In this document: positions 1 to 64,000 of the stretch, in pieces | Position numbering within the stretch: the stretch's first letter is position 1 | How the letters are laid out: each line of letters starts with the position of its first letter | Origin: Neocallimastix lanati (nom. inval.) | Taxonomy: Eukaryota; Neocallimastigomycota; Neocallimastigomycetes; Neocallimastigales; Neocallimastigaceae | Length of the DNA stretch: 64,000 bases | Assembly: GCA_016946835.1 (NCBI GenBank) | Contig: JACVTC010000018.1 | Coordinates: 334,501 to 398,500, forward strand | Direction of reading: 5' to 3' | Translations under genes and position numbers: made by a program | Notes under the pieces: generated by a model | Database searches by the model: none | What the model saw: only the letters and a program-made list of their open reading frames with translations | Told to the model about the DNA's origin: nothing

Positions 1-1962
1 ACTTTGAAGTTCATTCATGTTTTTTGGAGTAGGCCATTCAAGAATTGATTTTACTTTGTTTTTATCCATAGAAAGGCCATTTATTGATACAACAAACCCT
101 AAAAAAGTAGTTTCAGGAACGTGAAATTCACATTTTTCTAGTTTTACATAGAGACCATTTTGGACTAACAAGGAAAGGACATGATGAACATGTTTAATAT
201 GTTCAGTAAGGTTTTTCGAATATATTATAATGTCATCTAAGTAGACAAAGAGAAACAAGCCAATATCATCAGAAAAAATGTCTTGGATGAAGCGTTGAAA
301 AACCGAAGGAGCATTACGTAAACCAAAAGGCATTACACGGTATTCAAAATGACCAAAAGGAGTACGAAAAGCAGTAAGGTATTCATGGCCTTTCTTGACA
401 CAAACTAAGTTATAGGCAGATCTTAAGTCAAGCCGAGAGAAAATAATAGCACCTTTAAATGATTCTATCAAATCAGATATCCTAGGAATTGGATAGCTAT
501 TTCTGATAGTAATTGAATTAGGTTTTCGGTAGTCAACGCAGAGTCTGAGAGAGCAGTCATGTTTTTTAACAAATAGCACTGGAGCACCAGTAGGAGATTT
601 TTTAATTATTTCTTCATTTTTGTCAGAATCCTTCATTTTACTATCTTGAATTAAAACAGCACAGATATCCATATCGCTTAATTCGTCTTCAGATATGGAA
701 TCAGGAATTATAGAATCAAGAGAAGTTTCTCCCTTATGTTTAGATTCAGTTCTGGGTAAGAGAGAAGCAGTAATATCTGATGAATGGAAAACAAACTTAT
801 TACCCTTAGCGGAAGGACAATGACTAAAACAGTGAGATTCCAAAAAATAGATTTTATTATTCTTATAGTCAATGTAAGGAGAATGAAGGCTTAACCAATC
901 TCTTCCAAGGATTGCAGATACGTCTTGAAGTTGTAAATTGGCTATAAAGAATTCAAATGTTTCCATATGGTCCATGAAAGTAAGCTTAAGACGTTTTGTA
1001 ACTTGTTTTATAGCCATATTCTTTTCATTAGGAAGTTTTACATTGATCGTATTTGAGAGGTTTGAATAAGGAATTTTGTTTGCTGTTACGAAGCTTTTGC
1101 AGAGATAACTTCTAGCAGAGCCCGAGTCAATGAGGATTCTGGTTTTAATCTTTTTGTTATTAACGGTTAACAAGAAAGTTGTAGTCATTTTATTATTATG
1201 ACTTGGGGTGTAATTTGCTGATAAAATACTTCCATTGTCTCGTCCCTTATGGTGCTTATTGCGTTTAAATTTGTTTTCGGTCATGTTAGTTTCGTTTCTT
1301 TTTCGTTTGAAAGATTTACTACTCTTTGGCTTGTAGTCATTGGTCTTTACTTTTTGCTTAAGTAAGCATTTTCTATCAATATTGATAATAGAATTTGTTG
1401 CCTCAAATAAACTTTTAGGTTTGTCTAATTTATTGAACTCTGTTTTAACATCCTCAAGAAGACCTCTTTTGATTAGGTCAATGAATACATCGTCCGGCCA
1501 TCCAATACGTCCAGCTAACCTTCGAAATTCAATAGTATATAATGCGGCTCTTCCTAAATGAAGTTGTTTTAAGTTTAGAAGTTGTTCAATAAGAACATCC
1601 TTCTGTTCTTTAGTATCCCCAAAATTGCTTATCAAAATATCTTTAAAGGTGTCATAGCTTAACGAATTTAAAGTCCCATCAGCCTTCAATGAAAGTCCCC
1701 ATTTTTTTGGAGGTCCATGTAACATGCTGATAACATAAGAAATTTTTAAGTCGTCCGTGGAAAAAGAGTTGGGATGTTTTTTAAAAAACAATTCACTCTG
1801 TTCCAGGAGCTCATTAACGTTAAGTTTGTTGTTATCAGCTAAGTCCTTGGATAACACTCCGTTGGCGGAAAAGAAGGTAGGAATAAATTCTGTTAAAGCT
1901 GTTATAAGCTTTGAGGATTCAACTTCACTTGGAATTTGGGCGTTATTACTATTGGATTCCAT
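1..1962 (-). CDS. Gag-Pro-RT polyprotein of a Tf1/sushi-like Ty3/Gypsy retroelement, partial (runs off the left edge)
   Basis: One uninterrupted minus-strand frame of 654 codons opens with ATG at 1962-1960 (MESNSNN) and is cut by the window edge. Residues about 1-200 look like Gag capsid. They are followed by a basic stretch (KRKRNE..KFKRNKHHK) with no CCHC knuckle. Residues 277-281 (LIDSG) are the aspartic protease active site, and ILGRDWL lies about 85 residues later. Reverse transcriptase begins at SPTGAP (about 456), followed by LRLCVDYRKPN, PFGLRNAP and the catalytic YLDD at about 574 (plus-strand 232-243). A single Gag-Pol frame without a zinc knuckle is typical of the Tf1/sushi group. 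Oddity: the usual RT lead-in (LPPHRxxDH, xxYxLS) is absent between DICAVLIQ (about 435-442) and SPTGAP, so an in-frame internal deletion is likely. RNase H and integrase would lie outside the window. The call is firm; current activity is doubtful. Confidence 0.9.
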   Translation of the reverse strand, partial: MESNSNNAQIPSEVESSKLITALTEFIPTFFSANGVLSKDLADNNKLNVNELLEQSELFFKKHPNSFSTDDLKISYVISMLHGPPKKWGLSLKADGTLNSLSYDTFKDILISNFGDTKEQKDVLIEQLLNLKQLHLGRAALYTIEFRRLAGRIGWPDDVFIDLIKRGLLEDVKTEFNKLDKPKSLFEATNSIINIDRKCLLKQKVKTNDYKPKSSKSFKRKRNETNMTENKFKRNKHHKGRDNGSILSANYTPSHNNKMTTTFLLTVNNKKIKTRILIDSGSARSYLCKSFVTANKIPYSNLSNTINVKLPNEKNMAIKQVTKRLKLTFMDHMETFEFFIANLQLQDVSAILGRDWLSLHSPYIDYKNNKIYFLESHCFSHCPSAKGNKFVFHSSDITASLLPRTESKHKGETSLDSIIPDSISEDELSDMDICAVLIQDSKMKDSDKNEEIIKKSPTGAPVLFVKKHDCSLRLCVDYRKPNSITIRNSYPIPRISDLIESFKGAIIFSRLDLRSAYNLVCVKKGHEYLTAFRTPFGHFEYRVMPFGLRNAPSVFQRFIQDIFSDDIGLFLFVYLDDIIIYSKNLTEHIKHVHHVLSLLVQNGLYVKLEKCEFHVPETTFLGFVVSINGLSMDKNKVKSILEWPTPKNMNELQS

Positions 1963-2124
1963 TTTTACCTAAATTATAAATTATATTAACTATGAAATAT
2001 ATATATATGTTTATTATGATTATAAGGTCATAGTTAGGAAGTTTTTGGCGAAAGAAAACAGTTGAATAAGAAAATACTCAAGCATTTCCAGACGATTTTC
2101 CAGAAGCACGTTAGCAGTAACAGT

Positions 2125-2280
2125 AGTATGTACTTAATGACGGGAGCAGCTTGCCTATTACTGGTGTCATGTTCCCGCGTACACCACGATTGCAACCTAC
2201 CACACATCGGATAGGCCAGTCCAGAGCTGCCCAGATCGCTGCCTGTGACAGATAAACTTAATCCGGAAACTGTTACCTAG
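2125..2280 (-). promoter_or_regulatory. Conserved leader motif, copy 1
   Basis: On the minus strand this contains GGATTAAGTTTAT, a GGGC..CTCTGGACTGGC segment, and ATCGTGG..ACGCG..CATGACACCA ending near AAGCTGC. The same blocks in the same order occur at about 27855-28005, upstream of gag of the second, clearly different retroelement. A shared packaging, dimerisation or translation element of genomic RNA is one explanation; a small inserted repeat is another. Confidence 0.5.
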
Positions 2281-2455
2281 ATGCTAACACACTTCTGCTT
2301 CTAAGGTCTGTACTAAGTCTTGGTTCTTCTATATTGTTTCCTTGGCCTACTTCTTCCAGTTCTATTTCCCTAAAATCATGTAAACATATGTTAGTGTATT
2401 TATGTGTTCTTATTATTGTTATTATTTATTTTATTATTGCTCTTTATTGTTGTTT

Positions 2456-2457
<2 letters not shown>

Positions 2458-2491
<34 letters not shown>

Positions 2492-2812
2492 TATTTATCA
2501 TTTATCATTTATCATTTATTATTTACTATCGTTATTTATTATTATTTATTATTATTTATTATTATTTATTATTATTTATTATTATTTATTATTTATTATT
2601 ATTTATTATTATTTATTATTTATTATTATTTATTATTATTTAGTATTATTTATTATTATTTATTATTATTTATTATTATTTATTATTATTTATTATTATT
2701 TTATTATTATTTATTATTATTTATTATTATTTTATTATTATTTGTTATTATTTATTATTATTTATTATTATTTATTATTATTTATTATTATTTATTATTA
2801 TTTATTACTATA
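2458..2812. repeat. Poly-T run and TTATTA microsatellite
   Basis: Thirty-two consecutive T (2458-2489), then about 300 bp of TTATTATTTA-type short tandem repeat. Long open frames across it are low-complexity artefacts rich in Ile, Tyr and Leu. Confidence 0.95.
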
Positions 2813-3179
2813 TATCTATTCTTTTAATTTTTTATGATTTTAATTATTTATCCAACTAATTATTACTATTTACTTATTTTTTAATATTTAATTTATGGTT
2901 TATATTAATTTATTCTTATAATTTCTATACTAAATTATTAATTAATGATTTTTGATCTGATTTACTAATATTATCTACTTATATTTTAATATTTAATTTA
3001 TTTACTATATATTAATTTATTTTTTTAATTTCTAGATTATTCTATATAATTTATATTATTTTATTTATTATTAATCATAAAAATTTTTATTGTACTACAC
3101 TAAATTATTTTGTACTACTTGATTCTAGAAATTAATTATATTATTAAATTAATTAACTATTCTATTAAACTATACTAAG

Positions 3180-3191
3180 AAGAGTTATTAT
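3180..3191 (-). promoter_or_regulatory. Candidate self-priming primer-binding site
   Basis: The 12 nt directly downstream of the LTR on the minus strand read ATAATAACTCTT. They are perfectly complementary to AAGAGTTATTAT, the minus-strand sequence at 3468-3479, which begins about 35 nt after the start of the LTR TATA box and so may lie at the 5' end of the transcript. Tf1/sushi elements prime reverse transcription with the cleaved 5' end of their own mRNA. No tRNA-complementary TGG-type site is visible. Confidence 0.45.
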
Positions 3192-4171
3192 TGTAATAAT
3201 TTAATTAAAAAATTATAATTAAATTATTAATCATTAATATTAGCTCTAACTGCTAATATTAAAGGTTTAGAAAAGAATCATACTTACCTATGGTTCTTTC
3301 TAATTATCGAGTTTATTATAACGGATTATAATAGACGAAACACTAAAATTGATAAGGAAAAGTTTTAATTATAAAATTTGTTTTATTAAAATAATTTGTT
3401 TTATTATTTATTAAAAATTTTAAATGTTAAAACTTATTGTTATTATTATTATATTATAATTGTTATAATAATAACTCTTGATTTCTCAAAGAGAACTCAA
3501 GAGCCTTATTTATACTTTTTTGTCAAAATAAGGTTAAAATCAAAAGAGGTTCTAATCTTAACAAATCTCTTATCTAGGAAAAGACTAGAAGAAAAACCTA
3601 GATAAGTTTTTTGATCGATATTCTATCCATATCGATCATCGCGTTAATTAAGTAAAACCGATTACTTTTAAGAAGTAATTGGAAAAACCTTAATTAACCG
3701 ATTACTTAATCTAATATAATGATCGAAAATAAAAGAATAAAATAATGAAAATTATTTCGATCATAAAATTTAAAATTTAATCTATTTAGTTCTATTTTAT
3801 AGAACTTTACATAAAAAATATAAAACAATACATTAATAATAAAATACATGATTAATACAATACAGAATACATGATAAAATACAGAATAGTGTTTTAGTTT
3901 ATGATTTAATGAGTGAGAGAAAACTAAAACTAATAAATTTAATAATTAAGTGAATAATTAAATAAATTTAATATTATTTTAAATGTATAAAAATTATTTA
4001 ATTAAATAAATTTTTAATATTAAACTAAATAAAATTTTAATATATAATTAAATAAATTATTAATTATAATTAATTGTATAAATGAAATATGAGTTAAATA
4101 AAAGTTATATTAATTATAACTTAACTAAGAAAATATAATTATTTTGTTAAAAATAATTATAGATTCTTACA
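3192..4171 (-). repeat. LTR-A, copy 1 (probable 5' LTR of the left retroelement)
   Basis: A 980-bp TG..CA block nearly identical to the solo LTR at 14676-15673 and its inverted copy at 36400-37397. On the minus strand TATAAATA (3507-3514) precedes a hairpin at the presumed start of R. Further hairpins lie on the U3 side. It has the same orientation as the gag-pol frame at 1-1962. Its outer edge coincides with the end of the left palindrome arm. The matching 3' LTR would be outside the window, so the target duplication cannot be checked here. Confidence 0.8.
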
Positions 4172-4689
4172 TTTTTGAAATATTTTTCAGTCATTTTTTT
4201 GTTTATTTTTGTATGTGTGGCGAATTGTTGAGATAACTGAATTCCGACTAGTTCAGTTATATATCAATTAAAACTATTTAACTAATTACTATTATTTAAA
4301 TAATTATGAATCAATCTAGGCTAAATTAATTCAAATAATTATATTAAACAAAGTTTTAGTTAATAATAAATAATTTTATATCATTTATTTAAAAATATAT
4401 TAATATTAAATCAATCAATATATTACAATATATTGAATTCATGTAAAGAATTAAATTTAAATTTAATTAAATTTAACCCTTTTCTACAATTAATACTAAT
4501 AATTAATATTAATCGAGGAATAAAACAAAAATAAAAGAAAATACTTAACACACAAAATAGAGAGAGGAGTTTATTATAAGAGATTTAATTATGCCAATAT
4601 TTCATAAAATTTTTATTTTTATTAAAATATTTTTTATTAAAAATAATTTTTATTAAGATTTTTGTTATTTTTAAAAAATTAAAATTTTA

Positions 4690-4915
4690 TTTTGTTTATT
4701 ATTATAATTATATTCTTATAATAATAACTCTTGATTTTCAAAATAAAGAAAATCAAGAATTATTTATAGTAAAGTTCCAAATCTTAATGAATAACTTTTT
4801 AGGAAAAGATTTGGGAGAAAAACCTAAAAAGTTTAATGATCAATTATTAATAAAATTGATCATATGTTAATTGAATAAAAACCGATATTTTCCAATCGGA
4901 AAACTTCAATTAAAA
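4690..4915 (-). repeat. Diverged LTR remnant (LTR-B) with conserved hairpin set
   Basis: Shares the layout of LTR-A but little primary sequence. It has a hairpin at 4730-4757 (CTTGATTTTC/GAAAATCAAG) and a minus-strand TATAAATA at 4761-4768. A hairpin at 4793-4833 has AGGAAAAGA..AGAAAAACCT around the loop. Hairpins also lie at 4837-4862 (TGATCAATT/AATTGATCA) and 4867-4913 (outer stem with an inner CCGAT/ATCGG stem). Stem bases change in compensating pairs relative to LTR-A. Outer ends cannot be fixed. Inverted copy at 47158-47383. Confidence 0.6.
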
Positions 4916-6238
4916 TTTGTTTTATTTAAACAATGTCAATTATACATGACATTGTTTTATTTTAATTAATTTTTTAAATATTAATTATTCTTTTTTCATT
5001 TGTGATATAAAACGTAAATAAAAACTTTAATTATTAATAAATTATTTTATTAATAATTACATAAAAATAAATTAATAAATCATTTGCAAATTCGTGACAT
5101 AAATAAAACGTGATCGAAAATAACGTGAGAAAATTAAAATTATGTAAAGACATAAAATTATGAAAGAACATAAAAATTAATGTAAACATAAAATTTATTA
5201 CATAAACTTTATGTTATGTTAAAATTGAAATAATTTATAAATTTCTTTTTATTATTTTTATTATTTTTATATTTAATATTTTATTTTATTATATTTTTAA
5301 TTATTTTAATAATTATTATTTTATATTAATATTTTTATTAATTATAATAAATTTATATTTTTATTAATATTTTATGAATATTTTATATTTTATTTTATAC
5401 TTTTATATTAAATACTTTAAATACTTAATAGTTACTCTAAGAGAATTAATTAATTAATTAAATAGTTTATTATGAATTTCAAATATAAAAACAAAGAATA
5501 ATTCTTTATAATTATTCTTTGCAGCACAATTTTATGCCAAATTTATATTATAATTATTTTATATTTTTAAGATAAATATTAAATACATGTATTAATAAAT
5601 TTTATAATTATTTTTAAATAAATAAATAAATTTTATAATTAAATAACAACTTTATAAAACTTCTCCCAACAAGAGAACTTGAACCAAAGGCGTACTTTAT
5701 CATTTGATTTGTTACATTATGATTTTTAATATAATTTTATAATTATTTCTAAATTATAATTCTATAATTTATATTAGATTTGTTTAAAATTATATTAATG
5801 TAACAATTATTTAAATTAAAACTTAACATTTAATTATCAAATGAATTTTAACAAATATAAAAAATATTAATGTTTAATTATTTTAATATTATTAATTAAT
5901 ACAATGATAAAGAATAATAATTTTACAATATTAATTTTAAATTATTAATAATAATTTTATATTAAAAATATTTTATAATAAAGTTAATAAATTTTATTAA
6001 ATAATTATTATTTTATTTAATAAAGATTAATAATTATTTTTTTATTTTAATAAAAATTAATTATTATTCTTTACAATTCATTTATTATATTAAATTTAAA
6101 TAATTATTTCAATTAATTTGGTTAATATTAGCTAATATTGAATTAATTTTATATTCTATATCTTTTATTATATTAAATGTTTTACCTATTATTTTTATTA
6201 TCAATATTTTATATTATTAAATATATATTATTAGGTAA
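4916..6238. other. AT-rich stretch without recognisable gene
   Basis: No coding potential seen. One GC-richer patch near 5658-5692 contains a B-box-like GGTTCAAGTTC on the minus strand, but no tRNA fold can be drawn around it. Confidence 0.7.
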
Positions 6239-7165
6239 CTTACAAAGTATAAAAGAAGAATTATAAAATTCATCTTTTATATTCTTTGTAAGGTCATTGT
6301 AATTTATATATAATAACCAATATTAACAAAATTATTATTATAAACATTAATGTATTCTTATAAAAGATTATTAAATGTGTTTATATAATAAAAGGGTTAT
6401 TATGTAGAATACAATAATCTAGTGACATAAAGCCTCTTTCATGACACGAATGTGTTAAGGTTTTAAGATAATTTGGTCTTAACGATTAGGTCGAGATGCC
6501 AAATATAGTAATTAATTAATTAATTTATAACTTAAATTTACTTTTATTTAAAATATATTGTTATTTAGTAAATTATATAAATAAGCTTTTATTTAAAATA
6601 TAAATTTTAGTTAATCTTTATAATATTTTATTATATGATTATTTTATATAATAATTACTATAATTTAAATTGCATTAATCCTACAAAGGATTAATCAAAA
6701 GATTTAAACATGTATTTATATAAAATATAAAATAATTAATTATTAAAATATTAATTATTAATATGAATATGTAATAGTATTAATATAAGTTTGATATTGA
6801 TATTATAAAATAAGATAATAATATAAATATTTAATATAAATAAAATATAAGAATCTAATATTAGCTAAATATTATATTTTAATCATATAATATAATATGT
6901 AAAGATTTTGATAATAAATTAATATAGAAATTAATTTAATATCATCAATCATGTGATTACATTATTTAATGTATAAGATTGATTTCAATAGGTTAATAAT
7001 ATTTAGTCAATTAGTTGGCCTAGACTACTTCCTAAATATTTTAATAAAGTTAATTTAATAATATTTATTATATATTATTATTTATTAATATTGAAATTCA
7101 AATAACTGAATTATTGAAATTGAAATTGAAATTGAATTAAATTGAAATTCAGTTATTATCTTAAC
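6239..7165. repeat. Diverged copy of palindrome-rich repeat family R
   Basis: Contains in order: a near-palindrome CTTACAAAG..CTTTGTAAG (6239-6292), a GC-richer islet (about 6418-6512), a GGCCTA centre near 7018, and an inverted GAAATTCAAATAACTGAA/AATTCAGTTAT pair (about 7092-7160). The same landmarks in the same order mark the better conserved copies at 18121-18572 and 20042-20483. Probably a non-autonomous DNA element; no ORF. Confidence 0.45.
6418..6512. other. GC-richer islet of unknown nature
   Basis: About 95 bp (from AGTGACATAAAGCC to GGTCGAGATGCC) with base composition closer to genes or RNA genes than its surroundings. No ORF longer than about 25 codons makes sense and I cannot fold it into a known RNA. 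Duplicated at about 45561-45655. Confidence 0.4.
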
Positions 7166-7444
7166 AGAATGTTAAGATTTTTATATATTTTATGTTTTAA
7201 ATTTAAATAAAATAATACGTTTTATTAGAAATATTTACAAAGTCGATATGTCTATATAAGTAATATACTATATAGATATATAATAATAATAAATATATTC
7301 AAATAATTTAGTTCAATAAAAATATAATTAGAAATGACTTCAATAATTAAAATTATAATTAATTAATTTTATTTTTAATAATTTCTCTTTATTTAATAAT
7401 TAAATATCTATAAAATATTACTATTAAGGTAATTTTACAATAGC

Positions 7445-7497
7445 CTTACAAAGAACATAAAAGATAGATTTTTACATCTTTCTTTTATACTTTGTAA
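7445..7497. repeat. Isolated CTTACAAAG palindrome of family R
   Basis: CTTACAAAGAACATAAAAGA..TCTTTTATACTTTGTAA near-perfect inverted repeat, the same as the terminal landmark of family R. Mirror copy at 44576-44628. Confidence 0.6.
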
Positions 7498-7642
7498 ATT
7501 ACATAATAGTATTTAATTATAAGATATTAATAATATAGTAATATAAATATTAATAAAATATTAAGATAAATTTAATTTATAATTATATAATTAATTTGAA
7601 TAATTGAAATAAATATAAATATGTTGTAAATATAATATACAT

Positions 7643-8381
7643 TGATATAAAACAAATATGTGTAGTAATATATTTGTATATTTAATAATAATTATTAAAT
7701 AATAAATTTATATCATTTTGATAATAATTATTTTATTTTATTTTATTTCAATATGTATTATTATAATTATAATAATTATAATACTTTAATTCACATACAC
7801 ATAAAATTTATATAATTCTATATATTAGAATAATAGAATATATTATTAATATATTACCTATTTCTTATAAATAGATTAAATTATTTATATTAGAAATAGA
7901 GGACTCTCTTGTAAAATTTTAGGAATTAGAATTATTATTTTTATTGTACGAATATTATAATTTTATTAATAAATTTTATTAACCAACCATTATTTAAAAA
8001 ACCCACTACTTATAAATTATTGCACATAAAAGTCTCTCATATCAAAATAAAATACACGTGACGTCATATGTGATATTCAGTAATATTCGTACAATTAAAA
8101 TAATAATTCTAATTCCTAAAAATTTACAAGAGAGTTCACTATTTCTAATATAAATAATCTAATCTATTTATAAGAAATAGGTATTATATTAATTATATAT
8201 TCTAATATATAGAACTATATTAATTTTATATGAACTAAAGTATTATAATTATTATAATTATAATAATACATATTGAAATAAAATAAAATAAAATAATTAT
8301 TATCAAAAAGATATAAATTTAATATTTAATAATTAATATTAAATATACAAATATGTTACTACAAATATTTGTTTTATATCA
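7643..8381. mobile_element. Foldback element (about 739 bp, 300-bp terminal inverted repeats)
   Basis: Starts TGATATAAAACAAATATG and ends with its reverse complement. Left inverted repeat 7643-7957 and right 8081-8381 match almost throughout. The middle 7958-8080 carries GCACATAAAAGTCTCTCATATC and a CACGTGACGTCA motif. There is no ORF, so any transposase would be supplied in trans. Further partial copies lie at 11048-11443 and 11846-11926. Inverted copy at 43692-44430. Confidence 0.75.
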
Positions 8382-8471
8382 GAAATGCCATTGCTAAAAA
8401 TTAAAATATATATATTTTTTTATAAAAGAAATTATAAGGTATAATTAATATATATAATAATTTTTAAAATT

Positions 8472-9370
8472 TTATTTTCTTTTGTATCTATAATTCCTAA
8501 TTGTTTGTTTGGTATCAACGCGATTGTTGCTATAATTAATAACCTCCTTTAACGCGATTTCAGGTTTGGGCATCTTTAATTTATTAATATTTATTTTATT
8601 TTTACCATTATTTTAAATAAAAATATGAGTAATTTTAATTTTCTTTTTAATTTTCTCAATTTTTATTTCCTTATCATTATCTACATTTATAATATTACTA
8701 AAATCAACCGGAGAATTATTACTATTAATTTTTCTTTCTTTTATATTAGTAATATTATTAACTGAATAATTTTTTTTATAAATTGCTCATTTTTATTAGC
8801 ATTTGAAATAATTTGTATATTATCTACTTTTGAATTATTTTTATCAATAATATTTATTTCCTTAACCAAACCAGAAGTTATAGATTTATTAATTCTATTG
8901 ATAATGCTATCAACTTTAACAGATTCATTGATATTTATTTCTTCTTATAGAATTGTATTACTATTTATTTTGTTTCTTATATTTTCAGAATTATTAATAA
9001 TATTTTTATTTTTACAATTTGATTTAATATTTTCCTTATTTTTTATTATTACAATACTATTAATCTCTATATTATTATTTTGATTTTTCTTAATATTTGC
9101 ACTACCCTTAATATTATTTTTATTTTTCTTCTTTAGTAATTATAATATTATTGTTTGTTTCGCGTTTGCTATTATTACTATTTACTATTTTATTATTTTC
9201 TTTGAAATTATCCATTTTTAACACGTTTAATTTGTTTTGTCCCTCATTTTTAGTATTATTAATTTTATTACTATCATTGTTATTATTATTATAGATGTTA
9301 TTATTATAGATGTTATTATTATAGATGTTATTATTATTATTATTATTATTATTGTTATTATTATTATTAC

Positions 9371-9404
<34 letters not shown>

Positions 9405-10649
9405 GTTCTTAGCCAAGTTCTGTATATATTATTATTTAAAATGCTATTACTTAAATTATTCTTAAATATACTATCATTAATGTTATCAATATTATTTTTA
9501 TTTTTACTGATGCCATTTCCTTTATAATTACTATTATTGTTACTATTATTAATTATTGAATTATTATTTAATTTTGTTTTAAAATTTTCTGTTTTATTAA
9601 ATTGTACGATATATTATTGTCATTAATATTATCATAATTTCTATTATTAATATTTAAATTATTGTTGTTATTAATATCTATATTATTATTATTATTTTTG
9701 AAATTTCTTTTAGCTTTAATTAGTAATAGATATCTATCATCTTTACTTCGTCTAGTAGCAGTAAAATAGCTTTTTGGAGAATTAATATAGTTAAAAAATT
9801 ATAATCTTGTTTTATTCTAGCCAAGTCAGTACAATTCTTAGTAAGATGACCAGGCTTATCTCAAAAGAAACAAGTTTTAATTTGTATCTGTCCCATTTTA
9901 TTTTCATTATTGTAATTATTTTGGATATTATAATTATTTTTATGAATAGAATTAGAAAGCATATTTATAAAAGTACTCTTTAAGTTCTTAAAATTCATGC
10001 CATTTTTATTCCGTGAATTATTAGTTTTATTAATAAAAGTACCAATTGGTTGTTTAATAGATGAATAATTATTATAATTATATAGACTTCTTTCATTTCT
10101 CCAGTGAGATTCCTGTAATATGTTTTCGTATTTTTCTGCCTTGCTATAAGAATCCTCTAAACAACTATATTCCTCCATAGTAATCCTTATATAAATTTGT
10201 GTTCTTGGAAGAAGAGCATTCACATAATCTATAACTGAAATAGAAGTTTTATCTTCCGTTTCCAATTGGTCATATAAATCTAAGTATTTCGTATTAAAAT
10301 TATGCACTGTCTCTTTTGGCTCAATAATTAAACGTTATAATTTTCTTTATTTGTTGTCCTTTTGGGTTTCTCTCCAATATTTTCTTTTTATGAGATCAGC
10401 ACATTCATCTAATGTAAGAGCTCTATTTTCCTCTGTTCCTTTTTTCATAAGTACCCTTACAATGTAATCTTCAGCAGCAGCAATTATGTAACTAAATTTA
10501 TTTTCATCGGTAGTGATACCTTCCCTATTAAACCAATTATTAATTTTAAATTTCCAAATTTCTGCGGCTTTACAAGATCCACCTATTCTTGGAAGAGTCC
10601 CAGTATCTACCAGATTTCCAGTAAAATTACTATTCCTTATTATTAGCAA
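8472..10649 (-). pseudogene. Broken gag (and gag-pro linker) of a Ty3/Gypsy element
   Basis: The first open segment, 10649-10347, encodes a capsid-like N-terminal half (KAAEIWKFKINNWF, ADLIKRKYWRE). After a frameshift, 10307-9861 continues the capsid (TVHNFNTKYLDLYDQL; the frame already opens a few codons upstream) into a nucleocapsid. The CX2CX4HX4C knuckle is CFF-stop-DKPGHLTKNC: the second Cys codon is TGA at 9861-9863. Beyond it lies an Asn-rich, AAT-expanded tract to about 8472, with a last readable segment MPKPEIALKEVINYS. Identical breaks occur in the right-arm copy. No LTRs can be assigned. A dead retroelement remnant. Confidence 0.8.
9270..9405. repeat. ATT microsatellite
   Basis: ATT/AAT triplets with a few interruptions inside the broken gag region. 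The minus strand reads as poly-Asn. Mirror copy at about 42668-42803. Confidence 0.95.
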
Positions 10650-11047
10650 TTAATTTTAAAAATGATAATACCTATTTATTAAATCTTTTGTATTTTTTTT
10701 TTTTTTAAACATTTATTTATACAATATAATTTTTTTTTTAATAATTATTATTATTATTATTTAATATAATTATAAAATATTCCAAATTTTTATTTATTTT
10801 AAGACAATTTACTTAAAGTATACTTAAATGAATGAAATAATATATATTTTATAACTTTCTCTTCATCTAATATAACTATAAACAATCAAAAAAAAAATTA
10901 TTATATCCTAAATTATTTCCTAAATAATATATTAATCCTAATTGAAGAGTATATATATAAATATGTATGAATTAATAATTAATTAACAAAATTACTAAAC
11001 ACCACCACTTATAAATTACTTTTTACACAGCACATCCCCGATATCTA

Positions 11048-11443
11048 CACCAATTTTTGATATGAGGGACTTTTATGTGCAATAATTTAAAAGCAGTGGG
11101 TTTTAAATAATGGTAGTTTAGTAAATTTTATTAATAAAATTATAATATTCGTACAATTAAAATAATAATTCTAATTCCTAAAAATTTACAAGAGAGTTCA
11201 CTATTTCTAATATAAATAATCTAATCTATTTATAAGAAATAGGTATTATATTAATTATATATTCTAATATATAGAACTATATTAATTTTATATGAACTAA
11301 AGTATTATAATTATTATAATTATAATAATACATATTGAAATAAAATAAAATAAAATAATTATTATCAAAATGATATAAATTTAATATTTAATAATTAATA
11401 TTAAATATACAAATATGTTACTACACATATTTGTTTTATATCA
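11048..11443. mobile_element. Partial foldback element (one inverted repeat plus part of the middle)
   Basis: Begins GATATGAGGGACTTTTATGTGC and then matches the right half of the 7643-8381 element, ending GTTTTATATCA. The left inverted repeat is missing. Mirror copy at 40630-41025. Confidence 0.7.
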
Positions 11444-12412
11444 TCAGGACTTTTATGTACTATATATTTTTAATAGTATAATTATATATTTTATTAATAT
11501 TAATATCTTTTCCTAAAATTATAACCAAATTAACTTCTCTATATTAAATAAAAATATAAGGAATGGTTATATTTAGGATTATTTACATATAAAAATTACA
11601 ATTGAATAATATAAATATATTTAATAATAATGTATAAGAATATAATAGTATTATAAATATTAATGCTATTCCCGATGATAGAGGGGTGGGTGGTATGACG
11701 GTCAGTCCGGATTTTCGTAATCTGTTGGGGACCATGTCTAGTACTTTATATCCCTCTTAGAGGTAGTAGAGCGTCGACGTCAAAATGATAAGGCATGTAA
11801 GGTTCGGTTCCTTAATACCTTCATGTGACCTACCAATGATGTTGATCTAAAACAAATATGTGTAGTAACATATTTGTATATTTAATAATTATTAAATATT
11901 AAATTTATATCTTTTTGATAATAATTTTTATAATATATTATTAATTATTCATTATTATATTATAATTACTATTATAATATATATTAAATTACATATTATT
12001 TTATAATATATTAAATTATATATTTATTTTATAATTATATATTATTATATTAAAATATAATAATATTCTTTAACTTTAATATGATTTAAATAATCTTATT
12101 TTATTTTATATTATATAATATATTATTATGTATTATTTTATATTTATTTTATATTTTACATATTATACACATTTATTATTTAAATATAGATATTGTATTC
12201 TTATATATATATAATTTATATTATATGATTAAAATACATTTCATATTATTAAATTTATAATTTGAAAATGTAATTTCTTAATAATAACCAATTTCTAAAA
12301 AATTAATTTAGAAAAGGGGTTTTTTAGTTTTTAGTAAAAGTAATAATAAATTAAATAAAGATATAACTATATTATTATAATTAAAATATAGCACATAAAA
12401 GTCCAGCATATC
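11444..12412. mobile_element. Possible non-autonomous element with GGACTTTTATGT-type ends enclosing a GC-richer islet
   Basis: The left end reads AGGACTTTTATGTACTATAT (about 11445). The right end at 12391-12412, read on the minus strand, is GATATGCTGGACTTTTATG followed by TGCTATAT, so the ends are inverted relative to each other. The interior has the islet 11668-11848, an 80-bp foldback fragment (11846-11926) and AT-rich filler. No transposase. Boundaries and target duplication are uncertain. Mirror at 39661-40629. Confidence 0.4.
11668..11848. other. GC-richer islet, unknown (possible captured gene fragment or RNA gene)
   Basis: About 180 bp with near 45% GC inside sequence of about 10% GC, sharply bounded by AT-rich repeat on both sides. 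On the plus strand NAIPDDRGVGGMTVSP followed by DFRNLLGTMSST is open for about 32 codons before TAG. On the minus strand a comparable short frame exists (SHEGIKEPNLTC). Neither is recognised. Identical copy at 40225-40405. Confidence 0.5.
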
Positions 12413-13340
12413 AATGTAGAAATCATGTGAGAAAGTCTAAAAAAAAAAAAATAAAAAATAAAAAAAAAATAAAATATTAATATAATAAATAATATCAACT
12501 ATATATATATTTAATTATAATTAAAATAACTACATCTATTTCATTATATTATAATATATAGAAGAATTATGTATTTTTAATATAAAATTTAAAATAAATA
12601 TGAATATTTAAATTATATATAATATTACTCTTAATATATATATTTAGAAGAAATTAACTATTCAATTTAATATATTTAATATTATAATTAATAATATATA
12701 TATGAATATTGAGTAATATATAAATAAGAAATTATTTCAAATATTATTATAGAAAGAAAAGATATAAATTTAATATTTAATAATTATTATTAAATATACA
12801 AATATTTTATATTATTTTATTTTATATTATTTTATTTTATATTATTTTATTTTATATTATTTTATTCTTAAAATGTTTTATTAATAATTATAAAGTTATT
12901 TTATTAAAAGATTCTTATTAATATTATTTTACTATTATATTTTATTTAGTTAATTATAAATATAAACATATATTAAGATTAAATGTATTATTTAATTATA
13001 TTGTTAATTATTATTTTAAAATTAGTATAAAAAGGAATTGAAATTTCAATTACCTATAATCTTTGTATGATTATTAATCCAAAGTAACTTAACTAATTAT
13101 AACAATAATAATAATTCTTAGTATTAATAAAACTTATTAAATATTAAATAAAAAATTCTAATAAAACATAAATTTTTATTATAGAATTTCTTAATTAATT
13201 TATAAAACTTTGTGTGTAATATATTATTTTAATTTTATTTAATTATTATAATTAATAAAAACATCTTGACCTGATCAATATAATTCAAAAAACCTCAAAA
13301 ATTCTACAATAATCTTACCTGCTATTTTCTGGTTACATTA
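12413..13340. other. AT-rich stretch with short tandem repeats
   Basis: Contains a foldback fragment near 12750-12812 and a tandem TTTTATATTATTTTA array at about 12812-12872. Nothing coding is seen before the fragment at 13344. Confidence 0.7.
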
Positions 13341-13343
13341 AGA

Positions 13344-13556
13344 TGTTTGGAAATTCTTTCAGAGCTACTACTTCTACTCCTGATATTCCAATGGCTTAAG
13401 AAGGTGAACAACTTAGACAAGATACTACTAAAATTGCTGCCTATATTATTGATGGTGTACGAACAAACTTGGTTTCCAATAATGATTTTAGCCAATACTA
13501 TGAACGACTGGAAATTGTTCTCAATAAAATCTATTTATTTTAATTTATTTATTTTT
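13344..13556 (+). pseudogene. Small gene fragment, unrecognised, one internal stop
   Basis: Frame from ATG at 13344 reads MFGNSFRATTSTPDIPMA, then TAA at 13398-13400, then EGEQLRQDTTKIAAYIIDG and RTNLVSNNDFSQYYERLE up to about 13545. Composition and codon choice look genuinely coding, unlike the surrounding DNA. A longer open frame in another register at 13347-13586 is a shadow. The product is not recognised; the FG near the start is too little to call a nucleoporin. Mirror copy at 38517-38729 has the same stop. The last 16 bp also survive next to the third tRNA pair (about 48235-48250). Confidence 0.5.
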
Positions 13557-13700
13557 ACTTCTCATTTTATTAAATATAAAAAATAGGATACATATATATA
13601 TATCATAAAAATAAAATTAATATTAAAAATAAAATAAAAGAAGAAGAATTATTAATAAAAGATAAAAAATAATTGAAATTAAAAAATAAGAAAATATTCA

Positions 13701-13772
13701 AGGGGCGTTCCGGATTTGAACCGAAGACCTATTGATCTGCAGTCAATTGCTCTACCGCTGAGCTAACACCCC
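13701..13772 (-). tRNA. tRNA-Cys (GCA), left arm
   Basis: 72-nt cloverleaf: acceptor GGGGTGT pairs with ACGCCCC, D-arm TAGCTCAGCGGTAGAGC, anticodon loop CTGCAGA giving GCA, T-arm GGTTCAAATCC, discriminator T as expected for Cys. No intron. Lies 10 bp downstream of tRNA-Ser on the same strand. Confidence 0.95.
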
Positions 13773-13782
13773 CAGTTAGAAG

Positions 13783-13864
13783 CGTCAGCTGCAGGGTTTG
13801 AACCTGCGCGGGCAGAGCCCACCAGATTTCAAGTCTGACTCCTTAACCACTCGGACAAACTGAC
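13783..13864 (-). tRNA. tRNA-Ser (UGA), left arm
   Basis: 82 nt. Acceptor GTCAGTT pairs with AGCTGAC with one G-U. Anticodon loop CTTGAAA gives UGA, with the long variable arm typical of tRNA-Ser (GGGCTCTGCCCG region) and T-arm GGTTCAAACCC. No intron. First of a Ser-Cys pair present three times in the window. Confidence 0.95.
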
Positions 13865-13899
13865 CACTTCTACAGATTTAATACAGAATGAACAAATAA

Positions 13900-14670
13900 T
13901 ACTAATTGTGCTAGAATAATATAAATTATTCTAACCTTATAGATTATTCTATTCTATATAATTGGAACTTTCCAATATTCTTCAAATATTACTAAATAGA
14001 AATCTTAAGTTAATAAATCACCAATTAACTTATAATTCCTTTTTGAATTATCGATCCGATTCCATTATAATGTATTAAAAATCTTTAGCCAAGAATATTG
14101 TCCTTGCCCACTTAATATATTAATATTATATTTCTTTTGTATTATGTTATATTGAAAATAATCAAATCTATTTAATTGGTTATTAAAATTTTCGTTATCA
14201 ATTTAAATTTATTTTTAATTACTAAATTTAACTAAACCACAATAAAATATTCTGTATAATCTCTTTATTTTTATTTTATATATATTAGTATTAAACTATT
14301 ATTAAATAATTAATAATTCAATAATATATAACTACTATTTATAACAATAATATTATTAACTAAAATAATAATTCAATTTCAATTTAAATGTTTTATTTAT
14401 AAAAATAATTAGTAATTAGTTTATTAAAAAAATAGTTAGGCTTTACAAATTTTAATTTGATAAAAAAATATAAATACATGTAATTTTAGTGAAATAAAAT
14501 ATAATCAATAACTTTCTTTTTATTAAATAAATAATTATATTATTATTTTTTCTTTTATAAATTTAAATAAATAAATATTGATTTTAAAACAAATTATTTT
14601 TTTTATTGTAATTTTATTATTTGTGTTAATTATTATTATATTCCTAAAATTATATGAACCATACCAGATT
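13900..14670. other. AT-rich stretch upstream of the tRNA pair
   Basis: No ORF, tRNA or repeat recognised apart from short A/T runs. Confidence 0.7.
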
Positions 14671-14675
14671 TTGTG

Positions 14676-15673
14676 TGTAATAATTTAATTAAAAAATTAT
14701 AATTAAATTATTAATCATTAATATTAGCTCTAACTGCTAATATTAAAGGTTTAGAAAAGAATCATACTTACCTATGGTTCTTTCTAATTATCGAGTTTAT
14801 TATAACGAATTATAATAGACGAAAAACTAAAATTGATAAGGAAAAGTTTTAATTATAAAATTTGTTTTATTAAAATAATTTGTTTTATTATTTATTAAAA
14901 ATTTTAAATGTTAAAACTTATTGTTATTATTATTATATTATAATTGTTATAATAATAACTCTTGATTTCTCAAAGAGAACTCAAGAGCCTTATTTATACT
15001 TTTTGTCAAAATAAGGTTAAAATCAAAAGGGGTTCTAATCTTAACAAATCTCTTATCTAGGAAAAGACTAGAAGAAAAACCTAGATAAGTTTTTTGATCG
15101 ATATTCTATCCATATCGATCATCGTGTTAATTAAGTAAAACCGATTACTTTTAAGAAGTAATTGGAAAAACCTTAATTAACCGATTACTTAATCTAATAT
15201 AATGATCGAAAATAAAAGAATAAAATAATGAAAATTATTTCGATCATAAAATTTAAAATTTAATCTATTTAGTTCTATTTTATAGAACTTTACATAAAAA
15301 ATATAAAACAATACATTAATAATAAAATACATGATTAATACAATACAGAATACATGATAGAATACAGAATACATGATAAAATACAGAATAGTGTTTTAGT
15401 TTATGATTTAATAAGTGAGAGAAAACTAAAACTAATAAATTTAATAATTAAGTGAATAATTAAATAAATTTAATATTATTTTAAATGTATAAAAATTATT
15501 TGATTAAATAAATTTTTAATATTAAACTAAATAAAATTTTAATATATAATTAAATAAATTATTAATTATAATTAATTGTATAAATGAAATATGAGTTAAA
15601 TAAAAGTTATATTAATTATAACCTAACTAAGAAAATATAATTATTTTGTTAAAAATAATTATAGATTCTTACA
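14676..15673 (-). repeat. Solo LTR-A with 5-bp target duplication
   Basis: 998 bp, TGTAATAATTT..ATTCTTACA, near-identical to 3192-4171. Flanked on both sides by TTGTG (14671-14675 and 15674-15678), so this is a complete solo LTR left by LTR-LTR recombination. Minus-strand TATAAATA at 14991-14998. Hairpins at 14959-14987, 14988-15016, 15052-15089 (CTTATCTAGG/CCTAGATAAG), 15096-15120 (GATCGATAT/ATATCGATC) and 15126-15181. The first lies just downstream of the TATA box, in the position of a TAR-like R hairpin. Confidence 0.9.
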
Positions 15674-15709
15674 TTGTGGAACGTTACGTTCAGAAAAGTA
15701 TGAATTTCT

Positions 15710-15716
<7 letters not shown>

Positions 15717-15757
<41 letters not shown>

Positions 15758-16229
15758 AAATTATTTAAATTTATATTTAATTAGTTTATATGAATAAGTA
15801 AATAAATAATGATATTTATTTAACAAACAATTAAATTATTAAATTAAAGTATATTTTTAATTAAAAGTTAGTATTTTTATTTATGTAAATAATAAACTAA
15901 ATAGTTAAATAATTTTAAATTACTAATATTTCTAAATAATATGTATTTAAAATAAATATTTTTAATTATTTTTAATATGTATTTAAAATAAATATTTTTA
16001 ATTATTTTTAATATGTATTTAAAATAAATATTTTTAATTATTTTTAATATGTATTTAAAATAAATATTTTTAATTATTTTTAATATGTATTTAAAATAAA
16101 TATTGTTTATTATTTTTAAGGTATATTTAGTTAAAATATATTCAATTTATATTAACAATTAAATTGTATAAAAATTATAAAATAAAAATTAGGAAAATAA
16201 TCAAATAGTATAAAAAAATATTAAATTAA

Positions 16230-16264
<35 letters not shown>
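15717..16264. repeat. Poly-A runs and 36-bp tandem repeat
   Basis: 38 A (15717-15754), about 4.7 copies of a 36-bp unit AATATGTATTTAAAATAAAT.. (about 15938-16110) and 30 A (16235-16264). The first run is 39 nt in the other arm, one of the few arm differences. Confidence 0.9.
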
Positions 16265-16265
<1 letters not shown>

Positions 16266-16387
16266 ATATATAAATAGGAAATTTTACAAAAATAAATTTT
16301 TAGGAAAAAAATAATAATATTAATAAAATAAAATAAAAATAAATAAAATATTATAAAAATAATTAATATAGAGCATTACGTCCCATT

Positions 16388-17483
16388 TGTGATACGGGGT
16401 GTCACTAAATACCTTGTATTTCCTATTAAATACTCTTAATAATAATAAAATAAAATTATTATTAAATATTCTTATTAAAATCTTTTATTAATATCAAATA
16501 TAATAAAAATTATTATTAAATATTCTTATAAATTTCTTTTATTAATATTAAATATAATAAAAATTATTATTAAATATTCTTATAAATTTCCTTTATTAAT
16601 ATTAAATATAATAAAAATTATTAAATATTCTAATAAAAATCTTTTATTAATATTAAATATAATAAAAATTATTATTAAATATTCTTATAAAATTCTTTTA
16701 TTAATATCAAATATAATAAAAATTATTATTAAATATTCTAATAAAAATCTTTTATTAATATCAAATATAATAAAAATTATTATTAAATATTCTTATAAAA
16801 TTCTTTTATTAATATTAAATATAATAAAAATTATTATTAAATATTCTTATTAAAATCTTTTATTAATATCAAATATAATAAAAATTATTATTAAATATTC
16901 TTATTAAAATCTTTTATAATAAAAATTATTATTAAATATTCTTATAAAATTCTTTTATTAATATCAAATATAATAAAAATTATTATTAAATATTCTTATA
17001 AAATTCTTTTATTAATATCAAATATAATAAAAATTATTATTAAATATTCTAATAAAAATCTTTTATTAATATCAAATATAATAAAAATTATTATTAAATA
17101 TTCTAATAAAAATCTTTTATTAATATTAAATATAATAAAAATTATTATTAAATATTCTTATTAAAAATTATATAATATTTAAATCATTATTAATTCTTAT
17201 TTTTATATTAAGAATAATAAAAACCTATTTCAATAAATATTTGATATAAAATACAGAATTATAAGTTTCTGTATAATATTTTCTAAACCTTTGAAATAAA
17301 CTAAAAATAAATCAAAAATCAAAAATAAATTAAATCTTTATTAAAAATAAAAATGAACTAAAATACAGAATTTCAATAATAAAAAAATGATCTAAAATAC
17401 AGAAAATATCAATTCTGTATAATTCTCTCTCTGAAAAACAATATCAAGAAGAAGCTACCGCCCGGAATGCCCTTCGTGATACA
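16388..17483. repeat. LTR-like block D with internal 54-bp minisatellite
   Basis: GC-richer ends TGTGATACGGGGTGTCAC.. and ..GCCCTTCGTGATACA enclose about 13 copies of a 54-bp unit (TTAATATCAAATATAATAAA..) at about 16440-17165 and a TACAGAATTATAAGTTTCTG segment. The TG..CA ends suggest an LTR or non-autonomous element, but flanking 5-mers differ. A shorter copy sits at 30612-31217, ending at the inner edge of the right arm. Mirror at 34588-35683. Confidence 0.6.
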
Positions 17484-18120
17484 ATCTCTAAATTAATTTT
17501 TTATATTTTAATTTAATAAATGTTATTTTTTTTTTTAAAAAAATAATTTAAAATAATAGTTAAAAATTAAAATAAAATAGTTATAATAGTTTTTTTTATA
17601 AAGAATATATTAATAATAAATAAAATGTATTAAAATAAAAGTATAAAAAGAAGAATAAATTTCTTTCTTTTTAATACTTGGAACAAATAATTTTAATTTT
17701 AAATTTAAATAAAGAATATTTTAAAATTTAATTTTTTTTTTCTTGTTTCCAAACTTATTTTTATAGTTATGTGTTAATATTTATTTTTTTTTGTTTTGAA
17801 TATCTTAGTGTTTCAACCCCAGCCCGTATCATTTGTAATAAATCTTGGTTATAAATAGATTTTTATTTTATTATTTGATTTTATAATGTTAAAATTAAGA
17901 TATAAAATAGTTTTATCGTTACTAGGTTAATATGTTGAATTATATATTAATAATCCAACAATAATTAATTAATAATAATATAAAAATAATATAAGATAAA
18001 TAGTTAAGTTATTTAAACACTTAATATCTAAGAATATTTTAAATAATAATTTCTTTGAAGGATTTATGAAAATATTTATTTATTGAATTATTAGTATATA
18101 ATTATTGTAAATACAATAAC
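17484..18120. other. AT-rich stretch with one GC-richer patch
   Basis: The patch near 17810-17835 reads on the minus strand AAATGATACGGGCTGGGG, resembling the start of block D, so it may be another LTR fragment. No genes seen. Confidence 0.5.
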
Positions 18121-18572
18121 CTTACAAAGAACATAAAAGATAGATTTTTACATCTTCCTTTTATACTTTGTAAGTTACATAATAATAGTATTTAATTATA
18201 AGATAATAATAATATAGTAAAATGAATATTAATAAACTATTAAAATAATAACAATATCGATATGTTTAAAATATTTAATATAATTAAATAAATTTAATTT
18301 GTATAATTAATTTGAATAATTAAAAATAGTAATTAATATATATGATATAAACATATATATAAACATAATATAAATAAATACATGTGACGTCATATGTAAA
18401 TAATTGAAATTATTAATATAAATCTTATTTATTAATATTTTCAGAATTATTAGGCCTAAGATAATTCTTTAAATATTAAATAAGAATTTATATTAATTAT
18501 TAATTAAATGTATATTGAAATGTGAATAACTGAAATTGAGATTTCAATTCAGTTATAATTTCAACATATAAA
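18121..18572 (+). repeat. Palindrome-rich repeat family R, copy 1
   Basis: Order: CTTACAAAG..CTTTGTAAG palindrome (18121-18174), GTGACGTCA near 18384, ATTATTAGGCCTAAGATAATT palindrome near 18450, and AACTGAAATTGAGATTTCA..CAGTTAT palindrome near 18527. No ORF. An inverted second copy lies at 20042-20483. Mirror at 33499-33950. Confidence 0.65.
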
Positions 18573-20041
18573 AATTGTTTTATATACTTTATAAATATAT
18601 ATAAGTATATAAACCTTTATTAATTTATTGATTCATTTATTATTAAAAATTTATTTTATTCAAAAGAGAGAGATTAAAAATATTTTTTTTAAATTATTAT
18701 TTTTATATTCTAAAATTGGTGTAACAACAATATCCAATCAGTAATAATAATAAAATAATAATTATAATTTTATAATAAAATATTCTTTAGAAATAATAGT
18801 AAAGTATTAAGAATTATTAATAATTTATATATAATACTAATAAAATAATCTATTATTATTTATATCATAAATTTTATAATAAAATTAAAAATATTTTATA
18901 TATATAGATATATATATATATTTTTAATAAATAACGTAATTATAGTTGTTATTTATCATTCGTGATAAAGAATGAAGTAATAAATTGATTCTTATTAAAA
19001 ACCTTTTAATATAGTCAATGTGATTTTTAAAATATTAATAAATTTATGTATTCTTTACATTAATAATTTTACTATATTATTTGATCTGAAAATTTAAGTT
19101 TATACATAAAATTTAATTTAAATTTATGTTCATTCCTTATAAAGGTAAATTAAATTTATGAGAGTTTATCAATAACATAGTACTAATTACTTTTAGTATT
19201 ATTCTTCTAAATAAGGAATAATTCCTGTATATAAACAACTTAAATAACTTTATCAATATTTCTGTCTTTCGAATTAAGAAATAATTGAAATGAAAGAAAT
19301 AAATAAAATAAAATTTTCTGTATTTAAAATTGTAAAAGATTTTTCATATATTAATAAATGTATTTTATTTTCTATTATGTCATTCAAATTAATATATAAG
19401 ATTACATATTAAATTAGTATCAAAATTAAGTTAAAGTATTCAATTTTATTGTAATACGGCTTCTTTTTTTTTGTTTAATTCTTATCTATAATGTATCTTT
19501 TATATTATAGATTTATTTTGGTTAATTTGAATATTAGGAAATAATAAAATTTCTATTTATTACAATAAGGAAATAATCAATAAGATTTAAAAATCTATTG
19601 TTTTTCCATCTCTTCAACTACTTCCAGAGGCTTTGCTACTTTTATATCTTCAAAAAGATATAAATTGACTACCTTGGAACCCCTTTTTAGGGGAGAGAAA
19701 AGAAAATAAGAAAATAAAAATAGAAATAAAAAAAATAAATAAATAAAAAAAAATAAATAAAAATAAATAAAAATAATAATAAAAATAAAATAAAAATAAA
19801 ATAAATAAATAAAAATAAAATAAATAAATAAAAATAATAATAAAAATAATAATAAAAATAAAATAAAAATTAAAATAAAAATATAATAAATAAATAAAAA
19901 TTATTGTGAAATAATAAAATTTTTTTTTGTGTTTTAATATTATATAATTTTTTTTTTTTTTTGAATTCCTCGAGCCATAACATTCGTTGTAAGAAACTAT
20001 TAAATAAATTTTATTTTAAAGTTTCTTTTTTATAATGTTGA
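18573..20041. other. AT-rich stretch between inverted family R copies
   Basis: No gene. Includes an A-rich AAAT/AAATA low-complexity tract (about 19690-19920) and a CCCCTTTTTAGGGG mini-palindrome at about 19679-19694. Confidence 0.65.
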
Positions 20042-20483
20042 AATTATAACTGAATTGAAATCTCAATTTCAGTTATTTACATTTCAATAATTAAAAATAT
20101 TATTTATTTAATTATAAATAATATATATATTTAAATAATTAAATAATTAATAATTAATATAAATTCTTGTTTAATATTTAAAGGGTTATCTTAGGCCTAA
20201 TAATTCTGAGAATATTAATAAATAAGGTTTATATTGATAATTAATTTCAATGATACATTTGACCTCACGTGTATTTTATTTATATTATGTTTTTATATAT
20301 GTTTACAACATATCTATATTAAATTCAATTATTCAAATTAATTATATAATTAAATTTATCCTTATATTTTATTATTATTTATATTACTATATTATTACTA
20401 TCTTATAATTAAATATTATTATTATGTAACTTACAAAGTATAAAAGAAAGATATGAAAATCTATCTTTTATGTTCTTTGTAAG
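20042..20483 (-). repeat. Palindrome-rich repeat family R, copy 2
   Basis: The same landmarks as 18121-18572 in reverse order, ending with the CTTACAAAG palindrome at 20430-20483. Mirror at 31589-32030. Confidence 0.65.
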
Positions 20484-20854
20484 GTTATTGTAAAATTACC
20501 TTAATAGTAATATATTATAGATATTTTATTATTAATAAAATCAATAAATTTAAAATCAAATTAATTTGATAATTCTAATTATCAAAGTTTATTATAAATA
20601 AATTTTTATTAAACTAAACATTAAATATTTATTATTATTATTATATATCTATATAGTATATTACTATATAGACATATCGACTTAGTGAATATTTTTAATA
20701 AAACATATTATTTTATTTGTATTTAAATTATAAATTATATCAAAATCTTAACATATAATTTAACAATTTAAAATTAAAAAAAATTATTTTTAAAAAATAT
20801 AATTATTTATTTTTTTATTTATTTAATTCAAAGAGTTTATTTAAAAATATATTA

Positions 20855-21900
20855 AAAATTTTTTATTTATTTAAATTCCTTTTATTAATGTATTTTTATT
20901 AATATATTCTATTAATAATAACTCTTGATTTCCTAAAAGGAAATCAATCGTTCTTTTATACATTTTTTTTGATATATTATTTAATGGATATTAATACTAT
21001 TTTAATAATCATTATTTAATTATTTAATTAATTTTTTTATTACTAAAAAAATTATTAATTATTATTTGTTTTATTATAAAATATTTTATTTATTAATATC
21101 TGATCATTTGTTATTAATTTTTAAATTAATTATTAATTGCAATTATCTAATTTGTTCATTATTTATTTTGTTTATATTAAATATATAATGTTAATTTATT
21201 GTTTAATAGATTGTACTAGTCTAATTGGTGATTCATCAGGAAAAGACTAACAGAAAAACCTGATGAAGTAATAATGTGATTTATTGATATTAAATAATAA
21301 TAAAAAACCAAATTATTATTGGAAAAAAAATTATTATTCAATTTTTGAAATTAATAATTGATTAAATTTTTATTATATTTAATTTTAATTAATATAAATA
21401 TTTATTTTATTTTGATAAAATTATTTAGACTATTGGTTCAAGAATGGAAATCTAGAATTATAATTTATAATAAATAATAATTTTAGTTTGATATTTAATT
21501 AAAAGTTTATATGAAATTTTATTTAATATTTAATAATTATACTTATCCGTAATAATAAATATTAATAATATTAATATTTAACTAAGGAATATAAATATTT
21601 TATCTAAATTACTTACATTCGTAAAGAACGAACTGTAAAATAAACTAATAGCTTAGGTCGGTGTGGACAGACTGTTTTATTTTACACAATTTTATTATAT
21701 TAACACTATAATTAATTATTAACTAAAACACTAAAACTAAAAAACTAATTTAATTTTTTGTTTTATAAAAAATTCATTTATTAATATTTTTTATTTATCA
21801 AATTTATCTATGCTATAAATCAACAATCACTTAACTGGGTACCGTAGGGTCCTTTACCGGAATGCCTACTAGCAGTTAAGATTTTTAAAAATAAAATTTT
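20855..21900 (-). repeat. LTR-like region C with conserved hairpins, left edge of the core
   Basis: Single-copy in this window. Contains TTGATTTCCT/AGGAAATCAA (20925-20947) and minus-strand TATAAAAG (20953-20960). The TTCATCAGG/CCTGATGAA hairpin (21232-21267) has a loop almost identical to LTR-A and LTR-B. The CCAA..TTGG hairpin is at 21308-21322. Spacing between the first and third hairpin is expanded by about 200 bp of AT sequence. A GC-richer patch at about 21836-21883 (GGTACCGTAGGGTCC..) is unexplained. Confidence 0.5.
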
Positions 21901-21948
21901 AAAATAAAATTCGTTTTATAAAAAATAACTATTCTAAATTTATTTAAT

Positions 21949-22399
21949 TGGCTATAATTTTTATTACAATCTGTTAAAATATTCAAATAAAAATAAAAAT
22001 ACTATTCTAATATAAAGGTTTTTAATAAAATAAAATATTTGTCAATATAAAATAAAACATTTCGATATAAAATTTTATAATAAAAGTTAAAATATAATAT
22101 ATAAATTTTTAATTATCAATATATAAAAATATTATTAATACAAATTTTCATTATTAATATAAAAATAAAAAAGTAAGATTTATTATTAATATTGCTAATA
22201 TAAGTTTTAAATATATAAAAATATTACTATTAATATAAGATTTAATATAAAAATATAAAGTTTAATATAATATTTGATTTAATTTTTAATCTTTGAATTT
22301 AAAAATTTATTAAAGTACAAAAATAATAATGTACACATAATGTATTAGAAATAAATCGTAGATTTAATTAAGAATGCATTATTTAGTACATTCTTATCA
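21949..22399 (-). repeat. 3' LTR of the core Ty3/Gypsy element
   Basis: 451 bp, TGGCTATAATT..TTCTTATCA, with four mismatches to 29095-29545 (about 99% identity). It starts 18 bp after the integrase stop codon. Similarity extends 12 bp further out (from 21937), so the precise LTR end, or a shared flank, is uncertain. No matching target duplication was found. Confidence 0.85.
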
Positions 22400-22417
22400 A
22401 GATGCCCCGACGAAGAC

Positions 22418-23752
22418 TCAAGCTTCTCTGTAAACGGAGTTAAACTTTACTAAATTTTTAAAGTGAACATTCCTATCGAGTTGCTTTCCAGTTTTCTGAT
22501 CGATTAGGGTTGCCGTGTTGAATTGAATTTTTAAAATTTTAAATGGTCCATTGTAATATGGTTCTAGCTTAGTGCGGCTAAAGTTTCTAACAAGAACAAG
22601 ATCACCAGCCTTTAATTCTTTTCCTTTTTTCATACTTATTTGTTCTTCTCGTCTTGTTGCCCAATACTTGTTAGCATTCTTCACATTTTCGCATGCTTCT
22701 CTAGTCCATTGATAATGACGAACAAATTTTTCCATTAAAATTTCATCATATGATTTACCTGCATTTTCAATTGTTCTTATGGCTAAATCATAAGGCTGTT
22801 GGTCTTCTCTTCCATATACTAATTCAAAACTAGAATGTCCAGTAGCTGTGTTTTTGGTAGTTGGAAGTGCCCATAAAGCAGAAGGTAAAACTTCATCCCA
22901 ATCTTGATTTTTCCTTCCTAATAAACGAAGTAATTTTCCAATTTCTTTGTTTCGATTTTCAGTAAGACCATTTGATTCAGGGTGGTAAGTAGCTACAAAT
23001 TTAACATATACATCATAAAGATCAAGAAAGATTTTAGTCATATCAGAAGTGAATTGGACTCCATTATCAGTAGTAATAACTTGAGGCACACCATGTCTTG
23101 CAAAAACGTTTATTAAAAATTTAATTATATCAGAGGAAGTTATGTTTTCAGTGGGTTCGGCTTCAACCCATTTGGTAAAGTAATCAACAGTTACTATAAT
23201 ATATTGATTATTATTTCTTGTTTTTGGTAACGGTCCTATAATATCTAATCCTAAATGCACAAAGGGACCTTCTACTTTAGTTGGATGGTTTTCGGTTGGT
23301 TCTGGATATGGTTGAGGACGATTTAACTGGCATTTTTCACAATTACTAACAATTCTTTTGATATCTTTAATCATATGATTCCAATAAAAGTCTTTCTTAA
23401 GTCTTTGATATGTTTTGTAATATCCTTCGTGGCCAATATTATGAGCTTCTAAAATTAATTTAAATTTTTCATTTTCATCCGTTATTAATTTTCTATAATT
23501 TCCATTGTCGATAAAGTAATCTTCACCATCAATAATAGTAAACTTTTCATTAATAAATTCCTTTATAACTTTAGATAATAATTCTTCATTATTTCCATTA
23601 GTAATTTTTGTTAATAATATCTTTCTCTCTTCCTTACTTTTCATTCTTGAAAGAACATCAGCTAACACATTCTTTTTGCCAGATTCATATTTTATATTAA
23701 TTCCAAGCATACTAGCGGTTAGACACCATCTTGTTTGCCTTGCATTCAAAGG
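22418..23752 (-). CDS. Integrase part of the core element Pol (after an in-frame stop)
   Basis: Continues in the same frame as the upstream Pol segment after one TAA. The first residues (NARQTRWCLT..KNVLADVLSR) are the end of RNase H/connection. Next come the integrase zinc-binding HHCC (AHNIGHEGYY..CEKCQ), the DDE core (HLGLDIIGPL, VITTDNGVQFT, HPESNGLTENRN) and a C-terminal GPY/F-type module (KAGDLVLV..YYNGPFKILK). The catalytic D, D and E are present. It ends 18 bp from the 3' LTR. No chromodomain is visible. Integrase would insert the element cDNA. Without readthrough of the stop it cannot be made as part of Pol. Confidence 0.9.
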   Translation of the reverse strand, partial: PLNARQTRWCLTASMLGINIKYESGKKNVLADVLSRMKSKEERKILLTKITNGNNEELLSKVIKEFINEKFTIIDGEDYFIDNGNYRKLITDENEKFKLILEAHNIGHEGYYKTYQRLKKDFYWNHMIKDIKRIVSNCEKCQLNRPQPYPEPTENHPTKVEGPFVHLGLDIIGPLPKTRNNNQYIIVTVDYFTKWVEAEPTENITSSDIIKFLINVFARHGVPQVITTDNGVQFTSDMTKIFLDLYDVYVKFVATYHPESNGLTENRNKEIGKLLRLLGRKNQDWDEVLPSALWALPTTKNTATGHSSFELVYGREDQQPYDLAIRTIENAGKSYDEILMEKFVRHYQWTREACENVKNANKYWATRREEQISMKKGKELKAGDLVLVRNFSRTKLEPYYNGPFKILKIQFNTATLIDQKTGKQLDRNVHFKNLVKFNSVYREA

Positions 23753-26427
23753 TTATTTATTCTTAAATAAACCAACTAATGGTTTATGATCTGTGTAAAT
23801 AGTTGTAGGTAATGGATTTCCTTCAATATAAGATTTAAATTTTGTCACACAGTAAAACAAAGTGGTTCCTTCCAAATCGGTAATACCATAATTCTTTTCA
23901 GCTTTCTTTAAACTTCTACTTATAAAGTGTATTGGATGCTCCTTACCGGTTTCTTCTTCTTTTTGTAAAAGAACTCCACCAATTCCATTATACGAAGCAT
24001 CAGTTCTAATGATAAAAGGTTTGTCAAATGACGGAAATTTTAGAATAGGTGCATTGATTAATTTTTCTTTTAGGAGTTCATAGCTTTCTTGTTGTTCTTT
24101 ATTCCATTCATATTTAGTATTCTTTTTCAATAATTTACAGAAAGGTGAGGTAATTTGAGCATATTTAGGAATAAAGTCACGATAATATCCTACTGTTCCT
24201 AGAAATGATCTTAATTCATGAATTGATGAAGGGGCTTCCCACTTCTTAATAGCTGTTATTTTACTTTCCATGGGACTTAATCCTTTAGTAGTAAGTTTGT
24301 GACCTAATACATCAACTTCAATTTGAAGAAAATGGCACTTTTCAATATTAATTTTTAATTTGTTTTCTTTAAATACTTCTAATACTTGTTTAATATGAAT
24401 TAAATGTTCTTCGATACTTTTTGAATAGATCAAAACATCATCAATAAATACGTAAACAAATTCACCAATAAAAGGGAATAAAATTTTATTCATTTCTCTT
24501 TGAAAGGTTGAGGGAGCTCCAGTAAGTCCAAAAGGCATAACCTTAAATTGATAATTTCCAAACTTAGTAGTGAAAGTGGTTACTTCAACGCTTTCTTCAT
24601 CCATTAAGATTTGGTGAAAACCCGAAAAAAAATCAAGAGTTGTAAATATTTTAGCTCCTCCGAGACTATCAAAAATTTCATCTATATATGGAACTGAATA
24701 AGAATCTTTTTCTGTCATATCATTGACTTTTCGGTAGTCAATGCACAAGCGCCACTTTCCATTTTGTTTTAGAATAAGTACTACTGGAGATGACCATTCT
24801 GAACAGGATGGTTCTATCAATCCTTTCTTAATAAGCTTTGTAAGTTCTTCTTTTAAGATATCTGATTTTAATTTAGTTAACCTATAACTTCTTAATTTTA
24901 CTGGCTTTGCATTAGCTTTTAAACGGATCTTATGTGGTGAAAGTTTAGAAGGAGTTAGTTCTTCTGTTGAAGTGGCAACTATGTCAATCATTTCTTTGAG
25001 AATTTTAATAATTTGTTTTTTATAATCTTTATTTAAGGTACTTAAAAATTCATCACTTTCAATAAATTCCATTGGAGTTAATTCCTTAATAATTTCCTTT
25101 TCATTATTCGTTTCTTTAACTTTTCTAATAGTGCAGATTATACTTTCTTCATCATAATATTGATTATTTATTTTAGCTATTTCTTCGTATTCACTTTCTG
25201 ACAAAAGTTTACATAAGCTGTTTAAGGTTGGATGAATAAATAAACAATGATCGATTTGAGTTTTAAAGTTTATTAACATATCATAAAAAGAGTCTTCTTT
25301 CTCAATAATTCTAAAGTCCGCATTAAATTCATAATTATTAATTTTTACTGGTAATCGAACAATAATTCCTTCCGAGTATTCTTCATCTTGTGTTGCTAGT
25401 TGGATTCTTCCACGACTTTTTCCAACTGTTTCATATTCACCAGGTAATTTATCAAAATACTGCTTAGTAACGATGCTTAGGTTACTACAAGAATCAATTA
25501 AAAGTTTTCCTAGTACTCCGTCAACACTTGCATCAACCATTGCTAAGTCTTCTTCGGCTACTTCATTACTTTTACTTATGTAGCTATGATCATAGTTATT
25601 TACTAATAAAGTTCGTGCTATTACATTGTCTACAGTTCCAATTATTTTAGATTTTTCTAACTTTAAACCTTGAGTTAATTGTGAACGAATTTTCGAACAT
25701 GCATTCAAGAGTTGACCTATCGTAATACTGGATTTAAGATTATTTAAATCATCCATAATATTGTAAGGTTCTTTATTATTCATCATTTTGATATTCCTTT
25801 TTACTAACTGAGTATTTTCATTATTAGTTTCTTTAGTTTTTGTTGAAATTAATTTTTCCAAAGTATTAGTTTTATTTTGTTGATTATCTTTATTCATTTC
25901 TAAATCTTCTATTTCATTATCGATTACGAGTATATCTTCAGATTCAACTTTTTCCTTTCCTTTTGATGAATAATTGTTGTTTTCTTTTTTACTTTCTCTT
26001 ACTCTTGTTATATTTCTTAATTCCTTTTCTTTTTGTTTTTCTTTGTTAATATTTGGTTGAGTTAAAATTGAAGGAAGTATTTGATTTTTATAAACTTTAT
26101 TTGGTTTATTATGTAGCTCATTTTCTTTCTTCTTTCTTAAAGCAGGAGTTGCGAAAGGACGTGGATTATCTTTTAAACTTTTATGTACTTTCTTGGAATT
26201 ATTTTCTTCTTTTTCGCCTTTATTATCATTCATTTTTCTTTTTATAACATTTATAATGATATCATTCTCACTTTCAGTTGTGTCACTAAAATCAGATTCT
26301 TCAGATTCTTCATTAAAGGAATTATTATCAATTGGAGTATTCTTAGTAAAAGTATTATTTTGTAAATTATTTAATGAAGCTATTGTTTTGTCATTGGGAG
26401 TGCTTCTGCTCCCATTTAGAAGTTTAA
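23753..26427 (-). CDS. Pro-RT-RNase H part of the core element Pol, expressed by -1 frameshift from gag
   Basis: The frame is open from the frameshift site. The ATG at 26233 is probably not the true start. A long Asn/Lys/Glu-rich linker comes first. The protease-like segment LLIDSCSNLSIV follows, with DSC where most families have DSG or DTG. RT motifs: LRSYRLTKLKSDILKEEL, KWRLCIDYRKVN, LDFFSGFHQ, PFGLTGAPSTFQ and VFIDDVLIYS. The catalytic box is FIDD rather than YxDD. RNase H: IIRTDASYNGIGG, YGITDLEG, TIYTDHKP. TAA at 23753-23755 interrupts the frame just before NARQTRWC. It lies downstream of gag with a one-base shift. Apart from the stop it appears intact. Confidence 0.9.
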
Positions 26428-26428
26428 A
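26396..26428 (-). promoter_or_regulatory. Programmed -1 ribosomal frameshift signal (gag/pol)
   Basis: Minus-strand T TTA AAC (26428-26422) lies exactly in the gag reading register, immediately before TTC TAA, the gag stop. An 8-nt spacer follows, then a hairpin GGGAG/CTCCC (26413-26409 with 26400-26396, 8-nt loop). Slipping back one base enters the pol frame, which is open from there. This is the classic X XXY YYZ plus stem layout. Confidence 0.85.
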
Positions 26429-27321
26429 GACTTTTTGGAATATATTTCTTTTTTATTTTTTTCCATAATCTTATTTAATTGAGGGCAATAGTATGAGTAA
26501 TGACCTTCTTCCTTACAGAAGAAGCAAGTTTTAACAGATAAATTTCTCATTTTCTGGGTTGATTCTTCTATAATATCTTGAGGTTTCGATTTATTATTTG
26601 TTTGACTTGCTTGGAAAGTTTCGTTTCTTCTTTTAGGATAAAGTCTTGAAGTAGTACTGTTTTGATTATTTTGATTATGTTGGGAATTATTAATATTATA
26701 GGTATTATTGTTCCTTACAGAAAGTCTATCTACTTTCTCGGCAATTTTGAAAGCTTTCTCCATACTTATATCATCTTTAAGGGATAATTTCTTCCAGGCT
26801 TCATAATTATTTTGAATAGAATCAATATAATCTAGTACACCAATGCGCTTTCTTCTCTTTTTATCAAGTTTAGTGTACAAAGTTCTATATCTTACATTAA
26901 AGTCTTTAATCTTTTCGTTTCTTTTAATTCGCATTGCACGAAGTTCTTTAAGAAGTAAATTTTGGTCTTCTTTAATACCGTAAAAATTTTCAAGACTTGA
27001 AATAATTTTTTCAAGGGAAGGAAATTTAATATCATCATCAACATTTTCTTCTTCATCATCATCTTCTTCTTCATCTGATGAATCATCACTTTCATCATCA
27101 CTATCTTCTCCCAAATCTTCAATAACGCGTTGCACTTCACCAGAGCTGGTAAGTAAACAAGCATTAAATATTGTTTCCGGATCTGTGATACCTTGTATCT
27201 TGATCCAAAGTTTTAATTCAGTAGCCCAGGACTTAATATCTAAATTGTCCTTGCTAAGTTTCACAATATCTCTCAATTCCTTTTTTAATTCTTTAAAGCT
27301 CAAAGTTGTTTCCTTGGACAT
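26416..27321 (-). CDS. Gag of the core Ty3/Gypsy element
   Basis: 301 residues from ATG at 27321. It has a capsid-like helical N-terminal part (LKKELRDIVKL..IKSWATELKLWIKIQG), an acidic run of Asp/Glu/Ser at about 70-100, then the second capsid part (LLKELRAMRIKRNEKIKDFN, RYRTLYTKLDKKRRKR). A nucleocapsid with one complete CCHC knuckle follows (CFFCKEEGHYSYYC, about residues 264-277). It packages element RNA into cytoplasmic particles. It ends at TAA 26416-26418, six nt after the slippery heptamer. No damage is visible. Confidence 0.93.
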   Translation of the reverse strand: MSKETTLSFKELKKELRDIVKLSKDNLDIKSWATELKLWIKIQGITDPETIFNACLLTSSGEVQRVIEDLGEDSDDESDDSSDEEEDDDEEENVDDDIKFPSLEKIISSLENFYGIKEDQNLLLKELRAMRIKRNEKIKDFNVRYRTLYTKLDKKRRKRIGVLDYIDSIQNNYEAWKKLSLKDDISMEKAFKIAEKVDRLSVRNNNTYNINNSQHNQNNQNSTTSRLYPKRRNETFQASQTNNKSKPQDIIEESTQKMRNLSVKTCFFCKEEGHYSYYCPQLNKIMEKNKKEIYSKKSLNF

Positions 27322-27489
27322 TTTGTCTAAATATTTCTTGTTATATTAATGAGGTGATTAAATACGAATAAATTGGGAAATCCAACTTTAAAAATATAAT
27401 TTAATAGGTAATTTAATATCGAATCAATTTTTAAAACAATATATTTTAGTAACTTTTGAAAATAATAATTTTATTTGCTTTCTTTAGTA

Positions 27490-27690
27490 GATATAAGCTC
27501 GAAATCCTTATCGACAACTCAGTAGAAATTATAAAGCACGAGGTTCTTTTCGACTACTTTATTAAGAATAATTTTTAAGTTCGAAATCTTTATCGACAAC
27601 TCAATAGAATAATTTTATGTTCGAAATCTTTATCGACAACTTAATAGAATATTTTTCAAGCTCGAAATCTTTATCGACCACTTGAATTTT
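27490..27690. repeat. Tandem repeat TTCGAAATCTTTATCGACAA
   Basis: Four degenerate copies spaced about 50-60 bp apart (near 27497, 27580, 27620 and 27660), each with CTCGAAATC or TTCGAAATC followed by TTATCGACNACTT. A possible protein- or RNA-binding array in the leader. Confidence 0.7.
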
Positions 27691-27854
27691 GTAATTTAGT
27701 ATATTTGTAGTAATAAATTTAGAAGCAAAGTTTTATTTATTATTTTCACCTTTCAAAAATTTTCTTTTTAAACGATAAATATTGTATTGTTATAGCTAAT
27801 AAAATTATTAATTAATTATAATTATTAAACACAAAAAATAATCTTTATTGTCGT

Positions 27855-28005
27855 ACAATCTGATAGTACACACTGTCTGACGTGCAGCTTACCTAATGGT
27901 GTCATGCCACGCGTGTGCCACGATTACTATATTCAATATAAAATATAGCAGTTCAGAGCCCACTAGCCCAATTACTATGTAGTATAAACTTAATCCTATA
28001 ATCTA
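27855..28005 (-). promoter_or_regulatory. Conserved leader motif, copy 2
   Basis: Minus-strand GGATTAAGTTTATAC, GGGCTAGTGGGCTCTGAACTG and ATCGTGGCACACGCGTGGCA with TGACACCATTAGGTAAGCTG, in the same order as at 2125-2280. Confidence 0.5.
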
Positions 28006-28254
28006 TGTACGGAATAAAAAAAAAATTTTAAAAGTATTCAATAATATTTTTATTAACTAATATAAATTAACTAAAAACACAATATTTTCAAAGTAAATTA
28101 AGATTCTATTACAGGAATTATATAACAAATAAAGTACCAGTAATAAAGAAAAAATAAAAAAAAATTTAAATGGCGAAGTTAGCCAAAGTCTGATACTTTA
28201 TATAATAAAGTGCCTTATAACTAGCACAAAGAAAAAAAAATATAAAAAAAAACA

Positions 28255-28490
28255 ATCTTACGCCTTCGGTGACGTAAGCTCCTTATTCGCCAGTGCTTGG
28301 AAAGTACCCGCACCTTCGTGTGTTGAAACGTTGAAGGCTGAACTATTATTACAGGGTCGGTAACCAAATACCTTCGTCTACTTTCCAATTAATCTCCAAA
28401 TTAACTACTATTCAATAACCTACTAAGTTAATTTGTTGCTATCTGAGAATACACTGTGTATGTGCTCTATCCGCTCCCTGTTATAATTTT
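28255..28490. other. GC-richer structured block in leader
   Basis: Contains an imperfect hairpin CTTACGCC-TTCG-GTGACGTAAG (UUCG-type loop) and further stems. No coding frame. Possible RNA structure of the element transcript. Confidence 0.4.
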
Positions 28491-29022
28491 ACAAAATTTG
28501 TTTTTTTAGAATCTTAATTTTACTTATTTAAAAAAAAAAAATTTTTTTTATATATATATCAAACAAGCGCCATAGGTTAATCAAAGGATTAACGACTTAC
28601 TTGTTTATCAATATAAAATAAAAAAAAAATTAAAAAAAATCTATGTTATTTACTATTATTTCTATTTAATTCCCCGATATCTCCACCATATAAATGTTAA
28701 GGTTTTAGAGAATTAAATAAAAATAAAGTAAAGAAACACAAATTTTATTTATTTATTTATTATTTTATTTATTAATTTTATTAAATTTATTTGATTTTAT
28801 TTTATTTTTTTAATTTTACTTGATGATTTTTAAAAATTGGTAGCAAAATTTACAACTATTTATATTTTTTTTCAAGGCATAAAAGTTGTTCTTGCCACTA
28901 AATTACATTTTATTTATTTTTTTTTTTATAAAAACTATTAAATTTAAATTGAATTTTATAATCAATTATATAAAATTTAATTATAACAATATAAATAAAA
29001 TACATTTATAATATTAATAAAA

Positions 29023-29063
<41 letters not shown>

Positions 29064-29094
29064 CTAAAATATTACTAATAAGAATTTATTTAAT

Positions 29095-29545
29095 TGGCTA
29101 TAATTTTTATTACAATCTGTTAAAATATTCAAATAAAAATAAAAATACTATTCTAATATAAAGGTTTTTAATAAAATAAAATATTTTTCAATATAAAATA
29201 AAACATTTCGATATAAAATTTTATAATAAAAGTTAAAATATAATATATAAATTTTTAATTATCAATATATAAAAATATTATTAATACAAATTTTCATTAT
29301 TAATATAAAAATAAAAAAGTAAGATTTATTATTAATATTGCTAATATAAGTTTTAAGTATATAAAAATATTACTATTAATATAAGATTTAATATAAAAAT
29401 ATAAAGTTTAATATAATTTTTGATTTAATTTTTAATCTTTGAATTTAAAAATTTATTAAAGTACAAAAATAATAATGTACACATAATGTATTAGAAATAA
29501 TTCGTAGATTTAATTAAGAATGCATTATTTAGTACATTCTTATCA
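29095..29545 (-). repeat. 5' LTR of the core Ty3/Gypsy element
   Basis: 451 bp, 99% identical to 21949-22399. Starts TGATAAGAATG on the minus strand and ends GCCA. The four differences are scattered, indicating a young insertion. No convincing TATA box. The sequence just inside is A/T-rich without an obvious tRNA-complementary priming site. Confidence 0.85.
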
Positions 29546-29561
29546 TCCAGTTAGTAAAATT

Positions 29562-29640
29562 AGAACTTTGGTTCAATGGTTAATTACCTTGACCATGATC
29601 AATACTTCATGGGTTTGACTCACAACTCAACCCATTTTGC
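29562..29640 (+). pseudogene. tRNA-Met-like pseudogene (degenerate)
   Basis: A-box-like TGGTTCAATGG (29569-29579), anticodon arm TTGA-CCATGA-TCAA containing CAT, and B-box GGTTTGACTCA (29612-29622). Six rather than seven loop bases and an aberrant T-arm argue against function. The presumed 5' end is about 17 bp from the outer edge of the core element 5' LTR. Confidence 0.45.
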
Positions 29641-30611
29641 ATAAATAATTATTTTATTAATTATTTTATTAATTATTAATAATATCTTCTTGAATATTCT
29701 TTCTGTATAAATTATAGAAAGTTTAAGAATATTTCAGTTCGTAATTCAACCGAAATGAATTTAGAAATTCTTATTATATAAATTATTTTATTCTTTTTCG
29801 ATAAGATTCATTTTCATCAATTAAAATCTATATTCTAGAAACTTTACATTATTAATTATTACAAACATATTTCTCAATATTTCTTTAAAATTATTTTTAC
29901 ATGTTAAAACTGTTTTTCCGTTAAAAGTATAAATAGAGTGCGAACTTCACTAATGAAAATATTTTTCTTTGTGCTTTTATTAATAATAATTAACGTATAA
30001 GTAATTCGAAATATTACCTTGTTGATTAATATTAATAATTACTTTAAATTTTATAATTAATAAAAAAATATTTCAAATAAAACGAATTATTTATACAGAT
30101 AGTGTAAACCTATTGAGTTTTCTCCTTTCTGTGTTTCTATATCTCGTCCCGCCTTTACAATAGAAGCACGTTACAATAAAAGCACCTCCGTTACAATATA
30201 TTATAGTTTTTAAATTTATTTTATATAAAATATAAGAATATTATATTAACATTCTTGATTAAAATAACTTTATTTTTCTGTAAAATCTTTTTAAATTTTG
30301 TTTGTTTCTTTTCGTGTATATTAAATAATTTAGTTTTAGTATATGAAAAATAATATAAAATTATATAAGCAAAATTTATTAAAATAAAAATACTTATGAA
30401 TTAGTTAATATAAATTAATATAAAATTTGAAGTAATTAGTAATAGTAAATTATTTTTTTAAATATGACAATAAAATGTAGAAAGGCTTTACATATTTATT
30501 TTTTTTTCAAAAAGTATAAATAAGTAAAGTTTTTCAATAATTAAAATGGAGACAGAAAAATATTAAAAATAAATAATTAATAAAATTTCTAATAAAACCC
30601 GAATCATAGCA
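29641..30611. other. AT-rich region with an LTR-like promoter segment
   Basis: GTATAAATAGAGTGCGAAC at about 29926-29944 looks like an LTR TATA box and start region on the plus strand. GC-richer ATCTCGTCCCGCCTTTACA (about 30143-30161) and two CGTTACAATA copies (about 30170-30200) could be an LTR 3' end. No complete boundaries; no ORF. Confidence 0.35.
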
Positions 30612-31217
30612 GATTTGATATGGGGTGTCACTAAATATCTTGTATTTCCTATTAAATACTCTTAATAATAATAAAATAAAAACTATTATTAAATATTCTT
30701 ATTAATTTCTTTTATTAATATTAAATATAACAAAAATTATTATTAAATATTCTTATTAATTTCTTTTATTAATATCAAATATAATAAAAATTATTATTAA
30801 ATATTCTTATAATTTCTTTTATTAATATTAAATATAGTAAAAAATTATTGTTCTTTTATTAATATCAAATCTAATAAAAATTATTATTAAATGTTCTTTT
30901 ATTAATATTAAATCTAATAAAAATTATTATTAAATATTTTTATAAATTTCTTTTATTAATATTAAATATAACAAAAATTATTATTAAATATTCTTATTAA
31001 TTTCTTTTATTAATATCAAATATAATAAAAATTATTATTAAATATTCTAATAAAAATCCTTTATTAATATTAAATAAAATAAAAATTATTACTAAATATT
31101 CTTATTAAAAATTATATAATATTTAAATCATTACTAATTCTTATTTTTATATTAAGAATAATAAAAACCTATTTCAATAAATATTTGATATAAAATACAG
31201 AATTATAAGTTTCTGTA
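30612..31217. repeat. Truncated copy of block D minisatellite
   Basis: Starts TTGATATGGGGTGTCACTAA and contains about eight degenerate 54-bp units. It ends TACAGAATTATAAGTTTCTG TATAAT exactly where the right arm begins. Direct orientation relative to 16388-17272. Confidence 0.75.
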
Positions 31218-31588
31218 TAATATATTTTTAAATAAACTCTTTGAATTAAATAAATAAAAAAATAAATAATTATATTTTTTAAAAATAATTTTTTTTAATT
31301 TTAAATTGTTAAATTATATGTTAAGATTTTGATATAATTTATAATTTAAATACAAATAAAATAATATGTTTTATTAAAAATATTCACTAAGTCGATATGT
31401 CTATATAGTAATATACTATATAGATATATAATAATAATAATAAATATTTAATGTTTAGTTTAATAAAAATTTATTTATAATAAACTTTGATAATTAGAAT
31501 TATCAAATTAATTTGATTTTAAATTTATTGATTTTATTAATAATAAAATATCTATAATATATTACTATTAAGGTAATTTTACAATAAC

Positions 31589-33950
31589 CTTACAAAGAAC
31601 ATAAAAGATAGATTTTCATATCTTTCTTTTATACTTTGTAAGTTACATAATAATAATATTTAATTATAAGATAGTAATAATATAGTAATATAAATAATAA
31701 TAAAATATAAGGATAAATTTAATTATATAATTAATTTGAATAATTGAATTTAATATAGATATGTTGTAAACATATATAAAAACATAATATAAATAAAATA
31801 CACGTGAGGTCAAATGTATCATTGAAATTAATTATCAATATAAACCTTATTTATTAATATTCTCAGAATTATTAGGCCTAAGATAACCCTTTAAATATTA
31901 AACAAGAATTTATATTAATTATTAATTATTTAATTATTTAAATATATATATTATTTATAATTAAATAAATAATATTTTTAATTATTGAAATGTAAATAAC
32001 TGAAATTGAGATTTCAATTCAGTTATAATTTCAACATTATAAAAAAGAAACTTTAAAATAAAATTTATTTAATAGTTTCTTACAACGAATGTTATGGCTC
32101 GAGGAATTCAAAAAAAAAAAAAATTATATAATATTAAAACACAAAAAAAAATTTTATTATTTCACAATAATTTTTATTTATTTATTATATTTTTATTTTA
32201 ATTTTTATTTTATTTTTATTATTATTTTTATTATTATTTTTATTTATTTATTTTATTTTTATTTATTTATTTTATTTTTATTTTATTTTTATTATTATTT
32301 TTATTTATTTTTATTTATTTTTTTTTATTTATTTATTTTTTTTATTTCTATTTTTATTTTCTTATTTTCTTTTCTCTCCCCTAAAAAGGGGTTCCAAGGT
32401 AGTCAATTTATATCTTTTTGAAGATATAAAAGTAGCAAAGCCTCTGGAAGTAGTTGAAGAGATGGAAAAACAATAGATTTTTAAATCTTATTGATTATTT
32501 CCTTATTGTAATAAATAGAAATTTTATTATTTCCTAATATTCAAATTAACCAAAATAAATCTATAATATAAAAGATACATTATAGATAAGAATTAAACAA
32601 AAAAAAAGAAGCCGTATTACAATAAAATTGAATACTTTAACTTAATTTTGATACTAATTTAATATGTAATCTTATATATTAATTTGAATGACATAATAGA
32701 AAATAAAATACATTTATTAATATATGAAAAATCTTTTACAATTTTAAATACAGAAAATTTTATTTTATTTATTTCTTTCATTTCAATTATTTCTTAATTC
32801 GAAAGACAGAAATATTGATAAAGTTATTTAAGTTGTTTATATACAGGAATTATTCCTTATTTAGAAGAATAATACTAAAAGTAATTAGTACTATGTTATT
32901 GATAAACTCTCATAAATTTAATTTACCTTTATAAGGAATGAACATAAATTTAAATTAAATTTTATGTATAAACTTAAATTTTCAGATCAAATAATATAGT
33001 AAAATTATTAATGTAAAGAATACATAAATTTATTAATATTTTAAAAATCACATTGACTATATTAAAAGGTTTTTAATAAGAATCAATTTATTACTTCATT
33101 CTTTATCACGAATGATAAATAACAACTATAATTACGTTATTTATTAAAAATATATATATATATCTATATATATAAAATATTTTTAATTTTATTATAAAAT
33201 TTATGATATAAATAATAATAGATTATTTTATTAGTATTATATATAAATTATTAATAATTCTTAATACTTTACTATTATTTCTAAAGAATATTTTATTATA
33301 AAATTATAATTATTATTTTATTATTATTACTGATTGGATATTGTTGTTACACCAATTTTAGAATATAAAAATAATAATTTAAAAAAAATATTTTTAATCT
33401 CTCTCTTTTGAATAAAATAAATTTTTAATAATAAATGAATCAATAAATTAATAAAGGTTTATATACTTATATATATTTATAAAGTATATAAAACAATTTT
33501 TATATGTTGAAATTATAACTGAATTGAAATCTCAATTTCAGTTATTCACATTTCAATATACATTTAATTAATAATTAATATAAATTCTTATTTAATATTT
33601 AAAGAATTATCTTAGGCCTAATAATTCTGAAAATATTAATAAATAAGATTTATATTAATAATTTCAATTATTTACATATGACGTCACATGTATTTATTTA
33701 TATTATGTTTATATATATGTTTATATCATATATATTAATTACTATTTTTAATTATTCAAATTAATTATACAAATTAAATTTATTTAATTATATTAAATAT
33801 TTTAAACATATCGATATTGTTATTATTTTAATAGTTTATTAATATTCATTTTACTATATTATTATTATCTTATAATTAAATACTATTATTATGTAACTTA
33901 CAAAGTATAAAAGGAAGATGTAAAAATCTATCTTTTATGTTCTTTGTAAG
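31589..33950. repeat. Mirror of the two inverted family R repeats and their AT-rich interval
   Basis: 31589-32030 matches 20042-20483 and 33499-33950 matches 18121-18572. The interval holds a T-rich low-complexity tract (about 32150-32380). An open frame at 32089-32421 across it is low-complexity and not a gene. Confidence 0.65.
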
Positions 33951-34587
33951 GTTATTGTATTTACAATAATTATATACTAATAATTCAATAAATAAATATT
34001 TTCATAAATCCTTCAAAGAAATTATTATTTAAAATATTCTTAGATATTAAGTGTTTAAATAACTTAACTATTTATCTTATATTATTTTTATATTATTATT
34101 AATTAATTATTGTTGGATTATTAATATATAATTCAACATATTAACCTAGTAACGATAAAACTATTTTATATCTTAATTTTAACATTATAAAATCAAATAA
34201 TAAAATAAAAATCTATTTATAACCAAGATTTATTACAAATGATACGGGCTGGGGTTGAAACACTAAGATATTCAAAACAAAAAAAAATAAATATTAACAC
34301 ATAACTATAAAAATAAGTTTGGAAACAAGAAAAAAAAAATTAAATTTTAAAATATTCTTTATTTAAATTTAAAATTAAAATTATTTGTTCCAAGTATTAA
34401 AAAGAAAGAAATTTATTCTTCTTTTTATACTTTTATTTTAATACATTTTATTTATTATTAATATATTCTTTATAAAAAAAACTATTATAACTATTTTATT
34501 TTAATTTTTAACTATTATTTTAAATTATTTTTTTAAAAAAAAAAATAACATTTATTAAATTAAAATATAAAAAATTAATTTAGAGAT

Positions 34588-35683
34588 TGTATCACGAAGG
34601 GCATTCCGGGCGGTAGCTTCTTCTTGATATTGTTTTTCAGAGAGAGAATTATACAGAATTGATATTTTCTGTATTTTAGATCATTTTTTTATTATTGAAA
34701 TTCTGTATTTTAGTTCATTTTTATTTTTAATAAAGATTTAATTTATTTTTGATTTTTGATTTATTTTTAGTTTATTTCAAAGGTTTAGAAAATATTATAC
34801 AGAAACTTATAATTCTGTATTTTATATCAAATATTTATTGAAATAGGTTTTTATTATTCTTAATATAAAAATAAGAATTAATAATGATTTAAATATTATA
34901 TAATTTTTAATAAGAATATTTAATAATAATTTTTATTATATTTAATATTAATAAAAGATTTTTATTAGAATATTTAATAATAATTTTTATTATATTTGAT
35001 ATTAATAAAAGATTTTTATTAGAATATTTAATAATAATTTTTATTATATTTGATATTAATAAAAGAATTTTATAAGAATATTTAATAATAATTTTTATTA
35101 TATTTGATATTAATAAAAGAATTTTATAAGAATATTTAATAATAATTTTTATTATAAAAGATTTTAATAAGAATATTTAATAATAATTTTTATTATATTT
35201 GATATTAATAAAAGATTTTAATAAGAATATTTAATAATAATTTTTATTATATTTAATATTAATAAAAGAATTTTATAAGAATATTTAATAATAATTTTTA
35301 TTATATTTGATATTAATAAAAGATTTTTATTAGAATATTTAATAATAATTTTTATTATATTTGATATTAATAAAAGAATTTTATAAGAATATTTAATAAT
35401 AATTTTTATTATATTTAATATTAATAAAAGATTTTTATTAGAATATTTAATAATTTTTATTATATTTAATATTAATAAAGGAAATTTATAAGAATATTTA
35501 ATAATAATTTTTATTATATTTAATATTAATAAAAGAAATTTATAAGAATATTTAATAATAATTTTTATTATATTTGATATTAATAAAAGATTTTAATAAG
35601 AATATTTAATAATAATTTTATTTTATTATTATTAAGAGTATTTAATAGGAAATACAAGGTATTTAGTGACACCCCGTATCACA
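34588..35683. repeat. Mirror of block D with 54-bp minisatellite
   Basis: Same ends and unit structure as 16388-17483 on the opposite strand, identical length of 1096 bp. Confidence 0.65.
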
Positions 35684-35805
35684 AATGGGACGTAATGCTC
35701 TATATTAATTATTTTTATAATATTTTATTTATTTTTATTTTATTTTATTAATATTATTATTTTTTTCCTAAAAATTTATTTTTGTAAAATTTCCTATTTA
35801 TATAT

Positions 35806-35842
<37 letters not shown>

Positions 35843-36314
35843 TTAATTTAATATTTTTTTATACTATTTGATTATTTTCCTAATTTTTATTTTATAATTT
35901 TTATACAATTTAATTGTTAATATAAATTGAATATATTTTAACTAAATATACCTTAAAAATAATAAACAATATTTATTTTAAATACATATTAAAAATAATT
36001 AAAAATATTTATTTTAAATACATATTAAAAATAATTAAAAATATTTATTTTAAATACATATTAAAAATAATTAAAAATATTTATTTTAAATACATATTAA
36101 AAATAATTAAAAATATTTATTTTAAATACATATTATTTAGAAATATTAGTAATTTAAAATTATTTAACTATTTAGTTTATTATTTACATAAATAAAAATA
36201 CTAACTTTTAATTAAAAATATACTTTAATTTAATAATTTAATTGTTTGTTAAATAAATATCATTATTTATTTACTTATTCATATAAACTAATTAAATATA
36301 AATTTAAATAATTT

Positions 36315-36363
<49 letters not shown>

Positions 36364-36399
36364 AGAAATTCATACTTTTCTGAACGTAACGTTCCACAA

Positions 36400-37397
36400 T
36401 GTAAGAATCTATAATTATTTTTAACAAAATAATTATATTTTCTTAGTTAGGTTATAATTAATATAACTTTTATTTAACTCATATTTCATTTATACAATTA
36501 ATTATAATTAATAATTTATTTAATTATATATTAAAATTTTATTTAGTTTAATATTAAAAATTTATTTAATCAAATAATTTTTATACATTTAAAATAATAT
36601 TAAATTTATTTAATTATTCACTTAATTATTAAATTTATTAGTTTTAGTTTTCTCTCACTTATTAAATCATAAACTAAAACACTATTCTGTATTTTATCAT
36701 GTATTCTGTATTCTATCATGTATTCTGTATTGTATTAATCATGTATTTTATTATTAATGTATTGTTTTATATTTTTTATGTAAAGTTCTATAAAATAGAA
36801 CTAAATAGATTAAATTTTAAATTTTATGATCGAAATAATTTTCATTATTTTATTCTTTTATTTTCGATCATTATATTAGATTAAGTAATCGGTTAATTAA
36901 GGTTTTTCCAATTACTTCTTAAAAGTAATCGGTTTTACTTAATTAACACGATGATCGATATGGATAGAATATCGATCAAAAAACTTATCTAGGTTTTTCT
37001 TCTAGTCTTTTCCTAGATAAGAGATTTGTTAAGATTAGAACCCCTTTTGATTTTAACCTTATTTTGACAAAAAGTATAAATAAGGCTCTTGAGTTCTCTT
37101 TGAGAAATCAAGAGTTATTATTATAACAATTATAATATAATAATAATAACAATAAGTTTTAACATTTAAAATTTTTAATAAATAATAAAACAAATTATTT
37201 TAATAAAACAAATTTTATAATTAAAACTTTTCCTTATCAATTTTAGTTTTTCGTCTATTATAATTCGTTATAATAAACTCGATAATTAGAAAGAACCATA
37301 GGTAAGTATGATTCTTTTCTAAACCTTTAATATTAGCAGTTAGAGCTAATATTAATGATTAATAATTTAATTATAATTTTTTAATTAAATTATTACA
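36400..37397 (+). repeat. Solo LTR-A, right arm
   Basis: Mirror of 14676-15673, including the 5-bp flanking duplication (CACAA on this strand). TATAAATA now reads on the plus strand at 37075-37082, followed by the R hairpin 37086-37114. Confidence 0.9.
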
Positions 37398-38208
37398 CAC
37401 AAAATCTGGTATGGTTCATATAATTTTAGGAATATAATAATAATTAACACAAATAATAAAATTACAATAAAAAAAATAATTTGTTTTAAAATCAATATTT
37501 ATTTATTTAAATTTATAAAAGAAAAAATAATAATATAATTATTTATTTAATAAAAAGAAAGTTATTGATTATATTTTATTTCACTAAAATTACATGTATT
37601 TATATTTTTTTATCAAATTAAAATTTGTAAAGCCTAACTATTTTTTTAATAAACTAATTACTAATTATTTTTATAAATAAAACATTTAAATTGAAATTGA
37701 ATTATTATTTTAGTTAATAATATTATTGTTATAAATAGTAGTTATATATTATTGAATTATTAATTATTTAATAATAGTTTAATACTAATATATATAAAAT
37801 AAAAATAAAGAGATTATACAGAATATTTTATTGTGGTTTAGTTAAATTTAGTAATTAAAAATAAATTTAAATTGATAACGAAAATTTTAATAACCAATTA
37901 AATAGATTTGATTATTTTCAATATAACATAATACAAAAGAAATATAATATTAATATATTAAGTGGGCAAGGACAATATTCTTGGCTAAAGATTTTTAATA
38001 CATTATAATGGAATCGGATCGATAATTCAAAAAGGAATTATAAGTTAATTGGTGATTTATTAACTTAAGATTTCTATTTAGTAATATTTGAAGAATATTG
38101 GAAAGTTCCAATTATATAGAATAGAATAATCTATAAGGTTAGAATAATTTATATTATTCTAGCACAATTAGTATTATTTGTTCATTCTGTATTAAATCTG
38201 TAGAAGTG

Positions 38209-38290
38209 GTCAGTTTGTCCGAGTGGTTAAGGAGTCAGACTTGAAATCTGGTGGGCTCTGCCCGCGCAGGTTCAAACCCTGCAGCTGACG
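38209..38290 (+). tRNA. tRNA-Ser (UGA), right arm
   Basis: Identical to 13783-13864. 82 nt, anticodon loop CTTGAAA, long variable arm, no intron. Confidence 0.95.
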
Positions 38291-38300
38291 CTTCTAACTG

Positions 38301-38372
38301 GGGGTGTTAGCTCAGCGGTAGAGCAATTGACTGCAGATCAATAGGTCTTCGGTTCAAATCCGGAACGCCCCT
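38301..38372 (+). tRNA. tRNA-Cys (GCA), right arm
   Basis: Identical to 13701-13772. 72 nt, anticodon loop CTGCAGA, T-arm GGTTCAAATCC, discriminator T. Confidence 0.95.
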
Positions 38373-38516
38373 TGAATATTTTCTTATTTTTTAATTTCAA
38401 TTATTTTTTATCTTTTATTAATAATTCTTCTTCTTTTATTTTATTTTTAATATTAATTTTATTTTTATGATATATATATATGTATCCTATTTTTTATATT
38501 TAATAAAATGAGAAGT

Positions 38517-38729
38517 AAAAATAAATAAATTAAAATAAATAGATTTTATTGAGAACAATTTCCAGTCGTTCATAGTATTGGCTAAAATCATTATTGGAAA
38601 CCAAGTTTGTTCGTACACCATCAATAATATAGGCAGCAATTTTAGTAGTATCTTGTCTAAGTTGTTCACCTTCTTAAGCCATTGGAATATCAGGAGTAGA
38701 AGTAGTAGCTCTGAAAGAATTTCCAAACA
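38517..38729 (-). pseudogene. Small gene fragment, right-arm copy
   Basis: Mirror of 13344-13556 with the same internal TAA (38673-38675). Product not recognised. Confidence 0.5.
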
Positions 38730-39660
38730 TCTTAATGTAACCAGAAAATAGCAGGTAAGATTATTGTAGAATTTTTGAGGTTTTTTGAATTATATTGATC
38801 AGGTCAAGATGTTTTTATTAATTATAATAATTAAATAAAATTAAAATAATATATTACACACAAAGTTTTATAAATTAATTAAGAAATTCTATAATAAAAA
38901 TTTATGTTTTATTAGAATTTTTTATTTAATATTTAATAAGTTTTATTAATACTAAGAATTATTATTATTGTTATAATTAGTTAAGTTACTTTGGATTAAT
39001 AATCATACAAAGATTATAGGTAATTGAAATTTCAATTCCTTTTTATACTAATTTTAAAATAATAATTAACAATATAATTAAATAATACATTTAATCTTAA
39101 TATATGTTTATATTTATAATTAACTAAATAAAATATAATAGTAAAATAATATTAATAAGAATCTTTTAATAAAATAACTTTATAATTATTAATAAAACAT
39201 TTTAAGAATAAAATAATATAAAATAAAATAATATAAAATAAAATAATATAAAATAAAATAATATAAAATATTTGTATATTTAATAATAATTATTAAATAT
39301 TAAATTTATATCTTTTCTTTCTATAATAATATTTGAAATAATTTCTTATTTATATATTACTCAATATTCATATATATATTATTAATTATAATATTAAATA
39401 TATTAAATTGAATAGTTAATTTCTTCTAAATATATATATTAAGAGTAATATTATATATAATTTAAATATTCATATTTATTTTAAATTTTATATTAAAAAT
39501 ACATAATTCTTCTATATATTATAATATAATGAAATAGATGTAGTTATTTTAATTATAATTAAATATATATATAGTTGATATTATTTATTATATTAATATT
39601 TTATTTTTTTTTTATTTTTTATTTTTTTTTTTTTAGACTTTCTCACATGATTTCTACATT

Positions 39661-41025
39661 GATATGCTGGACTTTTATGTGCTATATTTTAATTATAATA
39701 ATATAGTTATATCTTTATTTAATTTATTATTACTTTTACTAAAAACTAAAAAACCCCTTTTCTAAATTAATTTTTTAGAAATTGGTTATTATTAAGAAAT
39801 TACATTTTCAAATTATAAATTTAATAATATGAAATGTATTTTAATCATATAATATAAATTATATATATATAAGAATACAATATCTATATTTAAATAATAA
39901 ATGTGTATAATATGTAAAATATAAAATAAATATAAAATAATACATAATAATATATTATATAATATAAAATAAAATAAGATTATTTAAATCATATTAAAGT
40001 TAAAGAATATTATTATATTTTAATATAATAATATATAATTATAAAATAAATATATAATTTAATATATTATAAAATAATATGTAATTTAATATATATTATA
40101 ATAGTAATTATAATATAATAATGAATAATTAATAATATATTATAAAAATTATTATCAAAAAGATATAAATTTAATATTTAATAATTATTAAATATACAAA
40201 TATGTTACTACACATATTTGTTTTAGATCAACATCATTGGTAGGTCACATGAAGGTATTAAGGAACCGAACCTTACATGCCTTATCATTTTGACGTCGAC
40301 GCTCTACTACCTCTAAGAGGGATATAAAGTACTAGACATGGTCCCCAACAGATTACGAAAATCCGGACTGACCGTCATACCACCCACCCCTCTATCATCG
40401 GGAATAGCATTAATATTTATAATACTATTATATTCTTATACATTATTATTAAATATATTTATATTATTCAATTGTAATTTTTATATGTAAATAATCCTAA
40501 ATATAACCATTCCTTATATTTTTATTTAATATAGAGAAGTTAATTTGGTTATAATTTTAGGAAAAGATATTAATATTAATAAAATATATAATTATACTAT
40601 TAAAAATATATAGTACATAAAAGTCCTGATGATATAAAACAAATATGTGTAGTAACATATTTGTATATTTAATATTAATTATTAAATATTAAATTTATAT
40701 CATTTTGATAATAATTATTTTATTTTATTTTATTTCAATATGTATTATTATAATTATAATAATTATAATACTTTAGTTCATATAAAATTAATATAGTTCT
40801 ATATATTAGAATATATAATTAATATAATACCTATTTCTTATAAATAGATTAGATTATTTATATTAGAAATAGTGAACTCTCTTGTAAATTTTTAGGAATT
40901 AGAATTATTATTTTAATTGTACGAATATTATAATTTTATTAATAAAATTTACTAAACTACCATTATTTAAAACCCACTGCTTTTAAATTATTGCACATAA
41001 AAGTCCCTCATATCAAAAATTGGTG
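39661..41025. mobile_element. Mirror of nested MITE/foldback cluster
   Basis: Holds the copies of the GGACTTTTATGT-ended element (39661-40629), the GC-richer islet (40225-40405) and the partial foldback element (40630-41025). Confidence 0.5.
40225..40405. other. GC-richer islet, right-arm copy
   Basis: Reverse complement of 11668-11848 with no difference seen. Function unknown. Confidence 0.5.
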
Positions 41026-41423
41026 TAGATATCGGGGATGTGCTGTGTAAAAAGTAATTTATAAGTGGTGGTGTTTAGTAATTTTGTTAATTAATTATTA
41101 ATTCATACATATTTATATATATACTCTTCAATTAGGATTAATATATTATTTAGGAAATAATTTAGGATATAATAATTTTTTTTTTGATTGTTTATAGTTA
41201 TATTAGATGAAGAGAAAGTTATAAAATATATATTATTTCATTCATTTAAGTATACTTTAAGTAAATTGTCTTAAAATAAATAAAAATTTGGAATATTTTA
41301 TAATTATATTAAATAATAATAATAATAATTATTAAAAAAAAAATTATATTGTATAAATAAATGTTTAAAAAAAAAAAAAATACAAAAGATTTAATAAATA
41401 GGTATTATCATTTTTAAAATTAA

Positions 41424-42668
41424 TTGCTAATAATAAGGAATAGTAATTTTACTGGAAATCTGGTAGATACTGGGACTCTTCCAAGAATAGGTGGATCTTG
41501 TAAAGCCGCAGAAATTTGGAAATTTAAAATTAATAATTGGTTTAATAGGGAAGGTATCACTACCGATGAAAATAAATTTAGTTACATAATTGCTGCTGCT
41601 GAAGATTACATTGTAAGGGTACTTATGAAAAAAGGAACAGAGGAAAATAGAGCTCTTACATTAGATGAATGTGCTGATCTCATAAAAAGAAAATATTGGA
41701 GAGAAACCCAAAAGGACAACAAATAAAGAAAATTATAACGTTTAATTATTGAGCCAAAAGAGACAGTGCATAATTTTAATACGAAATACTTAGATTTATA
41801 TGACCAATTGGAAACGGAAGATAAAACTTCTATTTCAGTTATAGATTATGTGAATGCTCTTCTTCCAAGAACACAAATTTATATAAGGATTACTATGGAG
41901 GAATATAGTTGTTTAGAGGATTCTTATAGCAAGGCAGAAAAATACGAAAACATATTACAGGAATCTCACTGGAGAAATGAAAGAAGTCTATATAATTATA
42001 ATAATTATTCATCTATTAAACAACCAATTGGTACTTTTATTAATAAAACTAATAATTCACGGAATAAAAATGGCATGAATTTTAAGAACTTAAAGAGTAC
42101 TTTTATAAATATGCTTTCTAATTCTATTCATAAAAATAATTATAATATCCAAAATAATTACAATAATGAAAATAAAATGGGACAGATACAAATTAAAACT
42201 TGTTTCTTTTGAGATAAGCCTGGTCATCTTACTAAGAATTGTACTGACTTGGCTAGAATAAAACAAGATTATAATTTTTTAACTATATTAATTCTCCAAA
42301 AAGCTATTTTACTGCTACTAGACGAAGTAAAGATGATAGATATCTATTACTAATTAAAGCTAAAAGAAATTTCAAAAATAATAATAATAATATAGATATT
42401 AATAACAACAATAATTTAAATATTAATAATAGAAATTATGATAATATTAATGACAATAATATATCGTACAATTTAATAAAGCAGAAAATTTTAAAACAAA
42501 ATTAAATAATAATTCAATAATTAATAATAGTAACAATAATAGTAATTATAAAGGAAATGGCATCAGTAAAAATAAAAATAATATTGATAACATTAATGAT
42601 AGTATATTTAAGAATAATTTAAGTAATAGCATTTTAAATAATAATATATACAGAACTTGGCTAAGAAC

Positions 42669-42702
<34 letters not shown>

Positions 42703-43601
42703 GTAATAATAATAATAACAATAATAATAATAATAATAATAATAACATCTATAATAATAACATCTATAATAATAACATCTATAATAATAATAACAATGAT
42801 AGTAATAAAATTAATAATACTAAAAATGAGGGACAAAACAAATTAAACGTGTTAAAAATGGATAATTTCAAAGAAAATAATAAAATAGTAAATAGTAATA
42901 ATAGCAAACGCGAAACAAACAATAATATTATAATTACTAAAGAAGAAAAATAAAAATAATATTAAGGGTAGTGCAAATATTAAGAAAAATCAAAATAATA
43001 ATATAGAGATTAATAGTATTGTAATAATAAAAAATAAGGAAAATATTAAATCAAATTGTAAAAATAAAAATATTATTAATAATTCTGAAAATATAAGAAA
43101 CAAAATAAATAGTAATACAATTCTATAAGAAGAAATAAATATCAATGAATCTGTTAAAGTTGATAGCATTATCAATAGAATTAATAAATCTATAACTTCT
43201 GGTTTGGTTAAGGAAATAAATATTATTGATAAAAATAATTCAAAAGTAGATAATATACAAATTATTTCAAATGCTAATAAAAATGAGCAATTTATAAAAA
43301 AAATTATTCAGTTAATAATATTACTAATATAAAAGAAAGAAAAATTAATAGTAATAATTCTCCGGTTGATTTTAGTAATATTATAAATGTAGATAATGAT
43401 AAGGAAATAAAAATTGAGAAAATTAAAAAGAAAATTAAAATTACTCATATTTTTATTTAAAATAATGGTAAAAATAAAATAAATATTAATAAATTAAAGA
43501 TGCCCAAACCTGAAATCGCGTTAAAGGAGGTTATTAATTATAGCAACAATCGCGTTGATACCAAACAAACAATTAGGAATTATAGATACAAAAGAAAATA
43601 A
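41424..43601 (+). pseudogene. Broken gag, right-arm copy
   Basis: Mirror of 8472-10649. Open segments 41424-41726 and 41766-42212, TGA at 42210-42212 replacing the second Cys of the zinc knuckle, Asn-rich AAT-expanded tract (about 42668-42803), last readable segment near 43497-43530. Confidence 0.8.
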
Positions 43602-43691
43602 AATTTTAAAAATTATTATATATATTAATTATACCTTATAATTTCTTTTATAAAAAAATATATATATTTTAATTTTTAGCAATGGCATTTC

Positions 43692-44430
43692 TGATATAAA
43701 ACAAATATTTGTAGTAACATATTTGTATATTTAATATTAATTATTAAATATTAAATTTATATCTTTTTGATAATAATTATTTTATTTTATTTTATTTCAA
43801 TATGTATTATTATAATTATAATAATTATAATACTTTAGTTCATATAAAATTAATATAGTTCTATATATTAGAATATATAATTAATATAATACCTATTTCT
43901 TATAAATAGATTAGATTATTTATATTAGAAATAGTGAACTCTCTTGTAAATTTTTAGGAATTAGAATTATTATTTTAATTGTACGAATATTACTGAATAT
44001 CACATATGACGTCACGTGTATTTTATTTTGATATGAGAGACTTTTATGTGCAATAATTTATAAGTAGTGGGTTTTTTAAATAATGGTTGGTTAATAAAAT
44101 TTATTAATAAAATTATAATATTCGTACAATAAAAATAATAATTCTAATTCCTAAAATTTTACAAGAGAGTCCTCTATTTCTAATATAAATAATTTAATCT
44201 ATTTATAAGAAATAGGTAATATATTAATAATATATTCTATTATTCTAATATATAGAATTATATAAATTTTATGTGTATGTGAATTAAAGTATTATAATTA
44301 TTATAATTATAATAATACATATTGAAATAAAATAAAATAAAATAATTATTATCAAAATGATATAAATTTATTATTTAATAATTATTATTAAATATACAAA
44401 TATATTACTACACATATTTGTTTTATATCA
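43692..44430. mobile_element. Foldback element, right-arm copy
   Basis: Mirror of 7643-8381 with the same long terminal inverted repeats and central CACGTGACGTCA-type motif. Confidence 0.75.
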
Positions 44431-44575
44431 ATGTATATTATATTTACAACATATTTATATTTATTTCAATTATTCAAATTAATTATATAATTATAAATTA
44501 AATTTATCTTAATATTTTATTAATATTTATATTACTATATTATTAATATCTTATAATTAAATACTATTATGTAAT

Positions 44576-45834
44576 TTACAAAGTATAAAAGAAAGATGTA
44601 AAAATCTATCTTTTATGTTCTTTGTAAGGCTATTGTAAAATTACCTTAATAGTAATATTTTATAGATATTTAATTATTAAATAAAGAGAAATTATTAAAA
44701 ATAAAATTAATTAATTATAATTTTAATTATTGAAGTCATTTCTAATTATATTTTTATTGAACTAAATTATTTGAATATATTTATTATTATTATATATCTA
44801 TATAGTATATTACTTATATAGACATATCGACTTTGTAAATATTTCTAATAAAACGTATTATTTTATTTAAATTTAAAACATAAAATATATAAAAATCTTA
44901 ACATTCTGTTAAGATAATAACTGAATTTCAATTTAATTCAATTTCAATTTCAATTTCAATAATTCAGTTATTTGAATTTCAATATTAATAAATAATAATA
45001 TATAATAAATATTATTAAATTAACTTTATTAAAATATTTAGGAAGTAGTCTAGGCCAACTAATTGACTAAATATTATTAACCTATTGAAATCAATCTTAT
45101 ACATTAAATAATGTAATCACATGATTGATGATATTAAATTAATTTCTATATTAATTTATTATCAAAATCTTTACATATTATATTATATGATTAAAATATA
45201 ATATTTAGCTAATATTAGATTCTTATATTTTATTTATATTAAATATTTATATTATTATCTTATTTTATAATATCAATATCAAACTTATATTAATACTATT
45301 ACATATTCATATTAATAATTAATATTTTAATAATTAATTATTTTATATTTTATATAAATACATGTTTAAATCTTTTGATTAATCCTTTGTAGGATTAATG
45401 CAATTTAAATTATAGTAATTATTATATAAAATAATCATATAATAAAATATTATAAAGATTAACTAAAATTTATATTTTAAATAAAAGCTTATTTATATAA
45501 TTTACTAAATAACAATATATTTTAAATAAAAGTAAATTTAAGTTATAAATTAATTAATTAATTACTATATTTGGCATCTCGACCTAATCGTTAAGACCAA
45601 ATTATCTTAAAACCTTAACACATTCGTGTCATGAAAGAGGCTTTATGTCACTAGATTATTGTATTCTACATAATAACCCTTTTATTATATAAACACATTT
45701 AATAATCTTTTATAAGAATACATTAATGTTTATAATAATAATTTTGTTAATATTGGTTATTATATATAAATTACAATGACCTTACAAAGAATATAAAAGA
45801 TGAATTTTATAATTCTTCTTTTATACTTTGTAAG
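44576..45834. repeat. Mirror of family R copies and islet
   Basis: Contains the palindromes at 44576-44628 and 45781-45834, the GGCCTA centre near 45055 and the GC-richer islet at 45561-45655. Confidence 0.45.
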
Positions 45835-47157
45835 TTACCTAATAATATATATTTAATAATATAAAATATTGATAATAAAAATAATAGGTAAAACATTTAA
45901 TATAATAAAAGATATAGAATATAAAATTAATTCAATATTAGCTAATATTAACCAAATTAATTGAAATAATTATTTAAATTTAATATAATAAATGAATTGT
46001 AAAGAATAATAATTAATTTTTATTAAAATAAAAAAATAATTATTAATCTTTATTAAATAAAATAATAATTATTTAATAAAATTTATTAACTTTATTATAA
46101 AATATTTTTAATATAAAATTATTATTAATAATTTAAAATTAATATTGTAAAATTATTATTCTTTATCATTGTATTAATTAATAATATTAAAATAATTAAA
46201 CATTAATATTTTTTATATTTGTTAAAATTCATTTGATAATTAAATGTTAAGTTTTAATTTAAATAATTGTTACATTAATATAATTTTAAACAAATCTAAT
46301 ATAAATTATAGAATTATAATTTAGAAATAATTATAAAATTATATTAAAAATCATAATGTAACAAATCAAATGATAAAGTACGCCTTTGGTTCAAGTTCTC
46401 TTGTTGGGAGAAGTTTTATAAAGTTGTTATTTAATTATAAAATTTATTTATTTATTTAAAAATAATTATAAAATTTATTAATACATGTATTTAATATTTA
46501 TCTTAAAAATATAAAATAATTATAATATAAATTTGGCATAAAATTGTGCTGCAAAGAATAATTATAAAGAATTATTCTTTGTTTTTATATTTGAAATTCA
46601 TAATAAACTATTTAATTAATTAATTAATTCTCTTAGAGTAACTATTAAGTATTTAAAGTATTTAATATAAAAGTATAAAATAAAATATAAAATATTCATA
46701 AAATATTAATAAAAATATAAATTTATTATAATTAATAAAAATATTAATATAAAATAATAATTATTAAAATAATTAAAAATATAATAAAATAAAATATTAA
46801 ATATAAAAATAATAAAAATAATAAAAAGAAATTTATAAATTATTTCAATTTTAACATAACATAAAGTTTATGTAATAAATTTTATGTTTACATTAATTTT
46901 TATGTTCTTTCATAATTTTATGTCTTTACATAATTTTAATTTTCTCACGTTATTTTCGATCACGTTTTATTTATGTCACGAATTTGCAAATGATTTATTA
47001 ATTTATTTTTATGTAATTATTAATAAAATAATTTATTAATAATTAAAGTTTTTATTTACGTTTTATATCACAAATGAAAAAAGAATAATTAATATTTAAA
47101 AAATTAATTAAAATAAAACAATGTCATGTATAATTGACATTGTTTAAATAAAACAAA

Positions 47158-47383
47158 TTTTAATTGAAGTTTTCCGATTGGAAAATATCGGTTTTTATTC
47201 AATTAACATATGATCAATTTTATTAATAATTGATCATTAAACTTTTTAGGTTTTTCTCCCAAATCTTTTCCTAAAAAGTTATTCATTAAGATTTGGAACT
47301 TTACTATAAATAATTCTTGATTTTCTTTATTTTGAAAATCAAGAGTTATTATTATAAGAATATAATTATAATAATAAACAAAA
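47158..47383 (+). repeat. LTR-B remnant, right-arm copy
   Basis: Mirror of 4690-4915 with the same hairpins and a TATAAATA box now on the plus strand (about 47305-47312). Confidence 0.6.
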
Positions 47384-47913
47384 TAAAATTTTAATTTTTT
47401 AAAAATAACAAAAATCTTAATAAAAATTATTTTTAATAAAAAATATTTTAATAAAAATAAAAATTTTATGAAATATTGGCATAATTAAATCTCTTATAAT
47501 AAACTCCTCTCTCTATTTTGTGTGTTAAGTATTTTCTTTTATTTTTGTTTTATTCCTCGATTAATATTAATTATTAGTATTAATTGTAGAAAAGGGTTAA
47601 ATTTAATTAAATTTAAATTTAATTCTTTACATGAATTCAATATATTGTAATATATTGATTGATTTAATATTAATATATTTTTAAATAAATGATATAAAAT
47701 TATTTATTATTAACTAAAACTTTGTTTAATATAATTATTTGAATTAATTTAGCCTAGATTGATTCATAATTATTTAAATAATAGTAATTAGTTAAATAGT
47801 TTTAATTGATATATAACTGAACTAGTCGGAATTCAGTTATCTCAACAATTCGCCACACATACAAAAATAAACAAAAAAATGACTGAAAAATATTTCAAAA
47901 ATTAGCAGAAGTG

Positions 47914-47995
47914 GTCAGTTTGTCCGAGTGGTTAAGGAGTCAGACTTGAAATCTGGTGGGCTCTGCCCGCGCAGGTTCAAACCCTGCAGCTGACG
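47914..47995 (+). tRNA. tRNA-Ser (UGA), third copy
   Basis: 82 nt, identical to the arm copies. Its 5' end is 12 bp after the last base of the right palindrome arm. Confidence 0.95.
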
Positions 47996-48005
47996 CTTCT
48001 AACTG

Positions 48006-48077
48006 GGGGTGTTAGCTCAGCGGTAGAGCAATTGACTGCAGATCAATAGGTCTTCGGTTCAAATCCGGAACGCCCCT
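48006..48077 (+). tRNA. tRNA-Cys (GCA), third copy
   Basis: 72 nt, identical to the arm copies. 10 bp downstream of tRNA-Ser. Confidence 0.95.
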
Positions 48078-48255
48078 TGAATATTTTCTTATTTTTTAAT
48101 TTCAATTATTTTTTATCTTTTATTAATAATTCTTCTTCTTTTATTTTATTTTTAATATTTTAATTTTTTTTAAGGATATATATATGTATCCTATATTTTA
48201 TATTTAATAAAATGAAAAATAAAAAAAAAAAAAAAGATTTTATTGAGAAAGTAAC

Positions 48256-48452
48256 ATTTTTTTATTTTTAAGATATATTATAAAAAAAATTTTTTTTAAA
48301 ATTTATATGCTTTTATAAAGAAGAAATAAATTTTTATCAAAGTAAAAGTAAGATTATTTTTTTATTTTTAAGAAATATTATAAAAAAATTTTAAAATCTA
48401 TATGCTTTTATTAAGAAAAAATATTTTTTTATCCAAATAAAATAAGATTTTT
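48256..48452. repeat. Tandem duplication, about 100-bp unit
   Basis: Two diverged copies beginning TTTTTTTATTTTTAAGA and containing TATATGCTTTTAT-AAGAA. No ORF. Confidence 0.7.
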
Positions 48453-48819
48453 TTAAAGAAAGGTAAAATATATTTTTATATAAAATTTTGTATTTTTAAT
48501 TTTTTGTTTTTTTACAATAATTTTATCGTGTTTAATAATAATGGTAATTGAAGTAGAATACACCTTTAAAATTCTAAAATTAATTTATATTAGATATTCA
48601 AATATTAAATAAAAAAATATAAACAAAAAATACAAAAAAAAAAAAAAAAAAAAAAAGAGAGGACCAATGATGAAATAATCAAAACAAAAAAATTCAAGAT
48701 TGATTGTTTTGTTAGAGGATTTTACATAAGAGAATAAGAATTGAACATTCAGGATAACTTTGAGCCAACATTGAAACATGACTCAATGTGAATTTTGAAC
48801 TTCAGTTGCAAAGTTTAAA

Positions 48820-50100
48820 GTAACCAGAGCTCCAGCTTGGAAAGTTTGTCTTTAACTTTATAAATAATATTTTTGGTATATTCTAAAAGTATAAATGAAC
48901 ATTTAAGTTATATTCGACATGTGTTGGAAGTATTTCGCCAACACAAATTACAAAATAATATTGAAAAATGTACCTTTATGCAGACTGAAGGAGAAGTCTT
49001 AAGTAATAAGGCATCAGTAGAAGGTTTAAGTCCTCAGAATACTAAAATTAAGGCTAACTGGTAATGGGAAGCACCAGTTGATATTCATTAATTACACTCC
49101 TTTCTTGGAGAAGTAAGATATTATAGAAACTTTATTGAACTACTTTATATATATTGTTAAGAAAAAATGATAAATATAAATGGAATTTCGAACATCAACA
49201 AAGTTTTGATTTTCAAAAAGAAAAAATAATAAATGCTTCTATTTTAAAATATCCAAGTTTTAATGAAAAGTTTATAATTATAAAGGATGTTTCCTATGAA
49301 TGTATTGCAGAAGTATTACCGATAGTATTACTGACTTGGAAGAAACAGCACTTATATATTATATTACAAAATTGAAATCATATATATTAGGAAATCTTAA
49401 TAAAAATTAAGTTATAATAAATCATTAACCTCTTATTAGTTTCTTTAAGAATAAGGATCCGAATAATACTAGCCAAGTAAGCTGTAGATGGTGAAAATTA
49501 CTTTATTGAAGGTTATTATAAAACCTATCAAAAACTTCAAAAAATCTATTATTGGAATAATATGGTAATGGATATTAAAAGGGTGGTACAAAATTATAAC
49601 AGATGTCAGTTGATTAGGTCAAAACTATATCCAGAACCTACAGAAAGTATTCTAACTAAGATAGAAGGTACTTTTACACATTTGGGTTTAGATATTATTG
49701 GATTTTTAATTAAAGCTAAAAATAATAATCAGAAAATTATAATAACAGTAGATTACTTCACCAATTGAGTTGAAGAAGAACCTACTGAAAACATAGCATC
49801 AAAGAATATAATAAAGTTCTTAGTGTCTTTGCTTGACATAGTATACCCCAAGTAATTTCAACTGATAATAATATTCAGTTTACCTCCGAAATGACCATGT
49901 TATTTTTAGATCGCAATGATGTATATGTGAAAATTTACCTCCATATATTATCCGGAATGTAATGAACTTACGGAAAATCGTAATAAAAGATCTGTAAATT
50001 ATTAAGATTATTGGGTTCGAATAATAAGAAATTGGGATAAAATAATACCTTCCGCTTTATGGGCTCTTAGAACTACTAAAAATAAGATAACAAATCATTA
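48820..50100 (+). pseudogene. Decayed Ty3/Gypsy pol (RT end, RNase H, integrase)
   Basis: Related to the core element Pol but heavily mutated. RT box reads FVFNFINN (48859-48867 encode I-N-N), so both catalytic Asp are Asn. Then YSKSINEHLSYIRHVLEVF in a shifted frame. RNase H fragment 49154-49375, with AEVLPIVLLTWKK where a deletion joins regions. Integrase fragment 49500-50090: GYYKTYQKLQK, NYNRCQ (first Cys of the HHCC pair is Tyr), HLGLDIIGFL, then TGA at 49767-49769 where WVEAEP is expected, STDNNIQFTS, LTENRN, SALWALRTTKN. At least five frameshifts or stops. Non-functional. Confidence 0.85.
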
Positions 50101-50925
50101 AATATATATATCGATACTAAATTAAAATTTGAAATTCTCATGCATAATAAATAAAATAAGTTAGTTTATTTTATTTTATGAAAAATAACTACATGTAAAT
50201 AAATTATTATATATGATTAATGCTTAACTTTTGACGATAATATAAATCTGATGAGAATTTTGACTCTTAATCTGTCAAACATATATTTTATAATAAGTTA
50301 CATTTCTTCATAATGATATAATTTGTTATATAAAATTATATTTTTCTGAGTAAATTCGAATCAATCTTAGTACTCTTAATTTAAACATTTATATGAAAAG
50401 TAGTTAAATTATAATCGGTAAATAAAGTGAAGTATTAACATGTTATATCTTGACTAAATATATTTTATTCTCTTCTAAAATAATTTTTTCTAACTAATAA
50501 ATAATTTAAAATGATTAATAATACTATTCAAGAAATTAATATCATATTTCATTACTTAACTATTAATAAATTTGAAACTTATATTTAATTTATAATTGAA
50601 TACTTCTTTGTTATACCATAATATTATAGACTTTAATTACCACATTATATCAAAAGGATATAAACTTTTTTATTTTTTTTTTAAAAAAAAAAATATTTAT
50701 TTTTTAAAATTTTATAATTTATAAAAATATTAAATCATATCTTACTGATTCATGTCAGTAAATATTATTTAAAATAAGACATGATAATAATTATTTTTTT
50801 TAACATAAAAAGGTATAATTCTTGAATTTCATTATTTTTAAAATTGCATATACAATATTTAATTTAAAAAATATAAATATCAAACATATAAATAATATAC
50901 ATAAATTTACTTTATGCAATTCCTT
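50101..50925. other. AT-rich interval between two pol remnants
   Basis: No gene or recognisable repeat. Confidence 0.6.
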
Positions 50926-50929
50926 AATA

Positions 50930-51720
50930 TCTTACAAAGAGGCTCAGTAAGTTAAGTATAATTATCGACGAAAATTCAATGATATCCAATTACTCCAAAA
51001 AAAGATCCCAATTCATGAAGATGAATAGGTGATTTTCATTTCTTTATACCATCTATTTTACTATCGAGTGGAGGGTTAGGTTTTTGGCTGAGACTTTGAG
51101 ATCAAACGTTTCTGCTTCAGTTTGTATAAAGGAATATTTTTCAATGTTAACCTTTTAGTTTATTTTTTTTTTTTTTGAAAACGTCTAAAACTTTTCTTAT
51201 TTGTTCCTGATGTTCTTTAACAATTTTTAAATAAATTTTTATATCATAAATAAAGCTTGCAACCAATTCTCCGACATAAGGAAATAGAATTTTATTCATT
51301 TCCCCTTTGAAAGGTAGTAGGTGCTAAAGTTAAACCTAAGGACATTACTTTAAATTGGTAAACTTGTTACTTCAACGCTTTCTTTTTCCATAAATTTTGA
51401 TAAAAGCCTGAGTAAAGATCTATCGCAGTAAAAATCCTTGCTTCATCTAAACCATCAAATACTTTGTCAATATTTAATAAGAAATAGGAATATTTAATTG
51501 TATCAACATTGACTTCACGATAGTCAGTGCACAATTATCACTTTCTATTATATTTAGAAACTAATACTATTGGAGAAGACCATTCTGAACAAGAAGGTTC
51601 AGTTAATCTTTCATCAATTAGTTTAGTTAATTCTTCCTTTAATATATACGACTTAAATTTGAAAAGTGTGTAGCACTTTTTGCTTAATTTGCTTAATAGC
51701 AGGTTTCAGTCCATTTTATG
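50930..51720 (-). pseudogene. Decayed Ty3/Gypsy reverse transcriptase fragment
   Basis: Minus-strand pieces align with the core element RT: LKEELTKLIDERLTEPSCSE, LCTDYREVN, VFDGLDEARIFTAIDLYSGF and FQFKVMSLGLTLAPTTFQ-like segments. The catalytic box is FIYD (51241-51255) instead of FIDD. Several stops and frameshifts, and a poly-T insertion near 51163-51174. Opposite orientation to the neighbouring 48820-50100 remnant, so they are not one element. Confidence 0.8.
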
Positions 51721-51739
51721 AATCAATTAAAACGTTATA

Positions 51740-52690
51740 CTTTAAGGGAAGGTTAAAAAAATTTCAGAGTTCAGAGTCAATATATTATACATTTATATTA
51801 ATAATAATATGTAATCACTTGATAAAAATAAATAATTAATAATTTAATATTTTTAAATAAATTTTGAATAAAAAAAAAAAAAAAAGAAAAAAAAAATTTT
51901 TTTTAAATAAAAAAAGAGAGAAACAAAATAAAATAATTCTAAAAATAATATTGATAAAATTAAAAATAAATTATAAAAGAACTTTTATTCTATTGTGTGT
52001 TTATCTCTTTTAATAATTATTTAATTGAAAAATTATTTTTTTATGATATACATTTAAAATATTTTGTATTATTGATATTATAATAATAATTATTATTATT
52101 ATTACATATATAAATTATTGAATTATTTGTTTTATTAATTATTATTATTAATTATAAATATAATTATCATAAAATATTTTTTATTATTATCTATAATTTA
52201 TTATAATTATTTATTTTTATTACTATAATTATATTTAAATATTTAGTATTATTATTGTTTCTCTTAGAACTATTTTTTTTATATTAATTATTATATTATA
52301 TAGTATATGTTATTATTTAATAATAATTTATTTAATTATTATTATTATTTTATCATAATCATTGTTAATAAACTAACCTTATACATTTATTGTTAATAAT
52401 AATTATTTAATAATTATAATTGTTCAAAATATTTAGTTATTTTTTTCTATTATTATAATTAATGAAATAATAATTTTTATTTTTAGTATTTTTATTTATT
52501 ATATCTATTATTATTAATTCTATATTATTTATTACTCACTATAATATAAAGTAATTATAAAATTATTTATTTAATTTATTAATAATATTATGAAATTATA
52601 ATTTATTATATATTAAATATAATTTAAATTCAATTATTAATTAATAAATAATTTTTATTATAATATATTTATTCTTATTTCCAAAAGATT
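51740..52690. other. AT-rich stretch without recognisable gene
   Basis: Low-complexity A/T, including A-runs at 51869-51897. Nothing coding. Confidence 0.7.
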
Positions 52691-52934
52691 TGGGAGTGGT
52701 GCATTCAATTTTTTTGAAAGAATGTGACATTTCGACAAATTGCAATTCGCCAAGTTGAAAATTATTAAAAAAAATAAATAAATAAATATAAATAAATATT
52801 ATTAATATTGAATAAAAAAATTTTAAAGAAAGTTATTTTGAATTAATTATTATTTATTAATTTATTTATATCAATATTCCACTTGGCGAAATGCAACCTT
52901 GCGAAATGCAATTTGGGGAAATGCAACTCTCCCA
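52691..52934. mobile_element. MITE, 244 bp, with target duplication
   Basis: Terminal inverted repeats TGGGAGTGGTGCATT and AATGCAACTCTCCCA. Flanked by AAAGATT on both sides (52684-52690 and 52935-52941; an 8-bp reading is possible if one terminal base is excluded). The inner part repeats a GCATTTCGC/GCGAAATGC motif several times. No ORF. An 8-bp duplication would suit a hAT-type transposase. Single copy here. Confidence 0.7.
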
Positions 52935-52941
52935 AAAGATT

Positions 52942-55900
52942 TATTATTTTTTTTTTTTTCATTTATTATATATATATTTTTATCTTTAAATAATTTAACC
53001 CTTTGTTATTATTAATTATTATTATAATAATTATAATTAATAATAAATTTTAAATATTTATTTTATAATCGTTATAATTTATTTTATTATAATATGTATA
53101 ATTATGCTTAAACGATTGTAACTTATAATAATTATTTTTATTTATATTTATTTAATATTTAACATTAATAATTACTATTTATTACAATAGTAATATATAT
53201 AACATTTATTATAATTATTAATATTATTAATACTTTTAATATTTAATATTATTTTTATATTATTTATTAATTTTTTTTATTTAATACCAATTTTTATATT
53301 TAAAATTTTATTATTATAAAAATTCATTATTATTTATTATTTATTAATATTTATTATGGAATTTTATTTTTATTTTATTCAATTTCCATTTTTATTATTT
53401 AAAATTAACAATAAATTATTGATTTTTTTATATTTTGATTTATTATGTAATTATTTAATCATTATGTACTATTATTTATTATAAATTTTTAAATATTTAT
53501 TATTATTATTATTATTTTAATTATTATTACTATTAATTTATTTTTTTTTAATATGTAAATAATAAATGATTTTACAATTACTTTAAGTATTTTTAATAAT
53601 TTTTTTAATAATTTTATTTTTAAAAAAAAAGGTTATTGAAATAGTTATTTTCCCATTAAGTAATTATCCTTTAATAAAGCATGATTATAAAGTTTATTAA
53701 AGTAGTCATAATGAAATTTTAAAGGAAATTCATTACAAAAAAAAATAAAATAAAATTTAATTAATTAATTATTTTTTCTAATTAGGTATGTGTGTGTATG
53801 ATCCATTTTTTCGAAAATTACTTAAAACTAATATAAATTGATATTTTTAATTAAAAACACGTTTTGGAGTTTACATGTAAAGAGTATTAAAATTTAAATA
53901 TATTAAATAATATAAACCAAAATAAAATGTTTAATATTGCTTAATTGAATATCCATAAATTATATTTATATATTATTTAAATTTATATTATATATTATTT
54001 ACCATTATTTATATGTTATTTATATATGATAATATATAAATATATAAATATATAAAATTATTAGTAGATTAATCTTTTTACTATTTATTTTTAATCTTTA
54101 TTTCTATAGGTTTTTATTATATAATATTAGATTACTAAAATCAAATATTATTTAATAATTATTATATATTATTATTTAAAAATTATTTAAGAGTTATAAT
54201 TAATTTTCATTTTTAATTTTTAATCGTTTAAATTTTATTAGTTATTTATTATATATATATTTTTCCTAATTATTATTATAATTAAATAAATATAATTTTA
54301 TAATTGTATTTAATATTTTTTAAAAGTATCGAAAAATTTTATCTATAATAAAATTAATAAATTGATAAAGTAATATACCAATTAATATATATGTTGAAAT
54401 ATTCAATAATTATATAAATAAAAAAAAATTATAGTATTTTATTAAATAAAAATCTTCAAAATATTTAAAATCTAACTTTTGAGTAAAATATTGATTTTTA
54501 CTATTATTTATTATTATTAAAACTTATTATTTATTTCTATAATTACGAAGTATTAATTGTAATATATATGTTAATTTATTATTATATTTAGATTATATTA
54601 TTTCTTTTATTAACTTAAAATTCATTTACATAAATTTATTATTATTATAAAATTTATATTGGTTTTTATTTGATATAAAGTTTAAATTATTTTTTATTAT
54701 TTATAATTAAATTTTTATTATTTATCTATTAATTATTATTAATCAACGCTATAATTGTTAGTGATAACTAATATTTTTATTATTTAATATTAATTTTTAT
54801 TAATTGAATTTTATAATTTATTGTAATATTTTATTTAATTATAATTAATTATTATAAATTAAGAATTTTTGTTAATTTTTAATATTTAATTATTTATTAT
54901 ATATTCATATATCATTTCTTAATTATTTATATCATATTATAAATATATATAATTATAAAATTATTTTAAATATTTAAAATAATTTAATAATTTATTTAGA
55001 AAAAAAAGCTATTAGTATAGTAATATATTTAGTATGTTTTATTATGAAATATCTTACAGAGCATGTAAATAATAATACTACTAATAATATTTAATAAATA
55101 TAAAATAATAATTATGAAATTTCAAAAAAAAAAAAATTATTCCATAAAAAGAAATATATTAAATTAAAATTCAATTTTTAATTATTAATTAAAATTATTT
55201 CCTAAAAAAGTATATATGTATGATCCATTTTTTCTAAAATAATTTATAATTAAATATTTTTTAACATGAAATTAAATTCATGCTTTAAGGTTACACCAAT
55301 ATATTATATATATATAATAAATAATACTAATCATAAAATAAATATTAACATATATATATAATGATTAATATTGATCAATTGAATATTAATAAATTATATT
55401 TATATTATATATATATGAAATAAATATTTAATTAATAGAACTTTTCATATAATTCAATTTCTTTATATACCTTTTAAAAATTTAGAATTACAAAATATAT
55501 TTATAAACATAAATATATTGAACTAAAAATAATTATTCGAGTTATAAACGATATATTTTATAGAAATCTATATTTGAAAAGAATTATATAATGTTTATAA
55601 ATTGTGTACTGTGTTTATAACATAATTTTTATTATTTATTAATAATTAAAATATTTATAATTATTGAGCAAAATATTGATTTTTATTTTAATTTATTATT
55701 ATTATACTATATTACATTTGTTCAATTTAAATTATTAAATTTAAATTTTATTATTTATCATACAGTAATTTATTTATTATTCCACAATTGCTATATTTTT
55801 ATTATTTATTTTATCCTATTTATTAATTATTAATAAAAATTTTTTATTATTAATTTTTCTTCAATAATTATATTTATTATTGATTATTATTATTATGATC

Positions 55901-58250
55901 ATTGTACTCATAATTATTTGTATTATTATTTATTATTTTATTTAACTATTTCTAATTCTTTTATTTATTATTTTTTATTGCTGTTTATTTTATTTAAAAA
56001 AATTTCAAAATTTATTATTTATTATTTATTATTTATTATTAATTATTCACTACTTATCATTAATCGCTTATTTTTTATTATTTATTTTTACAATTTTTTT
56101 AAATAATATTATTAATTATTATCTAAAAATTATATTTTTTAATATTTAATATAATTTATAATTTAATATTTAATAGTTATATTTTATTTAATATTAATTA
56201 ATTAATTAAATGATTTATTGCTACCATTCATTATTAATAATTTTTTTTTATTATTATTATTTTTACTAATTATCTATTATTATTTATTAATTACTATAAT
56301 ATGAAATATTATTATATTTTTGTTTTATTATTTACAATTTTTATATAATATTTCCTTATAATTTTTTTATAAATATAAAATTTAAAATATAAATTTAAAG
56401 CTCCTTTAAATATAATTATAGAATAATATTTAGTATATATAAGAAATAAACATATTTAAATTCTAAATTTTTATTAATATATTAATTTTTGGCTATAGTT
56501 TATTAATAATATATTTTTATTTTTCAATAATAAATTTAAATATCAAATTTTTAAAATTATTTAAAATATTATATATTTTAGGCCATTTTAACAAAAGTTA
56601 AATCATACTTTGATACTTTTTCATATTTATTTTTATTTTTATAAATATTATTAATTATATTAATTTATTCATAAAAAAAAACTAATTGAATTTAAACTAA
56701 TAAGGAAAATATAAATAAAATTTTATCCATTAATAATAATAATAAAATAAATTTAAATAATTTTTACTATTTAGTTCATATTAATTAATGTTTAATAATA
56801 AATAAGATTTAAAATTAATATATTTTATTATTACACGGAAATTTATTTAAAACTTTAATATTTATAAATTTTATTTTTATTAATTGAAAAAAAATATTTT
56901 ATATAAATTATAAAAACAAAACTAAATTATATAGAATTATATATAATTTATTGATATATTTATATAATAAAGAATTAGAGAAAGCTATTATTTAATAATT
57001 TATGACTATATTAATTATTTCCTATAAATATATTTTATTTTCGAATATTAGATTTTATATAGTTAATTATCGAATGTATTATATTAATATAGAAATATCA
57101 TTTATACTATTAATAAAAAAATTAAAAAAAATAATAATAAATAAATAAAAGAAATTATTTTACAAATAATTACAATAATTAATAATAAAAACAAATTATA
57201 TATATTTAATAAATAAAATAGTAATAATAATATATAAATAATAATAAATTAGTGCATTTATATTAATATTTATTAAAATAATAATGATTATAATTAATAG
57301 TTATTAAATGACTAAAATTATTTACAATTGTAAATAAATAAATATTAATAATTATTAAATAAATTTATAATAAAATAATAATAGAAAAAATAGTATTATA
57401 TAATAATGATTCATAAATATAAAATATTAATATATATTTAATAAATAATATATAAATTTTAATAATTAAAAAAAAATACTAAATAAAAAAAATAATTTTT
57501 TAATTCGTATTTACTATTATAATAATTGATAATTGATAATATATAATAAATGTTAATAAATATTAAGTAATTATAAAAATAAATATTAATAAATATTTTA
57601 AATAATTAAATGATAAAAAAGGTTAATTTAATAAAAAATAATATTTTAAAAATCATAATTAAGACATCGAAAAAAAAAAAAAAAAACTGTGAAATAAATT
57701 AATTTTTAATAGTAAAAATTGTTATTAACATCCAGTAATTTTTATAATAATAATTATTGAAATACCTGATAATAATAAAAACTTTATTAAATATTAAAAT
57801 TAATTAATAAATAATAAATTCATTAGTATTTAATTATGAATAAATATAAAAATAAATATATATATAATAAATATAATATATATTTAATAAATAATAATAA
57901 ATAAAACAAATTAATAAGAAGTATTTATATATATAAATATTTTATATGTTTTATAATAAATAAAAATAAAAAAAAATAAATAATATATGAAATAATAATA
58001 TTAATAATAAGAAATAAATAATAATATAAAATTTTATAATATTAATATATTATAATTATATAATTATTAATTAATAATAAATATTCAATATATAATTAAT
58101 AATATATTTAAAAAAATAATAAATAAACATATAAAAATTAGTATTAATATTTATAATTAGTAATTTTATAATTAATAAATAATTATTATTTTAATAATTT
58201 TAATTGATTAAGAATAGTAAATAATAATAATATAGGTATTATTTAAAAGA

Positions 58251-58291
<41 letters not shown>

Positions 58292-61200
58292 TTTAATGTA
58301 ATTTTTATTTTTAAATTTTCATTAACTAATATTTTTTTTTATTTATATAATATTAATAAATTTAAATATAATAATATATTTATAGTATAAATAAAATAAA
58401 ACTAATACTTTTAATTATTCATAAATTAAAATTAATTAAAATAAATCAATATATATTAATAGTGTATTATTTATAATTTGGTAATAATTTATTAAAAATT
58501 TAACATTTTATCGGAAATAATCTTTAATTTATATTAAATATATTTTCCAGTAAAACTTTATTTTATAAAGAAAATTTTTTTTAATTTATTGTTTTTTCTC
58601 AAATGGAGAATTATTTAAACTTTAACTTTTATAAAAATATTATATATATATATTTTTTTAGTTTCTTATATCTTAATCCTTTTAATATAATATTATAATA
58701 AATAAAAATTAAAACTGTTGAGGCAGTTTTAGTTTTTAATTTTAAAAGTGTTTAACATATCTTTTAGTTTATATTTTATTATATATAATTATGGCCTTCA
58801 ATTAATAAGAGAGAATGGAGGTTATGTTTTTTTAATTATTTATTATGACAATAATCAAAATTATGATACAACCAAGCTAATATGATAAACTAATATTAAG
58901 AATTTATATTATTTTAGGAGAGACATAAAATTTACATTATATTTATTATTCATAATTAATTATTAAATATAAGTAATATATAAATAATATGTAACAAATA
59001 ATAAAAAGAATAACTATATAGTAAATATTCAATAAAAAATAAATATTAAAAGATTATTAATAATAAACCTAATTTAATAAGCATAATTAATATCAAATTT
59101 TAAAATAATAAATAGCAAATATTACATATATAATAAAATACTAAAAGGAAAAAAAAAACATCTATAATTTAACTATTTACTTCCTTAATATTAATTCATT
59201 TATTTTTTTATTTTTTATATTTAATTATTGATATATATATATTATAATTTTGTTTTTATCAATTTTTTTTTTACTTTAATATTTTTTTAATATTACTATT
59301 GTTTTTATTATTAATAATATTTTTCTATATTTAGTCTATTTTTTTATTTTACTAATTTAATATTATTTATGTCATTATATTTATTTTTTATAATAAAACA
59401 TTCATTTTTAATAATAAAAACCACATTATTCATTATTTTATTTTTTTTCTTTGATTAATAATATTTTTATATTATATAATAATTTTATTTTTTTTTATTA
59501 AACTTTAAATATTATTTCAATAAGAGTGCTTTTTTGTAATAAAATAGTAATTTAAAATTCATTTATAATAATTTTTATTAATAGTGTTATGTTTATTTAT
59601 TAGTGATTACATTACTTTAAATAATAATTTTTCTAATACAAATATATTTATAATTGTCACTTTATATTTAATTCTTTTTTTTTTTTTATATTGTATTTTA
59701 TATAAGATAATAACAGTTTCATTTATGTGTTGTTTTAAATGATATGTATGAAATACTAATAAAGTTTTTAATAATTATCAGAAAATTTTTTCATTTATTT
59801 TTTTTTTTTTTTTTTTTTTTAACTAAGCTAATAATAATAAATGGAATATATGAAGAGGAATAAAACTATTACACTTAATAATTACATATTAGAGCGCTGA
59901 AATCAATACAACATTTTAATTCCAAAGAATATAAGAAATAATTTTTTTTAATTATATATAATTTAATTTTTAATTATATATAATTTAATTTTTAATTTAT
60001 TAATAATATATTTAACATGATTTATTTTCTTATTTTTATATATATTTTTATTATTTTATTTATTAATTTTTTTAATAATTCTATTAATATTATTATAATT
60101 ATCAAATTCATAATTTTAAATAGTTTTTTTAATATTATTTAATATAATCATGAAATACTTTTTTTTATTTATATTAATAGTTTTTATAATATTTTTGAAT
60201 CAATTTAATTATTTTCTTTATTTTCTTTAATATTTTTATTAATATTCAATATTTTTTTATCATTTTTATTATGAATAATTTTATATTTTTATTATTAATA
60301 ATCTTTATGCTTTTATTATTAATAATCATTTTATTATTATTATTATTAATATTTTTATTTTTATTAATAATTAATTTTTTTATTTTTTTATATTACTTTT
60401 TTTTTTAATTATTCTTAGAATATTTTAATTGATACTTTTTTTAATATATACAAAGACTTTAAATAAATATATTTTTCTTTTGAGAAAAAAATATAATTAT
60501 AAATTTTATTGAATTTATTGTTTTTATATATATTTATTGAATTCAGTATAAAAATGTTCATTACTATTAAGAATATGAATAGAAAAGAGTATATGTATAA
60601 CAGAATATCTTTATTTTTATTTCTATTTTTTTTATTTATACCATTAATTTTTATCTCTTTATAATAATTTCATATTTTTATTATTTTTATTATTAATCAT
60701 TTTATTTTTTATAAAAATTACATTATTATAATTTTTTAGGAATTTTAATTATTTCTATTATTATAATTTTTACTTTTTTATTTTTAAATATAATTATACT
60801 TATATTATTATATACAGCTTTTTATGATTTTATAATAAAATTCTTTTAACATCTTATTATCAATAATTTAATTTTAATGATAATTTTTTTTAATTTAAAT
60901 TTAATTTTTTTATTTTTAAATTATATTATTAATTTTTTAATAATAATAATATTATTGTTACTATTTTTATTCTTTTCAATTTTTATTTATTATTAATAAT
61001 AATATTATAATTATTAGCAACTATTATTATTATTATCATTACTATTATCATTATTAACTACTGTTATTATTAACTATTATAATTATTGTTTATATTATTT
61101 TTATTATCATAATTATTATTATTATTGTTATTTATATTATTATTTATTATTAAAATTATTATTAAATATCAATATTAACTAATAACTTTATTAAAACTAT

Positions 61201-61980
61201 TATTATTATTATTATTAAGTATTATAATTATTATTATTATAAAGTACAATTATTATTATTATTATTATTTATTATTTTTATTATTAACTGTTATTATAAT
61301 TATTCATTAATATTATTATTTTTATTATTATTATTATTATTTCTAATAATATTTTTTTTATTTTATTTTATTTTATTTTCATATTAATTGATATGGGTTA
61401 ACATTATTATAATTATATTTAATATATAATAATTTTTATTATGGAAATGGGTTAATAAAAAATGTATAGAAAAGATAAAGAGGAAGAAAACAATATAAAA
61501 AGGTAAATTTCCTCAATGATAAATATAATTTTAATTAATTAAAAATAAAATATTATTTTTTAAATTAAAGTGAATAAAAATTATATTTTTTTTATTGAAG
61601 GAATATTTAGTATAAAAATTTACGAAAGGGAAGTTTTTATTACTGAATTTCTTTTTTTAAATATAAATATATATTTTTGTTTTACTTTCTTTATCTATTT
61701 TAAAAATATTATATAAATAATAAATATAAAAAAATAATATTTTAATTCTCAATAAAATAAAGGTAAATATTTTAAATATATGAGCAAAAAGTTCATTATT
61801 ATAATATAGTTTTATTTAGAATGATTATTATAATAATATTATTAACAATACTGCTTTATATATTTAATTAAAATATTCATATAGCTTCTGTATATACATA
61901 TATATATAATTTTTTTTTAATTTTACTATTTAAGAAATTTAATAACTGTAAATAGAGGAATTTGTAAATAGTTTTCTTTT
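52942..61980. other. AT desert (about 9 kb) with microsatellites
   Basis: No supported gene. Visible items: a motif TATGATCCATTTTTTC followed by TAAAAT or GAAAAT, twice (about 53798 and 55219); an AAT array at about 58250-58288; a poly-T run near 59788-59820; ATT-rich arrays at about 61020-61350. Open frames are low-complexity Ile/Tyr/Asn/Lys strings. Confidence 0.75.
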
Positions 61981-62010
61981 ATATCTACTTTTCATACCAA
62001 ATAAAAGAAA

Positions 62011-64000
62011 ATGGTTAATTTTAAATATTTAAGGTAAACTACTGTTATATTTAAAAAATTCATCAGTAATATTAGTTAATCTTTATTATTAATTTTTTCT
62101 ATTACTTTATTTAATTATAATATCAGTCTACCGTTATTGGTGGGCTTACTATATGGAGGAACTGCTTTAGGTATTTTATATGTGAATTAAGAAAATATTT
62201 TTTTTCAGATAGTATTAAATATTTTACATATTATTAATTAATATAGGTGCAGGTACATGTGAATTTGTGGATGATAATGGTACTCCAAAAGCGGATCCAA
62301 CTTGTTAGTATTTTATAATATAATTTAAATCTAAAATTACTAGTAATTAATGATTAATTTTATTTTTTAATATAGGTACAGCAACTAATGACGGCTATCA
62401 TTATGTAGAAACAGACGCAACTAACCATGAAGGCTATATCGCAGAATATAAATATGATAATAATCATGATAATGGAATTGCAAAAACGGATACAGGTTTT
62501 TATAAATTAAAATCAGGAAAATATGCTTCATGTGCAAAAAATATATGTAAAGTACTAGAAACACCCACAGTATCATGTACAAAGGAAAACATTGGTAAAC
62601 TTGTGAACGATAGCACTAATGGTATTTCCCTTTGTCTTGCTGAATATGAAGTCAGTGGTGGAACTAAAAAATATCCAACATTGAAGTTTGCTGATAATAC
62701 TACACCTCCTGCTTATTTCTTAGTACAACACAAGAGTAATACGATCTTTAATTTGGATGTATCCAAAAATTATTATGTAGTAGAACCGACAAAGGAAACA
62801 ATTCTTTTGAATACTGTTTATGGTTCCACTGGTAAAAATAAAATTATTCTGAACTTAATTAAGTAATTAAATAATATTTTAGAATTGGTTAATAATATTA
62901 TTATAAATTTATAGGTTATGACTGTGCGAAGGCTAGTACTAGTAAAATCGTTGGTAGAATAGAAGATCTCTGTAGCGCAGACGACAGTACAGGAAAATAT
63001 TTTGAATGTGTAAATGGTGAATGTTTATCCTATAAACAGGATAAACCAGATGTACAAGAGTCTAATGGCGAAATTTGTAAATATAATAGTTCAAGCGATA
63101 AATACGAAGGAAATTGTAGTACAAGTAACTACTACGTAATTGATAATAACAAAAATATTGTAATAACTACTCAAAGTGGTACAATAATTAAATTAACTGG
63201 AAGTAATGGAGTATATGCTAAAGATACAGCTTCAATAACCCCTGTTAGATATAATCTTAATGCTGATGTGTCTACCAAAGAAACGTATCCATTAATTGAT
63301 TGTGGCAGTACCCCTTCTGCAACATGTAAATTAATGGCTGTAGATGCACCAGGTTATTATTTGAATTCATCTGAATCCCAAACAGGTATAGAGTGTACAT
63401 CAAAGACAACTTGTAGTACCTATAGTACTGCAAGTTGTACCAGTATTGGTAAATTTTCATTATCAGAAAATAAATTCTGTGAAAGTGCTACTGGAGTATT
63501 ATTTAATGTAGATAAAGAATTCTTAATTACAGTTGAAAGTGGAAATTTCCCAGGGGTTACCACTAAGAGTAATATAGCGGTTAAATTAGATAAGACCAAT
63601 AGAACAATAAAATTGGTTGAAAAGAGTTCGACATGTATTAGTGATAATGATATAGTAAAGAAGGAGAATGGTAAATTCTACTACTGTACAAACAATGTTG
63701 AAATTGAAATGAAAGATAACGGTGCCGTATTTGTAAATAAAAATTCATCAAATAAATATCAATTGGTTAAAATTAAAGCTATTGGTATTGAAGTTTTAAC
63801 TGAAGAAAATTTATACGAAGCAAATAAAAATAGTAAGTGTTATTTTCCATAGAAAGAATTAAAATTTTTAGAAATTTTAATAATTTATTTATTTGAATTT
63901 TTATTTATTACTAATATTTAATTTAATCCCATTTTAAATATTAGATGAGGGATACTATGTTGACAGAAGTACTGGAGCAAATGGTATTGTTTATTGTACA
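62011..64000 (+). CDS. Secreted Cys/Tyr-rich modular protein, 5' part (scaffoldin-like candidate)
   Basis: Exons 62011-62033, 62127-62170, 62247-62303, 62376-62831, 62915-63832 and 63945 onward, with introns of 93, 76, 72, 83 and 112 nt, all GT..AG. Spliced exons 1-3 give a signal peptide (MVNFKYLSLPLLVGLLYGG then TALG, cleavage likely near ALG-A) followed at once by GTCEF. Exons 3, 4 and 5 are 57, 456 and 918 nt, all multiples of three with phase-1 borders. The mature part has recurring motifs (DGYHYV, TGFYKL, NYYVI, PGYYLN, GKFYYC, EGYYVD), many Cys, and Ser/Thr/Asn-rich linkers, and continues beyond the window. Secretion and modular design are seen. Likeness to anaerobic-fungal cellulosome scaffoldins is from memory and unproven; another secreted repeat adhesin is the alternative. 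Gene call strong, function moderate. Confidence 0.75.

Follow-up and report, generated by a model that had tools for sequence, protein, structure and literature searches.

The window analysed here is a stretch of 64,000 nucleotides from contig JACVTC010000018.1 of the anaerobic gut fungus Neocallimastix lanati. The genome contains at least 150 matches to the fungal-dockerin domain CBM_10, and 14 control genomes contain none; such dockerins are typical of Neocallimastigomycota and mark the source as an anaerobic gut fungus. It contains copies of three different long terminal repeats (LTRs), LTR-A, LTR-B and LTR-C, all of Ty3/gypsy elements (Table 1). The second copy of LTR-A (A2) is apparently a solo LTR. 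A 5-bp duplication, ttgtg, flanks it at 14671-14675 and 15674-15678, its sequence is 99.4% identical to the LTR of a full element of family A (L057), and inspection of its flanks revealed no primer-binding site (PBS) or PPT like those of L057. The element to which the first copy (A1) belongs extends toward lower coordinates. LTR lengths are 999 nt in family A (L057), 929 nt in B (L055) and about 840 nt, as aligned, in C.

Coding sequence was located for one element of each family (L009 for A, L055 for B and L056 for C). Reverse transcriptase and integrase frames are found in L009, a single open reading frame (ORF) of 1347 amino acids in L055, and broken frames in L056. A Pfam scan of pieces of the ORF, run on B only, identified Ty3_capsid, RVP_2, RVT_1, RNase H, rve and SH3_Tf2-1. 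In all three families, gag-pol lies on the strand that carries U-rich hairpin loops. The first-pass annotation, made from the letters of the window, had described a set of hairpins with A-rich loops shared by the three LTRs; since gag-pol runs with the U-rich loops, that description applies to the antisense strand of the elements, and the A-rich loops are the complement of U-rich sense loops. The hairpins themselves, named for LTR-A (14959-15181), LTR-B (4728-4913) and region C (20922-21341), are all present in the sequence: one at the R start of each LTR, one with an inner CC..GG stem between A-tracts in each, a GATC hairpin in A and B, and a main hairpin. In sense orientation, their order is an ENE-like hairpin, the GATC middle hairpin, the main hairpin with stem S1, the 3' strand of a second helix (S2), a TATA box and a hairpin at the U3/R border. 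The GATC middle hairpin is seen by eye in most families but not in C.

Table 1. Positions of the LTRs and of their structural parts in the 64,000-nt window.
Feature	Position	Strand	Remarks
LTR-A copy 2 (A2)	14676..15673	-	Apparently solo LTR, 998 bp, TG..CA
A2 ENE-like hairpin	15126..15181	-	9-10 bp lower stem, U5, CC..GG upper stem, U4 A; fold z -4.46, family comparison
A2 GATC middle hairpin	15096..15120	-	Located in sequence, folded
A2 stem S1 (main hairpin)	15052..15089	-	Loop UUUUUC UUCUAGUC UUUU; stem comparison, covariation
A2 pseudoknot S2 3' strand	15033..15042	-	AAGATTAGAA, partner of S1 loop; pairing search
A2 TATA box	14991..14998	-	Sense TATAAATA; 35 nt ahead of presumed R start
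A2 hairpin spanning presumed U3/R border	14959..14987	-	R start AAGAGTTATTAT from about 14963 in sense
LTR-A copy 1 (A1)	3192..4171	-	5' LTR with PBS after it; 97.4% to L057 LTR
A1 ENE-like hairpin	3643..3698	-	Located in sequence
A1 S1 hairpin	3569..3606	-	S2 3' strand within 3549-3559
A1 primer-binding site	3170..3191	-	12 nt complementary to R start (self-priming type); same sequence in L057
LTR-B ENE-like hairpin	4867..4913	-	U4, CC..GG, U5 A; located, folded
LTR-B GATC middle hairpin	4837..4862	-	Located, folded
LTR-B S1 hairpin	4793..4833	-	Located, stem comparison
LTR-B S2 3' strand	4777..4785	-	AAGATTTGG; pairing search
LTR-B hairpin spanning presumed U3/R border	4728..4759	-	Located in sequence
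LTR-C	20839..21572	-	Without last ~130 nt at sense 3' end; 85.5% to positions 1-710 of 843 of L056 C LTR
LTR-C ENE-like hairpin	21290..21341	-	U8, CC..GG, U6 A; located, folded
LTR-C S1 hairpin	21232..21267	-	Located, stem comparison
LTR-C S2 3' strand	21213..21222	-	AGACTAGTAC; pairing search
LTR-C hairpin spanning presumed U3/R border	20922..20949	-	Located in sequence
Mirror of A2 module, other palindrome arm	36892..37114	+	Inverted-repeat comparison
Mirror of B module, other palindrome arm	47160..47345	+	Inverted-repeat comparison

The palindrome to which the mirror copies belong is an inverted repeat of 16.7 kb (4171-20854 versus 31218-47902) with 99.98% identity and a spacer of 10.4 kb, and it stems either from a duplication that was palindromic and recent or from an artefact of assembly. 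The truncation point of LTR-C (20839) is near the inner edge of this repeat. LTR-B is split by about 690 bp at 5003-5695, and the two LTR pieces overlap by ~11 nt, as if through the target-site duplication of an insertion. A tandem pair of tRNA-Ser(TGA) and tRNA-Cys(GCA) genes is present in three copies (13700-13864, 38209-38373 and 47914-48078), two of them in the palindrome arms and the third just outside, 97% alike. Arrays of a ~54-nt tandem repeat occupy 16424-17250 and are mirrored at 34822-35635, and the GC-richer end of the window contains open frames with cysteines on the plus strand (62354-63852) that have no Pfam match.

The main hairpin and its pseudoknot

The loop closed by S1 is 18, 19 and 18 nt long in A, B and C, respectively, and reads AAAAGA..AGAAAAA on the plus strand and UUUUUC...UCUUUU in sense. 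The three LTRs had been said to differ in the stem while keeping this loop at 18-19 nt, which is borne out. Outside the loop-adjacent pairs, the sequences of S1 and of the ENE-like lower stem differ between families. Absent from the first-pass annotation is the pairing of the S1 loop with a downstream strand. This second helix, S2, is 8-11 bp long in 16 of 17 classes of the module and turns the hairpin into an H-type pseudoknot (the knot). In these 16, the S2 3' strand begins 18-20 nt past the point where the S1 3' arm starts. The knot of the one exception, the L080 class, is broken.

These classes derive from a search of the genome (199 Mb, 762 contigs), in which a knot-core pattern has 1306 matches versus 74 for the reversed pattern, and an ENE-core pattern 787 versus 139. 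Another Ty3/gypsy element, in the palindrome spacer (21919-29545, minus strand; RVT_1 and rve; 481-bp LTRs 97.9% identical), gave zero matches in the knot-core scan, so the module is not general among LTR elements here. From the fetched loci and the window, 51 distinct modules were extracted by the rule of six or more S1 pairs, and dropping a false-positive class of two left 49 modules, grouped into the 17 classes by S1 and loop. Without the S1 rule there are 50 distinct matches, five of which have fewer than six S1 pairs; L051, L052, L078 and L079 are apparently decayed members, and L062 is apparently a chance match. MAFFT misaligned the families relative to one another, and the U-tracts together with a GA[CT]T anchor were used to define the registers instead. 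Families H, J, K and L come from a U-loop hairpin scan, whose reversed control, blind to symmetric patterns, was discarded. A pattern for knots with other loops has 23 matches versus 9 reversed, and three of them resemble mutated members. A second U-loop-like repeat, GGTTTTTCAAAAACTTGTTTTCC, occurs in 10 places (e.g., C41:9215-9237), with a one-letter variant at 2. Eleven matches in IMG/VR, considered as possible relatives, were dismissed as chance from their flanks.

Covariation was evaluated against a tree-based null (FastTree, Fitch, 60 simulated alignments). With 23 distinct rows, the six best covarying pairs among 780 column pairs all belong to S1, and two of them are unequalled among 46,800 simulated null pairs (E<0.02). 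Unpaired changes, which the first-pass annotation had regarded as evidence against a conserved structure, do occur: L051, L052, L078 and L079, among the 50 distinct matches, have a broken stem, and L057 has one mismatch. Yet stem covariation remains significant when these four copies, which are outside the 49 modules, are restored (27 rows), as the five best pairs are again in S1 and the same two keep E<0.02. Canonical pairs fill 230 of 243 cells of S1 and 224 of 243 of S2 (pairs 1-9) in this larger set. Both sides change at 6 of the inner 9 positions of S1 and at 4 of the inner 9 of S2. When 3' strands are swapped between classes, a mean of 108.6 canonical S1 cells (pairs 2-9) remains out of an observed 136 of 136, and 0 of 5000 permutations reach the observed value, a figure inflated by the six-pair rule and made liberal by the relatedness of the classes. 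The earlier claim of a selected structure kept by paired changes is upheld. The excess of genome matches over the reversed pattern likewise shows that the hairpin set is more than a chance occurrence.

The G-C pair that borders the loop is U opposite U in 3 of 17 classes, in the register chosen, and tracts of 6 + 5 uridines then replace those of 5 + 4, as though a triple had taken the place of a pair. This position ranks third of 780, with E 0.23 (23 rows) or 0.40 (27 rows). Of the classes listed, the false-positive one included, 15 have knot U-tracts of 5/4, 5 have tracts of 6/5, and 2 have other lengths.

The evidence for S2 comes from matching loop and strand variants, namely CUAAUC/GAUUAG, CUAGUC/GACUAG, CAAAUC/GAUUUG and CAUAAUC/GAUUAUG. 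In each of the 16 classes, shuffled downstream sequence equals the S2 score in at most 5% of 500 trials. Of the 153 S2 cells (pairs 1-9), 146 are canonical, whereas swapping 3' strands leaves a mean of 132.0; 0 of 5000 permutations reach the observed value, in a test that the related classes make liberal. Taken one by one, the S2 pairs fall short of significance against the tree-based null: with 23 rows, those in which both strands vary have E 13-32, and with 27 rows the best S2 pair ranks eighth (E 8).

The upstream hairpin, the acting strand and the transcript

The hairpin located 5' of the knot displays the architecture of an ENE (element for nuclear expression), a triple-helix element that clamps poly(A) in the RNAs of transposons; it consists of a stem, U4-9, CC..GG, U4-6(A) and a stem. 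A strict search upstream of the knot recovered it in 34 of 49 modules versus 0 of 1020 mono-shuffled and 0 of 51 reversed stretches. A laxer search recovered it in 40 of 49, equal to 40 of the 44 outside families F and K and comprising 21 distinct sequences. Their C[CT]..GG closure, present in 21 of 21 by construction, is really tested by the 40 of 44 modules that have it together with the lower stem. Two facing U-tracts of at least four, likewise required by the search, are present in the 21 sequences (U4-U9 on the 5' side, U4-U6 on the 3' side), and a C interrupts or shortens the 5' tract in two, L046 and L076. The lower stem has changed on both sides at 9 of 9 positions, and 184 of its 189 cells are canonical, figures that are in part a product of the search, which demands at least five lower pairs along with the U-tracts and closure; the upper stem varies little, with 83 of 105 canonical. 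The lower-side pair next to the U-tracts is G-C in 11 and A-U in 10 of the 21.

The nine modules in which the laxer search found no ENE comprise five in F and K, three C copies and one L copy, the latter four apparently decayed; L044 and L048 lack a G of the closing pair. Family F (L066, L077, L081 and L053) and family K (L013:2689) have knots without an ENE found upstream, which suggests that the knot can act alone. In double-domain ENEs, a single stem contains both U-rich internal loops; the module instead has its two U-loops in separate hairpins, with a third hairpin between them in A and B. All five sense sequences submitted to RNAfold (A, B, C, H and J) are predicted to take the ENE shape (z -2.8 to -4.8). 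Sense and antisense z values are -4.5 versus -6.3 for A, -2.9 versus -3.1 for B and -2.8 versus +0.3 for C; thus, of three ENEs folded both ways, only C is better in sense, and A and B are better in antisense. Across the window, Rfam 15 gives nothing at the gathering score except tRNAs, and 14900-15260 has no match at E<=1. A known ribozyme or other Rfam family was accordingly rejected; Rfam may not include transposon ENEs, so the result does not settle whether the hairpin is an ENE.

The strand on which the structure acts is addressed by the fifth S2 pair, which in the whole genome is A-U in 832 cases, G.U in 269, G-C in 65 and A.C in 2, with all reversed controls at 0. Under independence, 47.8 A.C would be expected; the Fisher p for this deficit, 5e-35, should not be read as a calibrated probability, as the copies are related. 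Only in antisense RNA could an A.C combination pair, as G.U. The near absence of A.C beside common G.U at this one knot pair therefore favours selection on sense RNA. In the sampled stems, the ratio of G.U to A.C is 1:0 for the inner nine pairs of S1, 7:1 for those of S2, 5:0 for the ENE lower stem and 2:4 for the ENE upper stem, or 15 versus 5 in total. Where the first-pass annotation had left the choice between RNA and extruded DNA, the data thus favour a selected structure that acts as sense-strand RNA, with the ENE upper stem pointing the opposite way. On the strand asymmetry, antisense (A-loop) RNA and DNA cruciforms were rejected as the main reading.

As the first-pass annotation had proposed, the module is placed in U3, upstream of the TATA box and the presumed R start, a position deduced from the TATA and the R-start motif. 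The R-start motif was found in 103 of 107 copies with enough downstream sequence, some of which are from loci that overlap the window and are not all independent. TATAAA precedes it by 34-37 nt in 102 of the 103; the exception is K, where a later TATAAA sits inside the hairpin loop. A module upstream of TATA and R would be present in the RNA only at the 3' end, copied from the 3' LTR. In family C, the knot is about 320 nt before R, at a greater distance from the tail than its counterparts in A and B.

The 5' LTR is immediately followed by ATAATAACTCTT, which is complementary to the R start, with the RNA 5' end taken from the TATA spacing. The complementary stretch has 12 nt, all of them exact in family A (L057) and in B (L055); that of C (L056) includes one G.U, and no exact match in it exceeds 7 nt. 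The string formed by the LTR end plus PBS occurs 145 times in the genome, and its reversed control 0 times. The elements are therefore apparently Tf1-like, self-priming members of Ty3/gypsy. The hairpin at the U3/R border pairs the R start, that is, the self-primer sequence, with sequence upstream of the presumed start, so that only the 3' copy in the RNA can form it. It may mask this second primer copy, leaving the 5' copy free for the PBS.

Interpretation and relation to known systems

The reading that we prefer, at a probability of roughly two in three, is that the module is a sense 3'-UTR device for protecting poly(A), composed of an ENE and a pseudoknotted second U-loop and carried by Tf1-like self-priming Ty3/gypsy elements. 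The first step of the proposed mechanism, folding of the element in sense RNA, is supported by the pairing and strand data above. Being copied into RNA only from the 3' LTR, the module would lie near the poly(A) tail made at the presumed poly(A) site. By analogy with known ENEs, the ENE would then grip the tail through U.A-U triples, shielding it from deadenylases and 3' exonucleases. More tentatively, the second U-loop, GG-U5-C..C-U4-CC, whose facing tracts are likewise bordered by G-C pairs, could bind additional adenosines or make the clamp stronger; S2, whose 3' strand is found some 8-10 nt past S1, may hold this loop open. A tail protected in this way would preserve genomic RNA for packaging and reverse transcription. 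Several observations weigh against this reading: the absence of an Rfam match, the F and K knots with no ENE seen upstream, the A.C majority in the ENE upper stem, the better antisense folds of A and B, the S2 pairs that are not individually significant, the broken knot of L080, the four decayed members left out by the six-pair rule and the greater distance of the knot from R in C.

A bolder proposal, which we regard as speculative and somewhat doubtful, is that the knotted U-loop constitutes a new class of poly(A)-binding RNA, a 'knotted ENE' whose pseudoknot supplies the upper helix of the clamp and which works in tandem with a classical ENE or, in F and K, alone. It further holds that the whole self-priming Tf1-like lineage depends on the module, and that the U3/R hairpin hides the 3' self-primer copy so that only the RNA 5' end primes. 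If the module acts as proposed, RNA-based tail protection would reach the LTRs of highly copied retrotransposons in an early-diverging fungus, and a pseudoknot-closed U-loop would be an added structural type among RNA-only grips on poly(A). The many sequence-divergent families in one genome provide natural compensatory variants, and whether a pseudoknot can clamp poly(A) is a question directly addressable with short RNAs.

Uridine tracts displayed in a defined fold are typical of protein sites, and the knot occurs without a visible ENE in F and K. It is conceivable, although we consider it unlikely, that the knot, or perhaps the whole module, serves as a site for Gag or a host protein in packaging, dimerisation or nuclear export and does not engage poly(A). 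The ENE part fits a known poly(A)-binding architecture, however, and U-tracts of 5/4 or 6/5 in 20 of the 22 listed classes (the false-positive class included) are expected of tracts that face each other across a third strand.

The H-type topology with a U-rich first loop also raises the idea of a self-contained triplex or nuclease roadblock, in which loop 1 would lie in the S2 groove and poly(A) would play no part, as in the telomerase or xrRNA pseudoknots that we take the knot to resemble. The four bottom S2 pairs, UCUU/AAGA with three A-U, are suited to such a triplex in most A classes and in B, D, H, J, K and L. Against this idea, some of the S2 pairs meant for the loop uridines are lost or changed at position 1 in C and F, 2 in F and 5 in C and F, while the loop U-tract stays constant, and we judge it more doubtful than a protein site.

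That the hairpins act as DNA, either as U3 inverted repeats binding transcription factors or as cruciforms, is in our view decidedly improbable. Their location upstream of TATA, in the promoter half of the LTR, is in keeping with such a role, stems that pair in RNA pair in DNA too, and two of the three ENEs fold equally well or better in antisense. Tolerance of sense G.U with almost no A.C (269 versus 2, at one pair) is nevertheless left unexplained by DNA, the knot requires a third strand at a fixed spacing, and S1 and ENE lower-stem sequences that diverge between families beyond the loop-adjacent pairs are unlike a protein site. The last alternative, that no structure is under selection and the LTR families resemble one another through recent shared descent or recombination, could draw on the many near-identical copies and on the other sequence that the families share near R, but it is hardly credible in light of the changes on both sides of the stems between families, the tree-based null and the 2 A.C against about 48 expected.

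Among known systems, the poly(A)-protection reading applies to elements that resemble the Tf1/sushi group, with a Tf2-type SH3 domain past the integrase core and, in B, gag-pol in a single ORF; Tf1 likewise has a single ORF. The PBS complementary to the element's own RNA 5' end is also a feature of Tf1 and Tj1 of fission yeasts, for which an ENE or U-loop pseudoknot is not mentioned in the available portions of the two reports (PMC7175516, PMC4600332). Potexvirus and alphavirus 3'-UTR pseudoknots are comparable in that a 3' knot is tied to poly(A) with base triples, but there the tail itself is a strand of the knot (PMC12846552), whereas the gut-fungus knot is complete without any tail and has the U-tracts on its flanks. 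The 3'-end triple helix of MALAT1 and MENbeta similarly sequesters an A-rich strand in a U-rich internal loop. It differs in that the A-tract is genome-encoded and the 3' end is made by RNases P and Z, which remove a tRNA-like RNA (PMC10855403); in the gut-fungus module, a poly(A) tail is presumed.

The closest relatives are transposon ENEs, which were overlooked in the first-pass remark that no described LTR element matches the hairpins. A case in point is Evade (Copia93) of Arabidopsis, described as having U-tracts in internal loops bounded by G-C pairs, within the 3' UTR of an LTR retrotransposon; its triplex requires both the U-tracts and the G-C pairs beside them, and deletion of the ENE lowers RNA stability and yields fewer new insertions (PMC12501189). 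Evade is of the Ty1/copia type, and its ENE, with four U-rich tracts in one fold-back, lies in the spacer between ORF and LTR (PMC12501189), whereas the gut-fungus module is inside U3, is consequently in both LTRs of the DNA and has a separate pseudoknotted U-loop after the ENE. A literature search that stopped short of the species list of Tycowski et al. (2016) found transposon ENEs but no anaerobic-fungus ENE or knotted U-loop, and as far as checked, a pseudoknotted second U-loop has not been described. Plant and fungal transposon ENEs and double-domain ENEs, as outlined in papers that cite Tycowski et al. (2016), share the architecture of the first hairpin and count fungi among their hosts; unlike in double-domain ENEs, the second U-loop here is in its own hairpin and is closed by a pseudoknot. 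The ENE-type element is therefore a known kind of RNA, and it is the setting that is new here.
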